Of a DNA stretch of 44,645 nt, positions 1-44,645 are shown one piece after another. Under the pieces are notes generated by a model. That model saw only the letters and a list, made by a program, of their open reading frames with translations, made no database searches and was not told the DNA's origin. The stretch is from an uncultured Alphaproteobacteria bacterium (GTDB taxonomy: Bacteria > Pseudomonadota > Alphaproteobacteria > Rhodobacterales > Rhodobacteraceae): assembly GCA_902611475.1 (NCBI GenBank), contig CACLZW010000012.1:1-44645 (forward strand), given 5' to 3'. The translations under genes were made by a program, and so were the position numbers. Within the stretch, counting starts at the first letter, position 1, and each line of letters starts with the position of its first letter.

Positions 1-2
1 GA

Positions 3-287
3 ATTAAAATAGTTTTTGACGTTATTCAGGAAAATTTAGATAAGTTAATTAGGACTGATCCAAAGACAGATTTCGTTGCCTACGGAAAGGTTATTCAAGG
101 TTTAATGATTTTATCTGGTTCTCTAGATATGGAGAAGGGCGGTCAGATAGCTGATGAGCTAAACGAATTATATGCATATTGTGATAAAACAGTGAAAGAA
201 TACCTTGAATTGAAAAATATTCAAAAACTACAGGAAGTTGAAACAATAATAGCTGGTATAGCCGATAGCTGGGAAAAAATTAAGTAG
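3..287 (+). CDS. fliS: Flagellar export chaperone FliS, first copy (5' end outside window)
   Basis: This is the C-terminal part of FliS, the cytosolic chaperone that binds the C-terminus of flagellin before export through the flagellar type III apparatus. The frame is open from base 3 to the stop at 285-287, so the gene begins outside the window. The family pattern is visible in the segment LDMEKGGQIADELNELYAYC followed by a helix ending in DSWEKIK, which corresponds to the usual 'G-x-I-A-x-x-L-x-x-L-Y-x-Y ... AW' end of FliS. A second, full-length FliS lies at 4974-5363, and the two differ clearly in sequence. Flagellin and fliD genes are probably just upstream, but that is inference from usual order. 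A likely terminator follows the stop. Confidence 0.85.
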   Translation: MKIVFDVIQENLDKLIRTDPKTDFVAYGKVIQGLMILSGSLDMEKGGQIADELNELYAYCDKTVKEYLELKNIQKLQEVETIIAGIADSWEKIK

Positions 288-311
288 AATTCTTCTTAAC
301 GTACATAGTTG

Positions 312-341
312 CCTGATCTGGCTTATATATCAGGATTTTTT
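312..341 (+). terminator. Rho-independent terminator after fliS
   Basis: CCTGAT (312-317) pairs with ATCAGG (329-334) across an 11-base loop and is followed by a six-T run (336-341). It lies 25 bases after the fliS stop and would end the upstream flagellin/fliS transcript. On the other side is the end of a convergent gene (451). Confidence 0.6.
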
Positions 342-450
342 AGAAGGCTTGCTTAGTACCACTCTTTAACTACTAGCTTTGTGCAAAAATAACATATTAG
401 CGAATACCTTATATTTAAATAACTCGCTGAAATGCGTATAATATCGTGGC

Positions 451-2037
451 TTATTTGAAAAACTTTGATGCCATTTCTTCCAATTCAGCCAATACCTCGG
501 TCCAGTCATTAATTTTTTTCTGTCTAAAAATATCTATATTTTTGTACCATAGACTTGTTTTGCGATAGTCGGTCCATGGATAATTTGGACTAAACGGAAG
601 AAGCACCCATCCTTCTTTTCCAAGCGCTCCAGTTAACTGAATAGTGATGTTCGGAATTGTTACAACGAGGTCGCAAATCTCGATTAATGCTGCTAAACCT
701 TCAATATCATCATAAACATCTATACCGTGATCATTTATAAACTTAAAGTTTATATTGTTGCTAAACTCCTCAACATCTCTTTTTACATTTCCATATTGAA
801 GATTAATAACATCACAACCAAAACTGTTAAGAGCTTCCCGTAGTCGGTTGAGTTCAATTGACTTCTTATCACTTGTTAGGCAATCAAAGCTTGCCCATGA
901 CAAACCCACTAAGGGCCGATTAGCCAAATTAAGTTTTTTCTTTAAATGATTCACATAGTTCTGATCAGCTTTCAAATAACCGACCCTTGATTTCTGAAAG
1001 TCAATTTCATTATTTCGAAACAGGCGCGGAAGACTTCCTATGGGTAATTGGTAGTCAAAGTCAATATTATCTATTTGTTCCTTGCTAGAGATAAATTTGA
1101 TGCTAGGCATTGAGCGTTCACAAATGGATTTAATTCTCTTATCGACTAAGATAGTTAAAGATCTGCACCGGATTTGAGCCTCCTCCGCTAAGCTCATAAA
1201 CATAATTTGATCTCCAATTCCCTGCTCTAGAGAAATAAATACATCTTTACCTTCTTCGCCATCCCAAAGGGGTCTAGCCTTCTGCTGAAGAAAAACTGGG
1301 TATTTATCGGCAACGTCTAGTCTTGCCTCATAATATTTCCACCCTGATTGGAAACGGCCTTTTAATAGTAGGGCGCGCCCGAGATATTCTTTAGCGATGG
1401 GAGATGGACAAATATCTATTAAATTTTTAAAGATGTTTATCGCTTTCTCCACCTCTCCACTTTCAAGAAAAACAATTCCGAGATTTCCCAAGAGCCCCGT
1501 ATGGTTTGAATTAATTATCAAACACTTATTAAATAAATCTTCTGCCTTATTAAAGTCTTTCAGTGTGAGATATGTATTGCCTAAGTTGTATAAAGCTTCG
1601 AAAAAATTTGGATCTAAGTTCAATGCGTTCTTGTAATATCTTATTGCAAGAGTAAAGTCGCTATTTTCAAAATATGCGTTGCCAATTTTATAATGAACCT
1701 CAGCATCATTGGGTGCAAAATCAAGTATTTTTTTATAGGTATAAATGGCGTTTTGAGGTTGGTCATTTTTTAGATGCATGGCACCTAAATTTTTCAAAAT
1801 TATAGGATTGTGTGGATCAGTACTTAAGAGTTTTGAGTATTGCTGTATTGCGGATTGATAGTCACCGATTGAAATATAAGTGTTCGATAGCAATTGAATA
1901 ATAGGTACCGATGTTGGGAACTTTTCACTTAAAGACAAGGAATGATCAATAGCTTCCCTTTTTTTATTCGCTCTAAGTAGACTTACAACTCTATGTATTT
2001 CCGATTGTATTATTTTAGTTGGATCAGATAGTGGCAT
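451..2037 (-). CDS. TPR-repeat glycosyltransferase, FlmG-like (probable flagellin glycosyltransferase)
   Basis: A 528-aa two-part protein. Residues about 10-205 are a run of tetratricopeptide repeats (for example YQSAIQQYSKLLSTDPHNP). From about residue 250 comes the C-terminal domain common in TPR proteins with a GT9/GT41-like glycosyltransferase fold: the motif RPLWDG (255-260), EQGIGDQIMF (271-280), GLSWAS (378-383) and the end block WYKNIDIFRQ (498-507). This layout matches Caulobacter FlmG, in which the TPR half binds flagellin and the C-terminal half transfers a nonulosonic-acid sugar. Its position next to fliS and its own sigma-54-type promoter support a role in flagellin modification, which is inference. 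No Shine-Dalgarno is visible and the predicted transcript start lies only about 4 bases before the ATG, so translation may be nearly leaderless. The sugar donor cannot be read from the sequence. Confidence 0.75.
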   Translation of the reverse strand: MPLSDPTKIIQSEIHRVVSLLRANKKREAIDHSLSLSEKFPTSVPIIQLLSNTYISIGDYQSAIQQYSKLLSTDPHNPIILKNLGAMHLKNDQPQNAIYTYKKILDFAPNDAEVHYKIGNAYFENSDFTLAIRYYKNALNLDPNFFEALYNLGNTYLTLKDFNKAEDLFNKCLIINSNHTGLLGNLGIVFLESGEVEKAINIFKNLIDICPSPIAKEYLGRALLLKGRFQSGWKYYEARLDVADKYPVFLQQKARPLWDGEEGKDVFISLEQGIGDQIMFMSLAEEAQIRCRSLTILVDKRIKSICERSMPSIKFISSKEQIDNIDFDYQLPIGSLPRLFRNNEIDFQKSRVGYLKADQNYVNHLKKKLNLANRPLVGLSWASFDCLTSDKKSIELNRLREALNSFGCDVINLQYGNVKRDVEEFSNNINFKFINDHGIDVYDDIEGLAALIEICDLVVTIPNITIQLTGALGKEGWVLLPFSPNYPWTDYRKTSLWYKNIDIFRQKKINDWTEVLAELEEMASKFFK

Positions 2038-2050
2038 ACTATCGATAAGT

Positions 2051-2067
2051 CTGCATCATCCATGCCA
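2051..2067 (-). promoter_or_regulatory. Sigma-54 promoter of the TPR-glycosyltransferase gene
   Basis: Read on the minus strand the site is TGGCATGGATGATGC: GG at 2066-2065, ten bases, then GC at 2054-2053, the exact -24/-12 spacing. It departs from consensus (TGGCAC...TTGC) in the last block, ATGC for TTGC. The predicted start of transcription, about 2041, is very close to the ATG at 2037. Confidence 0.5.
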
Positions 2068-2312
2068 AAAAAAAGTTATTTTTAAAATATGGGCTACTCT
2101 AATGTCGTGGTTTATGGAGTTATTTTCTCAAAAATTTTCTTGTGCTACTTTGCAAAATAATTCTTTAAAGCTCCCATTCTCTAATAACAAAGTCTTTTTA
2201 AAAAGTATTTTATTTCATTTATATCGAGAAACGCATATAAATATATTAACGTTATTACTGAATTAAGGAGTCTAAGCTGACCAATTTTTGTCCAGGTTGG
2301 ATAGTTAGTATT

Positions 2313-2768
2313 GTGACAGCGCACTCAGCAATGGATTTTCTGACTGCTAATAGCAGTTTATCGTCTATAGCCAGTAAGTATTCGAGAGGGCTAGCTGATC
2401 GATATGAATTAATACACCCTGGTATTATAGAATCTGTTGCTGAGGAAAAGCTAAGAACTCTCGCAGAAATTGAAGCTGCCGAAAATGCAGTAGTAATATT
2501 AAACGCTTTTATTTTCAGAGTATATAAATTTCATCCTGATAACAGACCACGCAAAATGACTGGTCTCTTTACATCTGAGTTCAAGGGCTCTAAAGTACCG
2601 ATCCCTGAACATAAAGAGCTAACCAAAATGTTCAAGGCATTCATATTTAGTATCAGATCAAACGTTTATAACTATGCTCCCCCCGGATGGAGCATAATAG
2701 AGGAGCCTGAAGTAGGTTGGCTTGGGGAGTTAGTTGCTGAACCCTCGTCTATATTTGACAGTTTCTAA
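2313..2768 (+). CDS. Hypothetical protein, 151 aa, in flagellar locus
   Basis: I do not recognise this protein. It looks soluble and mostly helical in the middle, with no signal peptide or membrane segment, and ends in a Trp/Pro/Glu-rich tail (PPGWSIIEEPEVGWLGELV). The GTG at 2313 gives 151 aa; an ATG at 2331 would give MDFLTANSS as the N-terminus. Neither has a ribosome-binding site. A good AAGGAG stands at 2265-2270, and six bases after it is an in-frame CTG (2277) in a frame open back to a TGA at 2259, so the true start may be that CTG, adding 12 residues. It stands between the TPR-glycosyltransferase gene (divergent) and the ClC gene (same strand, 47 bases on), so it may belong to the same accessory block. 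Function unknown. Confidence 0.6.
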   Translation: MTAHSAMDFLTANSSLSSIASKYSRGLADRYELIHPGIIESVAEEKLRTLAEIEAAENAVVILNAFIFRVYKFHPDNRPRKMTGLFTSEFKGSKVPIPEHKELTKMFKAFIFSIRSNVYNYAPPGWSIIEEPEVGWLGELVAEPSSIFDSF

Positions 2769-2815
2769 ACATAATATACACTTTAACAGTACCATAACTT
2801 TAGCGAAACTTTGTT

Positions 2816-4495
2816 TTGAAAATATTCAATATAATTTTCCAAGTTATAATTTTTGGAGCGCTGACAGGTAGTGTAGTATCAATCTGTTCAGTTGGGTTCG
2901 TACTTGGCGTAGATAATATTTCAAATTTCAGATTAATTAATAGCCCATGTTTATTTGAATTATCTGGATTTTGTTTCAGTGCTACCCCTCTTATTTTTCT
3001 ATCCTTAGCAGCTATCGCTATAATCTTTGTGAAAAGGTTGTTAAACATTTCGAGATACCATGGACCCGCTGATGTAATTTTGAGCGCCCACAGCCCAACC
3101 TCTGAATTGGATCTTAAAACGGGCTTTCTTTCGACATTTTCAGCTTTCATTTCTGCAAGCGGGGGTGCATCAGTTGGACAATATGGGCCATTAGTTCACT
3201 TAGGAGGAACTATTGGAAATTTAATAAATAGTAAAATTGGGGGGCTCTTATCAAAGGATATATTTATTGGTTGTGGCGTTGCTGCAGCCATATCGGCAGG
3301 TTTCAATTCACCTATAGGAGGAATAATATTCGCGCATGAAGCTATATTGAGACATTTTTCTTTCAGAGCTATAGCTCCAATAGCTTTAAGTAGTGTTGTT
3401 AGCTCAACATTAACTACCTATTTTTTCCCGAGTGGAATTTTATTTCAAAATACTGACTCCAATATATCTATTTTACCTTCTGTCTCTCTGTCACTTCTTC
3501 TTGGACCTGTATGCGCAATATTGGCAATAGTTTTTATGACAAGTTTGTTAAGATTACAAAAAAATATTATTAAGATTTCATCTAACGAAATAATACGTAT
3601 TTTTTATGCTGTTATCTTATGTGGAGTGCTGGGCGGATTTATTCCCGAAATACTGGGGCTAGGAGGGGAGACTATTAGTGGGATCCTTAATAATCAATAT
3701 TCGTTTAATTTTTTAATGTTAGTTTTATTACTCAAATTATTAGTGACAGTAGTTTGTCTAAGTATGGGCTTTTTTGGTGGAGTATTTTCACCTGCCTTGG
3801 TCCTTGGAGCCTCTATGGGGGGTATTTTTACATACATTGGAAATACAATTGGAGTTGGAATGTTAGGGTCTTCATTAATACTTGCCGGTATGGCTGCTCT
3901 TTCCGCTTCTGTTATTGGCGCGCCGATAGCAACAATAGTTATTATTTTTGAATTAACCCATTCGTATGACTTAGCATTTGTGTCGATAATATGTGTAGCG
4001 GGATCTTGTCTCATAAGTTCATTCTATTTTGGACATTCATTCTTTGATAAACAATTACTGACAAGAAATTTCAAAATTTCCAGAGGTCGGACTGAAATTT
4101 TATTATCTGAAATCTCAGTTGAAAACTTACTTGATAGGAATAAATACCTTGTTGCTTCCGATAACATCGGAAGGCTTGAATTATTAGATTTGTTTGAGAA
4201 AACAGGCTTCACTGAAGCATATTTCGTAGATGAAAAGGGAAAGCTGAAAGGTAAAACAAAAGTTAATTCAATATTAACCAATAATACACAAAATTTAATT
4301 CAAGATAGTAATCCTCTTTACATAGAAGAATCATCAAATATTTCAGATGCAATTGTTAAAATCAGTAATTTTGTGGGAGAAAGTGTTCCAGTGGTCGATG
4401 GCGATCGAATTCTTAAAGGTGTAGTCACGGAGTCTGACCTCTTTATAGAGTACCTAAAAGTACAAGATAAGATATCTGAGATTGAAAAAGATTAG
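2816..4495 (+). CDS. ClC-family chloride channel/transporter with C-terminal CBS domains
   Basis: A 559-aa integral membrane protein of the ClC family followed by a cytoplasmic CBS pair (about residues 430-555, including VPVVDGDRILKGVVTESDL). Recognisable ClC blocks are YHGPADVI (81-88), GGASVGQYGPLVHLGG (116-131), AGFNSPIGGIIFAHEAI (161-177) and GVFSPALVLGA (322-332). The block normally written GREGP reads GQYGP (121-125), so the gating/proton-coupling glutamate is replaced by Tyr123. This predicts altered coupling or gating, possibly passive chloride or other anion flow. The TTG at 2816 is used because the family N-terminal helix starts here; the ribosome-binding site is weak. It ends flush against the convergent gene at 4496. 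A role in the flagellar locus is unknown. Confidence 0.85.
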   Translation: MKIFNIIFQVIIFGALTGSVVSICSVGFVLGVDNISNFRLINSPCLFELSGFCFSATPLIFLSLAAIAIIFVKRLLNISRYHGPADVILSAHSPTSELDLKTGFLSTFSAFISASGGASVGQYGPLVHLGGTIGNLINSKIGGLLSKDIFIGCGVAAAISAGFNSPIGGIIFAHEAILRHFSFRAIAPIALSSVVSSTLTTYFFPSGILFQNTDSNISILPSVSLSLLLGPVCAILAIVFMTSLLRLQKNIIKISSNEIIRIFYAVILCGVLGGFIPEILGLGGETISGILNNQYSFNFLMLVLLLKLLVTVVCLSMGFFGGVFSPALVLGASMGGIFTYIGNTIGVGMLGSSLILAGMAALSASVIGAPIATIVIIFELTHSYDLAFVSIICVAGSCLISSFYFGHSFFDKQLLTRNFKISRGRTEILLSEISVENLLDRNKYLVASDNIGRLELLDLFEKTGFTEAYFVDEKGKLKGKTKVNSILTNNTQNLIQDSNPLYIEESSNISDAIVKISNFVGESVPVVDGDRILKGVVTESDLFIEYLKVQDKISEIEKD

Positions 4496-4936
4496 TTAGG
4501 CGGATATGTCTACCGATTGCTGAAGCTCATTATCTGCCGTATTAAAAGCTTCTATTGCGTTATTGTTCATGTTAGCCATAGTATCTGTTTCATCGATAAG
4601 ATCGTTTGTTCTAATTTCGATGTCGGCAACTCTGTTCTCTAACGCTCTCTCCGTGGTTAAATCTATCGGATTAAAATTTTCTAAAGGTGGTCTCAATTCT
4701 AAACCAGAGGTTATTGTGTCTTGCCCTAGCCTAGAAAGTGTCCGCGGTTCTGTTGGTGTTGCAAATGCATTATCTGCATCGGAATCCATTGTTCTTGGGG
4801 TAATATCTATAACCTGCTCTGTCAGTTCAACTTCTGGTACGGAACTTGCATTAGATACTGCAGCACTTGTGATAGACCTATTGCTGGGTGTTTGTTGAGC
4901 AACAGGTGCTTGATTTGTTAAAATAGAATCAACCAT
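4496..4936 (-). CDS. Hypothetical acidic low-complexity protein, 146 aa
   Basis: I do not recognise this protein. It is hydrophilic, without signal peptide or membrane helix, rich in Thr, Asn, Asp, Glu and Ala, and looks disordered in its first two thirds. The last third (LENRVADIEIRTNDLIDETD, then NMNNNAIEAFNTADNELQQS) could form a helix. It is divergent from the second fliS with only 37 bases between start codons, and its stop abuts the stop of the ClC gene. The setting suggests a flagellum-linked role, such as an export-related or structural peptide, but nothing in the sequence proves it. The absence of stops over 146 codons and the well-placed ATG make it more likely real than not. Confidence 0.55.
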   Translation of the reverse strand: MVDSILTNQAPVAQQTPSNRSITSAAVSNASSVPEVELTEQVIDITPRTMDSDADNAFATPTEPRTLSRLGQDTITSGLELRPPLENFNPIDLTTERALENRVADIEIRTNDLIDETDTMANMNNNAIEAFNTADNELQQSVDISA

Positions 4937-4973
4937 GGTGAGATGTTATCATAGGTAAGAATAAATATCAACG

Positions 4974-5363
4974 TTGTATGAAATGAAAAATATTAACGCC
5001 GCTACACAATACAAAAAAACCGACCAGATGGAAATCGCTCAACCGGATGCGAACTCCATTTTAATAAAATGCTTTGACGAACTTATAAAATCAATGAAAA
5101 TTTTTCAAAATAATATTGTACCCAATACCGAAAATTTTAGAAAAAAATCCTCCAGTTTTTCTCGTGCATTGACAATTTTATATTCGTTGCAGTCTAGCGT
5201 AGACTTTGAAAAAGATATTAATATTGCGAAGAGCCTTTTCCAAGTATACGAATATACTAGAGTTAGTTTAATAGAAGAGTTTAAAAGCTGTAAGGTAAAT
5301 AAGAGCATAAATGCCTTGACCGCTTTGGTAGAAATCAGAGATAGTTGGAAGTCAATCAGCTAA
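4974..5363 (+). CDS. fliS: Flagellar export chaperone FliS, second copy
   Basis: A 129-aa FliS paralogue. FliS features are the N-terminal NAATQYKKT segment, where the family has an A-x-x-x-Y motif, a helix with SILIKCFDELIKSMKIF, the central SRALTILYSLQSSVDFEKD and the C-terminal EIRDSWKSIS. The start may be ATG 4974 or ATG 4983 (MKNINAATQY); neither has a clear Shine-Dalgarno. It is followed by a fliT-like gene and faces the divergent 146-aa gene. In Pseudomonas aeruginosa two fliS-type genes (fliS, fleP) stand directly before fleQ, and the arrangement here is the same except that four genes separate the two copies. It probably binds a different flagellin or subunit from the first copy. Confidence 0.8.
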   Translation: MYEMKNINAATQYKKTDQMEIAQPDANSILIKCFDELIKSMKIFQNNIVPNTENFRKKSSSFSRALTILYSLQSSVDFEKDINIAKSLFQVYEYTRVSLIEEFKSCKVNKSINALTALVEIRDSWKSIS

Positions 5364-5374
5364 ATTTAATTACT

Positions 5375-5665
5375 ATGCAAACCCATTTAGGCAAAATAAA
5401 ATCTTTACAGAGCAAGATAGAGGCCGCTTTGAAGGATAGCGACTTTGAAAAACTAGCAAACTTATCAACTGAGTTAACGAGTTCTGTTGAAGATCTAGTT
5501 AGCAATTCCATTTATAAAAAGAACATCACAGAAAGCGAATTGGTTGATCTTCAAAGTTTACTTTCTAGTGTTGAAAAATATCAAGAAATAACGTCAACAA
5601 AATTTAAGGCTTACACCACAAAGGTTTCCCGCAACCAAAAAATGCAAAAGGCCTATAAACAATAA
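5375..5665 (+). CDS. FliT-like flagellar chaperone
   Basis: A 96-aa helical, charged protein directly behind fliS. Size, coiled helices and position fit FliT-type chaperones, which bind the filament cap FliD and in enterics also modulate gene regulation. Sequence in this family diverges fast, so the call rests on position and composition. ATG 5375 is preferred: an upstream in-frame TTG at 5345 would overlap fliS by 19 bases without a ribosome-binding site. The C-terminus is very basic (TTKVSRNQKMQKAYKQ), unusual for a chaperone otherwise rich in Glu and Ser. It converges with fleQ, leaving five bases between the stop codons. Confidence 0.55.
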   Translation: MQTHLGKIKSLQSKIEAALKDSDFEKLANLSTELTSSVEDLVSNSIYKKNITESELVDLQSLLSSVEKYQEITSTKFKAYTTKVSRNQKMQKAYKQ

Positions 5666-5670
5666 AACAG

Positions 5671-6750
5671 CTAACTTTTGTTAGAAATCCCGTATTTTTT
5701 CATTTTCTCGATCAATGTAGTTCTTCTTAATTTCAGAGCATCGGAGGCTTGACTTACCATTCCGTCTGTTTTTTCTAAAGCGGCTTCAATCATTACAATC
5801 TCAATCTCGCTTAGATGCCTTCTCAAATCCATTTTATCAAAATACAGAAACCAATCCTTGTATTGTTCAGGTTTGGGAATGGGTAAGCTAGAGATCTCCT
5901 CATCTTCGTTTTTGTTAACAACCTCTACCAAATCCGTCGATGCAGCCCATAACTCATCTTGTTCCTCATCAGGATCAGGAACTTTTAATCTTAATAGGTT
6001 TTCTTTAACATTATTTCCAGATACGGTTCTGTCGCTAAATAACACAGATGCTCTCTCAATTACATTTCTTAACTCTCTGACGTTACCCGGCCAACTATAG
6101 TTAGATAAAACCTTTAGCGCATCGTCACTAAAGTTTACGTTTATTTTCTGTCCAGAAAACTTAATTTTTTCCAAAATTCCCTGTATTAGGATCGGAACAT
6201 CTACAATTCTGGCCGCTAGATTTGGTACCTCTATGGGAAATACATTAATCCTGTAGAAAAGGTCCGCTCTAAATTCCCCTTTTTCTACTTTTTTATCTAA
6301 GTCTTGATGTGTCGCGCATACCAAACGAAAGTCAACATCAATTTCTTTACTAGAGCCTACTCTTTGTATCTTTCTACCCTCCAACACTCTCAATAATTTT
6401 GATTGCAAAGGCAAAGGCATATCCCCTATCTCATCTAAAAATATCGTTCCATGATTGGCTTGCTCAAACCTCCCAGCTCTCGCGCGATCTGCTCCGGTGA
6501 AAGCTCCTTTTTCATGTCCAAAAAGCTCCGATTCTAGTAGCTCTGAAGGAATTGCTGCACAATTAACTGAAATATTATTTCCTGTTCTTCCAGAAGCTAC
6601 ATGTAGAGCCTCTGCAACTAATTCTTTACCGGTACCCGTTTCCCCTTGAATTAAAACAGTGGTATTTGAGGAAGAAACCATTTCAATGAGTTTTTTCATT
6701 TCCTTGATAACTAAAGAGTTTCCTAAAATGATTTCTTCAATCGCCTGCAT
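5671..6750 (-). CDS. fleQ: Sigma-54-dependent flagellar master activator, FleQ-type
   Basis: A 359-aa bacterial enhancer-binding protein consisting of an AAA+ domain and a Fis-type helix-turn-helix. Walker A is GETGTGKE (36-43), the sigma-54 contact loop GAFTGA is at 82-87, Walker B FLDEIGD at 104-110, and the arginine-rich end of the ATPase includes WPGNVRELRNVIERA. The C-terminus (about 310-356) ends in RRTTLIEKMKKYG, the form typical of FleQ/FlrA rather than of other activators. The N-terminal regulatory domain of Pseudomonas FleQ (roughly 130 residues) is absent, and an acidic linker (258-290) joins ATPase and DNA-binding domain. It is divergent from the HTH-less activator gene at 6982, and two FleQ-box-like inverted repeats lie between them. 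It probably acts with that partner on the flagellar sigma-54 promoters listed here. Confidence 0.85.
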   Translation of the reverse strand: MQAIEEIILGNSLVIKEMKKLIEMVSSSNTTVLIQGETGTGKELVAEALHVASGRTGNNISVNCAAIPSELLESELFGHEKGAFTGADRARAGRFEQANHGTIFLDEIGDMPLPLQSKLLRVLEGRKIQRVGSSKEIDVDFRLVCATHQDLDKKVEKGEFRADLFYRINVFPIEVPNLAARIVDVPILIQGILEKIKFSGQKINVNFSDDALKVLSNYSWPGNVRELRNVIERASVLFSDRTVSGNNVKENLLRLKVPDPDEEQDELWAASTDLVEVVNKNEDEEISSLPIPKPEQYKDWFLYFDKMDLRRHLSEIEIVMIEAALEKTDGMVSQASDALKLRRTTLIEKMKKYGISNKS

Positions 6751-6768
6751 TTATTATTTTCCTATTTT

Positions 6769-6782
6769 GTCAATATTTTAAC
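6769..6782. promoter_or_regulatory. FleQ-box-like inverted repeat, site 1
   Basis: GTCAATATTTTAAC has the form GTCAA-N4-TTGAC with one mismatch. From memory, the P. aeruginosa FleQ consensus is GTCANTAAATTGAC, of the same length and symmetry. It lies 18 bases upstream of the fleQ ATG, where binding could repress fleQ itself. Inferred from pattern only. Confidence 0.45.
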
Positions 6783-6820
6783 TAATACTAGCATGGCAAG
6801 AGAAAAAATATAGTGGAAAA

Positions 6821-6834
6821 GTCAATTTTTTGAA
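6821..6834. promoter_or_regulatory. FleQ-box-like inverted repeat, site 2
   Basis: GTCAATTTTTTGAA has the form GTCAA-N4-TTGAC with one mismatch in the last base. It lies about 103 bases upstream of the -24 element of the FleT-like gene, the usual distance for an upstream activating sequence of a sigma-54 activator. The run AAGTCAA[T/C]TTTTTGA is shared with the site before fliO. Confidence 0.5.
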
Positions 6835-6936
6835 CCTTCTATTTCTAAAAAAACTGACCTATATCAAAAATAAAATTTCACAAAAAATATAATAAATTCA
6901 ATACATTAATCATAAAATGAATGTAAAATAAGCATT

Positions 6937-6952
6937 TGGCCTATTTTTTGCC
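6937..6952 (+). promoter_or_regulatory. Sigma-54 promoter of the fleT-like/fliEFGHIJ operon
   Basis: TTGGCCTATTTTTTGCC has GG at 6938-6939 and GC at 6950-6951 with exactly ten bases between, and a full TTGC block. The expected transcript start, about 6963, gives a 19-base leader carrying AAAGGAGA just before the ATG at 6982. Confidence 0.75.
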
Positions 6953-6981
6953 TTTATTGAGGTGTCAAAGGAGACCAAGGT

Positions 6982-8172
6982 ATGTTAAATGTTATAATTG
7001 AAGATCAGGGATTACGCTCTGCAATAAAGTTAAAGAAAATTTTGGAAGACCGACGAGCGATTGTTGAATTTTCAAAAGAGAAAGTTGCATCGCAAGACAA
7101 GCACCTACCACATAGGGCATCTGAAATTTGTTTTATTTGCTCAGAAGATTTTTCTAGTTCTAATAAGGGACCAGCTGGTTTAATAGAAGTCGCAAAAAGC
7201 TACAAAGCTAGCTCAATCGTAGTTATCAGTCAAACAGATGACGCTTTTTCTCTCAAGGAAGATTTAGGTGGAAAACTTTTGTATGTAAATCTTCCTGATT
7301 GTAACGAAGCTGACGACACTACTAATGATTATGGTTTTCAAATCATTGCAACCTTGGTAGCAAGGAATAATCAATTTATTGCAGGAGATCAGAACACTAA
7401 GAATTTGGTGCAGCTTGCCGACAAAGTGGCAAAAACAGATGTTACAGTTTTTATAAATGGGCCAACTGGTACCGGCAAAGAAGTTCTGTCGAAGTTTATT
7501 CATAAAAATTCCTCAAGATGCGATAGTCCATTTGTGGGAATAAACTGTGCAGCTATTCCTGAGAATATGCTCGAGGCAATATTATTTGGCCATGAGAAAG
7601 GTGCGTTTACAGGTGCTTCTAACCCGAATAAGGGGATTTTTAGAGCCGCAGACGGTGGAACATTACTTTTAGATGAAATAAGTGAAATGCCCCTTAGTCT
7701 ACAAGCAAAATTACTCAGAGTTCTGCAGGAGAAAATAGTAACACCCATCGGTTCGCAAAAAGATTTATCGGTGGATGTAAGAGTTATAGCTACTACTAAC
7801 AGAAATATGCTTGAAGAAATTAAAAAAGGAACTTTTAGAGAAGATCTCTATTATAGACTAAATGTTTTTCCTCTTGCCACTTCACACCTAATTGATAGGA
7901 AAAACGATATTATCCCCTTAACAACAGCCCTACTATATCGACATTGTAAATCAGTTGATGAACTTCCTTGGCTTAATACATCTGCGCTGGAAACTTTATT
8001 AGAGCATAGCTGGCCAGGGAATGTTAGAGAACTGGAAAATATCATACAAAGAGCCTTGGTTCTTTGTACAGAAAAAGAAATTAGTTCAAATGATATTGTT
8101 ATCGACAACAACCCTTTGAACATTTCAACAAATTCTGTAACTGATGAAAACACACAACAGCTAGCAATTTGA
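6982..8172 (+). CDS. Sigma-54 activator without DNA-binding domain, FleT/FlbD-like
   Basis: A 396-aa enhancer-binding protein. Residues 1-130 form a receiver-like region resembling that of Caulobacter FlbD but without an evident phospho-acceptor aspartate at the end of the third strand (EICFICSEDF). The AAA+ domain has Walker A GPTGTGKE (160-167), GAFTGA (207-212), Walker B LLLDEI (228-233) and WPGNVRELENIIQRA. The protein stops about 30 residues after the ATPase, so the Fis-type helix-turn-helix found in FlbD, FleQ and FleR is missing. The next gene starts 8 bases after the stop, leaving no room for a frameshifted domain. In Rhodobacter sphaeroides, FleT likewise heads the fliE operon, lacks DNA binding and works with FleQ; this gene's place and build match that. 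A strong ribosome-binding site precedes ATG 6982. It is first gene of the fliE-fliJ operon. Confidence 0.8.
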   Translation: MLNVIIEDQGLRSAIKLKKILEDRRAIVEFSKEKVASQDKHLPHRASEICFICSEDFSSSNKGPAGLIEVAKSYKASSIVVISQTDDAFSLKEDLGGKLLYVNLPDCNEADDTTNDYGFQIIATLVARNNQFIAGDQNTKNLVQLADKVAKTDVTVFINGPTGTGKEVLSKFIHKNSSRCDSPFVGINCAAIPENMLEAILFGHEKGAFTGASNPNKGIFRAADGGTLLLDEISEMPLSLQAKLLRVLQEKIVTPIGSQKDLSVDVRVIATTNRNMLEEIKKGTFREDLYYRLNVFPLATSHLIDRKNDIIPLTTALLYRHCKSVDELPWLNTSALETLLEHSWPGNVRELENIIQRALVLCTEKEISSNDIVIDNNPLNISTNSVTDENTQQLAI

Positions 8173-8180
8173 GGTTTTAA

Positions 8181-8495
8181 ATGTCCCAGATAGGATCCAT
8201 AACAAATAAAGTATTATCTAATCATAAGCAGATCATTGAAAGGACAAACAATACGTTAGGCAATGATAACAGTACTGGAAATTTTAGTGCAAAAATGGAG
8301 AAAGCTCTCGACTCAGTGGCAGATGCACAAAAAATCGCTGCTGATACAACACGGAACTTTGAGCTTGGCTTAGAAAATGACTTAACAAAAGTAATGATTA
8401 ATCAACAAATATCGTCATTAGGTTTTCAATTAACACTTAATACAAGAAATAAAGTGCTTTCAGCATATAAAGATATTATGAGCATGCCCGTCTAA
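8181..8495 (+). CDS. fliE: Flagellar hook-basal body protein FliE
   Basis: A 104-aa FliE, the adaptor between the MS ring and the rod and the first protein exported by the flagellar secretion system. The diagnostic C-terminal segment is present: NKVLSAYKDIMSMPV, with the preceding QQISSLGFQLTLNTR. The N-terminal half is variable, as usual for the family. It starts 8 bases after the HTH-less activator gene and 21 bases before fliF, so it is cotranscribed with both from the sigma-54 promoter at 6937. Confidence 0.9.
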   Translation: MSQIGSITNKVLSNHKQIIERTNNTLGNDNSTGNFSAKMEKALDSVADAQKIAADTTRNFELGLENDLTKVMINQQISSLGFQLTLNTRNKVLSAYKDIMSMPV

Positions 8496-8516
8496 TCAAA
8501 TTTAAAGGTATAAATT

Positions 8517-10235
8517 ATGGCAGATACAACAGAATTCACTGGTACACAGCAAGCACAGCAAGGAACGGGTTTAATTCCACAAGCTGGTCAATTTCTATCC
8601 AATGTTCAACAGATAGCTAACCAACCCAGTGTTCAAAGGTCATTGCCCGCTGTAATTGCCGTCATAGTTTTAGCACTGGGATTATTTGTTTACTCACTTT
8701 TACAGCAACCTGAAAGAACAACTCTTTATGCATCTCTACCTGATTCCGAGAAATCAAAAGTACAAGACGCACTGAAGAACCTTGGTGTCGATGTGAGTCT
8801 AGACCCCACCACAGGTGAAATACTTGTACCTGTTGAAGATTACCACCGGTCTAGGATAAGTTTGGCAGCTCAGGGATTGCCTAGTAGCGCCCCTGATGGT
8901 TATTCAACATTAACAGACTTACCAATGGGCTCTAGTAGGTCCGTAGAGCTTATGAGGCTTAAACAAACTCAGGAAATTGAGCTTGCAAAATCAATTAGAG
9001 AAATTGAAGGGGTCATTTCAGCTCGAGTTCATTTAGCACTTCCAGAAAAATCGGTCTTTGTAAGAAATCAACTACCCCCTACCGCATCAGTATTCGTTCA
9101 GCTACCAAACGGAAGATCGATGGCAAGTGGGCAAGTAAATGCTATTATTCACTTGGTATCATCATCAATTCCCAATATGACAAAGGAAGATGTGACCGTT
9201 ATTGATCAAAATGGTAAACTTCTATCAAAATCTTTAGATGACCCAGACAGCATGCTAAACGATGCACAATTAGAACACAGAGTGAAACTTGAAAATATTT
9301 ACAGAAGCCGTATCACATCCTTAGTAACCCCGATCGTTGGGCCAGGAAATGTGAGCACTCAAGTCAATATTGATATTGATTTTACAAAGAGTGAGATAAC
9401 GGAAGAGATAGTCGATCCTGATGGTACAGCGCTTAGAAGTGAGCAAAGTACTTTAGATTTAACTACAGATTTACCAGCAAAAGGCATTCCTGGTGCAGTG
9501 TCAAACACTGCTCCCACTGAGGCAGAACTAAGCCAAACACCTGTAGCTGGGGACTCCCAAGGGCAAATAAGAAATAGGTCGTCTAGCGATATCAAAAATT
9601 ATGAAGTAAGCAAGCGAATAGCTACCACAATGGCTCCATCAACAAAAATAATTAAAATTAATGCTGCTGTACTTCTGAGAAGTCCTAAAGCTATTGATCC
9701 TGAAACTGGGTTGGAGATTTCTCAGCCTTTATCTGATGAGAAAATTGAGGAGATCAAAGAGTTAATTACGAGCGCAGTGGGTATTGATGAAGAGAGAGGT
9801 GATAAGCTTACAGTAAGCAGTGCTCCTTTTATATCAACTCTTGAGGGAGTGGAAGTTACCTGGCATGAAATCCCTCTAATAAAAAACTTAATAAAACAAC
9901 TCATAACAATTTCTATATTGGCTATTGTAGCGCTCGGAGTAATAAGGCCGCTGTTAAGCAGGATGCTTGTACCAGTTGGATCAGGAGTTGCCGGCGAAAT
10001 TGTATCCGGAATGGATGATGACATAGATCTAGATACAATTGAAGTGAAAGAAGGTGAAAGCTTAGAAGATATAAAAGCTAAGCTAAAACCCAAAAAGCAA
10101 GCTATTTCTGCTGAAATGCTTGATACAGCAAATACCTATGACGACAAAGTCGCAGTTATAAGAATGATTGTACAAGATGAGTCCGGTCGAGTTTCAAACG
10201 TGTTTAAAAACATGATACAAAGAGATATGAATTAG
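8517..10235 (+). CDS. fliF: Flagellar MS-ring protein FliF
   Basis: A 572-aa FliF, which forms the membrane and supramembrane ring on which the motor and export gate assemble. The first membrane segment is at residues about 43-62 (PAVIAVIVLALGLFVYSLL), followed by the ring-building motifs with the conserved LPEKSVFVRN, and the second at about 460-480. The cytoplasmic tail carries the FliG-binding end (DDKVAVIRMIVQDESGRVSNV). Length is normal for the family. The ATG stands behind a weak purine stretch. It sits between fliE and fliG in the classical order. Confidence 0.95.
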   Translation: MADTTEFTGTQQAQQGTGLIPQAGQFLSNVQQIANQPSVQRSLPAVIAVIVLALGLFVYSLLQQPERTTLYASLPDSEKSKVQDALKNLGVDVSLDPTTGEILVPVEDYHRSRISLAAQGLPSSAPDGYSTLTDLPMGSSRSVELMRLKQTQEIELAKSIREIEGVISARVHLALPEKSVFVRNQLPPTASVFVQLPNGRSMASGQVNAIIHLVSSSIPNMTKEDVTVIDQNGKLLSKSLDDPDSMLNDAQLEHRVKLENIYRSRITSLVTPIVGPGNVSTQVNIDIDFTKSEITEEIVDPDGTALRSEQSTLDLTTDLPAKGIPGAVSNTAPTEAELSQTPVAGDSQGQIRNRSSSDIKNYEVSKRIATTMAPSTKIIKINAAVLLRSPKAIDPETGLEISQPLSDEKIEEIKELITSAVGIDEERGDKLTVSSAPFISTLEGVEVTWHEIPLIKNLIKQLITISILAIVALGVIRPLLSRMLVPVGSGVAGEIVSGMDDDIDLDTIEVKEGESLEDIKAKLKPKKQAISAEMLDTANTYDDKVAVIRMIVQDESGRVSNVFKNMIQRDMN

Positions 10236-10277
10236 ACTTGATTAAAAGTAGAATAAGATAGCGTGTAGGAATTAAAT

Positions 10278-11312
10278 ATGGCTGAGCAAGAAAAAGAAGA
10301 TAAAACTAAGGTTTTTGATAAACTTACTGGAACGCAGAAATCAGCAATATTGATGATGCTTTTAGGCGAGGATGAGGCTTCAGAAATCCTTAAAAATTTA
10401 ACACCGAAAGAAGTTCAACACCTTGGTAGCGCAATGTATTCCGTTGAAGGATTAGACCAAGATACCGTTAACAAAGTACTGGATGAGTTTCTTGCAATTA
10501 TTAAGGAACAAACAAGCCTAGGATTAGGTGCAGGAAATTACATTCAAAATGTTTTAAACAAAGCTCTTGGACAGGATAGAGCACAATCTATTTTGGGACG
10601 TATTACACCATCGGAAAGCAATAATGCCATTGAAATATTAGAGTGGATGGACTCAAGAGCTATTGCCGAATTGATACAAGATGAGCACCCACAGATCATC
10701 GCTCTCATAATTTCTTATCTTGATCCTGCTCAAGGCTCTGATGTTCTTGTTATGCTTGATGAGAAAATACAACCAGAAATTGTCAAAAGAATAGCTACAA
10801 TACAAACAGTCCAACCGGACGCATTGAGAGACTTAGAGGTAGTAATGCAGAAGAAATTTGCAGCCAATACTTCTCTCAGAGCTTCCCAAGTTGGGGGCGT
10901 AAAGGCTGCTGCGCAAATAATGAACTTCATGAAAGGTGAGGATGAACAAAAAATATTCAAAGAGGTGGCAAAGTTTAGCAAGAATCTGATGACTGAGATT
11001 CAAGAAGCGATGTTTGTATTTGATAACCTTATTAAATCTGATGATAAATCGCTACAGATGATATTGAGAAGTGTTGAAACTGAGGATTTAGTTCTAGCAA
11101 TGAAGGGAGCAGATGAGGTATTAAGAGATAAGTTATTCAGCTGTATGTCTCAGAGAGCAGCAGCCAATATACAAGATGAAATGGAAGCTTTGGGCCCAGT
11201 TCGTTTGACTGAAGTTCAGGAAGCTCAAAAGCGAATAATTAATGCTGCTCGAAGAATGTCAGATGAAGGCACTATAGTCCTAGCTGGCCGGGGTGGAGAT
11301 GACTACGTTTAA
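10278..11312 (+). CDS. fliG: Flagellar motor switch protein FliG
   Basis: A 344-aa FliG, the rotor protein that touches the stator and converts ion flow into torque. The N-terminal domain binds FliF, the middle domain has the EHPQ motif (about 136-139, EHPQIIALIISYLDP) and the C-terminal domain holds the charged helix facing the stator (DDKSLQMILRSVETEDLVLA). Length is normal. An AGGAA stretch precedes the ATG. It is followed 19 bases later by fliH. Confidence 0.95.
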   Translation: MAEQEKEDKTKVFDKLTGTQKSAILMMLLGEDEASEILKNLTPKEVQHLGSAMYSVEGLDQDTVNKVLDEFLAIIKEQTSLGLGAGNYIQNVLNKALGQDRAQSILGRITPSESNNAIEILEWMDSRAIAELIQDEHPQIIALIISYLDPAQGSDVLVMLDEKIQPEIVKRIATIQTVQPDALRDLEVVMQKKFAANTSLRASQVGGVKAAAQIMNFMKGEDEQKIFKEVAKFSKNLMTEIQEAMFVFDNLIKSDDKSLQMILRSVETEDLVLAMKGADEVLRDKLFSCMSQRAAANIQDEMEALGPVRLTEVQEAQKRIINAARRMSDEGTIVLAGRGGDDYV

Positions 11313-11331
11313 GAGATATTAGAATTTACAT

Positions 11332-12228
11332 ATGCAACCGTTAGAAGAAAAAGATAGTTCGCCATTAGAGGATACAGAAATAACGAGACTGATAAAGGTT
11401 TCAAGGGAACTCGGCTATAAAAAGCAAGATAAAATACCTGAAAGAAACTTAGATCATTTCAAACCAATATCTATTACTCAGATCGCTTCATCTTCAGATC
11501 ATAAAGCACAACAACCTATTGATGGCTCAGAGAACAAAGACTTAAATAAGAATGTGATTGAGGAAAAAGCTAGTACCGGTGATAACTTGCCACCAGATAT
11601 GCAAAATGAAGAAACCTTTGATACTGATCCCAACTTGCAAAGCACAAATGAGCAAAAAGAAATAAGTGACCCCCTTGACGATACATCAACTACTAGATCA
11701 GAAACCTCAGCAACTTCTTTGGAACCAACCACACCTTCTTCAGTATCCCACAAATTAGAAAGAGAGGATACATCAAGTGACAATGGCACTGAGGCTGACT
11801 CAACTCAAGGCACAGACGCTGAAAAAGATCCTGTTAAAGAGGCATCAATTGTTCCTACACGACAAAATGAAACTTATAGTATAGAAGAGGCCAAACAAGA
11901 GGGTATAGAAATTGGAAAAAAAATTGCATTTACAGAACTTGAAAATAAACAGAAAGAGGCACTAGAAGCTTTCCAAGTAATCATAGACAATATAAAGAAC
12001 AAAGAGACAGTCGATAAAACTGATCTTACTGAATCAATTTTGAGAGTAATAACGAGACTTGCCAGTGAACGAGCGGGAGCCATGATAGATGAGTGCTCCG
12101 ATACCTTTAAAAACAAAATAATTTCATTTGCCGATAAGGTTGAACAGGCATCAAAAAAACTTAATACTGAATTTAAATCCGATAGATGCAAACTTACTTT
12201 CAAAATCGCTCTCCGAATCTCTGATTGA
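11332..12228 (+). CDS. fliH: FliH, N-terminal and central part (reading frame broken by a one-base frameshift)
   Basis: This frame holds the first part of FliH, the cytosolic protein that holds the export ATPase FliI and ties it to FliN. Residues 1-60 are an ordinary N-terminus; about 60-180 is a long acidic, Ser/Thr-rich disordered stretch; from about 184 come the FliH helices (EEAKQEGIEIGKKIAFTELE, then SILRVITRLASERAGAM). At 12153-12159 there is a run of seven A's. After it this frame reads out-of-family residues and stops at 12228, while the next frame continues as good FliH (12155-12472). With six A's instead of seven the two parts join into one 379-aa protein with the sequence SKNLILNLNPIDA at the junction. 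The cause may be sequencing error, real mutation or polymerase slippage. Confidence 0.8.
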   Translation: MQPLEEKDSSPLEDTEITRLIKVSRELGYKKQDKIPERNLDHFKPISITQIASSSDHKAQQPIDGSENKDLNKNVIEEKASTGDNLPPDMQNEETFDTDPNLQSTNEQKEISDPLDDTSTTRSETSATSLEPTTPSSVSHKLEREDTSSDNGTEADSTQGTDAEKDPVKEASIVPTRQNETYSIEEAKQEGIEIGKKIAFTELENKQKEALEAFQVIIDNIKNKETVDKTDLTESILRVITRLASERAGAMIDECSDTFKNKIISFADKVEQASKKLNTEFKSDRCKLTFKIALRISD

Positions 12229-12472
12229 TAAGAAAGTAGAAATAAGAGAGAACTCTGAGCTATTCCGGGGAGATTTTATTTTTCAAATGGGAGCAGTGGA
12301 AATAGGAGACCTCATTTCAGAGCAAATTTTGATTTTAGATAAAGAGAAAGAAGCCACTGAAGAAAGTAACAAGTCTGGGATAGAAAGCGAGGAAGTTAGA
12401 TTGGCGGATAAAGAAGCACCCCAGAAAACAGAAAAAGAAAGTATGTCAGAGATTGATAATGATAAAAAATAG
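12128..12472 (+). CDS. fliH: FliH, C-terminal part (shifted frame)
   Basis: The second half of the broken fliH. From about 12155 it reads as the conserved C-terminal domain that binds FliI: LILNLNPIDANLLSKSLSES, then LFRGDFIFQMGAVEIGDL, corresponding to the family pattern of 'v.I..NP.D...l' and 'l..G.c.ve...g.vD'. The open frame begins at a TTG (12128), but residues before 12155 do not look like FliH and no ribosome-binding site precedes it, so independent translation is unlikely. The tail is an acidic, lysine-rich extension. Its last 14 bases overlap the fliI ATG at 12459. Confidence 0.7.
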   Translation: MPIRLNRHQKNLILNLNPIDANLLSKSLSESLIDKKVEIRENSELFRGDFIFQMGAVEIGDLISEQILILDKEKEATEESNKSGIESEEVRLADKEAPQKTEKESMSEIDNDKK

Positions 12473-13787
12473 TTCGGTTTCACTAACTAAAGCTATAGAT
12501 AGCATAAACTTATCAGGCAAATTAACTACTTCTGGACGGGTCCATAAATATGATGGTCATTTCTTGGAGTGCGATGGGTTTCCAGCAAATCTAGGCTCTA
12601 TCTGCTCCGTAGCCACATCGGATGGAACTGAAACATTAGCGGAAATAATAGGTTTTAAAAAAGGTAATAATATTCTGTCCATGTTTGAAAGTGATACTAA
12701 AATTCAATCAGGGGCAAAGGTTTGTGTAATTGATGAAGGTCACGATATTGAAGTTGGAGAAGCATTATTGGGGAGAGTTATCGACGCGATGGGAAACCCC
12801 TATGATGGGAAACCAATGGGTTCATTAAGAGAAACATGGCCATTAAATGGAAAATTTTTGAACCCCTTATCTAGAAACCCCGTTAACAAGCCACTTGACG
12901 TAGGAGTAAGAGCTATAAATACCTTGTTGACCGTAGGCAAAGGACAAAGATTAGGTATTATTGCTGGATCCGGAGTTGGAAAGTCTGTTTTACTTGGAAT
13001 GATGTGCAGATATACGGAGGCAGAAATAGTTGTTGTTGGACTTATTGGAGAGCGAGGTCGGGAAGTAGGCAGTTTTGTAAAAAATATACTTTCTGGAGAT
13101 GCAAAGGATAAAACAATAGTAGTTGCGGTACCTGCTGATAGATCCCCATTACTTCGAATTAGAGGCGCTAATAGAGCCACAGCGATAGCAGAGTATTTTA
13201 GATCCATAGGAAAGAATGTACTACTTATAATGGACTCCCTAACCAGGGTTGCGCATGCAAGACGAGAAATTGGCCTAGCGCTAGGCGAGCAACCAACAGC
13301 AAAAGGATATCCACCCTCCGTAGTATCACTGATACCAAAGCTTATAGAAAGATCAGGTCCGGGCATTGATAAGCAAGGATCAATAACGGCATTTTATACA
13401 GTTTTAGCCGATGGTGATGATGAGAATGATCCGGTAGTTGATACTGCCAGGGCAATTCTTGATGGACATATTGTATTATCAAGACAGCAAGCGCAGTTAG
13501 GCATTTACCCTGCTATTGATGTATCGAGCTCGGTCAGTCGGGTAATGAATGAAATAATTGACGAAACGCACAGTGAATACGCACGTGTATTTAGGAAGCT
13601 AATTACTCTTTATTTGGACAATAGAGACCTTATTTTAATGGGTGGATATACGCAAGGAAAGGACCCAGACCTTGATCTAGCAGTTTCTCTTTGGCCAAAC
13701 CTAACAGCTCATATTCGCCAACTAGAGGGGACAGCATCTAACTTTCAAGATAGTAAAGCTAGTCTGCTCCAATTATTAAAGGGTTAG
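12459..13787 (+). CDS. fliI: Flagellum-specific export ATPase FliI
   Basis: A 442-aa FliI, the hexameric ATPase of the flagellar type III export system, related to the F1 beta subunit. Walker A AGSGVGKS is at residues 169-176; the Walker B strand VLLIMDSLTRVAHARREIGL and the following LGEQPTAKGYPPSV block are typical for the family. ATG 12459 is chosen over an in-frame TTG six bases earlier. It overlaps the end of fliH by 14 bases, consistent with coupled translation, so the frameshift in fliH could also reduce FliI synthesis. The following fliJ starts six bases after its stop. Confidence 0.93.
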   Translation: MIKNSSVSLTKAIDSINLSGKLTTSGRVHKYDGHFLECDGFPANLGSICSVATSDGTETLAEIIGFKKGNNILSMFESDTKIQSGAKVCVIDEGHDIEVGEALLGRVIDAMGNPYDGKPMGSLRETWPLNGKFLNPLSRNPVNKPLDVGVRAINTLLTVGKGQRLGIIAGSGVGKSVLLGMMCRYTEAEIVVVGLIGERGREVGSFVKNILSGDAKDKTIVVAVPADRSPLLRIRGANRATAIAEYFRSIGKNVLLIMDSLTRVAHARREIGLALGEQPTAKGYPPSVVSLIPKLIERSGPGIDKQGSITAFYTVLADGDDENDPVVDTARAILDGHIVLSRQQAQLGIYPAIDVSSSVSRVMNEIIDETHSEYARVFRKLITLYLDNRDLILMGGYTQGKDPDLDLAVSLWPNLTAHIRQLEGTASNFQDSKASLLQLLKG

Positions 13788-13792
13788 ACTTT

Positions 13793-14206
13793 ATGCCATT
13801 AAAGAAAAATATCTTCGATCGCCTCTCTCTAAAAAAGAAAATCAATCTAAGTCGGCAAAATAAAATATCAGAGCAACTGTCAAGTGAATCTGAAAAAAAT
13901 GCAAATCTTATTGAACAAATAAAAGATTTGCAGAGCCAAAGGGTTGTGGACAACTCCACACTTAGATCTGGATATTTTCTTAAATCTCAAAATTGGTACT
14001 CACAAAAATTGATTGAAGAACTTAATCAAACAGAGACAAAACAGAAATTTATTAAAAAAGAGCTTGCGGAAATTCAAAAAAAAATTGCTATTGAACACCA
14101 AAATATGAAACGAGCTAAAACAAAAGCCGCTGAAAAAAGAAAAAAAGAAGTTTCTTTGCTTGAGACCAAGAAAGAACTCATGACCCCCAAAATAAATAAA
14201 CTTTAA
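13793..14206 (+). CDS. fliJ: Flagellar export protein FliJ (coiled coil)
   Basis: A 137-aa, strongly charged, coiled-coil protein directly after fliI. FliJ is the central stalk of the export ATPase and escorts unloaded chaperones; its sequence is poorly conserved, so the call rests on length, helical character (residues about 20-130 without proline) and position. A weakly FliJ-like motif LRSGYFLKSQNWYSQKL lies in the middle. The gene ends 57 bases before fliK; the spacer holds a new sigma-54 promoter, so fliJ is probably the last gene of the fliE operon. Confidence 0.75.
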   Translation: MPLKKNIFDRLSLKKKINLSRQNKISEQLSSESEKNANLIEQIKDLQSQRVVDNSTLRSGYFLKSQNWYSQKLIEELNQTETKQKFIKKELAEIQKKIAIEHQNMKRAKTKAAEKRKKEVSLLETKKELMTPKINKL

Positions 14207-14220
14207 GCACGTATGAACTA

Positions 14221-14237
14221 TTGGCACCTATTTTGCA
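14221..14237 (+). promoter_or_regulatory. Sigma-54 promoter of the fliKLMN operon
   Basis: TTGGCACCTATTTTGCA is close to consensus, with GG at 14223-14224 and GC at 14235-14236 separated by ten bases. The predicted transcript start, about 14248, gives a 15-base leader that includes an AGGAA ribosome-binding site before ATG 14263. Confidence 0.8.
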
Positions 14238-14262
14238 AAGTTGCCTATAGGAATAGGCTTAT

Positions 14263-15678
14263 ATGACAGAAATAGTAAGAAATAATAATAGTATTAAATT
14301 AGACATTCTAGATATGGGTAATGTTGGTTCAGATCAATCAGAAAGTGAGAGTGTTTTTAATTCTTTATTTGGCGGCATAGATGCAAAGGATAATACTGAA
14401 GTGCTATCCAACAGTATAAATATTGATGACATTGACCAGGCTGACAGGAATATGACCGAAATTATCAACATTCTTAAAATGGCCGACATAAACTTATCGG
14501 AGGATATTTTAGAGGACATCCAAAATAAATTAAAAGAGTTATTTGAGGAAATAAATATTGGTGGACTCGGGCTTGCTAATAGTGACTTGGAATTTTCAAA
14601 TAACTCAGGCAATGAAAACTTCGTTCACATAATGAAATTTCTACAGGAACTAGAAAATTTGATTAATTCAAATCAGAGAGGTAAAGATGTACATCAAAAG
14701 CTCGAAATAATCTTGGATCAAGTAAGAACAAAGCTCAATGAACAAGTCAAAAAATCTATTGGGACGAAAAATAAGGCACAAGATGCAACCAAAAATGACA
14801 CCAAACTTGTACTGCAAGAGCAAAAGAACAATTCGGTAAGCAATAAACAAATTGTTCATAAAAAAACCGACTTAGGTGTAGTTGGGACAAATCCAAATGA
14901 AATAGTTGCGCCTGAATTAAAAAAGTCTGACTTAGCTTTTGCAAAGACGGCTGTTGAATTCAAGACTAGAAAAAAACTATCATCCAAAGCAGATTCTTTA
15001 AATGCTTCTCAAGGTTTAGAAAAAAAAGCAGGCCCATCCAAAAATATAGGAAATAAGATTTCTGAATTTAAGACGGATGCTTTAACTCAGACCTCAACAA
15101 ATACAAATCATTCAAAAGATTTAAATCTTGAAAGCAATTTAGCGAGACAACCTCTAGCATTTACAAACAAATTAGATACAGTTTCAAATGTGGTGTCAGC
15201 TAATACTCAGAACCCTTCCCTATTTAATCAAGAGAGTAATGATAAATTACTACAAAACTTAAATATGTTGTCAAAAAGCTGGGGAAATAAGCTTATAGAA
15301 AAAATAGAAAAATCTATCATAGACGGTGTCGAGGAGATAGAGATATCATTGACCCCAAAAAGTCTGGGTAGACTGAATGTTACGATTAACATGCAAGATA
15401 CGATAGCTAAGATAAGTATTATTACTGAAAGCGCTAACGCCGCTACTATCCTATCAGATGCAGAATCTAAATTATCCCAAATGATGGAAGTTTCTGGACT
15501 GAAGCTAGCATCACTTCAAACGCAAGCTAATCAATTTGGAGGAAATCAAAAAGGAAAAGAGCGCACCCATAAGCTTGCTTCAACAGTAAAAAAGACTAAT
15601 ATCGAAGGCAGCTCAAGGCCAATGGAAGATGTAAACAAAATAAATAGTAAAAATGAGGGTCTTAACCTCATAGCATAA
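14263..15678 (+). CDS. fliK: Flagellar hook-length control protein FliK
   Basis: A 471-aa FliK, the secreted molecular ruler that measures the hook and switches the export gate from hook to filament substrates. The first 350 residues are hydrophilic, repetitive in Asn/Lys/Ser and poorly conserved, as in all FliK proteins. The C-terminal substrate-switch domain is clear at about 355-425: EISLTPKSLGRLNVTINMQD and ILSDAESKLSQMMEVSGLKL. It is the first gene behind its own sigma-54 promoter and is followed by fliL after 16 bases. Lack of cysteine and high Asn/Lys content suit an unfolded export substrate. Confidence 0.88.
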   Translation: MTEIVRNNNSIKLDILDMGNVGSDQSESESVFNSLFGGIDAKDNTEVLSNSINIDDIDQADRNMTEIINILKMADINLSEDILEDIQNKLKELFEEINIGGLGLANSDLEFSNNSGNENFVHIMKFLQELENLINSNQRGKDVHQKLEIILDQVRTKLNEQVKKSIGTKNKAQDATKNDTKLVLQEQKNNSVSNKQIVHKKTDLGVVGTNPNEIVAPELKKSDLAFAKTAVEFKTRKKLSSKADSLNASQGLEKKAGPSKNIGNKISEFKTDALTQTSTNTNHSKDLNLESNLARQPLAFTNKLDTVSNVVSANTQNPSLFNQESNDKLLQNLNMLSKSWGNKLIEKIEKSIIDGVEEIEISLTPKSLGRLNVTINMQDTIAKISIITESANAATILSDAESKLSQMMEVSGLKLASLQTQANQFGGNQKGKERTHKLASTVKKTNIEGSSRPMEDVNKINSKNEGLNLIA

Positions 15679-15694
15679 AAAAAGGACGGGCAAA

Positions 15695-16270
15695 ATGGCA
15701 GAAGAAGAGAAAGAAGAAGAACCTAAAAAAGGTGGCCTAATGAAAATTATAATGATGGCTTTAGGAGCTATTGCTTTGATTGGCGTAGGCGTAGGAACTG
15801 GATATTTTTTATTCGGTGGTAAGCCTGCTGATCCCTCAGCAGAAATAGAAGAAATAATTGAAAGAAAAATGAAGGAGGCCGAAGAAGCAAAAGCCGCAGA
15901 AGAAGCGGCAAATTCAGGCCCGCAAAAAAAGGAAGCTCCAGAGGTGGAGAAGTTTATCACCACTTATTACGAGTTCCCAGGTAACTTTACAACAAACTTG
16001 AGAGGCTCAAGAAAATTTTTGCAAGCTGGAATTGGGGTGTCTACACAATATGATGAAAACGTAATAAATAATGTGGAAGATCATCAATTATCGTTAAGGT
16101 CAAGCATTTTGGCCGTTATGAGCGAATTTTCTGAGCAGGATATTGAAGGTAAATCAGGAAGAGATGCACTAGCAAAAGCTATTGCAGCAGAATTAAACAC
16201 AAAATTAGAGGCATTAGAAGGATTTGGGGGCATTGAGAATGTTCATTTCACTTCCTTTATGCTTCAATAA
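15695..16270 (+). CDS. fliL: Flagellar basal body-associated protein FliL
   Basis: A 191-aa FliL, a single-pass inner-membrane protein that surrounds the stator and supports its activity under load. One membrane helix is at residues about 14-40 (IIMMALGAIALIGVGVGTGY), after an acidic cytoplasmic N-terminus. A Glu/Ala/Lys-rich linker follows, then the periplasmic domain (TYYEFPGNFTTNLRGSRKFL and later LRSSILAVMSEFSEQDI) resembling the stomatin-like fold reported for FliL. An AAGGAC ribosome-binding site precedes the ATG. It lies between fliK and fliM. Confidence 0.9.
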   Translation: MAEEEKEEEPKKGGLMKIIMMALGAIALIGVGVGTGYFLFGGKPADPSAEIEEIIERKMKEAEEAKAAEEAANSGPQKKEAPEVEKFITTYYEFPGNFTTNLRGSRKFLQAGIGVSTQYDENVINNVEDHQLSLRSSILAVMSEFSEQDIEGKSGRDALAKAIAAELNTKLEALEGFGGIENVHFTSFMLQ

Positions 16271-16289
16271 TTAGAGATCGAGAGCTTAA

Positions 16290-17267
16290 GTGGTATCATC
16301 AAGAAAATTATCTAGTGAAGAAGTTGACGCATTAATTGAGGGTTTGCAGTCCGATGAGAATGGAAGCTCATCATCCTCCGATGTATCAGAAGCTGCAAAC
16401 GTCAGACCCTATAAGTTTGGGTCAGATGAGCTATCATTACTCGGAGATTATTATGCTCTTAGGCTTGTTAACGAAAGATTTGCTCGACAAGCTCGAAGCG
16501 TTTTCCTTCCAATGCTAAGAATACTCCCCCGAATATCCTCGTTTCCCCCCGAAGTAAAAACATTTGATGAGTACTCTTCTGGAATCGAGAGTTTTATGAG
16601 TTTAACTTCAAACAGACTAGAAGAACTTAGAGGGAATATGTTGCTGGTTATGGATCCAAACTTCATATCAATTCTGACTAATTCGTATTATGGTGGGCAA
16701 ATTGAAGCGATAAAAGAAAAAAGGTCTGAATTTACCAGTACCGAAGAGCGCTTAATAGAAATCGTATCAGAAGGTCTTAATAGGATGCTTGAAAAAGCAT
16801 GGTATGATCTAATGCCAATCACTCTTACTGAACAGAGTAGAGAGGTAAACCCTCAATTTGCATCGTTTGTCGATAATGCAGAAATGGTCATTATATGTTC
16901 ATTTGTAGTTCAATTGCCAGGTGTTGACGCAGCAACTTTTGATATAATCTATCCTCTACAAACACTCAAACCTATTGCCTCACAGCTTAGATCAAGAGTT
17001 CAAAGTGAAGTAATCGATGATGATTTTACATGGAAAGAAAAACTAGAACGGATGGTAATGGAGATCCCTTTAAATGTCAGTTGCCGCTTGAGTGAGCCAA
17101 CTGTACCAATGAATAAATTACTCCAGACTAAAACAGGCGATACCTTTCCTATATATGTGGGTGAAGGCATTGAAGTATTAATTGAAGATCAATTAGTATT
17201 TCTCAGTGAACTAGGAGAACTCTCTGGGCAAGCTGCAGTAAACATAAAGAAGAGACTAAGTAAATAA
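16290..17267 (+). CDS. fliM: Flagellar motor switch protein FliM
   Basis: A 325-aa FliM, the C-ring subunit that binds phosphorylated CheY and sets the direction of rotation. The N-terminal CheY-binding peptide is recognisable as LSSEEVDALIEGL (family form LSQ.EIDALL). The middle domain and the SPOA/FliN-like C-terminus (about 245-320) follow. GTG at 16290 is the only sensible start, since it places the CheY-binding peptide at residue 7 as in homologues. It follows fliL by 19 bases and precedes fliN. Presence of this peptide implies chemotaxis control, though no che genes lie in the window. Confidence 0.93.
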   Translation: MVSSRKLSSEEVDALIEGLQSDENGSSSSSDVSEAANVRPYKFGSDELSLLGDYYALRLVNERFARQARSVFLPMLRILPRISSFPPEVKTFDEYSSGIESFMSLTSNRLEELRGNMLLVMDPNFISILTNSYYGGQIEAIKEKRSEFTSTEERLIEIVSEGLNRMLEKAWYDLMPITLTEQSREVNPQFASFVDNAEMVIICSFVVQLPGVDAATFDIIYPLQTLKPIASQLRSRVQSEVIDDDFTWKEKLERMVMEIPLNVSCRLSEPTVPMNKLLQTKTGDTFPIYVGEGIEVLIEDQLVFLSELGELSGQAAVNIKKRLSK

Positions 17268-17283
17268 CATATGGGGTTATGCA

Positions 17284-17625
17284 ATGGGCGAAGAAGAGAA
17301 TATAGAAGAAAAAACTGAAGAGCAATCAGCTAATACAGAAGATAAAGCTCAGAATTCTGCTTCTGCAGACAATCTTCGAGTTTTAGAAAATATCGATGTT
17401 AGACTCACCGTTGAAGTAGGAAGCGCTGAGCTAAAAATTAAAGAGTTACTAAGACTAAATGAAGGATCAGTTATAGAACTAGACCGTCTAGCAGGAGACC
17501 CTTTAGATATATTAATCAATGGAACAATGATAGCCAAAGGTGAAGTAGTGATGGTTGGGGAAAGATTTGGGATAAGGTTTGTTGAGATCGTAGATCCCCA
17601 GAAAAGAATTGAAAGCGTCAAATAA
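17284..17625 (+). CDS. fliN: Flagellar motor switch protein FliN
   Basis: A 113-aa FliN, the lower C-ring subunit, which also docks the FliH-FliI complex. After an acidic N-terminus of about 35 residues comes the SPOA domain with the typical VRLTVEVGSAELKIKELL, GSVIELDRLAGDPLDILING and GEVVMVGERFGIRFVEIV. Length is normal. It ends the fliK operon: a hairpin with a T run follows, and the next promoter stands before fliO. Confidence 0.95.
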   Translation: MGEEENIEEKTEEQSANTEDKAQNSASADNLRVLENIDVRLTVEVGSAELKIKELLRLNEGSVIELDRLAGDPLDILINGTMIAKGEVVMVGERFGIRFVEIVDPQKRIESVK

Positions 17626-17629
17626 TTAA

Positions 17630-17643
17630 GTCAACTTTTTGAC
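17630..17643. promoter_or_regulatory. FleQ-box-like inverted repeat before fliO
   Basis: GTCAACTTTTTGAC is a perfect GTCAA-N4-TTGAC palindrome, extended to AGTCAA/TTGACT. It lies 65 bases upstream of the -24 element of the fliO promoter, a normal activator distance. It could also fold as an RNA hairpin just after fliN, so the same bases may have two uses. Confidence 0.55.
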
Positions 17644-17648
17644 TATTG

Positions 17649-17671
17649 AGAGAGAAAAACTCTTTTTTTTT
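17649..17671 (+). terminator. Probable terminator after fliN
   Basis: A short stem AGAG (17649-17652) with CTCT (17660-17663) is followed by an unbroken run of nine T's. The stem is weak alone, but together with the preceding GTCAA/TTGAC hairpin it marks the end of the fliK-fliN transcript. Confidence 0.45.
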
Positions 17672-17707
17672 CTTATAAAAACATACTGATAAAGAAAATA
17701 AATCCTT

Positions 17708-17723
17708 TGGCATGATACTTGCC
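17708..17723 (+). promoter_or_regulatory. Sigma-54 promoter of the fliOPQR-flhB operon
   Basis: TTGGCATGATACTTGCC has GG at 17709-17710 and GC at 17721-17722, ten bases apart, with good TGGCA and TTGC blocks. The expected start, about 17734, gives a 15-base leader made almost wholly of the ribosome-binding site AAAGGAGGT. Confidence 0.8.
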
Positions 17724-17748
17724 TTTTCTATTTGGAAAGGAGGTACAT

Positions 17749-18171
17749 ATGCAGGTTCAAGATATAAGCTTAACTCAGATAGTTGTTGTATTACTATTTT
17801 TAGGTACTCTTATTCTGTTACAACAGTTACTGAAGAATAATAAGTTCAATTTCCAGGATCGTTTGAATAAAAAGAAAAGGATGATCTTGATTGAAGAGTT
17901 TACACTGAGTAACTCTGAGCGAATTAGATTAATAAGGGTTGATGGTTCAGATTACCTTTATTGCTCTGCAAAAGGATCCTCGCCAACAATTATTCCTCAT
18001 CAAGGCAAGGATATAAATAGCATTAAACAAAATGTAGAGCTTAAAAAACTCGTTAGAGACAAGCACGAAGATACAGGCAATGAGAGAGAACAAAAGGGCA
18101 CGCCCAATATATTGTCAGCTGCAATATCTAACGCGCGAAAGATGAACCCAAAATTAGGTTTAAAGAGATGA
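17749..18171 (+). CDS. fliO: Flagellar export protein FliO
   Basis: A 140-aa FliO, which helps assemble the FliP ring of the export gate. One membrane helix near the N-terminus (about 9-27, TQIVVVLLFLGTLILLQQLL) is followed by a basic cytoplasmic domain with EEFTLSNSERIRLIRVDGSD, the FliO-type core, and a disordered tail. ATG 17749 is preferred over a start 30 bases upstream because a perfect AAAGGAGGT lies 5 bases before it and the earlier start would precede the predicted transcript start. It overlaps fliP by four bases (ATGA). Confidence 0.85.
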   Translation: MQVQDISLTQIVVVLLFLGTLILLQQLLKNNKFNFQDRLNKKKRMILIEEFTLSNSERIRLIRVDGSDYLYCSAKGSSPTIIPHQGKDINSIKQNVELKKLVRDKHEDTGNEREQKGTPNILSAAISNARKMNPKLGLKR

Positions 18172-18947
18172 AGTTCAAAGCAAAAATAATACTATTAATA
18201 CCAGCCCTATTTATATCTCTTTTCGGTACCGCAGCCTTAGCACAAAATGGCCTATCAAGTTTTGCAGATGGCCTTCCAGCTTTAAAAATTGAAAGCAATG
18301 GAGAGGCTGAAACAACCTACTCATTATCCCTACAGATCCTTGCATTGATGACTGGATTGACCTTGCTTCCTTCAATAGTGCTTGGAGCGACTTCCTTCAC
18401 AAGAATAATAATTGTTCTCTCGATCTTAAGACAGGCAATGGGAACACAACAAACACCACCAAACCAGGTTTTGATAGCAATAGCTCTTTTTTTAACATTT
18501 TTTATAATGACGCCGACACTCACGGAAATAAATAGAACTGCCCTTGATCCATATCTCGAAGGAGATTTGCCTGCAAAGTCTGCGCTGTCAACTGGTTCAA
18601 ATACTTTGAAAGAATTTTTGGTTAAAAATACTCGGGAAAATGATTTATCGATGTTTACGGATTTAATAGGAGATCAAGGATATGAGGATCACAAAGACAT
18701 ACCATTGACCGTTATACTTCCAGCTTTCATCACATCCGAGTTGAAAACTGCTTTTCAGATAGGGTTTCTACTTTTTCTTCCATTTTTAGTTATAGATATG
18801 GTAATCGCCTCGATATTGATGTCTTTAGGAATGATGATGCTTAGCCCAATGCTAGTAGCTCTTCCTTTTAAGCTTCTTCTATTTGTCTTAGTTGATGGTT
18901 GGGCAATGACAGTAGGATCATTGGTCGCAACATATGTTTCAAACTAA
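18168..18947 (+). CDS. fliP: Flagellar export gate protein FliP
   Basis: A 259-aa FliP, five copies of which form the core of the export channel with FliQ and FliR. A signal peptide is visible (residues 1-25, ending TAALA), as in other FliP proteins. Family blocks are present: TSFTRIIIVLSILRQAMGTQ, PPNQVLIAIALFLTFFIMTP and, near the end, DMVIASILMSLGMMMLSP and LVDGW. Length is normal. Four-base overlap with fliO shows translational coupling; fliQ follows. Confidence 0.95.
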   Translation: MKFKAKIILLIPALFISLFGTAALAQNGLSSFADGLPALKIESNGEAETTYSLSLQILALMTGLTLLPSIVLGATSFTRIIIVLSILRQAMGTQQTPPNQVLIAIALFLTFFIMTPTLTEINRTALDPYLEGDLPAKSALSTGSNTLKEFLVKNTRENDLSMFTDLIGDQGYEDHKDIPLTVILPAFITSELKTAFQIGFLLFLPFLVIDMVIASILMSLGMMMLSPMLVALPFKLLLFVLVDGWAMTVGSLVATYVSN

Positions 18948-18962
18948 AAAGGGAGCTCCAAG

Positions 18963-19235
18963 ATGGAATTTGATACTAACGTAAATTATCTAGAAGATGC
19001 TTTTTGGCAAATTATAATTTCCGCAGGTCCAGTGCTGATAGTGGCGCTTGGCATAGGCCTTTTGATTGGTATAATTCAGGCAGCTACTTCTATTAACGAA
19101 ATGACCTTAAGTTTTGTGCCAAAGTTAGTGCTGGTTCTTCTGACATTGGCTTTGATCTCTAACTTTATGTTAACCGGACTGACAGATTATTTTGCTTTTA
19201 TTTTTGATCAAATAGCCTCGATTGGTCAAGCATAG
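18963..19235 (+). CDS. fliQ: Flagellar export gate protein FliQ
   Basis: A 90-aa FliQ with two membrane helices (about 14-38 and 52-72). The family pattern is clear: AFWQIIISAGPVLIVALGIG, LLIGIIQAATSINEMTLSFVPK. It wraps around the FliP-FliR core of the export gate. An AGGGAGCT ribosome-binding site precedes the ATG. It lies between fliP and fliR with tight spacing. Confidence 0.95.
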   Translation: MEFDTNVNYLEDAFWQIIISAGPVLIVALGIGLLIGIIQAATSINEMTLSFVPKLVLVLLTLALISNFMLTGLTDYFAFIFDQIASIGQA

Positions 19236-19238
19236 TAT

Positions 19239-20054
19239 ATGGAGCAATCACTCAATGATATTATTCCAGGCTTAGGCCTGCAGAATATTATGGAGCTCTT
19301 GCTTGCATTTTTTCTAACTAGTATCAGACTAAGTGCATTTATCATTGCTGCCCCTCTTTTTAGTGCTCGTTTTATAATGCTTAGAGTGAGAATTTTAATA
19401 GCGTTTGTAATATCTATAATAGTTTTTTCAATTCACCCACTTGAACTTGACACAGAGATACTAACCTCAGCATATGGTATCTCTGTTATTTTCAAAGAGA
19501 TAGCTATCGGCGTCACCGCTGGCTTAATACTTTCAATTATGTTTTCAGCTGCCTCTTTAGCAGGGGAAAAAATAGCAACTAGTGCTGGTTTAAGCTATGC
19601 AGCCCAAGTTGATCCTGTTTCTGGAGTGCAAACCCCCGTCGTTAGCCAAATTTTATACCTGTTCCTAATAATGATTTTCTTGACAATTGATGGTCACCTG
19701 ATTGCACTGCGAATAATAATAGAGAGTTATCAGTTAATACCTATAGGGACCCTTCCAGTACCCTCAGCATTAATAGATGGCGGAATAGCCGCCTCAGGCT
19801 CAATGTTCTTAAACGCTTCAATAATTATGTTGCCGGTTGTACTCGTTGTACTACTTATTAATGTTGCAATTGGAATAATTACTCGATCAGCTCCACAACT
19901 GAACTTATTTTCTTTCGGTTTTCCTATAACTATGCTTGGTACATTTGTTGTTTTATACCTTTTCATAAGTAACTTAGGGTTTGCTTTTTCAGACTTGATT
20001 GATTCATCTCTAGATCATCTAATGACAACAATTGAAAGTTTGAAAAATGGCTGA
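19239..20054 (+). CDS. fliR: Flagellar export gate protein FliR
   Basis: A 271-aa FliR, the single-copy export gate subunit, with about six membrane helices. Typical blocks are FFLTSIRLSAFIIAAPLFSA, AISLAGEKIATSAGLSYAAQ-like sequence at about 108-126, and VDPVSGVQTPVVSQ. It starts three bases after the fliQ stop and overlaps flhB by eight bases, so the gate subunits are translated in a coupled way. Length is normal for the family. Confidence 0.94.
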   Translation: MEQSLNDIIPGLGLQNIMELLLAFFLTSIRLSAFIIAAPLFSARFIMLRVRILIAFVISIIVFSIHPLELDTEILTSAYGISVIFKEIAIGVTAGLILSIMFSAASLAGEKIATSAGLSYAAQVDPVSGVQTPVVSQILYLFLIMIFLTIDGHLIALRIIIESYQLIPIGTLPVPSALIDGGIAASGSMFLNASIIMLPVVLVVLLINVAIGIITRSAPQLNLFSFGFPITMLGTFVVLYLFISNLGFAFSDLIDSSLDHLMTTIESLKNG

Positions 20055-21201
20055 AGAAAATCAAGATGGCCAAGAAAAAACCGAGGAACCTTCCCAACGC
20101 AAAATTGATAAGCATAAAGAAGATGGTAAGGTTTTAAATTCCAAGGAAATGTTTGTTTTTACTGGAATTGCTGGTGCCTTCTTGCTTATGTATGCTCTTT
20201 CATTCAGCTTCAGAGCGCTTTTATTTGAGTGGGGAGATCTTTTTGTTTTATCTGGCAATGATAAACTTGAAGACTTGCCTTATACAAAGTCCCTACAAGC
20301 ACTATTCTTTATAATGAAGATTAGTTTATTAGTCGGAGTTCCGATGTTGGTCATCGTATTAGCAACTCAATTTGCCGTTGGTGGAATAAATTTCGCTCCG
20401 AAAGCGCTTTCCTTTAAAACTAACAGAATTAATCCTCTAAGTGGCTTTAAGCGGATGTTCTCTTTGAAGAGCTTAGTTGAGCTTGGTAAAGCTTTACTGA
20501 AAGTTGGTTCCTTATTCGCAAGCGCTATAGGGGTGATATATTACTTACTCCCCCAAATGTTACGCATTACTGATGGAAGCTTAAAGTCTGGGTTAGAACT
20601 TACTCGATCCTCTTTTCCTCTTTTGATTGGAGCTTTGTTGGTTTGCTTAATGATAATAGCTGCTTTGGACTATTTCTATCAGAGATATGAGCACATTAAG
20701 TCTCTAAGGATGACTAAGCAAGAAGTTAAGGACGAGTATAAGCAAACAGAGGGATCCCCTGAGGTTAGAGCAAAAATAAGACGACTCCAAATGGAAAGCG
20801 CAACAAAATCGGCCAAGCAACAAGAGGCCTTACAAAACATGGGCGAAGCTACGGCAATTATTACAAACCCAACTCATTTTGCGATAGCGCTTAAATACGA
20901 AGTAGGTCAAGTTGGAGCTCCTAAAATTATCGCAATGGGTAAAGGACTTATAGCAAAAAGGATTATGGAGATTGGAATTGAAAAGAATATAACAAGTTTT
21001 AGAAGCCCCCTTCTCGCAAGAGCACTGTTTTTCACTGGAGAAATCGGAGAGGAAATCTCTGAAAAGCTTTACAATGCAGTAGCTGTGGCACTAGCATATG
21101 TTTATAAATTAGATAGAGGGGAAGATATAGACGCCCCAGATATTGATGTTCCTGAGGATTTAAGATTCAATGAAAATGGAACAATTTTGAAGGAGAATTG
21201 A
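20047..21201 (+). CDS. flhB: Flagellar export switch protein FlhB
   Basis: A 384-aa FlhB, the membrane protein that changes export specificity from hook to filament when cut by itself. Four membrane helices lie between about residues 35 and 210. The self-cleaving NPTH motif is at 274-277 within AIITNPTHFAIALKYE. The N-terminus is the usual charged QEKTEEPSQRKIDKHKEDGK. The C-terminal cytoplasmic tail after the cut is somewhat longer than in enterics and acidic. An AAGGAG near its end serves the next gene, which starts one base after its stop. Confidence 0.95.
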   Translation: MAEENQDGQEKTEEPSQRKIDKHKEDGKVLNSKEMFVFTGIAGAFLLMYALSFSFRALLFEWGDLFVLSGNDKLEDLPYTKSLQALFFIMKISLLVGVPMLVIVLATQFAVGGINFAPKALSFKTNRINPLSGFKRMFSLKSLVELGKALLKVGSLFASAIGVIYYLLPQMLRITDGSLKSGLELTRSSFPLLIGALLVCLMIIAALDYFYQRYEHIKSLRMTKQEVKDEYKQTEGSPEVRAKIRRLQMESATKSAKQQEALQNMGEATAIITNPTHFAIALKYEVGQVGAPKIIAMGKGLIAKRIMEIGIEKNITSFRSPLLARALFFTGEIGEEISEKLYNAVAVALAYVYKLDRGEDIDAPDIDVPEDLRFNENGTILKEN

Positions 21202-21202
21202 T

Positions 21203-21430
21203 ATGCCTAGACGAAGTCATGAGTCTCTTGGAGACTATATAAGTTCAGCTTGCTTTGGAGGAGTTGCCTTTCTTTCTCTACTAAATGGTCTTGAAGCTTT
21301 TTATTCTGGTAATATTTTACGAGCAATATCTATCTGGTTTGTTTGTTTCTTGTTGTGCCTTGCAGTTTTTAGATATGCAATAGCTAGACTTTTCGACTCA
21401 ATTGCGGATAAAAAGAACAAAAAACTATAA
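21203..21430 (+). CDS. Hypothetical small membrane protein, 75 aa, after flhB
   Basis: I do not recognise this gene. The protein has a short basic N-terminus (MPRRSHESLGDY) and two hydrophobic stretches (about 12-30 and 38-58) joined by a short loop, then a basic C-terminus (ADKKNKKL); both ends would lie in the cytoplasm. Its ribosome-binding site AAGGAG (21190-21195) lies inside the end of flhB, and its stop overlaps the next ATG by one base, so it is certainly expressed with flhB. It starts a run of four uncharacterised genes that ends at 23258. Confidence 0.75.
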   Translation: MPRRSHESLGDYISSACFGGVAFLSLLNGLEAFYSGNILRAISIWFVCFLLCLAVFRYAIARLFDSIADKKNKKL

Positions 21431-21621
21431 TGACTTGTAATCAATGCATCCATTTGTTTATAACTCACGATCCTAGAAGAAGATGGGGGTGCAGAAAATT
21501 TGGCTTCAAATCATCAAAAATTCCTTATCAGGAGGTTGTAGCAACAACTGGCATGAAATGTGCTTATTACAAACGAAAAATTATAGTAAAAAAAATCGAA
21601 TCTCGTAGGAGGTCACCTTAA
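21430..21621 (+). CDS. Small cysteine-rich conserved protein, 63 aa
   Basis: A 63-aa protein with four cysteines (C3, C6, C21, C44) in the pattern CxxC-x14-C-x22-C, suited to binding one metal ion such as zinc. The sequence, with WGCRKFGFKSSKIPYQEV and TGMKCAYY, resembles a family of small proteins in proteobacteria and deltaproteobacteria often labelled uracil-DNA glycosylase by mistake; no glycosylase motif is visible. It has a very basic tail (KRKIIVKKIESRRRSP). Start and stop overlap its neighbours by one base each (TAATG on both sides), so it is part of a tightly coupled cassette. Function unknown. Confidence 0.7.
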   Translation: MTCNQCIHLFITHDPRRRWGCRKFGFKSSKIPYQEVVATTGMKCAYYKRKIIVKKIESRRRSP

Positions 21622-22370
21622 TGAGTTCAGATCTAAGTACAATCGAAGAAAGTATAAAAATCGCCTTGGATGCAGCGGATGCGGCGACTGACGTAACCTC
21701 TGAATATAATAAAGTTAAGAGAGAGCATAAAAAACTGGAGACACAAGTGAAGCAAATACATCGTTATACCACAATAATTTTTGGGAGCTCTATGATTGCT
21801 GCAATCGTAGCCATGATATTTTCATCGGTGCTCTATTTCCGCTCAATGTCAGACCTAGGTGTCATGACTACTACGAACAGAGAGGCACTAGTGATTTTTG
21901 CCGAGAATGTTGATGATTTAAAAGATAATGTAAAAGCTTTATCTGTAGCGATGGAAAGTCAGGTGGCTCTTGAAAAACAAAACGCAAAATTAGTTGAAGA
22001 ATTATCCTCTTTAAGAAAAGAAATTTCTGTTGCGACAAATGCACTTGCTAGTAGAGTTCTCGAGCAAAATAAAGGACTACAGGAAGTGATGACTAAAAAC
22101 ACAGAGCAAGCAGTTAATATATTTGCCCAGAACGTTGCACAAACTTTTGAGAAGAGGTTAAGCGAACTAAACAAAGGAATTGATGCTTATCAAAATCAGC
22201 TACTAGCGGCGTTGAAAGAAATGAACTCCTCAAACACTGATAATATTGTCATGGAGGAAATTTCTAAATCTCAGAACCAGCTCACCAAAGAAATTAGATC
22301 TTTATATAAGAAGAATGAAGAAATATTTAGCAAAATCAAAAGCTCTGATGGCTTAATAAAGTTTCCATAA
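21621..22370 (+). CDS. Hypothetical single-pass membrane protein with long coiled coil, 249 aa
   Basis: I do not recognise this protein. Residues 1-48 are a charged cytoplasmic helix, about 50-73 a membrane helix (TTIIFGSSMIAAIVAMIFSS), and about 80-245 a heptad-rich coiled coil, presumably periplasmic, ending in KSSDGLIKFP. The build resembles chemoreceptor-like or motor-associated rods but has no signalling hairpin. AGGAGGT (21608-21614) is an excellent ribosome-binding site inside the previous gene. It is third in the cassette after flhB. A structural or motor-anchoring role is possible but unproven. Confidence 0.7.
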   Translation: MSSDLSTIEESIKIALDAADAATDVTSEYNKVKREHKKLETQVKQIHRYTTIIFGSSMIAAIVAMIFSSVLYFRSMSDLGVMTTTNREALVIFAENVDDLKDNVKALSVAMESQVALEKQNAKLVEELSSLRKEISVATNALASRVLEQNKGLQEVMTKNTEQAVNIFAQNVAQTFEKRLSELNKGIDAYQNQLLAALKEMNSSNTDNIVMEEISKSQNQLTKEIRSLYKKNEEIFSKIKSSDGLIKFP

Positions 22371-22391
22371 GTTTTAGAAGTCAAAAATAGT

Positions 22392-23258
22392 ATGCAAGAT
22401 TTAGATAACTATCAAACTCAAAGCCAAAATGGCGAGAATCCTAACTCAGAGATGCCCAACGACAATTTCAATGAATTGGGAGAAAGCACTGCTGATGAAG
22501 TTAAATTGCAAAACTTCTTAAAATTAAAAGAACATGGACAATCTTCTAGAACTAGAGCTTTAAGGTTAAAAGAAAATGACGTGGTGGTTGCGATTGATGG
22601 AATTAGCTATCACGATAGTATAGACAATATGGTTGACCTTCTATCGAGTGGAGAAGAGAGCGATATGTGGCTCTTGACAATCTGGAGAAATGGAAAGTTT
22701 TTTGAAATATTTACTAGAGGTCCTCTGGGTGGCATTTTTGAATTCACTCGCCCCGAGGAGTCCCAAATGATAATGGAATTGTTTCAAAAAAGGGAAGTGG
22801 GTGAAAAAGAGGAATACAGAATTTTTGAAGCACTAAGAGATGTAAAAAGAGTAGTGGATGTATACGATACCACTCATAGTCAGTTAGCAGTTATTTTACC
22901 TCCTGTTTGGTTATTACAACAAAAGATGTGGGAACCATTGCTAGCTATACTATGCGTTTATCTTATTACCTTTAGTGTAAATATGTTTCTTTTCATTTTA
23001 GCTGCGGTATTAGTTGCTCTATACCTTAGGAAAGGCCAAGTTACTCTTAGACGAAGCTACGGGATGTTTCAAGATAGGCAAGTATGGGCAATAGTGGCGG
23101 CGAGGTCAGATAAAGAGGCTCAAGAGATGTGTCGAAACATCGATGAAAAAGTTAATTTTATTAATGCGGTCGTAAAACCTTATAAAAAAGAAATTCACAA
23201 GCCTAGGAAAAAGAAAAAATCTGGAAATGTTCTCAAAGCCTCACAACAATACACCTAA
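22392..23258 (+). CDS. Hypothetical membrane protein with PDZ-like segment, 288 aa
   Basis: I do not recognise this protein as a whole. Residues 1-40 are disordered. About 53-110 resemble a small PDZ-like fold (RALRLKENDVVVAIDGISYH, compare 'gL..GDvI..InG'). About 180-213 are one long or two short membrane helices (LLAILCVYLITFSVNMFLFI), and the C-terminal 75 residues are a basic cytoplasmic domain ending in RKKKKSGNVLKASQ. It starts 21 bases after the coiled-coil gene and ends the flhB-side cassette. A scaffold or peptide-binding role at the flagellar pole would fit but is only inference. Confidence 0.7.
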   Translation: MQDLDNYQTQSQNGENPNSEMPNDNFNELGESTADEVKLQNFLKLKEHGQSSRTRALRLKENDVVVAIDGISYHDSIDNMVDLLSSGEESDMWLLTIWRNGKFFEIFTRGPLGGIFEFTRPEESQMIMELFQKREVGEKEEYRIFEALRDVKRVVDVYDTTHSQLAVILPPVWLLQQKMWEPLLAILCVYLITFSVNMFLFILAAVLVALYLRKGQVTLRRSYGMFQDRQVWAIVAARSDKEAQEMCRNIDEKVNFINAVVKPYKKEIHKPRKKKKSGNVLKASQQYT

Positions 23259-23277
23259 GAAAACTGGATAGTTTTAA

Positions 23278-24405
23278 CTATATCCTTCGAAAAGGATTTT
23301 GTCTTATAGTCTTAAGTATTTCATTAAACGAGTATATCGGCTTACTATGCTCCCTTCTTGCAATAAGAAAGTGTATATGGGGTTGAATTTCTGAAGGAAA
23401 AGAATAAAGTGGTGACCAATATTCGTCAAAAGGATACTCTGCCATTTTGTTAATCTCGGTAGTATTTGATTGATTAGTGACAGGTTTCATGTATCTGTTT
23501 ATGCAAGCAAAGAGGCCGTTTTCTCTAAGGCTAGTGTGGATTACCTCGAAGTAATTTTTTATGACTTCTCTATTCATTTCCATCATTGATCTAGCGTTAA
23601 TAAAAGCATCCACTACTTTACTGTGCAATAGATCATTTGCAGCCCATCCAGGCATGATTAGAAAATCAAAATCTTCCTCAAGTATTTTCGATCCATATTG
23701 CAAAAAATCTTGATACCCAAAAATCTTATGTTCAGGAAATGTGTTTAAAAGATAATAACTTTGAACTGCATTAACCTCAGGTAGATCAAATATAATTATC
23801 CTTGATTTTTTTATTTGATTCTTGATCTTGGAAGCCAATCCACCATAGCCAGATCCTATTTCACAAATGAGCGGATATTCTTGCGCTAAATGATTTAATT
23901 GATTTACGATAAACCACGAATGATAAATATCGTCAACATCGTGTGTGTTGTAATTTATCTCATAGTTTTTCGCATTTTCCGCTCTGACATTCAGCTGGTA
24001 CATAACAGGATTGCCAATCTTGCCAATACAGTTTGAAGCTACATATTCAATATCAGTTGACAAAATAAGCTTTTCAACTTGGTCTGATATATATGCAAGA
24101 ACATTTTTATCGTTTTCCTCTTTAATTAAATCAGGGAAATTCCCTCGTTTCATTTCTTTCCATAGCTCTGAATTGCCTGGTTGAAATCGCATGTTACTGT
24201 GGGAAATTAAAGCATCATTAAAGCCTATCGTTAATGCATTTCTGAGCATTCGTGGCCAGATCTTTTCATTTTTAATAATGTCTACATAACCATTGGGGAA
24301 TGCGTCCCAGTGAACGCTTTTGAAATCAGCAGGCATTTTTTTTTCTGCTATTTCAAAGTTTGATAACATAAATTTAAATGTTTTTTGATTGTCTTTAATT
24401 TTCAT
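23278..24405 (-). CDS. Putative sugar O-methyltransferase (NanM-type)
   Basis: A 375-aa protein whose middle carries a SAM-binding glycine loop, EIGSGYGGLASKIK (182-195), followed by an acidic strand end (IIIFDLPEVNAVQSYY). The pattern, including IGNPVMYQLN before the loop and FDEYWSPLYSFPS near the end, recalls the family of putative sugar O-methyltransferases found in polysaccharide and glycan gene clusters. Its location between the flhB cassette and motAB suggests methylation of a flagellin glycan, together with the FlmG-like transferase at 451-2037. That link is inference. It converges with the cassette (19 bases between stops). No sigma-54 promoter was found upstream. Confidence 0.6.
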   Translation of the reverse strand: MKIKDNQKTFKFMLSNFEIAEKKMPADFKSVHWDAFPNGYVDIIKNEKIWPRMLRNALTIGFNDALISHSNMRFQPGNSELWKEMKRGNFPDLIKEENDKNVLAYISDQVEKLILSTDIEYVASNCIGKIGNPVMYQLNVRAENAKNYEINYNTHDVDDIYHSWFIVNQLNHLAQEYPLICEIGSGYGGLASKIKNQIKKSRIIIFDLPEVNAVQSYYLLNTFPEHKIFGYQDFLQYGSKILEEDFDFLIMPGWAANDLLHSKVVDAFINARSMMEMNREVIKNYFEVIHTSLRENGLFACINRYMKPVTNQSNTTEINKMAEYPFDEYWSPLYSFPSEIQPHIHFLIARREHSKPIYSFNEILKTIRQNPFRRI

Positions 24406-24505
24406 TTTAAACTCTAAATGTTTTATCTGAGATAATGTTTAAGTCAATGCCAAAGGCTAGAAATACAGGGGTTACGTATTATTTTATGTAGATTGAAATA
24501 AGTAA

Positions 24506-25666
24506 TCAGAAATTTATTTCTATTTCTATCCTTCTATTTTTTTCTCGTCCCGCAGCGGTATCATTTGAATCTACTGGCTTTGACTCACCAAAACTTACAG
24601 CCTTCATTCTATCCGTGCTAATATTCCCTGCTTTCTCAAGCTCTTGCACGACACTAGACGCTCGAGCTGCTGCTAGATCCCAGTTATCTCTGAAGTTACC
24701 ACCAAACATTAATGGAACATTATCAGTATGACCCGACACAGTTATTGTACCAGTGTCCCCTACTCCTTTGTCTGCAATTTTAGCCATTATCTGTCGAGCC
24801 TGGGACGTTAATTCTGCTGATCCCGATGAAAAAGCTCCCCCAGATCCAACGGTAACAAAGACTTTGCCATCTTTTCTTTCTACACTAACCAAACCCTTAT
24901 CAATTTCATTTTTTAAAGCGACTTCAAGTTCGTTAGCAGCTTGATTAGCTGAAGCTTCTTTCGCAGATTTATCATCGTCATTTACTCCTGCACCAGAATC
25001 TTTTGATGATCCTCTTGTTTCGCCATCCGCTTCTGTTTGGGCGAGAGATGCAAGCTCCTTTAATTTTTCTTCAAGACCACCAAAAAGCACCTCTTGGTCA
25101 GTATTTCCAGTTTTATTCTTAGCCTCTTCAATAGCGTCCAATGTCTCTTGTATTAACTTGGGCAGATCTTTTGCTGCTGTATCTTGATCACCAATTTCCA
25201 CTTTTACAGCTTCACCAATCGCTTCGACCTTAATTTCTCCCTTATCAACAGCTTCTTGAAGAGCTTCAACTAGTTCTTTAGCTTTTTTGTCTTTTTCTCC
25301 TCCCTCATCCTCTTCCGTTTTCACTTCAAGTTCTTTCTTCTCTAGATTAGTTGTCTGCTGCGTCATTTGCTTGGTAACTGATGGACTAGGAGAAGGACTG
25401 AAGTTTAAGGACAATACCGTTGTCCCTTTTGGTTGCTCTACGACAGGTACCAATCGCTGAACACCAAATGCATTCTTTAATGAACCAGATATTTGCTTGA
25501 ATTTGGGAACGTTAAATTCTGCAAATGAGAGGATTAAAACAAAGAATGCCATCAAAAGGGTAGCCATATCCGCGAAGGTTGCCATCCATGCCGGGGCTCC
25601 AACCGGAGGACACTTGGGACATTCCTCTTCCTCTTCTTCTATCTCTGCTTCTACTTCCTCTGCCAT
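24506..25666 (-). CDS. motB: Flagellar stator protein MotB, PomB-like
   Basis: A 386-aa MotB/PomB, the peptidoglycan-anchored stator subunit. The N-terminus CPKCPPVGAPAWMATFADMA closely resembles PomB of sodium-driven motors; the ion-binding aspartate is Asp33 in the membrane helix (TLLMAFFVLILSFAEF). The plug region and a long acidic linker (about 90-240) follow, then an OmpA-like peptidoglycan-binding domain (VSGHTDNVPL, LAAARASSVVQELEK, NRRIEIEI). ATG 25666 is preferred over an upstream TTG (25690) because an AGGA site precedes it and PomB-like proteins start near there. It follows motA by 24 bases. The linker is longer than in E. coli MotB. Confidence 0.92.
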   Translation of the reverse strand: MAEEVEAEIEEEEEECPKCPPVGAPAWMATFADMATLLMAFFVLILSFAEFNVPKFKQISGSLKNAFGVQRLVPVVEQPKGTTVLSLNFSPSPSPSVTKQMTQQTTNLEKKELEVKTEEDEGGEKDKKAKELVEALQEAVDKGEIKVEAIGEAVKVEIGDQDTAAKDLPKLIQETLDAIEEAKNKTGNTDQEVLFGGLEEKLKELASLAQTEADGETRGSSKDSGAGVNDDDKSAKEASANQAANELEVALKNEIDKGLVSVERKDGKVFVTVGSGGAFSSGSAELTSQARQIMAKIADKGVGDTGTITVSGHTDNVPLMFGGNFRDNWDLAAARASSVVQELEKAGNISTDRMKAVSFGESKPVDSNDTAAGREKNRRIEIEINF

Positions 25667-25690
25667 CTTTAGATTTCCTGCAAATTTCAA

Positions 25691-26455
25691 TTATGCGGCA
25701 GCTTCAAGTTTCTGCTGTACTGCTGGCGGTAGATTAGCTACCATCTGGTCCTGAATATTCCTTGGTGACTCCCCTCTCGCTATATTTCTTAAGCCCATAA
25801 CAACCATTTCCCTATAAGTAACCTCATACGCGGTATAACCTTCTAGAGAAGTTATCATTGGCAAAAATAACACGTTTGCTATAAAAGCTCCATACAGGGT
25901 AGTCAAAAGAGCAACGGCCATAGCTGGGCCAATTGCTTTTGGGTCTGCCATATTTCCTAGCATCAAGACTAGTCCGACCAAGGTACCAATCATACCCATA
26001 GCCGGAGCAATATCTATCCAAGCCTTCACTACATTTTGATTTGACTCATGGCGCGCCTTCATAGCTTTTATTTCTTGATTTAATTGCGTTGTGAGCTTTG
26101 CCTCATCCGCCCCATCTACTAGCATCTGCAATCCCTTGGAAAAAAACTTATCAGGGACATCTTGACCCTCAAGCGCCATCATACCGTCTTTTCTAGCTAT
26201 TCCAGCAAGTTCAACCATTTTAGTAACCAGTTCATCTTGAGGCTTCACAGGTGGAAAAAAAGCCTTGGCCATGACCCCAAAAGAGCCAAGAAATGTTGGC
26301 AAAGGACATGTATACATGACACAAAAGAAAGTTCCACCAAACACAATAGCTAATGAGGGAACGTCTATAAATGGACCAACACCACCCCCTGACACCATCG
26401 CGTATATAATAAATCCAAGCGCTCCAATTAATCCTAGAAGAGAGGCTATATCCAT
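25691..26455 (-). CDS. motA: Flagellar stator protein MotA, PomA-like
   Basis: A 254-aa MotA/PomA with four membrane helices. It aligns by eye to PomA almost without gaps: Asp31 in GPFIDVPSL, Pro151 and Thr158 in APAMGMIGTLVGL, and Thr185/Thr186 in ALLTTLYGA all sit at PomA positions reported to matter for sodium binding. The motif DPKAIGPAMAVALLTTLYGA is shared with PomA. The loop 72-145 carries the charged residues facing FliG. The start is ATG 26455, with AAAGGA six bases upstream, rather than an ATG 18 codons earlier, which would put the start upstream of the predicted transcript start. Transcribed from a sigma-54 promoter with motB. Confidence 0.93.
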   Translation of the reverse strand: MDIASLLGLIGALGFIIYAMVSGGGVGPFIDVPSLAIVFGGTFFCVMYTCPLPTFLGSFGVMAKAFFPPVKPQDELVTKMVELAGIARKDGMMALEGQDVPDKFFSKGLQMLVDGADEAKLTTQLNQEIKAMKARHESNQNVVKAWIDIAPAMGMIGTLVGLVLMLGNMADPKAIGPAMAVALLTTLYGAFIANVLFLPMITSLEGYTAYEVTYREMVVMGLRNIARGESPRNIQDQMVANLPPAVQQKLEAAA

Positions 26456-26504
26456 AGTTTTTCCTTTATGCTCATTATGTTTTATTACCTGCAACAAAGA
26501 CCAT

Positions 26505-26521
26505 TGCAATTATAATACCAA
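26505..26521 (-). promoter_or_regulatory. Sigma-54 promoter of motAB
   Basis: On the minus strand the site reads TTGGTATTATAATTGCA: GG at 26519-26518, ten bases, GC at 26507-26506, with a full TTGC block. Predicted transcript start is about 26494, 39 bases before the motA ATG. Confidence 0.6.
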
Positions 26522-26552
26522 AAATTAAACTTATAAAAAACGTCAGAAATTT

Positions 26553-26568
26553 TGGCATCAAACTTGTT
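26553..26568 (+). promoter_or_regulatory. Possible sigma-54 promoter before the Lcl/DUF1566 gene
   Basis: TTGGCATCAAACTTGTTT has GG at 26554-26555 and, ten bases on, GT instead of GC (26566-26567). The TGGCA and TTG parts agree with consensus. It would place the transcript start about 35 bases before ATG 26614. Weaker than the other sites. Confidence 0.3.
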
Positions 26569-26613
26569 TAACAATATAATAATGTTACAAACAAATACAA
26601 GAGATCTAAAGTG

Positions 26614-27093
26614 ATGACAAATTTACACCTTACAGTTTTATGTTTTATTTTAATTTTCACCGGCTCGAATTTGCACGCCAGTGATAGCAGATTTATTGTG
26701 AAAGAACACATAGTTGTTGATTTAGAACGTAAAATTGAGTGGCTAAGGTGCACAGTGGGCCAGCGATGGAACGGCAATGAATGCGAAGGAAAGATTGTCA
26801 ACCTTTCTTTAGATATGGTTCCGACAGCTCTAGATATTGCAAATGAACAACTTGGCGGAAAATGGCGGTTACCATCACAAGCTGAGCTTAAGTCGATAGT
26901 TTGCAAAGAGTGTTCTTCTCCTAAAATAAATGAGGAGATTTTTCCAAATACAGACAATGCCCCTTATTGGACAGGTGACCAAAGCATTTTTAATAGTAAG
27001 TTCTACGTAAGTGTTAATTTTCATACTGGTTTCTCTTTTAATAGGTTTTCTCCAATTAAAGAGTTGGCAGTTAGATTAGTAAGAGACAGGTAG
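26614..27093 (+). CDS. Secreted Lcl-C/DUF1566 domain protein
   Basis: A 159-aa protein with a signal peptide (about 1-23, ending NLHAS) and one DUF1566/Lcl C-terminal domain: KIEWLRCTVGQRWNG, GGKWRLPSQAELKSIV, APYWTGDQ and AVRLVRDR. Such domains are found in secreted or surface proteins, some with collagen- or lectin-like roles; the exact function here is unknown. Four cysteines (two of them in VCKEC) may form disulfides. ATG 26614 is preferred over the GTG three bases earlier. It is divergent from motAB, with a possible sigma-54-like site in the 158-base spacer, so it may be coexpressed with the flagellum. Confidence 0.7.
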   Translation: MTNLHLTVLCFILIFTGSNLHASDSRFIVKEHIVVDLERKIEWLRCTVGQRWNGNECEGKIVNLSLDMVPTALDIANEQLGGKWRLPSQAELKSIVCKECSSPKINEEIFPNTDNAPYWTGDQSIFNSKFYVSVNFHTGFSFNRFSPIKELAVRLVRDR

Positions 27094-27104
27094 AATTCTT
27101 TCAG

Positions 27105-27347
27105 CTACATCTTCTTTTCGATTTTATCTTTTTTCCACTGCCAAAGTTTGAACAAGAATAAAATAAGCCCAAGCACCATAATAATTGCGGCTATTAATTC
27201 AGTGGAAATAAAGTTCACTAAGTAAAGCCTATCACTGGCCACCAGTCCTAAAATTATCAGCATTACTGTGGCCATTATAAATGATCTAATCAATCGGCAC
27301 GTAAAACAGGGCCCTTCTGGCGTGTTTCTCTGCTTTATTCTAAACAT
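27105..27347 (-). CDS. Hypothetical small membrane protein, 80 aa
   Basis: I do not recognise this protein. It has a basic N-terminus with a cysteine pair (CFTC, residues 14-17), two membrane helices (about 22-38 and 50-67), and a basic tail (WKKDKIEKKM). AGAGGTAG lies just before the ATG as a ribosome-binding site. It stands convergent to the DUF1566 gene and divergent from rpoN. No role can be assigned. Confidence 0.6.
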   Translation of the reverse strand: MFRIKQRNTPEGPCFTCRLIRSFIMATVMLIILGLVASDRLYLVNFISTELIAAIIMVLGLILFLFKLWQWKKDKIEKKM

Positions 27348-27553
27348 TTTCTACCTCTAACATAAATTAACTTATGCTTTTAATATTTAATAGTTTTTTT
27401 TTGACATGCCAATTTTTTATTTTTCGCTCGTATGATGTAAATATATGTTTTTATTGAATAATTATTTCAAAAAGCTGACATTAAGGCTTGTCAAATTGAT
27501 TTTTTTGAAGTTTGAGAGAAACCTGATTTCATAATCTTAAAAGGAGATTTGAA

Positions 27554-29044
27554 ATGCAATTATCACAGTCTTTAAATATAAAACACAAACAGTCATTAGT
27601 AATGACTCCACAGCTCCAGCAAGCTATTAAATTGCTTCAGTTAACGAACCTTGAGCTGAAGCAATTTTTAGAAGAGCAGACCTTTGATAATCCTTTTGTA
27701 AATGTGGAAGAAGAAACTCAGGCATCAGAGAAAAATGATTCAGGAGTTCACACTCAAGATAAAAATGACTCTAACAGTGAGCAAGTTCTAGCAAAAGAAA
27801 CAACAGATTTTTCAGATGATCCCACTAATAACGATGACTATGACAATAGGTTTGATAACGCGGGCATAGACTATGGAACGGTGATTAACAATAAATCAAA
27901 TACCGGTGAAGATTGGGACTTAATTGCCTCAACCGTACCTAATAATGAAAAGTCATTAATTGCACACATTGAAGATCAGTTACCCTATTTATTAAACTCT
28001 CAAAGGGAACATTTCATTGCAAGATATTTTTTAGAGGCAATAGAACCTTCAGGTTGGCTCGGAAAATCACTAGATGAAATTCAAATCGAAACAAACCTCG
28101 ATTATTTTGATCTGGAAAATGTTTTAACAAAGCTACAAGGTGCAGAACCCACTGGGCTATTTGCAAGGAATTTATCCGAATGCTTACGACTTCAAATCAT
28201 TGAAAAAGGCTTAATGTGTAACGGTCTTTCAGTACTCTTGGACAATCTTTCCCTACTTGGCAAGGGTGATTTAAAAAGTTTGATGAGAAAGATTGATTGC
28301 GATGAAAGCAAAATCAAAGACTTTCTTGCTATAATCAGAAGTGTTGACCCAAAGCCAGGCTCTGTATTCTTGTCTGAGACCTCAAATATACATAAACCAG
28401 ACCTTTTAGTTAGGAAAGTCGGCGAAGACTGGGTAGTTGATCTTAATCGCTCTACCCTACCATCAATAAATGTAAATGAAGACTATGCCAAAAAGTTATC
28501 GCCAGTAGGTCGTGACAACTCAAAAATTAATGGCTATGCAAGCCAAGCTCTTTCATCTGCCAGATGGCTAAAAAGAGCTTTGGAGCAAAGAAATATTACA
28601 ACGATTAAAATTACAGCAGAGATAATAAAGAGGCAAAAGCATTTTCTTGAAAAAGGATTAGACTTTCTTGAGCCTCTCTCACTAAAAGATATTGCTATCG
28701 CAGTAAAAATGCATGAAAGCACAGTAAGTAGAGTAACAAACGGTTTGTTGGTTTCTACTCCTAAGGGAACGTTTCCATTAAAATCACTTTTTAGCGTTAC
28801 CATTGAAACTGACGATAAGGAGAATAGTAAGTCAGCTGCAGCAGTCAGAAATATGATAAAGAAAATTTTAAATGAAGAAAAAGGTGAAAAACCCCTTAGT
28901 GATGATCTAATAGCCAAAATAGTAAGCAAAAACGGTGTGAAACTTGCTAGGAGAACAGTAGCTAAATACCGAGAAATGTTGAATATCCCTTCCTCTTCAG
29001 AAAGAAAAAGAAGAGCCAAATTGGACGCAATGACTGCAAGCTAG
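27554..29044 (+). CDS. rpoN: RNA polymerase sigma-54 factor RpoN
   Basis: A 496-aa sigma-54 factor. Region I is the Gln/Leu-rich N-terminus (KQSLVMTPQLQQAIKLLQLT) that contacts the activator; an acidic region II (about 50-130) follows; the core-binding and helix-turn-helix parts include HESTVSRVTNG; the RpoN box ARRTVAKYR lies at 465-473. AAAAGGAG precedes the ATG. It is the factor expected to read the GG-N10-GC promoters in this window. It has no close flagellar gene on the same strand. No convincing promoter could be assigned in the 206 bases upstream. Confidence 0.95.
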   Translation: MQLSQSLNIKHKQSLVMTPQLQQAIKLLQLTNLELKQFLEEQTFDNPFVNVEEETQASEKNDSGVHTQDKNDSNSEQVLAKETTDFSDDPTNNDDYDNRFDNAGIDYGTVINNKSNTGEDWDLIASTVPNNEKSLIAHIEDQLPYLLNSQREHFIARYFLEAIEPSGWLGKSLDEIQIETNLDYFDLENVLTKLQGAEPTGLFARNLSECLRLQIIEKGLMCNGLSVLLDNLSLLGKGDLKSLMRKIDCDESKIKDFLAIIRSVDPKPGSVFLSETSNIHKPDLLVRKVGEDWVVDLNRSTLPSINVNEDYAKKLSPVGRDNSKINGYASQALSSARWLKRALEQRNITTIKITAEIIKRQKHFLEKGLDFLEPLSLKDIAIAVKMHESTVSRVTNGLLVSTPKGTFPLKSLFSVTIETDDKENSKSAAAVRNMIKKILNEEKGEKPLSDDLIAKIVSKNGVKLARRTVAKYREMLNIPSSSERKRRAKLDAMTAS

Positions 29045-29083
29045 GAACGACCTTGGACCAACATACTTTCACATTCTGCAGAT

Positions 29084-29117
29084 TTATTGCTGTATGGACA
29101 TTATTGCTGTATGGACA
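29084..29117. repeat. Perfect 17-bp tandem duplication
   Basis: TTATTGCTGTATGGACA occurs twice without gap, at 29084-29100 and 29101-29117. The second copy carries the stop codon (29101-29103) of the small minus-strand gene ending there; the first copy is the extra one. A recent slippage duplication. Confidence 0.9.
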
Positions 29118-29271
29118 ATTCTCTTTCAACACTAAAAGTACTTAGAGCTTTGTATTGAGCTGGTTCTTCCTCTTGATCATTTTCATCAAAGAAAACTAGT
29201 TTGAATGCCAAATTAAAGTCGTTATCTAAAATTATTTTGTCTGAAACTTTTTCGGTTATTTTACTAGCCAT
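29101..29271 (-). CDS. Hypothetical 56-aa protein
   Basis: A short gene on the minus strand with an excellent ribosome-binding site (AAAGGAG, nine bases before the ATG at 29271). The product is 56 aa, acidic, and starts MASKITEKVSDKIILDND; it has no membrane segment or signal peptide. The middle is strongly acidic (FFDENDQEEEPAQYK). It follows the potassium channel gene by 57 bases on the same strand and ends in the 17-bp tandem repeat. I do not recognise it. The ribosome-binding site and codon-like composition support it as real. Confidence 0.6.
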   Translation of the reverse strand: MASKITEKVSDKIILDNDFNLAFKLVFFDENDQEEEPAQYKALSTFSVERELSIQQ

Positions 29272-29328
29272 ATTCGTCTCCTTTTAGTAAAGGAACTGCA
29301 TAATATATGCCAACATATCATCGACTAC

Positions 29329-30231
29329 TTATTTTTTTGTATCCTTGAAAACCTCGATAATTGCGTCTACGTGATCTTCGCTCAAATCAAATCTTTTTCT
29401 CAACGCTTCAATTTTCTCTTGCTCCTGATCCGAAATTTCGCCATCCAAAAGAGCATTAGCTACCTCTGCCTCTAATATCGCTTTTCTTCTTGCCACTTGA
29501 TTGGCAAATGCGTTTGCTACTATACCAGTTAATAGAGCAACCACGCAAACTCCCATTATAGCTGTCACAGCACCTATGATCTTTCCCAAAGGTGTAAGAG
29601 GAGACACATCTCCATAACCAACTGTTGTTAAGGTAATCAAAGACCACCACATTGTTTCAGGAATTGATTTAAACTTATCCGGTTGAGCAGTATTCTCAGC
29701 AACGTACATCATTGCAGATGAAAAAAATAACGCAATGGCGAAAAGATACAGAGCAGCTACGAATGAGCTTCTTTCATGCTTTATTGCTGACCACAGGTCT
29801 TCGAGTGCTGTGGAATAGTGTGAAATTTTCAGTAATCGAAGTAACCTTAGAACCCTTAACCACCTCAAGTCTACACTGGTTATAAATATTGCTAGAATAC
29901 TTGGCACTATTGCTAAAAAGTCGATGATTCCAGTAAAACTAAAAATATAACTTAACCTTCTCCCGAGTCCCGAAGTATACTTAGTGTCTTTTTTCTCTGA
30001 GCTAGCCCATATGCGCGCTATATATTCAAATCCAAAAATTACCACCGAAAAAATCTCAAAGTAAAGAAAAGAGCTAGAATATTTTTCACTCAGACTGGGC
30101 ACAGACTCCAATGAGACAGCTATGAGATTCATTATGATTAAAGAAGATAATGCAATTTCAGTAAAGAAGCTTACTTTGTCTTCAGGCTTACTTTTATCCA
30201 ATATTTCGAGAAGACGTTCTTTTTTAATCAT
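29329..30231 (-). CDS. Voltage-gated potassium channel (Kv/Kch type)
   Basis: A 300-aa six-helix potassium channel. The voltage-sensor helix S4 is seen at about 122-135 (LRWLRVLRLLRLLK) with arginines every third residue; the selectivity filter TVGYGD is at 203-208, preceded by the pore helix MWWSLITLT. A short cytoplasmic coiled C-terminus (about 245-300) rich in Glu and Lys follows, with no RCK domain. It would pass K+ across the inner membrane in response to voltage. It lies in a same-strand run behind the 73-aa gene (20-base gap), so it may share a transcript with the transglycosylase. No link to flagella is shown. Confidence 0.85.
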   Translation of the reverse strand: MIKKERLLEILDKSKPEDKVSFFTEIALSSLIIMNLIAVSLESVPSLSEKYSSSFLYFEIFSVVIFGFEYIARIWASSEKKDTKYTSGLGRRLSYIFSFTGIIDFLAIVPSILAIFITSVDLRWLRVLRLLRLLKISHYSTALEDLWSAIKHERSSFVAALYLFAIALFFSSAMMYVAENTAQPDKFKSIPETMWWSLITLTTVGYGDVSPLTPLGKIIGAVTAIMGVCVVALLTGIVANAFANQVARRKAILEAEVANALLDGEISDQEQEKIEALRKRFDLSEDHVDAIIEVFKDTKK

Positions 30232-30251
30232 AGCTGAAACCGCGATTTATT

Positions 30252-30473
30252 TTAAACCCAAGCCTTATTCTTCCGTCTCTTGCTTGAATCACTTTTCATC
30301 ATCTGACTAAATGCATTTGCGAACCTTCTATGGGCTTCTCTATTTTTTTTTAGTGCACTATTTAGAGGTATAACGAGGTCCCCATCCGTTCTGAAAAAAG
30401 GAGGATCAAAATCTGGATGCTTTTTCAATATTATTACTATTTCATCCAGTAGTTTTTTTTCTGTCTCATTCAT
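30252..30473 (-). CDS. Hypothetical 73-aa protein
   Basis: I do not recognise this small, very basic protein (KKNREAHRRFANAF, then SSKRRKNKAWV at the end). No membrane segment or signal. Its ATG is nine bases after the stop of the transglycosylase gene and no Shine-Dalgarno is visible, so translation is probably coupled to that gene. It lies between the transglycosylase and the potassium channel genes on the same strand. Confidence 0.5.
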   Translation of the reverse strand: MNETEKKLLDEIVIILKKHPDFDPPFFRTDGDLVIPLNSALKKNREAHRRFANAFSQMMKSDSSKRRKNKAWV

Positions 30474-30482
30474 AAAATAAAT

Positions 30483-31397
30483 TTAATTGTTGTTTTCGAG
30501 TTGATTCCTTATTGATAACACAATTGTCCAATTATCACGAATATATTTAGGTACCGCTGTGTTTTTGCGACTTACGCTTTTGACAAAGCTCGTAAAATCA
30601 AATTCGGTATCAGTGTCTACCATCGTATGAAAATTTACCGCACTAACGACTACGGACTTATTCTTCTTAATATCCTGTTTGTAAGCCGCTGACTCTTTAC
30701 CTTGTAAATATTGATCTTTTTGATTCAATTTGATCAGAGGCACCTTTTCTTCTTTCTTTATAAAAATGTTTGCTTTTTTAGGTTTAGGTTCAAGAACAGC
30801 AGCAAATAGCTTTGGTGCCAATGAGCTCTCGTTATTCTCTTTTTTCCAGACCGCTTTAACTTTTCTGTAATATTTTACATTAAATTTACTCTTTGAAGAA
30901 TGATAATATTTTACCGCCTTTTCCCATGAACGATGTCTTTGGTGCAGTTTGTCTAGAAATCTTGCTGCGTAATCAACGTTTTTTATTGGGTTTAGCATAT
31001 CACTCAAGTTATTAAAAAAATCTTTGTGCCAACGAAAATTAAGCTGCATACAGCCAATATCGATATTTGTAACACCCTTATTAATTCTTTCTTCCAGATA
31101 GCGTAAAGCATCTTCTTTCGTTTGAAAATACGAGCTATCACCCCCCGCATTCAATGTCCACGGCCAAGCTCTTATAACCCCATCTACTTTTTGATAACCT
31201 GATTCAACTCTGGATATACTCAGTAGGATATTTTCTGGTAATCCGTACTTTTTTTCTGCGTCTTTTGCGAGATACTCACATCGTAATGCATCTTGGTGAA
31301 TATTCACAGACTGAGATTGAGCCCCACAAAAATTTATCAGTAGAGTGAATAGCATAATAAAAAAGGAGACTTTATACTCAAGAAATCGTATGTTCAT
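30483..31397 (-). CDS. Lytic transglycosylase (SLT domain), secreted
   Basis: A 304-aa protein from ATG 31397; it cuts peptidoglycan between MurNAc and GlcNAc. A signal peptide is seen (MNIRFLEYKVSFFIMLFTLL, ending near FCGAQS). The SLT core follows: YGLPENILLSISRVESGYQK with the catalytic Glu (in RVESGY, residue 65), IGCMQLNFRWH and YAARFLDKLH. The last 120 residues are a basic, poorly conserved tail. An ATG at 31436 would add 13 residues and stand eight bases after the previous stop; the shorter form gives a better signal peptide. It belongs to the minus-strand run with the coiled-coil gene. It may remodel the wall for a membrane-spanning structure, but that is inference. Confidence 0.8.
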   Translation of the reverse strand: MNIRFLEYKVSFFIMLFTLLINFCGAQSQSVNIHQDALRCEYLAKDAEKKYGLPENILLSISRVESGYQKVDGVIRAWPWTLNAGGDSSYFQTKEDALRYLEERINKGVTNIDIGCMQLNFRWHKDFFNNLSDMLNPIKNVDYAARFLDKLHQRHRSWEKAVKYYHSSKSKFNVKYYRKVKAVWKKENNESSLAPKLFAAVLEPKPKKANIFIKKEEKVPLIKLNQKDQYLQGKESAAYKQDIKKNKSVVVSAVNFHTMVDTDTEFDFTSFVKSVSRKNTAVPKYIRDNWTIVLSIRNQLENNN

Positions 31398-31444
31398 TAT
31401 GATCATGCAGTAAATCTGCAATGAGCATGCCAACATGGGTTAAT

Positions 31445-32524
31445 TTATTTTTTTCTTACCTCAACAATTTCTAAGCCTTTCATTATTGGACCGTTCTTAT
31501 GAAAAAGTAAGCGAGCTATAATGGTTGCTGCACACCTAGTCTCATTCTCACTGGATATAACCGGCAACCCACATTCCCCAACTAAAGTACCAGTAAAATT
31601 GTCTTGTACCATCATTATTTTTTGACCTTCTCTGGTCATAAAAATTATCTCTTTACGTTCTAGGTCATAGCCCATAAAACCGGAAAAGACGACTTTAATA
31701 CCATTTAATTCGTCGAAGTTAACTCTATATTTTTCTGACCGCGCTATCTCACTTTTTAATCTTCCAACCTCATTTCTATGTTCTTTCTTTAAATCTAGTA
31801 TTAGCTTCTTGTAATTGTCATTGCTATCAGTCTCAGAACTACTAATACTATTTAGTTGGATTTGTTGATTTGACTCATAGCCTTCGATAAGCATTTTTTG
31901 AGTAGTAAGCTGTTCATTGAGTGAAACTATTTTCTGCTTCAGTTCTTCCGACCTTTCTAATAATTTTTCCTTATCAGGAACGCTTTTTACTTGTTCTATT
32001 AAACTTCTATTTTTTTCCTTTAAATTATTTAATGCGCTTTCCAATTTGCTTTTTTCTAGAGCCACTTCATCAATAGCACTAACCTTTTCTTTCAACTGCT
32101 CGTTTTCGTTTTTAAGTAGTTCCAGCTCACTTTTCGTTTTTCCTTTTTTATTTTCAGCTAATTTTTTTTTATTTTTTTGGTCTACCAGTTCAATTTTGAG
32201 CTTTTCAATACTTTGCTTAAGTTTTTCTTTATCCACTTGCAGACTCTTTCTAGCCATTTCTAATTTAGATAATTCTTGACTGCTATCGAGCAACGATTTT
32301 TCAGCATTCAGCAGTTTAGAGGTCACCTCTTCAAGCTGTCGATTTGCAAGCATCTTTCTGTTTTTACTTTGAATATCATCACTTATTTTTTCCAGATTAA
32401 TCGGTAGTAGACCTGATTTCACTAATGCAGCTATTATTTCACCGGAATAAAGTGTTAAACTAAAAAACGTAGCTCCTACGATCAACAGCACTGTCCGATT
32501 TCTTCTTGAGTTTTTTGAGGCCAT
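31445..32524 (-). CDS. Hypothetical single-pass membrane protein with long coiled coil, 359 aa
   Basis: I do not recognise this protein. A basic N-terminus leads into a membrane helix (about 11-33), then a heptad-rich coiled coil of about 200 residues (45-250) and a compact C-terminal domain (about 270-359) with GIKVVFSGFMGYDLERKEII and VGECGLPVISSENETRCAATI, holding two cysteines. The topology suggests an inner-membrane anchor with a periplasmic rod and head. It lies directly upstream of the transglycosylase gene (8 to 47 bases, depending on the start). GAGAG precedes the ATG. A cell-wall-related role is plausible, but nothing in the sequence fixes it. Confidence 0.6.
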   Translation of the reverse strand: MASKNSRRNRTVLLIVGATFFSLTLYSGEIIAALVKSGLLPINLEKISDDIQSKNRKMLANRQLEEVTSKLLNAEKSLLDSSQELSKLEMARKSLQVDKEKLKQSIEKLKIELVDQKNKKKLAENKKGKTKSELELLKNENEQLKEKVSAIDEVALEKSKLESALNNLKEKNRSLIEQVKSVPDKEKLLERSEELKQKIVSLNEQLTTQKMLIEGYESNQQIQLNSISSSETDSNDNYKKLILDLKKEHRNEVGRLKSEIARSEKYRVNFDELNGIKVVFSGFMGYDLERKEIIFMTREGQKIMMVQDNFTGTLVGECGLPVISSENETRCAATIIARLLFHKNGPIMKGLEIVEVRKK

Positions 32525-32565
32525 TTTTCTCTCGTAATGAAATAAGTTTGATGCTACAAAGACAA

Positions 32566-32595
32566 TTGATCATCTAATTAGCCTTTTTTTATAAC
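32566..32595 (+). promoter_or_regulatory. Possible housekeeping promoter of the his genes
   Basis: TTGATC (32566-32571) and TATAAC (32590-32595) are separated by 18 bases and lie 45 bases upstream of hisB. The -10 is fair, the -35 moderate. No attenuator or histidine-rich leader peptide is visible. Confidence 0.35.
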
Positions 32596-32640
32596 CTAAC
32601 GAAGTGGAAAATCAAAGCCAAAAAAATTAATGGTAAGCAA

Positions 32641-33225
32641 ATGCGGACTTCTACAATAGAAAGAATTACTAACGAAACCAAGGTTAATTTGGTTTTAGAC
32701 CTAGACGGTACCGGGAGAGGTAAAATTAAAACTAATATCCCGTTCTTTGATCATATGCTTGAACAACTTACTTTCCATTCTTCAGTTAACCTTGAATTAA
32801 ATGCACGAGGAGATGTCGATATTGATTTCCATCACTCCGTTGAGGATTGCGGTATTTGTTTGGGAAAGGCTTTTATGGAGGCTCTGGGGGATAAAAAAGG
32901 TATTAGTAGATATGGTTTTTTTTTACTTCCTATGGATGATGCCTTGATAAGAGTTGCTCTAGATTTTTCAGGACGGTCATTTCTCAGTTGGAAAGTGAAC
33001 TTTCCAACTAACAAAGTTGGCAATTTTGATCTAGAGCTTGTACGTGAGTTTTTCAACGCGTTCAGCACAAACTCAGGCGCCACACTCCATGTGGAGATGC
33101 TTGATGGTTTCAATTCACATCACATCTCAGAGGCCATTTTTAAGGCGATGGGTAAATCTATTAAAATGGCCATCGAAAAAAATAAAGGTGTGGAGATGAT
33201 ACCGTCTACGAAAGGAAGCTTGTAA
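32641..33225 (+). CDS. hisB: Imidazoleglycerol-phosphate dehydratase HisB
   Basis: A 194-aa single-function HisB, which dehydrates imidazole glycerol phosphate in histidine synthesis. The metal-binding motifs are present: FFDHMLEQLTFHS, FHHSVEDCGICLGKA and SHHISEAIFKAMG. There is no phosphatase domain, unlike enteric HisB. It heads the his run; hisH follows after three bases. The start is the ATG 32641. Confidence 0.95.
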   Translation: MRTSTIERITNETKVNLVLDLDGTGRGKIKTNIPFFDHMLEQLTFHSSVNLELNARGDVDIDFHHSVEDCGICLGKAFMEALGDKKGISRYGFFLLPMDDALIRVALDFSGRSFLSWKVNFPTNKVGNFDLELVREFFNAFSTNSGATLHVEMLDGFNSHHISEAIFKAMGKSIKMAIEKNKGVEMIPSTKGSL

Positions 33226-33228
33226 AAA

Positions 33229-33873
33229 ATGAACATTGCCATTGTCGATTATAGAAGTGGCAATCTGCATTCTGCTCTCAAAAGCTTCCAAGTCGCTGCA
33301 TCGAATTTTAAGAATGTTAGTGTTAAAATAACTTCTTGCTACAAAGATGTTCAAGTAGCCGATAAAGTAGTTTTACCAGGAGTTGGATCATTTTCTTTTT
33401 GCAAGTCAAAATTGCATGAAAACAACGACGTTTATAAATCTCTCATTGATATAGTAATAGAAAAGAAAAAGCCATTTCTCGGAATATGTGTTGGAATGCA
33501 ACTTCTTGCAACAACAGGACATGAGGGACAAAGGAATAATCCAGGTTTAAACTGGATTCGTGGTGAAGTGAAAAAAATTGATGTTGAACAAAATTTAAAA
33601 ATACCGCATATGGGTTGGAACAACCTTTTTTTTAGAAATTACCATCCAATATTTAATGGCATTAACACAAATGATCATTTCTATTTTGTTCATTCTTATG
33701 AATTTATTGCTTGTTCAGAGAATGATATAGTGGCCACTACAAGGCATGGAAAGAACATCGTAGCAGCTATAGCTAAAGAAAATATTATTGGTCTACAATT
33801 TCATCCTGAAAAAAGTCAAATTCCGGGACTAAAGATTATAAGCAATTTTATCGAATGGGATCCTCAACGTTAA
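33229..33873 (+). CDS. hisH: Imidazole glycerol phosphate synthase, glutaminase subunit HisH
   Basis: A 214-aa class I glutamine amidotransferase that feeds ammonia to HisF. The nucleophile Cys is in FLGICVGMQLL (about residue 85), and the His-Glu pair is in LQFHPEKSQ near the C-terminus; the oxyanion strand PGVGSFSFC precedes. Length is normal. It is followed by a DUF2147 gene on the opposite strand, then hisA 518 bases downstream, so the two parts of the his cluster probably need separate promoters. Confidence 0.95.
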   Translation: MNIAIVDYRSGNLHSALKSFQVAASNFKNVSVKITSCYKDVQVADKVVLPGVGSFSFCKSKLHENNDVYKSLIDIVIEKKKPFLGICVGMQLLATTGHEGQRNNPGLNWIRGEVKKIDVEQNLKIPHMGWNNLFFRNYHPIFNGINTNDHFYFVHSYEFIACSENDIVATTRHGKNIVAAIAKENIIGLQFHPEKSQIPGLKIISNFIEWDPQR

Positions 33874-33878
33874 CCAAC

Positions 33879-34286
33879 CTATTTCACTTTGCTCCATTCC
33901 TGTGCTTGACAAATAAACAAAACACATCCCGACACGCCGATTTTTTTCTTTGTCAGTATTTCCATTTTTGAATTATAGACTTTCCCATCACTGTAATCTT
34001 TTATTTTACCCCCTGAAAAGTTATTGTCTCCCTCTTTTTTCATATCCCAAACAACGTACTTACCCTTGTGTTCATAATTTTTTATCACTTTCCCATCTTT
34101 AGAAAAAGCCTTGATCAAAGTGCCGCATGTTAAGTTTTTATTATTTTTACATGCTCCAAATTTTACATGAGCCCAGCCTCCAGACTTTTTACTTGGCATA
34201 GTTTTGTATGTACCTGAAAACGCCCCCGCAAAAACATGAGAGCTGATCATAAAAAAAGCTAACATCGCTATGATTGTTTTAATCAT
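33879..34286 (-). CDS. Secreted DUF2147 protein
   Basis: A 135-aa protein with a signal peptide (about 1-21, ending HVFAGAF) and a DUF2147-type beta domain: FSGTYKTMPSKKSGGWAHVK, GKIKDYSDGKVYNSKMEI and a cysteine-containing end GVSGCVLFICQAQEW. Four cysteines may form disulfides in the periplasm. ATG 34286 with GGAG seven bases upstream is preferred over a GTG four codons earlier. It lies in reverse between hisH and hisA, an insertion that splits the his genes. Function of the family is unknown. Confidence 0.65.
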   Translation of the reverse strand: MIKTIIAMLAFFMISSHVFAGAFSGTYKTMPSKKSGGWAHVKFGACKNNKNLTCGTLIKAFSKDGKVIKNYEHKGKYVVWDMKKEGDNNFSGGKIKDYSDGKVYNSKMEILTKKKIGVSGCVLFICQAQEWSKVK

Positions 34287-34391
34287 TATTATCTCCACTA
34301 GAAAGTCTTTAAATCTTGTTAATAGATTAATTACATTATATTAAACTTACGGTGTCATTTTACTAGATAAACTTATATAAGGAAAGTTAAG

Positions 34392-35111
34392 TTGAATTTT
34401 TATCCAGCTATTGATCTAAAAGAAGGTCAATGTGTAAGACTGCAGCGAGGAGATCTAGACACTGCTATCGTTTACAATGATGATCCTATTGCTCAAGCGA
34501 AGATATTTCAAGAGGCAGGGTGTCATTGGTTACACATAGTAGACCTAGATGGAGCCGTTTCCGGGAGTAAGAAGAATGTAAAAACCATTGAAGAGATAAG
34601 AAGTTCTACCTCCCTAAAAATCCAAGTTGGTGGTGGGATAAGAAATCTGAAGGAAATAGAGTTCTGGAAGTCGAGGGGTATAGATCGTGTCATTTTAGGG
34701 ACTTTAGCCGTTTCTAACCCTTCAGTAGTTCAAGAAGCATGTAGACTATATGATGGCATCTTAATTGCGCTAGACTCCAGGTCAAATAAGGTCGCTACTT
34801 CAGGCTGGAAAACTACATCAAATAAAAATACTTTAGACTTGGCAAAAAGTTTCGAAGATTGTGGTGTCGACGCAATTATTTTTACCGATATAGATAGAGA
34901 TGGGTTAATGCAGGGATTGAATTCTAATGCTACAAAGAGACTGTCGGATAATGTAAGTATTCCCGTTATTGGGTCAGGAGGTATAAATGGCCCCGAAAAT
35001 CTTGAAAACGTAAAAAAAAATATTCCGAACTTAGAAGGGGTTATCGCTGGAAGAGCGATATATACTGGAGCTTTAAGAATTGAAGAGGCATTGAGAATTT
35101 TGAAGGATTAA
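34392..35111 (+). CDS. hisA: ProFAR isomerase HisA
   Basis: A 239-aa (beta-alpha)8-barrel that isomerises ProFAR to PRFAR. The N-terminal [16 protein letters not shown] holds the catalytic aspartate, [12 protein letters not shown] and [11 protein letters not shown] hold the phosphate and second acid sites, and [11 protein letters not shown] is near the end. The start is a TTG at 34392 behind AAGGAAAG; it gives the normal N-terminus for the family, and no ATG is available. hisF follows after one base. Confidence 0.95.
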
Positions 35112-35112
35112 A

Positions 35113-35877
35113 ATGTTAAAAACGCGTATAATACCCTGCTTGGATGTTAAAGATGGTAGGGTTGTCAAAGGAACAAATTTTATAAACCTGCGTGACGCTG
35201 GTGATCCTGTCGAAATAGCAAAAATTTACAATGATAAAGGTGCAGATGAGTTATGTTTTTTAGACATTTCAGCTTCCCAAGAAAATAGGAATACAACCTA
35301 CGAAATTGTAAAAAAAACAGCCGAACAATGCTTCATGCCTTTAACGGTTGGAGGAGGAGTACGACAAGAGTCTGAAGTTGAAAAGTTACTTAATCATGGT
35401 GCAGATAAAGTAAGTTTTAACAGTGCTGCCGTATCTAATCCTCAGTTGATATCTTTAGCTGCGTCTAAATTTGGTAGTCAATGCATCGTTGTAGCAATAG
35501 ACGCCAAATTTAGTGCGAGCATAAACGATTGGGAAGTTTTTACACATGGAGGGACTAGGTCTACCGGTATAAAAGTTAAAGAGTTTGCAAAATCTATGGA
35601 AGAAAACGGTGCTGGAGAGATTTTATTAACTTCAATGGATAAAGACGGTGTACAAGATGGATATGATATAAAGCTCCTAAAAACCATAACAGATCTTGTA
35701 AAGATACCGGTAATAGCATCAGGAGGTGCTGGCAAGGTAGAACATTTCCTTGAGGCTGTTAAATATGGTGGAGCATCAGCTTTGCTTGCTGCATCCGTTT
35801 TTCACTTTAACGAAATTTCTATATCGGAAGTAAAACAGTTTCTTAATAAATCTAACGTACCCATGAGGATGACATGA
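35113..35877 (+). CDS. hisF: Imidazole glycerol phosphate synthase, cyclase subunit HisF
   Basis: A 254-aa (beta-alpha)8-barrel that makes imidazole glycerol phosphate and AICAR. The two catalytic aspartates are in [14 protein letters not shown] (about residue 11) and VVAIDAKF (about 130); [16 protein letters not shown] and [14 protein letters not shown] are typical phosphate sites. It starts one base after hisA and overlaps hisE by four bases, showing tight coupling. Confidence 0.95.
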
Positions 35878-36194
35878 ACAAAATACTTGAAAGATTGGAT
35901 TTAACAATTCAAAGAAAAATAACTGAGTCTCCAAACAAATCACATACCGCAAAGCTGTTGAAGAAAGGAACAGAAAAATGTGCAGAAAAATTTGGCGAGG
36001 AGGCAATAGAACTTATTGTTGCCAGTGTAAAAAAGAAAAAAAAAGAGATTATTGGAGAGGCTGCTGATACTTTGTATCATATGTGCGTTTTGTTAAGATC
36101 AAAAAATATTTCTGTAAACGACGTATTGTCAGAGTTAGCGTCTAGAGAAGGCATATCCGGGATTGAAGAAAAAAGAAGAAGGAATTTAGAATGA
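35874..36194 (+). CDS. hisE: Phosphoribosyl-ATP pyrophosphatase HisE
   Basis: A 106-aa HisE, an alpha-helical NTP pyrophosphatase for the second step of histidine synthesis. The metal-binding motif [13 protein letters not shown] and the second acidic helix [15 protein letters not shown] are seen. It is separate from HisI, as in most Alphaproteobacteria. It overlaps hisF and the following PsiE-like gene by four bases each, so that gene is probably translated with the his genes. Confidence 0.93.
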
Positions 36195-36583
36195 TAGAAG
36201 AAACCATAAAGATTACGGAAAAAGTACTTTTAACTTTAATCGGCATAGCAACTGTCTTTGCCACCGGTCAAGAAATTTATTATCTGATATTACAACAAAA
36301 GGTTCAATTAGCAGATCTCTTACTTCTTTTTATCTATACCGAGGTTTTGGGGATGGTAGCAATTTTTTACAAAAGTCGACGAATACCGATACTTCTACCT
36401 TTATTCATTGCGATTACCGCTCTTAGTCGTATGATAATCTTGCAGGGTAAAGGCTCTGATCCACAAAATCTCATGTACGAGGCTGGTGCGGTTCTTCTCC
36501 TTGCGATTGCATGTTTCATTGTAACACATAAAAATGTTTCTAGAGCAGAAGATTTTGATTTTAATAGTAAAAAAAGTAATTAA
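36191..36583 (+). CDS. PsiE-family membrane protein
   Basis: A 130-aa membrane protein with four hydrophobic stretches, resembling the phosphate-starvation-inducible PsiE family (LLLLFIYTEVLGMVAIFYKS, IPILLPLFIAITALSRMIIL). The function of the family is not settled. It overlaps hisE by four bases, so it is coexpressed with histidine genes here. The C-terminus is charged and disordered (NVSRAEDFDFNSKKSN). Confidence 0.7.
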   Translation: MIEETIKITEKVLLTLIGIATVFATGQEIYYLILQQKVQLADLLLLFIYTEVLGMVAIFYKSRRIPILLPLFIAITALSRMIILQGKGSDPQNLMYEAGAVLLLAIACFIVTHKNVSRAEDFDFNSKKSN

Positions 36584-36619
36584 TAATATATAGACTTTAA
36601 AACTAATGAGGGTATAAAA

Positions 36620-36724
36620 ATGGAAGGTAGTCTTGGCGCAATGTTTGTTTTTGTTTTTATTATTTGTATAGCTATTATTGCGTTGATTTTGGCTTTGGAA
36701 TCTCACAGGAAAAACAACGAATAA
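36620..36724 (+). CDS. Small membrane peptide, 34 aa
   Basis: A short reading frame starting at ATG 36620 behind GAGGG (8 bases away). The 34-aa product is a single hydrophobic helix (MFVFVFIICIAIIALILALE) with a short acidic/glycine N-terminus and a basic end (SHRKNNE). It lies between the PsiE-like gene and the glutathione peroxidase gene. The topology and ribosome-binding site support a real small membrane protein; function unknown. Confidence 0.5.
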   Translation: MEGSLGAMFVFVFIICIAIIALILALESHRKNNE

Positions 36725-36779
36725 TTTTCTCTTTACTTTTTAAAAATTAAATCTACTTGTACCTTTCCAGGTTACGAAT

Positions 36780-37310
36780 ATGAAATTATTACTGAAGGTC
36801 ATTATATTGTTTTTTTCAAGCGTCGCTCCGGCACTTACAGATGCAACTGAATTCTCATTTAAAAGTATAGATGGGGGCTCCTTGGATATAAGGTCGTATG
36901 AAGGTAAGGCGGTCTTGGTTACCAATACTGCTTCAAGATGTGGGTTTACAAACCAATATTCGCATTTAGAGAAACTACACAGAAGTTACAAAGAAAAAGG
37001 GCTAGTAGTTATTGCTGTACCATCGAACGATTTCAATCAGGAGCTGTCAAATAATTCTAAAGTCAAAGAGTTTTGTAATGTATCATTTGATCTCACTCTA
37101 CCCATTACAGAAATCACTTCGATTCGAGGCAAAAATGCGCACCCTTTTTACCGTTGGTTAAAAAAAGAACACAACTTTCAACCAAAATGGAACTTTTATA
37201 AAGTTTTATTGGACAAAAATGGACACTTCCACAGTAGTTTCAACTCGCTAACAAAACCTAATTCAACCAGTATACTGAAAGTGGTTGACGAAATACTAAA
37301 ACAACCTTAA
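36780..37310 (+). CDS. Glutathione peroxidase family protein, exported
   Basis: A 176-aa thiol peroxidase of the glutathione peroxidase family with an N-terminal signal peptide (about 1-21). The peroxidatic site is TASRCGFTNQYSHLEKL, with cysteine rather than selenocysteine; the second motif VIAVPSNDF and the tryptophan/asparagine site PKWNFYKVLLDKNG are also present. A Cys in EFCNVSF may be the resolving one, as in the thioredoxin-dependent type. Export would place it in the periplasm. It stands alone; nothing in the sequence shows its regulation. Confidence 0.88.
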   Translation: MKLLLKVIILFFSSVAPALTDATEFSFKSIDGGSLDIRSYEGKAVLVTNTASRCGFTNQYSHLEKLHRSYKEKGLVVIAVPSNDFNQELSNNSKVKEFCNVSFDLTLPITEITSIRGKNAHPFYRWLKKEHNFQPKWNFYKVLLDKNGHFHSSFNSLTKPNSTSILKVVDEILKQP

Positions 37311-37338
37311 TCATCTTAACAATAATTGGGAGATTAAG

Positions 37339-37422
37339 ATGAAACAAATTATTTTACTAGGTTCGTTAGGGTTATTATCTGCATGCTCATCTTTTGATGT
37401 GCCATTGATACCATTTATATAA
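37339..37422 (+). CDS. Tiny lipoprotein, 27 aa
   Basis: A short reading frame with GGGAGA eight bases before ATG 37339. The product is a minimal lipoprotein: MKQIILLGSLGLLSACSSFD with a lipobox LSAC, then only a few residues (VPLIPFI) after the modified cysteine region. Tiny lipoproteins of this kind occur in bacteria, such as the entericidins, and are often missed by annotation. It is followed by a terminator. Confidence 0.55.
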   Translation: MKQIILLGSLGLLSACSSFDVPLIPFI

Positions 37423-37451
37423 ACTCAAACAGACCTTCTTCTTAAAGAACG

Positions 37452-37480
37452 GGGGCTCTTTGAACCCCTAAAACTTTTTT
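37452..37480 (+). terminator. Rho-independent terminator after the small lipoprotein gene
   Basis: GGGGCTC (37452-37458) pairs with GAACCCC (37462-37468) apart from one C-A mismatch, with a three-base loop, followed six bases on by a run of six T's. It separates the peroxidase/lipoprotein genes from the mmsA operon. Confidence 0.55.
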
Positions 37481-37489
37481 ATTACATTT

Positions 37490-37511
37490 TATAGTTATTT
37501 GATAAACTATA
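37490..37511. promoter_or_regulatory. Inverted repeat before mmsA, possible operator
   Basis: TATAGTT (37490-37496) and AACTATA (37505-37511) form a perfect 7-bp inverted repeat with an 8-base centre, 28 bases before the mmsA ATG. It would overlap the promoter region and may bind a repressor of valine degradation. The regulator is not known from this window. Confidence 0.35.
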
Positions 37512-37539
37512 TTTTTCAGAGATATGATCGGAGGACTAA

Positions 37540-39039
37540 ATGAAAGCAATAGGCCACTTTATTAACGGCAAAGAAGTACCTGGGAAATCAAAAAAAAGTG
37601 GGCAGGTGTTTAATCCTGCTACCGGCGAGGTGCAAGCCGAAGTGGCTTATGCAACACGCGACGAGCTAAACGAAGCCGTCGAATTAGCTAGTGTAGCGCA
37701 GCTGAAATGGGCAGAGGTCAACCCTCAAAAGCGTGCGAGAGTTATAATGAGGTTTGTTGAATTACTTCATAGAGACATGGATAAATTGTCGGCACTATTA
37801 TCATCCGAACACGGTAAAACCTTACCGGATGCAGAAGGTGACATAATCAGAGGACTAGAAGTGGCTGAGTTCTGTATAGGAGCGCCACACCTTCTTAAGG
37901 GAGAATTCACAGATAGTGCGGGACCGGGAATTGATATGTATTCAATGCGACAGCCACTTGGCGTCGTTGCTGGTATTACTCCATTTAACTTCCCAGCCAT
38001 GATACCTATGTGGAAGTTTTGTCCTGCAATCGTCGCGGGTAATGCATTTATTCTTAAGCCATCTGAAAGAGATCCATCAGTGCCTATGGCTTTAGCCGAA
38101 TTACTATTAGAAGCAGGATTACCAGAAGGCATTTTGCAAGTCGTAAATGGGGATAAAGAGGTTGTAGACGCTATATTAGATAATGAAACAATACAAGCTG
38201 TTGGATTTGTGGGCAGCACACCAATCGCTGAATATATTTACACGAAAGGCTGTGCCAATGGAAAAAGAGTACAATGTTTCGCAGGTGCAAAAAATCATAT
38301 GCTAATTATGCCAGATGCAGACATGGATCAAGCAGCTGATGCACTGGTAGGAGCTGGATATGGAGCTGCTGGCGAGAGATGTATGGCCATCTCCGTAGCG
38401 GTACCTGTTGGAGAAAAAACAGCTGATAAATTAGTTGAAAAACTTATACCTAAAATAGAGTCTTTAAAAATCGGCCCCTACACGGCTGGTAAAGATATTG
38501 ATTTTGGTCCTGTAGTTACAAAAGAAGCACAAAATAAAATTTTGGGACTTGTTGATAAGGGAGTAGAACAAGGAGCATCTCTTAAAGTTGATGGAAGAAA
38601 TTTCAAAATGCAGGGTTATGAAAATGGATTTTTTGTGGGTGCGTGTCTTTTTGATAATGTTACAAAAGAAATGGAAATATATAAGCAAGAGATTTTTGGA
38701 CCTGTTCTCTCTACGGTACGAACTAAAAACTATGAGGAAGCTCTTGATCTTGTAAAAACGAATCAATACGGAAACGGGACTGCTATATTTACTCGAGATG
38801 GAGACACTGCTCGTGATTTCGCTAATAAAGTTAATGTTGGAATGGTGGGGGTGAATGTACCTATACCCGTTCCGCTAGCTTACCACACCTTCGGCGGCTG
38901 GAAAAAATCTGCTTTTGGAGATCTTAACCAACACGGGCCAGATGCCTTTCGTTTTTATACAAAAACAAAAACTGTCACGTCCCGATGGCCTACCGGCATA
39001 AAGGAGGGAGCGAGTTTTTCAATTCCGACAATGGAGTAA
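37540..39039 (+). CDS. mmsA: Methylmalonate-semialdehyde dehydrogenase (acylating) MmsA
   Basis: A 499-aa CoA-acylating aldehyde dehydrogenase that turns methylmalonate semialdehyde into propionyl-CoA, the last step of valine degradation. Seen: ITPFNFPAMIPMWKF, the NAD-binding VGFVGSTPIAEYI, the catalytic Cys281 in GAAGERCMAI, and the C-terminal GGWKKSAFGDLNQHG of the MmsA group. GGAGG stands before the ATG. First gene of a same-strand operon with the dehydrogenase, hydrolase and mmsB genes. Confidence 0.95.
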   Translation: MKAIGHFINGKEVPGKSKKSGQVFNPATGEVQAEVAYATRDELNEAVELASVAQLKWAEVNPQKRARVIMRFVELLHRDMDKLSALLSSEHGKTLPDAEGDIIRGLEVAEFCIGAPHLLKGEFTDSAGPGIDMYSMRQPLGVVAGITPFNFPAMIPMWKFCPAIVAGNAFILKPSERDPSVPMALAELLLEAGLPEGILQVVNGDKEVVDAILDNETIQAVGFVGSTPIAEYIYTKGCANGKRVQCFAGAKNHMLIMPDADMDQAADALVGAGYGAAGERCMAISVAVPVGEKTADKLVEKLIPKIESLKIGPYTAGKDIDFGPVVTKEAQNKILGLVDKGVEQGASLKVDGRNFKMQGYENGFFVGACLFDNVTKEMEIYKQEIFGPVLSTVRTKNYEEALDLVKTNQYGNGTAIFTRDGDTARDFANKVNVGMVGVNVPIPVPLAYHTFGGWKKSAFGDLNQHGPDAFRFYTKTKTVTSRWPTGIKEGASFSIPTME

Positions 39040-39042
39040 CTA

Positions 39043-40182
39043 GTGTATTTTTCTTTATCAGAAGAACAAAACATTCTCTATAACACGGCTAGGGAATTTG
39101 GTGAGGAAACTATTGCGCCAAATGCGATAGACTGGGAAAAGAAGGAAGAAATTCCTAGAAAACTTCTTAAGGAAGCTGGATCTTTGGGACTTGGAGGGAT
39201 TATTGTCTCTGAGGCAGATGGTGGCTCCGGAATGTCGCGCTTAGACGGAACGCTCGTATTTGAAGCTCTAGCAATGTCCTGCCCTTCCGTGTCTTCTTTT
39301 ATTTCAATTCACAATATGTCTGCATGGGTAATCTCAAAGAGAGGGGACCAAGCTTTAAAAGATAGATTTTTAAAGAACATTGTAAGCTTTGATGACGTTT
39401 GTTCATATTGTTTAACAGAACCTGGATCAGGATCAGATGCCGCTGCACTAAAAACAAAGGCTGCGATAACAAATGAGGGATATACCCTTAATGGATCAAA
39501 GTCATTTATATCCGGTGGGGGTTTTTCCGATTTATACGTTGTCCTGTGCAGGACTGGAGATCAAACACCGAACGGTATATCAATGGTCTTGGTTGAAAAT
39601 GGACAAAAAGGTCTAAGTTTCGGAAAAAAAGAGCAAAAAATGGGATGGAAAGCACAACCAACTGCAATCGTGCAATTTGACAACTGCTCAATTCCTGCTG
39701 CAAACCTTGTAGGTGAAGAAGGTGATGGTTTTAAATACGCTATGGAGGGTTTAGATGGGGGAAGGCTTAATATTGCCGCTGCCTCATTAGGCGGAGCGCA
39801 AAAGGCCTATGAAATTGCAAAATCATATTCAAAGGAAAGGTCAGCGTTTGGTAAACCTATCAGTAAATTTCAGTCTATAGAATTTAAATTGGCAGACATG
39901 GCAACACAACTCGAGGCGGCAAGACTTTTTTTGAGGAGCGCTGCTTGGAAGTTAGATAATTCAAAACCGGATGCAACTGTCTCTGTCGCAATGGCAAAGC
40001 GATTAGTTACCGATGTATCATTTGAAGTATCCAATACCGCCCTACAAATACTAGGTGGTTATGGCTATCTCGAGGAGTATGGAATAGAGAAAATAGTACG
40101 TGATCTTCGTGTTCATCAAATTTTAGAGGGAACAAATGAGATTATGAGAGTAATTATAGCAAGAGCCATTTTATCTGAGTAA
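39043..40182 (+). CDS. Acyl-CoA dehydrogenase (probably isobutyryl-CoA dehydrogenase)
   Basis: A 379-aa FAD-dependent acyl-CoA dehydrogenase. Family motifs: YCLTEPGSGSDAAALKTKA, the FAD-site SGGGFSDLYVV, RSAFGKPISKFQSIEFKLAD and the C-terminal ILEGTNEIMRVI containing the catalytic Glu (residue 362). In this operon it most likely oxidises isobutyryl-CoA to methacrylyl-CoA (or another branched substrate). Start is GTG 39043, three bases after the mmsA stop, with GGAG before it; the N-terminus MYFSLSEEQN is normal for the family. Confidence 0.9.
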   Translation: MYFSLSEEQNILYNTAREFGEETIAPNAIDWEKKEEIPRKLLKEAGSLGLGGIIVSEADGGSGMSRLDGTLVFEALAMSCPSVSSFISIHNMSAWVISKRGDQALKDRFLKNIVSFDDVCSYCLTEPGSGSDAAALKTKAAITNEGYTLNGSKSFISGGGFSDLYVVLCRTGDQTPNGISMVLVENGQKGLSFGKKEQKMGWKAQPTAIVQFDNCSIPAANLVGEEGDGFKYAMEGLDGGRLNIAAASLGGAQKAYEIAKSYSKERSAFGKPISKFQSIEFKLADMATQLEAARLFLRSAAWKLDNSKPDATVSVAMAKRLVTDVSFEVSNTALQILGGYGYLEEYGIEKIVRDLRVHQILEGTNEIMRVIIARAILSE

Positions 40183-40184
40183 AA

Positions 40185-41195
40185 ATGTCGGAGGATATTT
40201 TTATACGAAAATCAGGCTATGTAGGCCATATAACTTTAAATCGACCCGACGTGTTAAACTCACTAACCTATTCGATGATACTTTCTATTGAGAACGCGCT
40301 GATTGAATGGGAAACTGATGAAGGCATAGCCCTTGTAATTATCGACGCTAAAGGTGATAGAGCCTTTTGTGCTGGTGGTGACATCCAGATCCTATACGAA
40401 AATGGGTTTAATAAAAACTTTGCTTACGGTCAAAAGTTCTGGGCTGACGAGTATCGTCTAAATGAGAAAATCGCTAATTATAGGAAACCTTTTGTAGCTT
40501 TCATGCAAGGTTTCACGATGGGTGGAGGTGTCGGTGTTTCATGCCACGGTAGTCATAGAATTGTGGGGGAAACAAGCAAAATAGCTATGCCGGAATGTAG
40601 CATTGGTCTAGTTCCAGACGTTGGAGGCTCTTTTCTTCTTGCAAAACTACCTGGAAATATAGGTACCTTTTTGGGCGTAACTGGGAAAAGAATGAAAGCA
40701 AGTGATGCTATCTATTGTGGGTTCGCTGATTACTTTATACCAGAAACAAAGTGGGAGGACCTAAAAGAAAAACTTTTTGATACTGGAAATATTGATTGGA
40801 TAAAGAAATTTCAGGGAGGTACAGAGGCCTCAGAATTAGAAAACTCTTTTTCACAAATTTCAGAAGCTATGGTTGACGTCTCAACTAAGAATATAGAGTC
40901 CAGATTACAGCACCCATTTTTTGAAAAGGACTTGAGTGCATTAAGATTTAATTCACCAATTTCAGTAGCTTATACAATATCAATGCTAAAGATGGAAAAG
41001 GTTCGGAATAATATTTCAGACGCCCTAGATGCAGAATATAGTTTTACTGCTCGATCACAAGAATTTGGAGATTTTCAAGAGGGAATAAGAGCAGCTGTTA
41101 TCGATAAAGACCGAACTCCGCTATGGAAAAATAGAAATCTAAGTGAAGTTTCAGATGAAGACCTCAAACCGTTTTTTCAGACTATTCACCGTTAA
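40185..41195 (+). CDS. 3-hydroxyisobutyryl-CoA hydrolase (enoyl-CoA hydratase/isomerase family)
   Basis: A 336-aa crotonase-fold protein. Length and the blocks FCAGGDIQILYENG, GFTMGGGVGVSCHGSHRIVG and AMPECSIGLVPDVGGSFLLA fit 3-hydroxyisobutyryl-CoA hydrolase rather than simple enoyl-CoA hydratase (about 260 aa). It would free 3-hydroxyisobutyrate from its CoA ester, the substrate of MmsB. It starts three bases after the acyl-CoA dehydrogenase stop, consistent with one operon. A separate methacrylyl-CoA hydratase is not in this operon; the enzyme at 43117 could serve. Confidence 0.88.
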   Translation: MSEDIFIRKSGYVGHITLNRPDVLNSLTYSMILSIENALIEWETDEGIALVIIDAKGDRAFCAGGDIQILYENGFNKNFAYGQKFWADEYRLNEKIANYRKPFVAFMQGFTMGGGVGVSCHGSHRIVGETSKIAMPECSIGLVPDVGGSFLLAKLPGNIGTFLGVTGKRMKASDAIYCGFADYFIPETKWEDLKEKLFDTGNIDWIKKFQGGTEASELENSFSQISEAMVDVSTKNIESRLQHPFFEKDLSALRFNSPISVAYTISMLKMEKVRNNISDALDAEYSFTARSQEFGDFQEGIRAAVIDKDRTPLWKNRNLSEVSDEDLKPFFQTIHR

Positions 41196-41213
41196 ACTAA
41201 GGAGTACACTGAC

Positions 41214-42071
41214 ATGAAAATAGGATTTATTGGGCTTGGGAACATGGGTGCACCCATGGCAAGAAATTTAATTAAAGCTGGTCATGAGTTGTTAGGTTTT
41301 GACGTTGCTCCAACCAATGTCGGAGATATTACTCAAGACCCCATTACTGAAATAGCAAAGAAATGCAGTATTATTTTTTCTATGTTGCCTGATGGAAATG
41401 TGTTGAGAAATGTATATGAGGAACTCATACCCTTGTGTACCCCCAGAACAATACTTGTTGATTGTTCAACAGTGGATGTGGAAAGTGCTTTGCATGTATC
41501 AAAAGAGGCTGAAAAAAATTCAATCGCGGTAATAGATGCTCCAGTATCTGGCGGTGTTGTAGGTGCAGAGAATGGCACTCTGACATTTATGGTTGGAGGA
41601 GAAAAAGATGCTTATGACCAAATAGAACCATATTTTGCAATAATGGGTCAGAAATCTGTGCTATGCGGTGGGCCAGGAGCTGGTCAGTCGGCAAAGATTT
41701 GTAATAATATGATTTTGGGAATTTCAATGATTGGAGTGTGCGAAGCTTTTAATTTGGCCCAAAAACTAAATCTAAATTGGAATAGGTTATTTGATGTTGT
41801 ATCAACATCATCGGGGTCTTGCTGGTCTGTGAATACATATTGCCCAGCTCCTGCTGTAGGGCCAGAAAGTCCTGCGGACAGGGACTATAAACCTGGTTTT
41901 GCAGCTGATTTGATGTTAAAAGACTTAAAGCTTTCTCAAGAAGCTGCGGAATCAGTGTCAGCCCCTACCGAATTGGGTAAGCACGCAACTGAAATATATG
42001 AAACTTTCATTTCTGAGGGTGGCAAGGGTATGGATTTTTCTGCTATTTTACCCTATCTAGCAAAGAAATAG
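41214..42071 (+). CDS. mmsB: 3-hydroxyisobutyrate dehydrogenase MmsB
   Basis: A 285-aa beta-hydroxyacid dehydrogenase that oxidises 3-hydroxyisobutyrate to methylmalonate semialdehyde with NAD+. The dinucleotide motif GLGNMG is at 7-12, the substrate motif DAPVSGGVVGAENGTLTFMV follows, and the catalytic lysine is K161 in GQSAKICNNM. A GGAG ribosome-binding site precedes the ATG. Last gene of the valine operon, supplying the substrate of MmsA. Confidence 0.93.
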   Translation: MKIGFIGLGNMGAPMARNLIKAGHELLGFDVAPTNVGDITQDPITEIAKKCSIIFSMLPDGNVLRNVYEELIPLCTPRTILVDCSTVDVESALHVSKEAEKNSIAVIDAPVSGGVVGAENGTLTFMVGGEKDAYDQIEPYFAIMGQKSVLCGGPGAGQSAKICNNMILGISMIGVCEAFNLAQKLNLNWNRLFDVVSTSSGSCWSVNTYCPAPAVGPESPADRDYKPGFAADLMLKDLKLSQEAAESVSAPTELGKHATEIYETFISEGGKGMDFSAILPYLAKK

Positions 42072-42123
42072 TTTTATATTTGAACTTAAATGGCATAGCA
42101 TTAGAGAAAAATAGGAATATAAA

Positions 42124-43101
42124 ATGAAAACCCGGATAACAGAATTATTCAACATTCAACACCCAATAATTCAGGGTGGTATGCACTATGTGGGATTTGC
42201 CGAGCTAGCCTCAGCTGTTTCAAATGCTGGTGGCTTGGGCATAATAACTGGACTTACCCAGAAGACCCCAAACGATCTTGCAAAAGAGATAGCGAGATGC
42301 CACGAAATGACAGACAATCCGTTTGGAGTGAATTTAACATTTCTTCCAACGGTAGCGGCGCCTGACTATCCTGGATACATTGATGCAATTATCGATGGGG
42401 GAATTAAGATTGTAGAGACCGCAGGAAGAAATCCCCAACCTTATATGGAACAATTAAAAAAAGCCGATATAAAAGTTATTCACAAATGTACCTCTGTTAG
42501 ACACTCACTCAAAGCTGAAGCTATAGGATGTGATGCTGTGTCCGTAGATGGATTTGAATGCGGAGGGCATCCCGGTGAGGACGATATGCCAAATATGATT
42601 TTACTTCCCAGAGCAGCTGAGGAATTGAAAATTCCATTTGTCGCTTCAGGGGGAATGGCAGACGCGCGAAGCTTGGTTGCTTCGCTTGCGATGGGAGCGG
42701 ATGGAATGAATATGGGGACAAGATTTATGGCTACTAAGGAAGCTCCATGTCACGAAAGAGTCAAAGACGCAATAATTAATGCCACAGAATTAGATACGAG
42801 ACTTGTTATGCGTCCACTGAGAAATACAGAAAGAGTATTAAATAATTCTGCAGTAGAAAAATTATTAGAAAAAGAAAAAGAGCTAGGCTCTAATATTAAA
42901 TTTGAAGACATTATGGATGAAGTGGCAGGTGTATATCCTAAAGTAATGCTTGATGGAGAAATGGAAGCAGGGGCATGGTCATGCGGAATGGTAGTTGGTC
43001 TTATTAATGACATACCCAGCTGTAAAGAACTGATAGATGGAATAATGAGTGAAGCTGACAGCCTAATAACAAAAAGACTTGAAGGTATGCTTTCTGCATA
43101 A
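42124..43101 (+). CDS. Nitronate monooxygenase / 2-nitropropane dioxygenase-like flavoprotein
   Basis: A 325-aa FMN-binding TIM barrel of the nitronate monooxygenase family. Seen: IQGGMHYVGFAELASAVSNA at the N-terminus, the conserved His149 in GFECGGHPGEDD, FVASGGMADARSLVASLAMG and GTRFMATKEAPCHERVK. The family oxidises alkyl nitronates such as propionate 3-nitronate, but some members are reductases. The gene is 52 bases behind mmsB; propionate 3-nitronate mimics succinate, so a link to propionate metabolism is only inference. It converges with the enoyl-CoA hydratase gene, 15 bases between stops. Confidence 0.85.
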   Translation: MKTRITELFNIQHPIIQGGMHYVGFAELASAVSNAGGLGIITGLTQKTPNDLAKEIARCHEMTDNPFGVNLTFLPTVAAPDYPGYIDAIIDGGIKIVETAGRNPQPYMEQLKKADIKVIHKCTSVRHSLKAEAIGCDAVSVDGFECGGHPGEDDMPNMILLPRAAEELKIPFVASGGMADARSLVASLAMGADGMNMGTRFMATKEAPCHERVKDAIINATELDTRLVMRPLRNTERVLNNSAVEKLLEKEKELGSNIKFEDIMDEVAGVYPKVMLDGEMEAGAWSCGMVVGLINDIPSCKELIDGIMSEADSLITKRLEGMLSA

Positions 43102-43116
43102 GAACTTTTTATTTAT

Positions 43117-43878
43117 CTACTTAGAGTTTTTTTCTTTGATCGATTTCAGCTGGCGTTCTAAGTACTGAGACTCAAGTGTATGCTTAATACGTGAATTGAG
43201 ACTTTGGGTGTTCACACTATCCATTACCATGTCATTTATAGAGAGTTTCATGCCTCTTACAGCTTCAGGCGATAACTCTTTGCATAGCCTAATAAAATCG
43301 TGTGCTCTTTCAATGACATTCTCACCTTCATTTATTATCTCATCAAAAAAACCCACGTTTTTGAGTTCCTTTTCTGACAATTTTGTTGCTGTGAGTAATA
43401 ATCTTTTGGTAACACTTGCTCCGAAAATATTTAAAAATCGTTTTATTCCAGCTGGGTGATAATGTATTCCAATCTTTGCTGGAGGCACCATAATTTCAAT
43501 ATTTGATACAGCAATTCTAAAATCGCAGGCACAAGCTATTTCTACACCTCCACCATATGCACTCCCATTTAAAGCACACACTGTTGGGAAAGGAAAGCTT
43601 TGAATAGCATCACATAATTTTGACATATCGTTTGTTTGTAACTCTTGATCTCTTTTATTTTTTCCAATTATCGAAGTTATCTCTGTGAAATCAGCTCCTG
43701 AGCTAAAAACGTTACCCCTACCAGAAATTATTAGAGCATAAATATCTGATTTAGCCTCTTTATCAAGAATTTCTCTTATCAATCTCATATCTTCTGATTT
43801 TAGAGCATTCTTAGTTTTAGGAGAGTTTAAATACAAGAAACCGATATGCTCTTTTTTTATAAATTGTACAGATTTCAT
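43117..43878 (-). CDS. Enoyl-CoA hydratase/isomerase family protein
   Basis: A 253-aa crotonase-fold protein. Oxyanion-hole blocks are ISGRGNVFSSGADFTEI and ALNGSAYGGGVEIACACDFR; the C-terminal helix region is basic (LERQLKSIKEKNSK). Catalytic glutamates cannot be assigned with confidence: the usual second Glu region reads MVPPAKIGIHYHPAG, where the hydratase form has an acidic residue (E-x-x-x-G), so it may be an isomerase- or hydrolase-type member. It is the only gene on this strand here and faces the nitronate monooxygenase gene. Confidence 0.8.
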   Translation of the reverse strand: MKSVQFIKKEHIGFLYLNSPKTKNALKSEDMRLIREILDKEAKSDIYALIISGRGNVFSSGADFTEITSIIGKNKRDQELQTNDMSKLCDAIQSFPFPTVCALNGSAYGGGVEIACACDFRIAVSNIEIMVPPAKIGIHYHPAGIKRFLNIFGASVTKRLLLTATKLSEKELKNVGFFDEIINEGENVIERAHDFIRLCKELSPEAVRGMKLSINDMVMDSVNTQSLNSRIKHTLESQYLERQLKSIKEKNSK

Positions 43879-43967
43879 TTTTTCTCTTTCAATAGCTCCA
43901 TCAATTCAAAAATCATTTCTGCTTACATGCAAACCTTATATTAATTGGCAATTTTGGGTGAGTCTCA

Positions 43968-44645
43968 TTAGGAATGTAATTTATAAGAAAATTTTGACCA
44001 AAAACTTTTATTTTTATAAAAATGAGTTTGCCCATTTTCACTAAACAAGACTACATCACCTCCTAGGTATTGAACGTCCCTCGGATCATGGCTCACAAGT
44101 ATGATTGAAAGATTATTTTTTCTTGTTACGCGCAATAACAATGCAAGTATCTCATTCTTTAATTCAAAATCAAGCGCTGCGAATGGTTCGTCAAGAAGTA
44201 ATATGGGCTTTTTCCTTATTAAAGAACGCGCAATAGCTGCACGACTTCTTTGGCCTCCGGAAATGTCTTGAGGAAGTCTATTCCTCTCTTTGTATAACCC
44301 AACAAGATCTAAGATCTCATTCACTATACGAGAATTTTGCAAGTCCATTTTCGCCTTTGCTCCCAATCCTAAAAGTATATTTCTGGACACAGTAAGATGT
44401 GGAAAAAGATTATTTTCCTGAAAGATTAAATCAAAAGGCCTGTCCTTTGGTTCTATTTTTGAAATTGATTTATCGTCATAAACCAAATCTCCATTTGTGA
44501 TTGGTAAAAACCCAGCAAGCCCTAACAGAACGGAGCTCTTTCCGCTTCCAGAAGGGCCAAAAAGGCTAAGATGATTACCGATCTCGACACTAAAGTCACA
44601 TTGAACAGAAAATCCTCCGTTCTTAATCTGACATTTGCTTGCGCT
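43968..44645 (-). CDS. thiQ: Thiamine ABC transporter ATP-binding protein ThiQ (5' end outside window)
   Basis: The frame is open to the edge of the window, giving at least 225 residues of an ABC ATPase. Walker A GPSGSGKSS lies near the window end; the Q-loop block DLIFQENNLFPHLTVSRNIL is the form typical of ThiQ; the signature SGGQRSRAAIARSL, Walker B PILLLDEPFAALD and the switch histidine (ILVSHDPRD) follow. Length fits ThiQ (about 230 aa), so only a few residues are missing. Its partners (ThiP and ThiB) should lie just beyond the window if the operon is typical. Confidence 0.8.
   Translation of the reverse strand, partial: SASKCQIKNGGFSVQCDFSVEIGNHLSLFGPSGSGKSSVLLGLAGFLPITNGDLVYDDKSISKIEPKDRPFDLIFQENNLFPHLTVSRNILLGLGAKAKMDLQNSRIVNEILDLVGLYKERNRLPQDISGGQRSRAAIARSLIRKKPILLLDEPFAALDFELKNEILALLLRVTRKNNLSIILVSHDPRDVQYLGGDVVLFSENGQTHFYKNKSFWSKFSYKLHS

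What the first reader, a model, noticed from the sequence alone, without database searches (positions are those of the whole stretch)
12150..12165. fliH broken by one extra base in an A7 run
The first frame (11332-12228) carries FliH up to TCA at 12151-12153, then leaves the family and stops. The next frame from 12155 continues as good FliH C-terminal domain. Seven A's occur at 12153-12159; six would give one continuous 379-aa protein. In AT-rich genomes RNA polymerase slippage on A-runs is known to rescue such genes (shown for insect endosymbionts), so this could be a sequencing error, a motility-off variant, or a gene made functional by slippage. The overlap of fliH with fliI means the frameshift could also affect FliI.
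Basis: partly seen in the sequence, partly recalled or inferred. Interest (0 to 1): 0.75.

Follow-up and report, generated by a model that had tools for sequence, protein, structure and literature searches.

The report
Isolated frameshift in a flagellar gene
In one ocean bacterium's incomplete genome the flagellar export gene fliH loses its reading frame in a run of A's that is one base longer than in its nearest relative; most likely this is a lone recent slip or a laboratory-stage error, not a gene read by a special mechanism.

Summary
FliH starts at 11332, loses its frame in the A7 run at 12153-12159 and stops at 12228; the rest of the FliH domain lies in another frame up to 12472. All 11 other congeneric genomes that hold the locus have one open frame there; the nearest has A6. 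Constraint is equal on both sides (dN/dS 0.116 and 0.109), so the change is young, unreal, or rescued.

Rescue by RNA polymerase slippage is unlikely: A7 is short, and slippage of the deletion type was not seen on A-runs in E. coli (PMC6260861). In 254 kb of this genome (187 checkable ORFs, 226 A/T runs of 7 or more) fliH is the only real frameshift found. A -1 ribosomal shift leads to the wrong frame, and no good internal start exists.

Verdict: an isolated homopolymer indel, about evenly an amplification/assembly error of a probable single-cell genome or a true young mutation. A reversible motility switch is not excluded; fliH of L043 and fliJ of L097 break at A8 runs. Reads are needed. Interest is low.

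The parts
10278..11312 (+). fliG, intact, upstream neighbour
   Evidence: Pfam FliG_N/M/C; 98.8% aa identity to G020
11332..12228 (+). first part of fliH: conserved N-terminal box, variable linker, first half of the FliH domain, then about 23 residues out of frame and a stop
12153..12159 (+). run of seven A's where the frame changes; G020 has six here
12128..12472 (+). second-frame ORF; from about 12152 it carries the rest of the FliH domain and the variable tail
   Evidence: Pfam FliH E 7e-5; 84.7% aa identity to G020 FliH over 111 aa
12459..13787 (+). fliI, intact; its ATG overlaps the end of fliH by 14 bases

Best explanation
An isolated one-base length change in an A-run of fliH, found in a single genome, with no decoding mechanism behind it. 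It is either an error of whole-genome amplification or assembly (about 0.48) or a true, very young replication-slippage mutation in the sampled cell's lineage (about 0.40). If true, the cell makes a FliH truncated in the middle of its C-terminal domain; FliI binding by that domain (recalled) would be lost, FliI translation might drop if it is coupled to fliH, and flagellar export would be weakened. Shown: the frameshift, its absence from the congeners held, equal constraint on both sides, its isolation in the part of the genome surveyed. Inferred: single-cell origin, loss of function, effect on motility.
For: 11 of 11 congeners with the locus keep one open frame across the spot. Among 64 further named loci looked at, no break was seen at this position; two break elsewhere in fliH. 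dN/dS against G020 is 0.116 in the core before and 0.109 in the core after the break. Polarised non-synonymous changes in the core after the break: 2 in the window lineage, 1 in G020; a Poisson bound puts any loss of constraint within about the last 40% of the window branch (about 50% if 3 changes). Sixteen other genes of the cluster have dN/dS 0.00-0.32. In 254,276 bases of this genome fliH is the one real frameshift among 187 checkable ORFs and 226 A/T runs of 7 or more (the other flagged spot is a start over-extension). Kin are named as single isolates AG-xxx, which I recall as single-cell names.
Against: Short-read assemblies seldom err at A7 (recalled), and the rest of the surveyed sequence is clean, which argues somewhat against artefact. 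The constraint on fliH argues somewhat against a lasting true loss. Similar breaks exist in fliH of L043 and fliJ of L097, both at A8 runs, so a recurrent cause in these genes is not excluded.
Confidence: 0.88

Rival explanations
1. Reversible motility switch: the A-run slips back and forth in replication, so that part of the population has fliH off (contingency locus, as for A/T tracts in Campylobacter flagellar genes).
For: Precedent: a reversible adenine-tract indel in C. jejuni fliR, and indels in 7-8 base tracts of flgS, flgR, flhB and fliP (PMC7677240, passages). fliH is rich in A-runs: 196 runs of A>=7 in 75 ORFs (83 kb) against 778 in 826 other ORFs (767 kb). The three frameshifts at A-runs found all hit fliH or fliJ.
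Against: The tract is not conserved: congeners have interrupted or different runs at this spot. A7 is ordinary here (61 A7 runs in 97 ORFs). mutS is found in 19 of 22 and mutL in 18 of 22 genus genomes, so no repair defect of the genus is shown. One genome per species is held, so variation within the species could not be seen. The excess in fliH/fliJ rests on three events in stretches chosen around fliI and was not tested formally.
Confidence: 0.07
2. RNA polymerase slippage on the A7 run restores the frame in part of the mRNA, and fliH is functional.
For: The downstream half is still under constraint. Slippage rescue is reported for Blochmannia and Buchnera (PMC3017870, passages, citing Tamas 2008, which I did not read). 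Long A-runs are not depleted in the genes of this genome that were counted, so they are at least tolerated.
Against: E. coli RNA polymerase gave no detectable slippage on fewer than eight A's and no deletion on the A-runs examined (PMC6260861, passages); rescue here needs slippage of the deletion type or a double insertion, and a single insertion does not lead to the FliH frame. Transcription insertions prevail at homopolymers, and no frame-restoring case was detected in E. coli or Buchnera (PMC5574713, passages). A lineage with efficient slippage should show many frameshifted runs; 1 of 226 is seen. Baranov et al. [quoted passage not shown] here A>=9 runs are 16 against 15.3 in synonymous shuffles.
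Confidence: 0.04
3. Two separately translated proteins, or programmed ribosomal frameshifting, make the C-terminal half.
For: A AAA AAA resembles a -1 slippery heptamer (sequence; motif recalled).
Against: A -1 shift leads to the third frame, not to the FliH frame. Frame-2 starts before the domain are TTG 12128 and TTG 12140, the latter with AAGG directly against the start; the next is ATG 12287, deep in the domain. All 11 congeners with the locus encode one ORF.
Confidence: 0.01

Closest known systems
Homopolymer indels in Campylobacter jejuni flagellar genes (PMC7677240, passages)
   Same: Single-base change in an A/T tract of 7-8 bases in a flagellar export gene
   Different: There reversal and loss of motility were shown; here one genome, no reads, no phenotype
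Frameshifted but possibly rescued genes of Blochmannia and Buchnera (Tamas 2008, not read; cited in PMC3017870, passages)
   Same: One indel in an A-run, gene otherwise intact
   Different: There several genes per genome (eight in B. vafer), some frameshifts shared between lineages, one named tract of 11 A's; here one gene in the surveyed part, A7, not shared by congeners
Spontaneous fliH mutant of Borrelia hermsii (PMC3757020, passages)
   Same: Natural frameshift and early stop in fliH
   Different: 142-bp deletion, with loss of motility shown

Membership tests
FliH (flagellar export protein) | Pfam FliH domain and place between fliG and fliI | tested here: met
   Second ORF E 7e-5, 23.2 bits against a cut-off of 24.1; 8 of 8 intact congeners given (of 11) match PF02108; gene order fliE-F-G-H-I. 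Against: NCBIfam gives no hit to either half, and only 24 bits against a cut-off of 180 for G020's intact protein
FliH (flagellar export protein) | one continuous reading frame | tested here: not met
   met in 11 of 11 congeners with the locus
Slippage-rescued gene | A-run long enough for bacterial RNA polymerase slippage, in the right direction | tested here: inconclusive
   A7 with deletion-type slippage needed; in E. coli the threshold was eight A's and no deletions were seen on A-runs (PMC6260861). The organism's own polymerase was not tested
Slippage-rescued gene | frameshift kept across related lineages | tested here: not met
   0 of 11 congeners
Slippage-rescued gene | mixed run lengths in mRNA and full-length protein | not testable with these tools
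   no RNA or protein data
Phase-variable homopolymer locus | run length varies between cells of one species | not testable with these tools
   one genome per species held
Phase-variable homopolymer locus | tract conserved as a repeat in relatives | tested here: not met
   interrupted or of varied length in congeners
Programmed -1 ribosomal frameshifting | shift leads into the conserved frame | tested here: not met
   a +1 (or -2) shift would be needed

The most novel reading that the evidence does not exclude
Marine SAR116-like alphaproteobacteria use A-run slippage in the lysine-rich cytosolic export proteins FliH and FliJ as a cheap, reversible motility switch; the window, L043 (fliH, A8) and L097 (fliJ, A8) would be cells caught in the off state.
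Probability: 0.06. Interest if true: 0.55.

Novelty: already known. Interest (0 to 1): 0.15.

Why it matters
As it stands it is a caution: single frameshifts in draft genomes of uncultured cells need read support before they are called loss of motility or hidden decoding. If population reads showed mixed run lengths, it would make motility switching testable in an abundant kind of uncultured marine bacterium; I did not search whether that has been described for this group.

Tried and rejected
Slippage rescue, -1 frameshifting and a separate C-terminal gene: see rivals.

Ongoing loss of flagella in the genus is not settled. FliF is found in 12 of 22 genomes and FlhA in 14 of 22; 6 FlhA-positive genomes lack FliF and 4 FliF-positive ones lack FlhA, which fits incomplete genomes. 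Against that, both genomes rated at least 90% complete (G002, G007) lack FliF and a close fliI, and G007 lacks FlhA too, so true loss in some congeners is not excluded. This did not change my odds.

Mutator by loss of mutS: no mutS hit in this genome, but two genes near mutS in G011 are not found either (those searches had no positive control), so the region may simply be missing; mutL is present and runs off a contig end. A PDB sequence search with 8 congener FliH proteins gave no FliH structure. Paper searches on single-cell indel rates and on this marine group gave no usable figures. The upstream-core polarised count failed (one outgroup not found) and is not used.

Survey flags judged not real after inspection: L095 (antisense); and one in G000_C1, two in G020 (C8, C47), one in G011_C1 (53631) and one in G008_C4, all start over-extensions of the query. 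The G020_C10 flag mirrors the window's own break. Judged real: the flagellin-like gene of G011. L075 was not flagged. Dropped rows: 6 of the 80 named loci (L059, L060, L061, L072, L082, L083) were left out because little sequence lies before fliI (L060 has 602 bases, slightly more than L049, which I kept).

Full report
Identity. The window is contig 12 of a 1.59-Mb, 64-contig genome, 62% complete. Its close kin are records named 'uncultured Alphaproteobacteria bacterium isolate AG-xxx' (some titled 'MAG') and, further off, mostly SAR116 cluster and other marine alphaproteobacterial records. I recall such AG names as marine single cells, so single-cell origin of the window is inferred, not shown. 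Region 4974-21201 is mainly a flagellar cluster: FliS, two sigma-54 activators, FliE, F, G, H, I, a protein in the FliJ position, FliK, L, M, N, P, Q, R and FlhB; MotB/MotA and RpoN follow.

Observation. The frames and the A7 run are exactly as reported. The nearest relative, G020, has a 379-aa FliH in one frame whose Pfam FliH domain covers residues 210-325; the window's break corresponds to about residue 274, inside the domain.

Relatives. Twelve of 22 genus genomes, the window's own included, hold a close fliI (86-100% identity). In the 11 others fliH is one open frame across the break (nine seen, L006 and L010 after turning the strand; L005 begins at a contig end). At the spot the relatives read A6 (G020, L007), interrupted runs, A7 (L010) and A8 (L011), in frame. 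72 of 74 gave one FliH ORF and two gave two: L043 (break in the variable linker, with an A8 run in the overlap) and L075 (GC-rich; its title shows a coverage of about 3). Some of the 72 are cut by contig ends, and for some only part of the protein is shown as matched, so a break in an unmatched part could have been missed.

Selection. Against G020, dN/dS is 0.116 in 92 core codons before the break and 0.109 in 59 core codons after it; the region before the core has 0.468 and the tail 0.84. Sixteen other genes of the cluster have 0.00-0.32. Changes in the core after the break: window lineage 2 non-synonymous and 4 synonymous, G020 1 and 2, one not polarised. A simple Poisson model gives P = 0.04 for 2 or fewer changes if constraint had been lost for 40% of the window branch, and P = 0.047 for 3 or fewer at 50%. 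So the frameshift is recent, unreal or without effect; the model cannot say which.

How isolated is it? In four stretches of this genome (254,276 bases, about 16% of what is held; 176,315 coding bases matched by kin), 187 ORFs (the two fliH ORFs among them) and 226 A/T runs of 7 or more could be checked; fliH is the only real frameshift. In the fetched parts of six congeners, 385 ORFs and 458 such runs could be checked, with one broken gene, a flagellin-like gene in G011 split over three frames. In 82 loci around fliI (967,248 bases, 901 ORFs), four spots were flagged with support from at least two other loci: the window's fliH, L043 fliH, L097 fliJ at an A8 run, and one in L095 that is antisense and rejected. 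Runs of A are not avoided in the 97 genes counted: A7 61 against 43.9 +/- 5.2 in synonymous shuffles, A8 13 against 15.6 +/- 3.3, A>=9 16 against 15.3 +/- 2.7. Long runs are common and, where checkable, nearly all in frame.

Mechanism. Rescue by transcription would need slippage of the deletion type or a double insertion; a single insertion does not lead to the FliH frame. E. coli RNA polymerase showed no detectable slippage below eight A's and no deletion on the A-runs examined (PMC6260861, passages). Insertions prevail at homopolymers in E. coli and Buchnera, and no frame-restoring case was detected there (PMC5574713, passages). These are other organisms, so the argument is strong but not final. 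A -1 ribosomal shift leads to the wrong frame, and internal starts are poor. In Salmonella, loss of FliH and FliI can be bypassed by second-site changes or raised flagellar gene expression (PMC4905995, passages), so a cell with broken fliH need not be wholly without flagella.

Genus background. Flagellar genes are patchy among the 22 genomes. Most of the patchiness fits incomplete genomes, but both genomes rated at least 90% complete lack FliF and a close fliI, so loss in some congeners is possible. mutS and mutL are found in most of the genus (19 and 18 of 22).

Verdict. An isolated homopolymer indel. I split it about 0.48 for artefact and 0.40 for a true young mutation, with 0.12 for a switch, slippage or other decoding. 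The split between the first two rests on judgement: I found no usable single-cell indel rates (PMC5519541, passages, points to supplementary material that I could not see).

Noticed in passing
L043 5041-5200 (SAR116 isolate AH-287-O21): fliH is split in two frames in its variable linker; the overlap holds an A8 run.
   Followed up: partly
L097 6657-7048 (SAR116 isolate AG-335-B03): The gene after fliI (fliJ position) is split in two frames at an A8 run.
   Followed up: partly
L005 about 1000-1026 (G017): The variable tail of FliH ends in another frame than in G011, by a one-base difference just before fliI; probably harmless.
   Followed up: no
G011:C1:126562-126933 (L141), G021:C1:201908-202279, G019:C5:24264-24635, G017:C8:24523-24693: Flagellin-like matches carry internal stops in four congeners, while the match at G000:C1:94665 is open (G011 copy also).
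   Followed up: partly
window 11332-12150: FliH has a conserved N-terminal box of about 50 residues, then a fast-changing linker of about 130 residues before the core.
   Followed up: no
window 5671-6750 and 6982-8172: Two sigma-54 activators beside the cluster: one begins almost directly with the AAA domain, the other shows no HTH domain in Pfam.
   Followed up: no
window and G000:C6, 97 ORFs: A7 runs are more frequent than in synonymous shuffles (61 against 43.9 +/- 5.2).
   Followed up: no
G002 and G007 (whole genomes): The two most complete congeners lack FliF and a close fliI, yet have flagellin matches.
   Followed up: no
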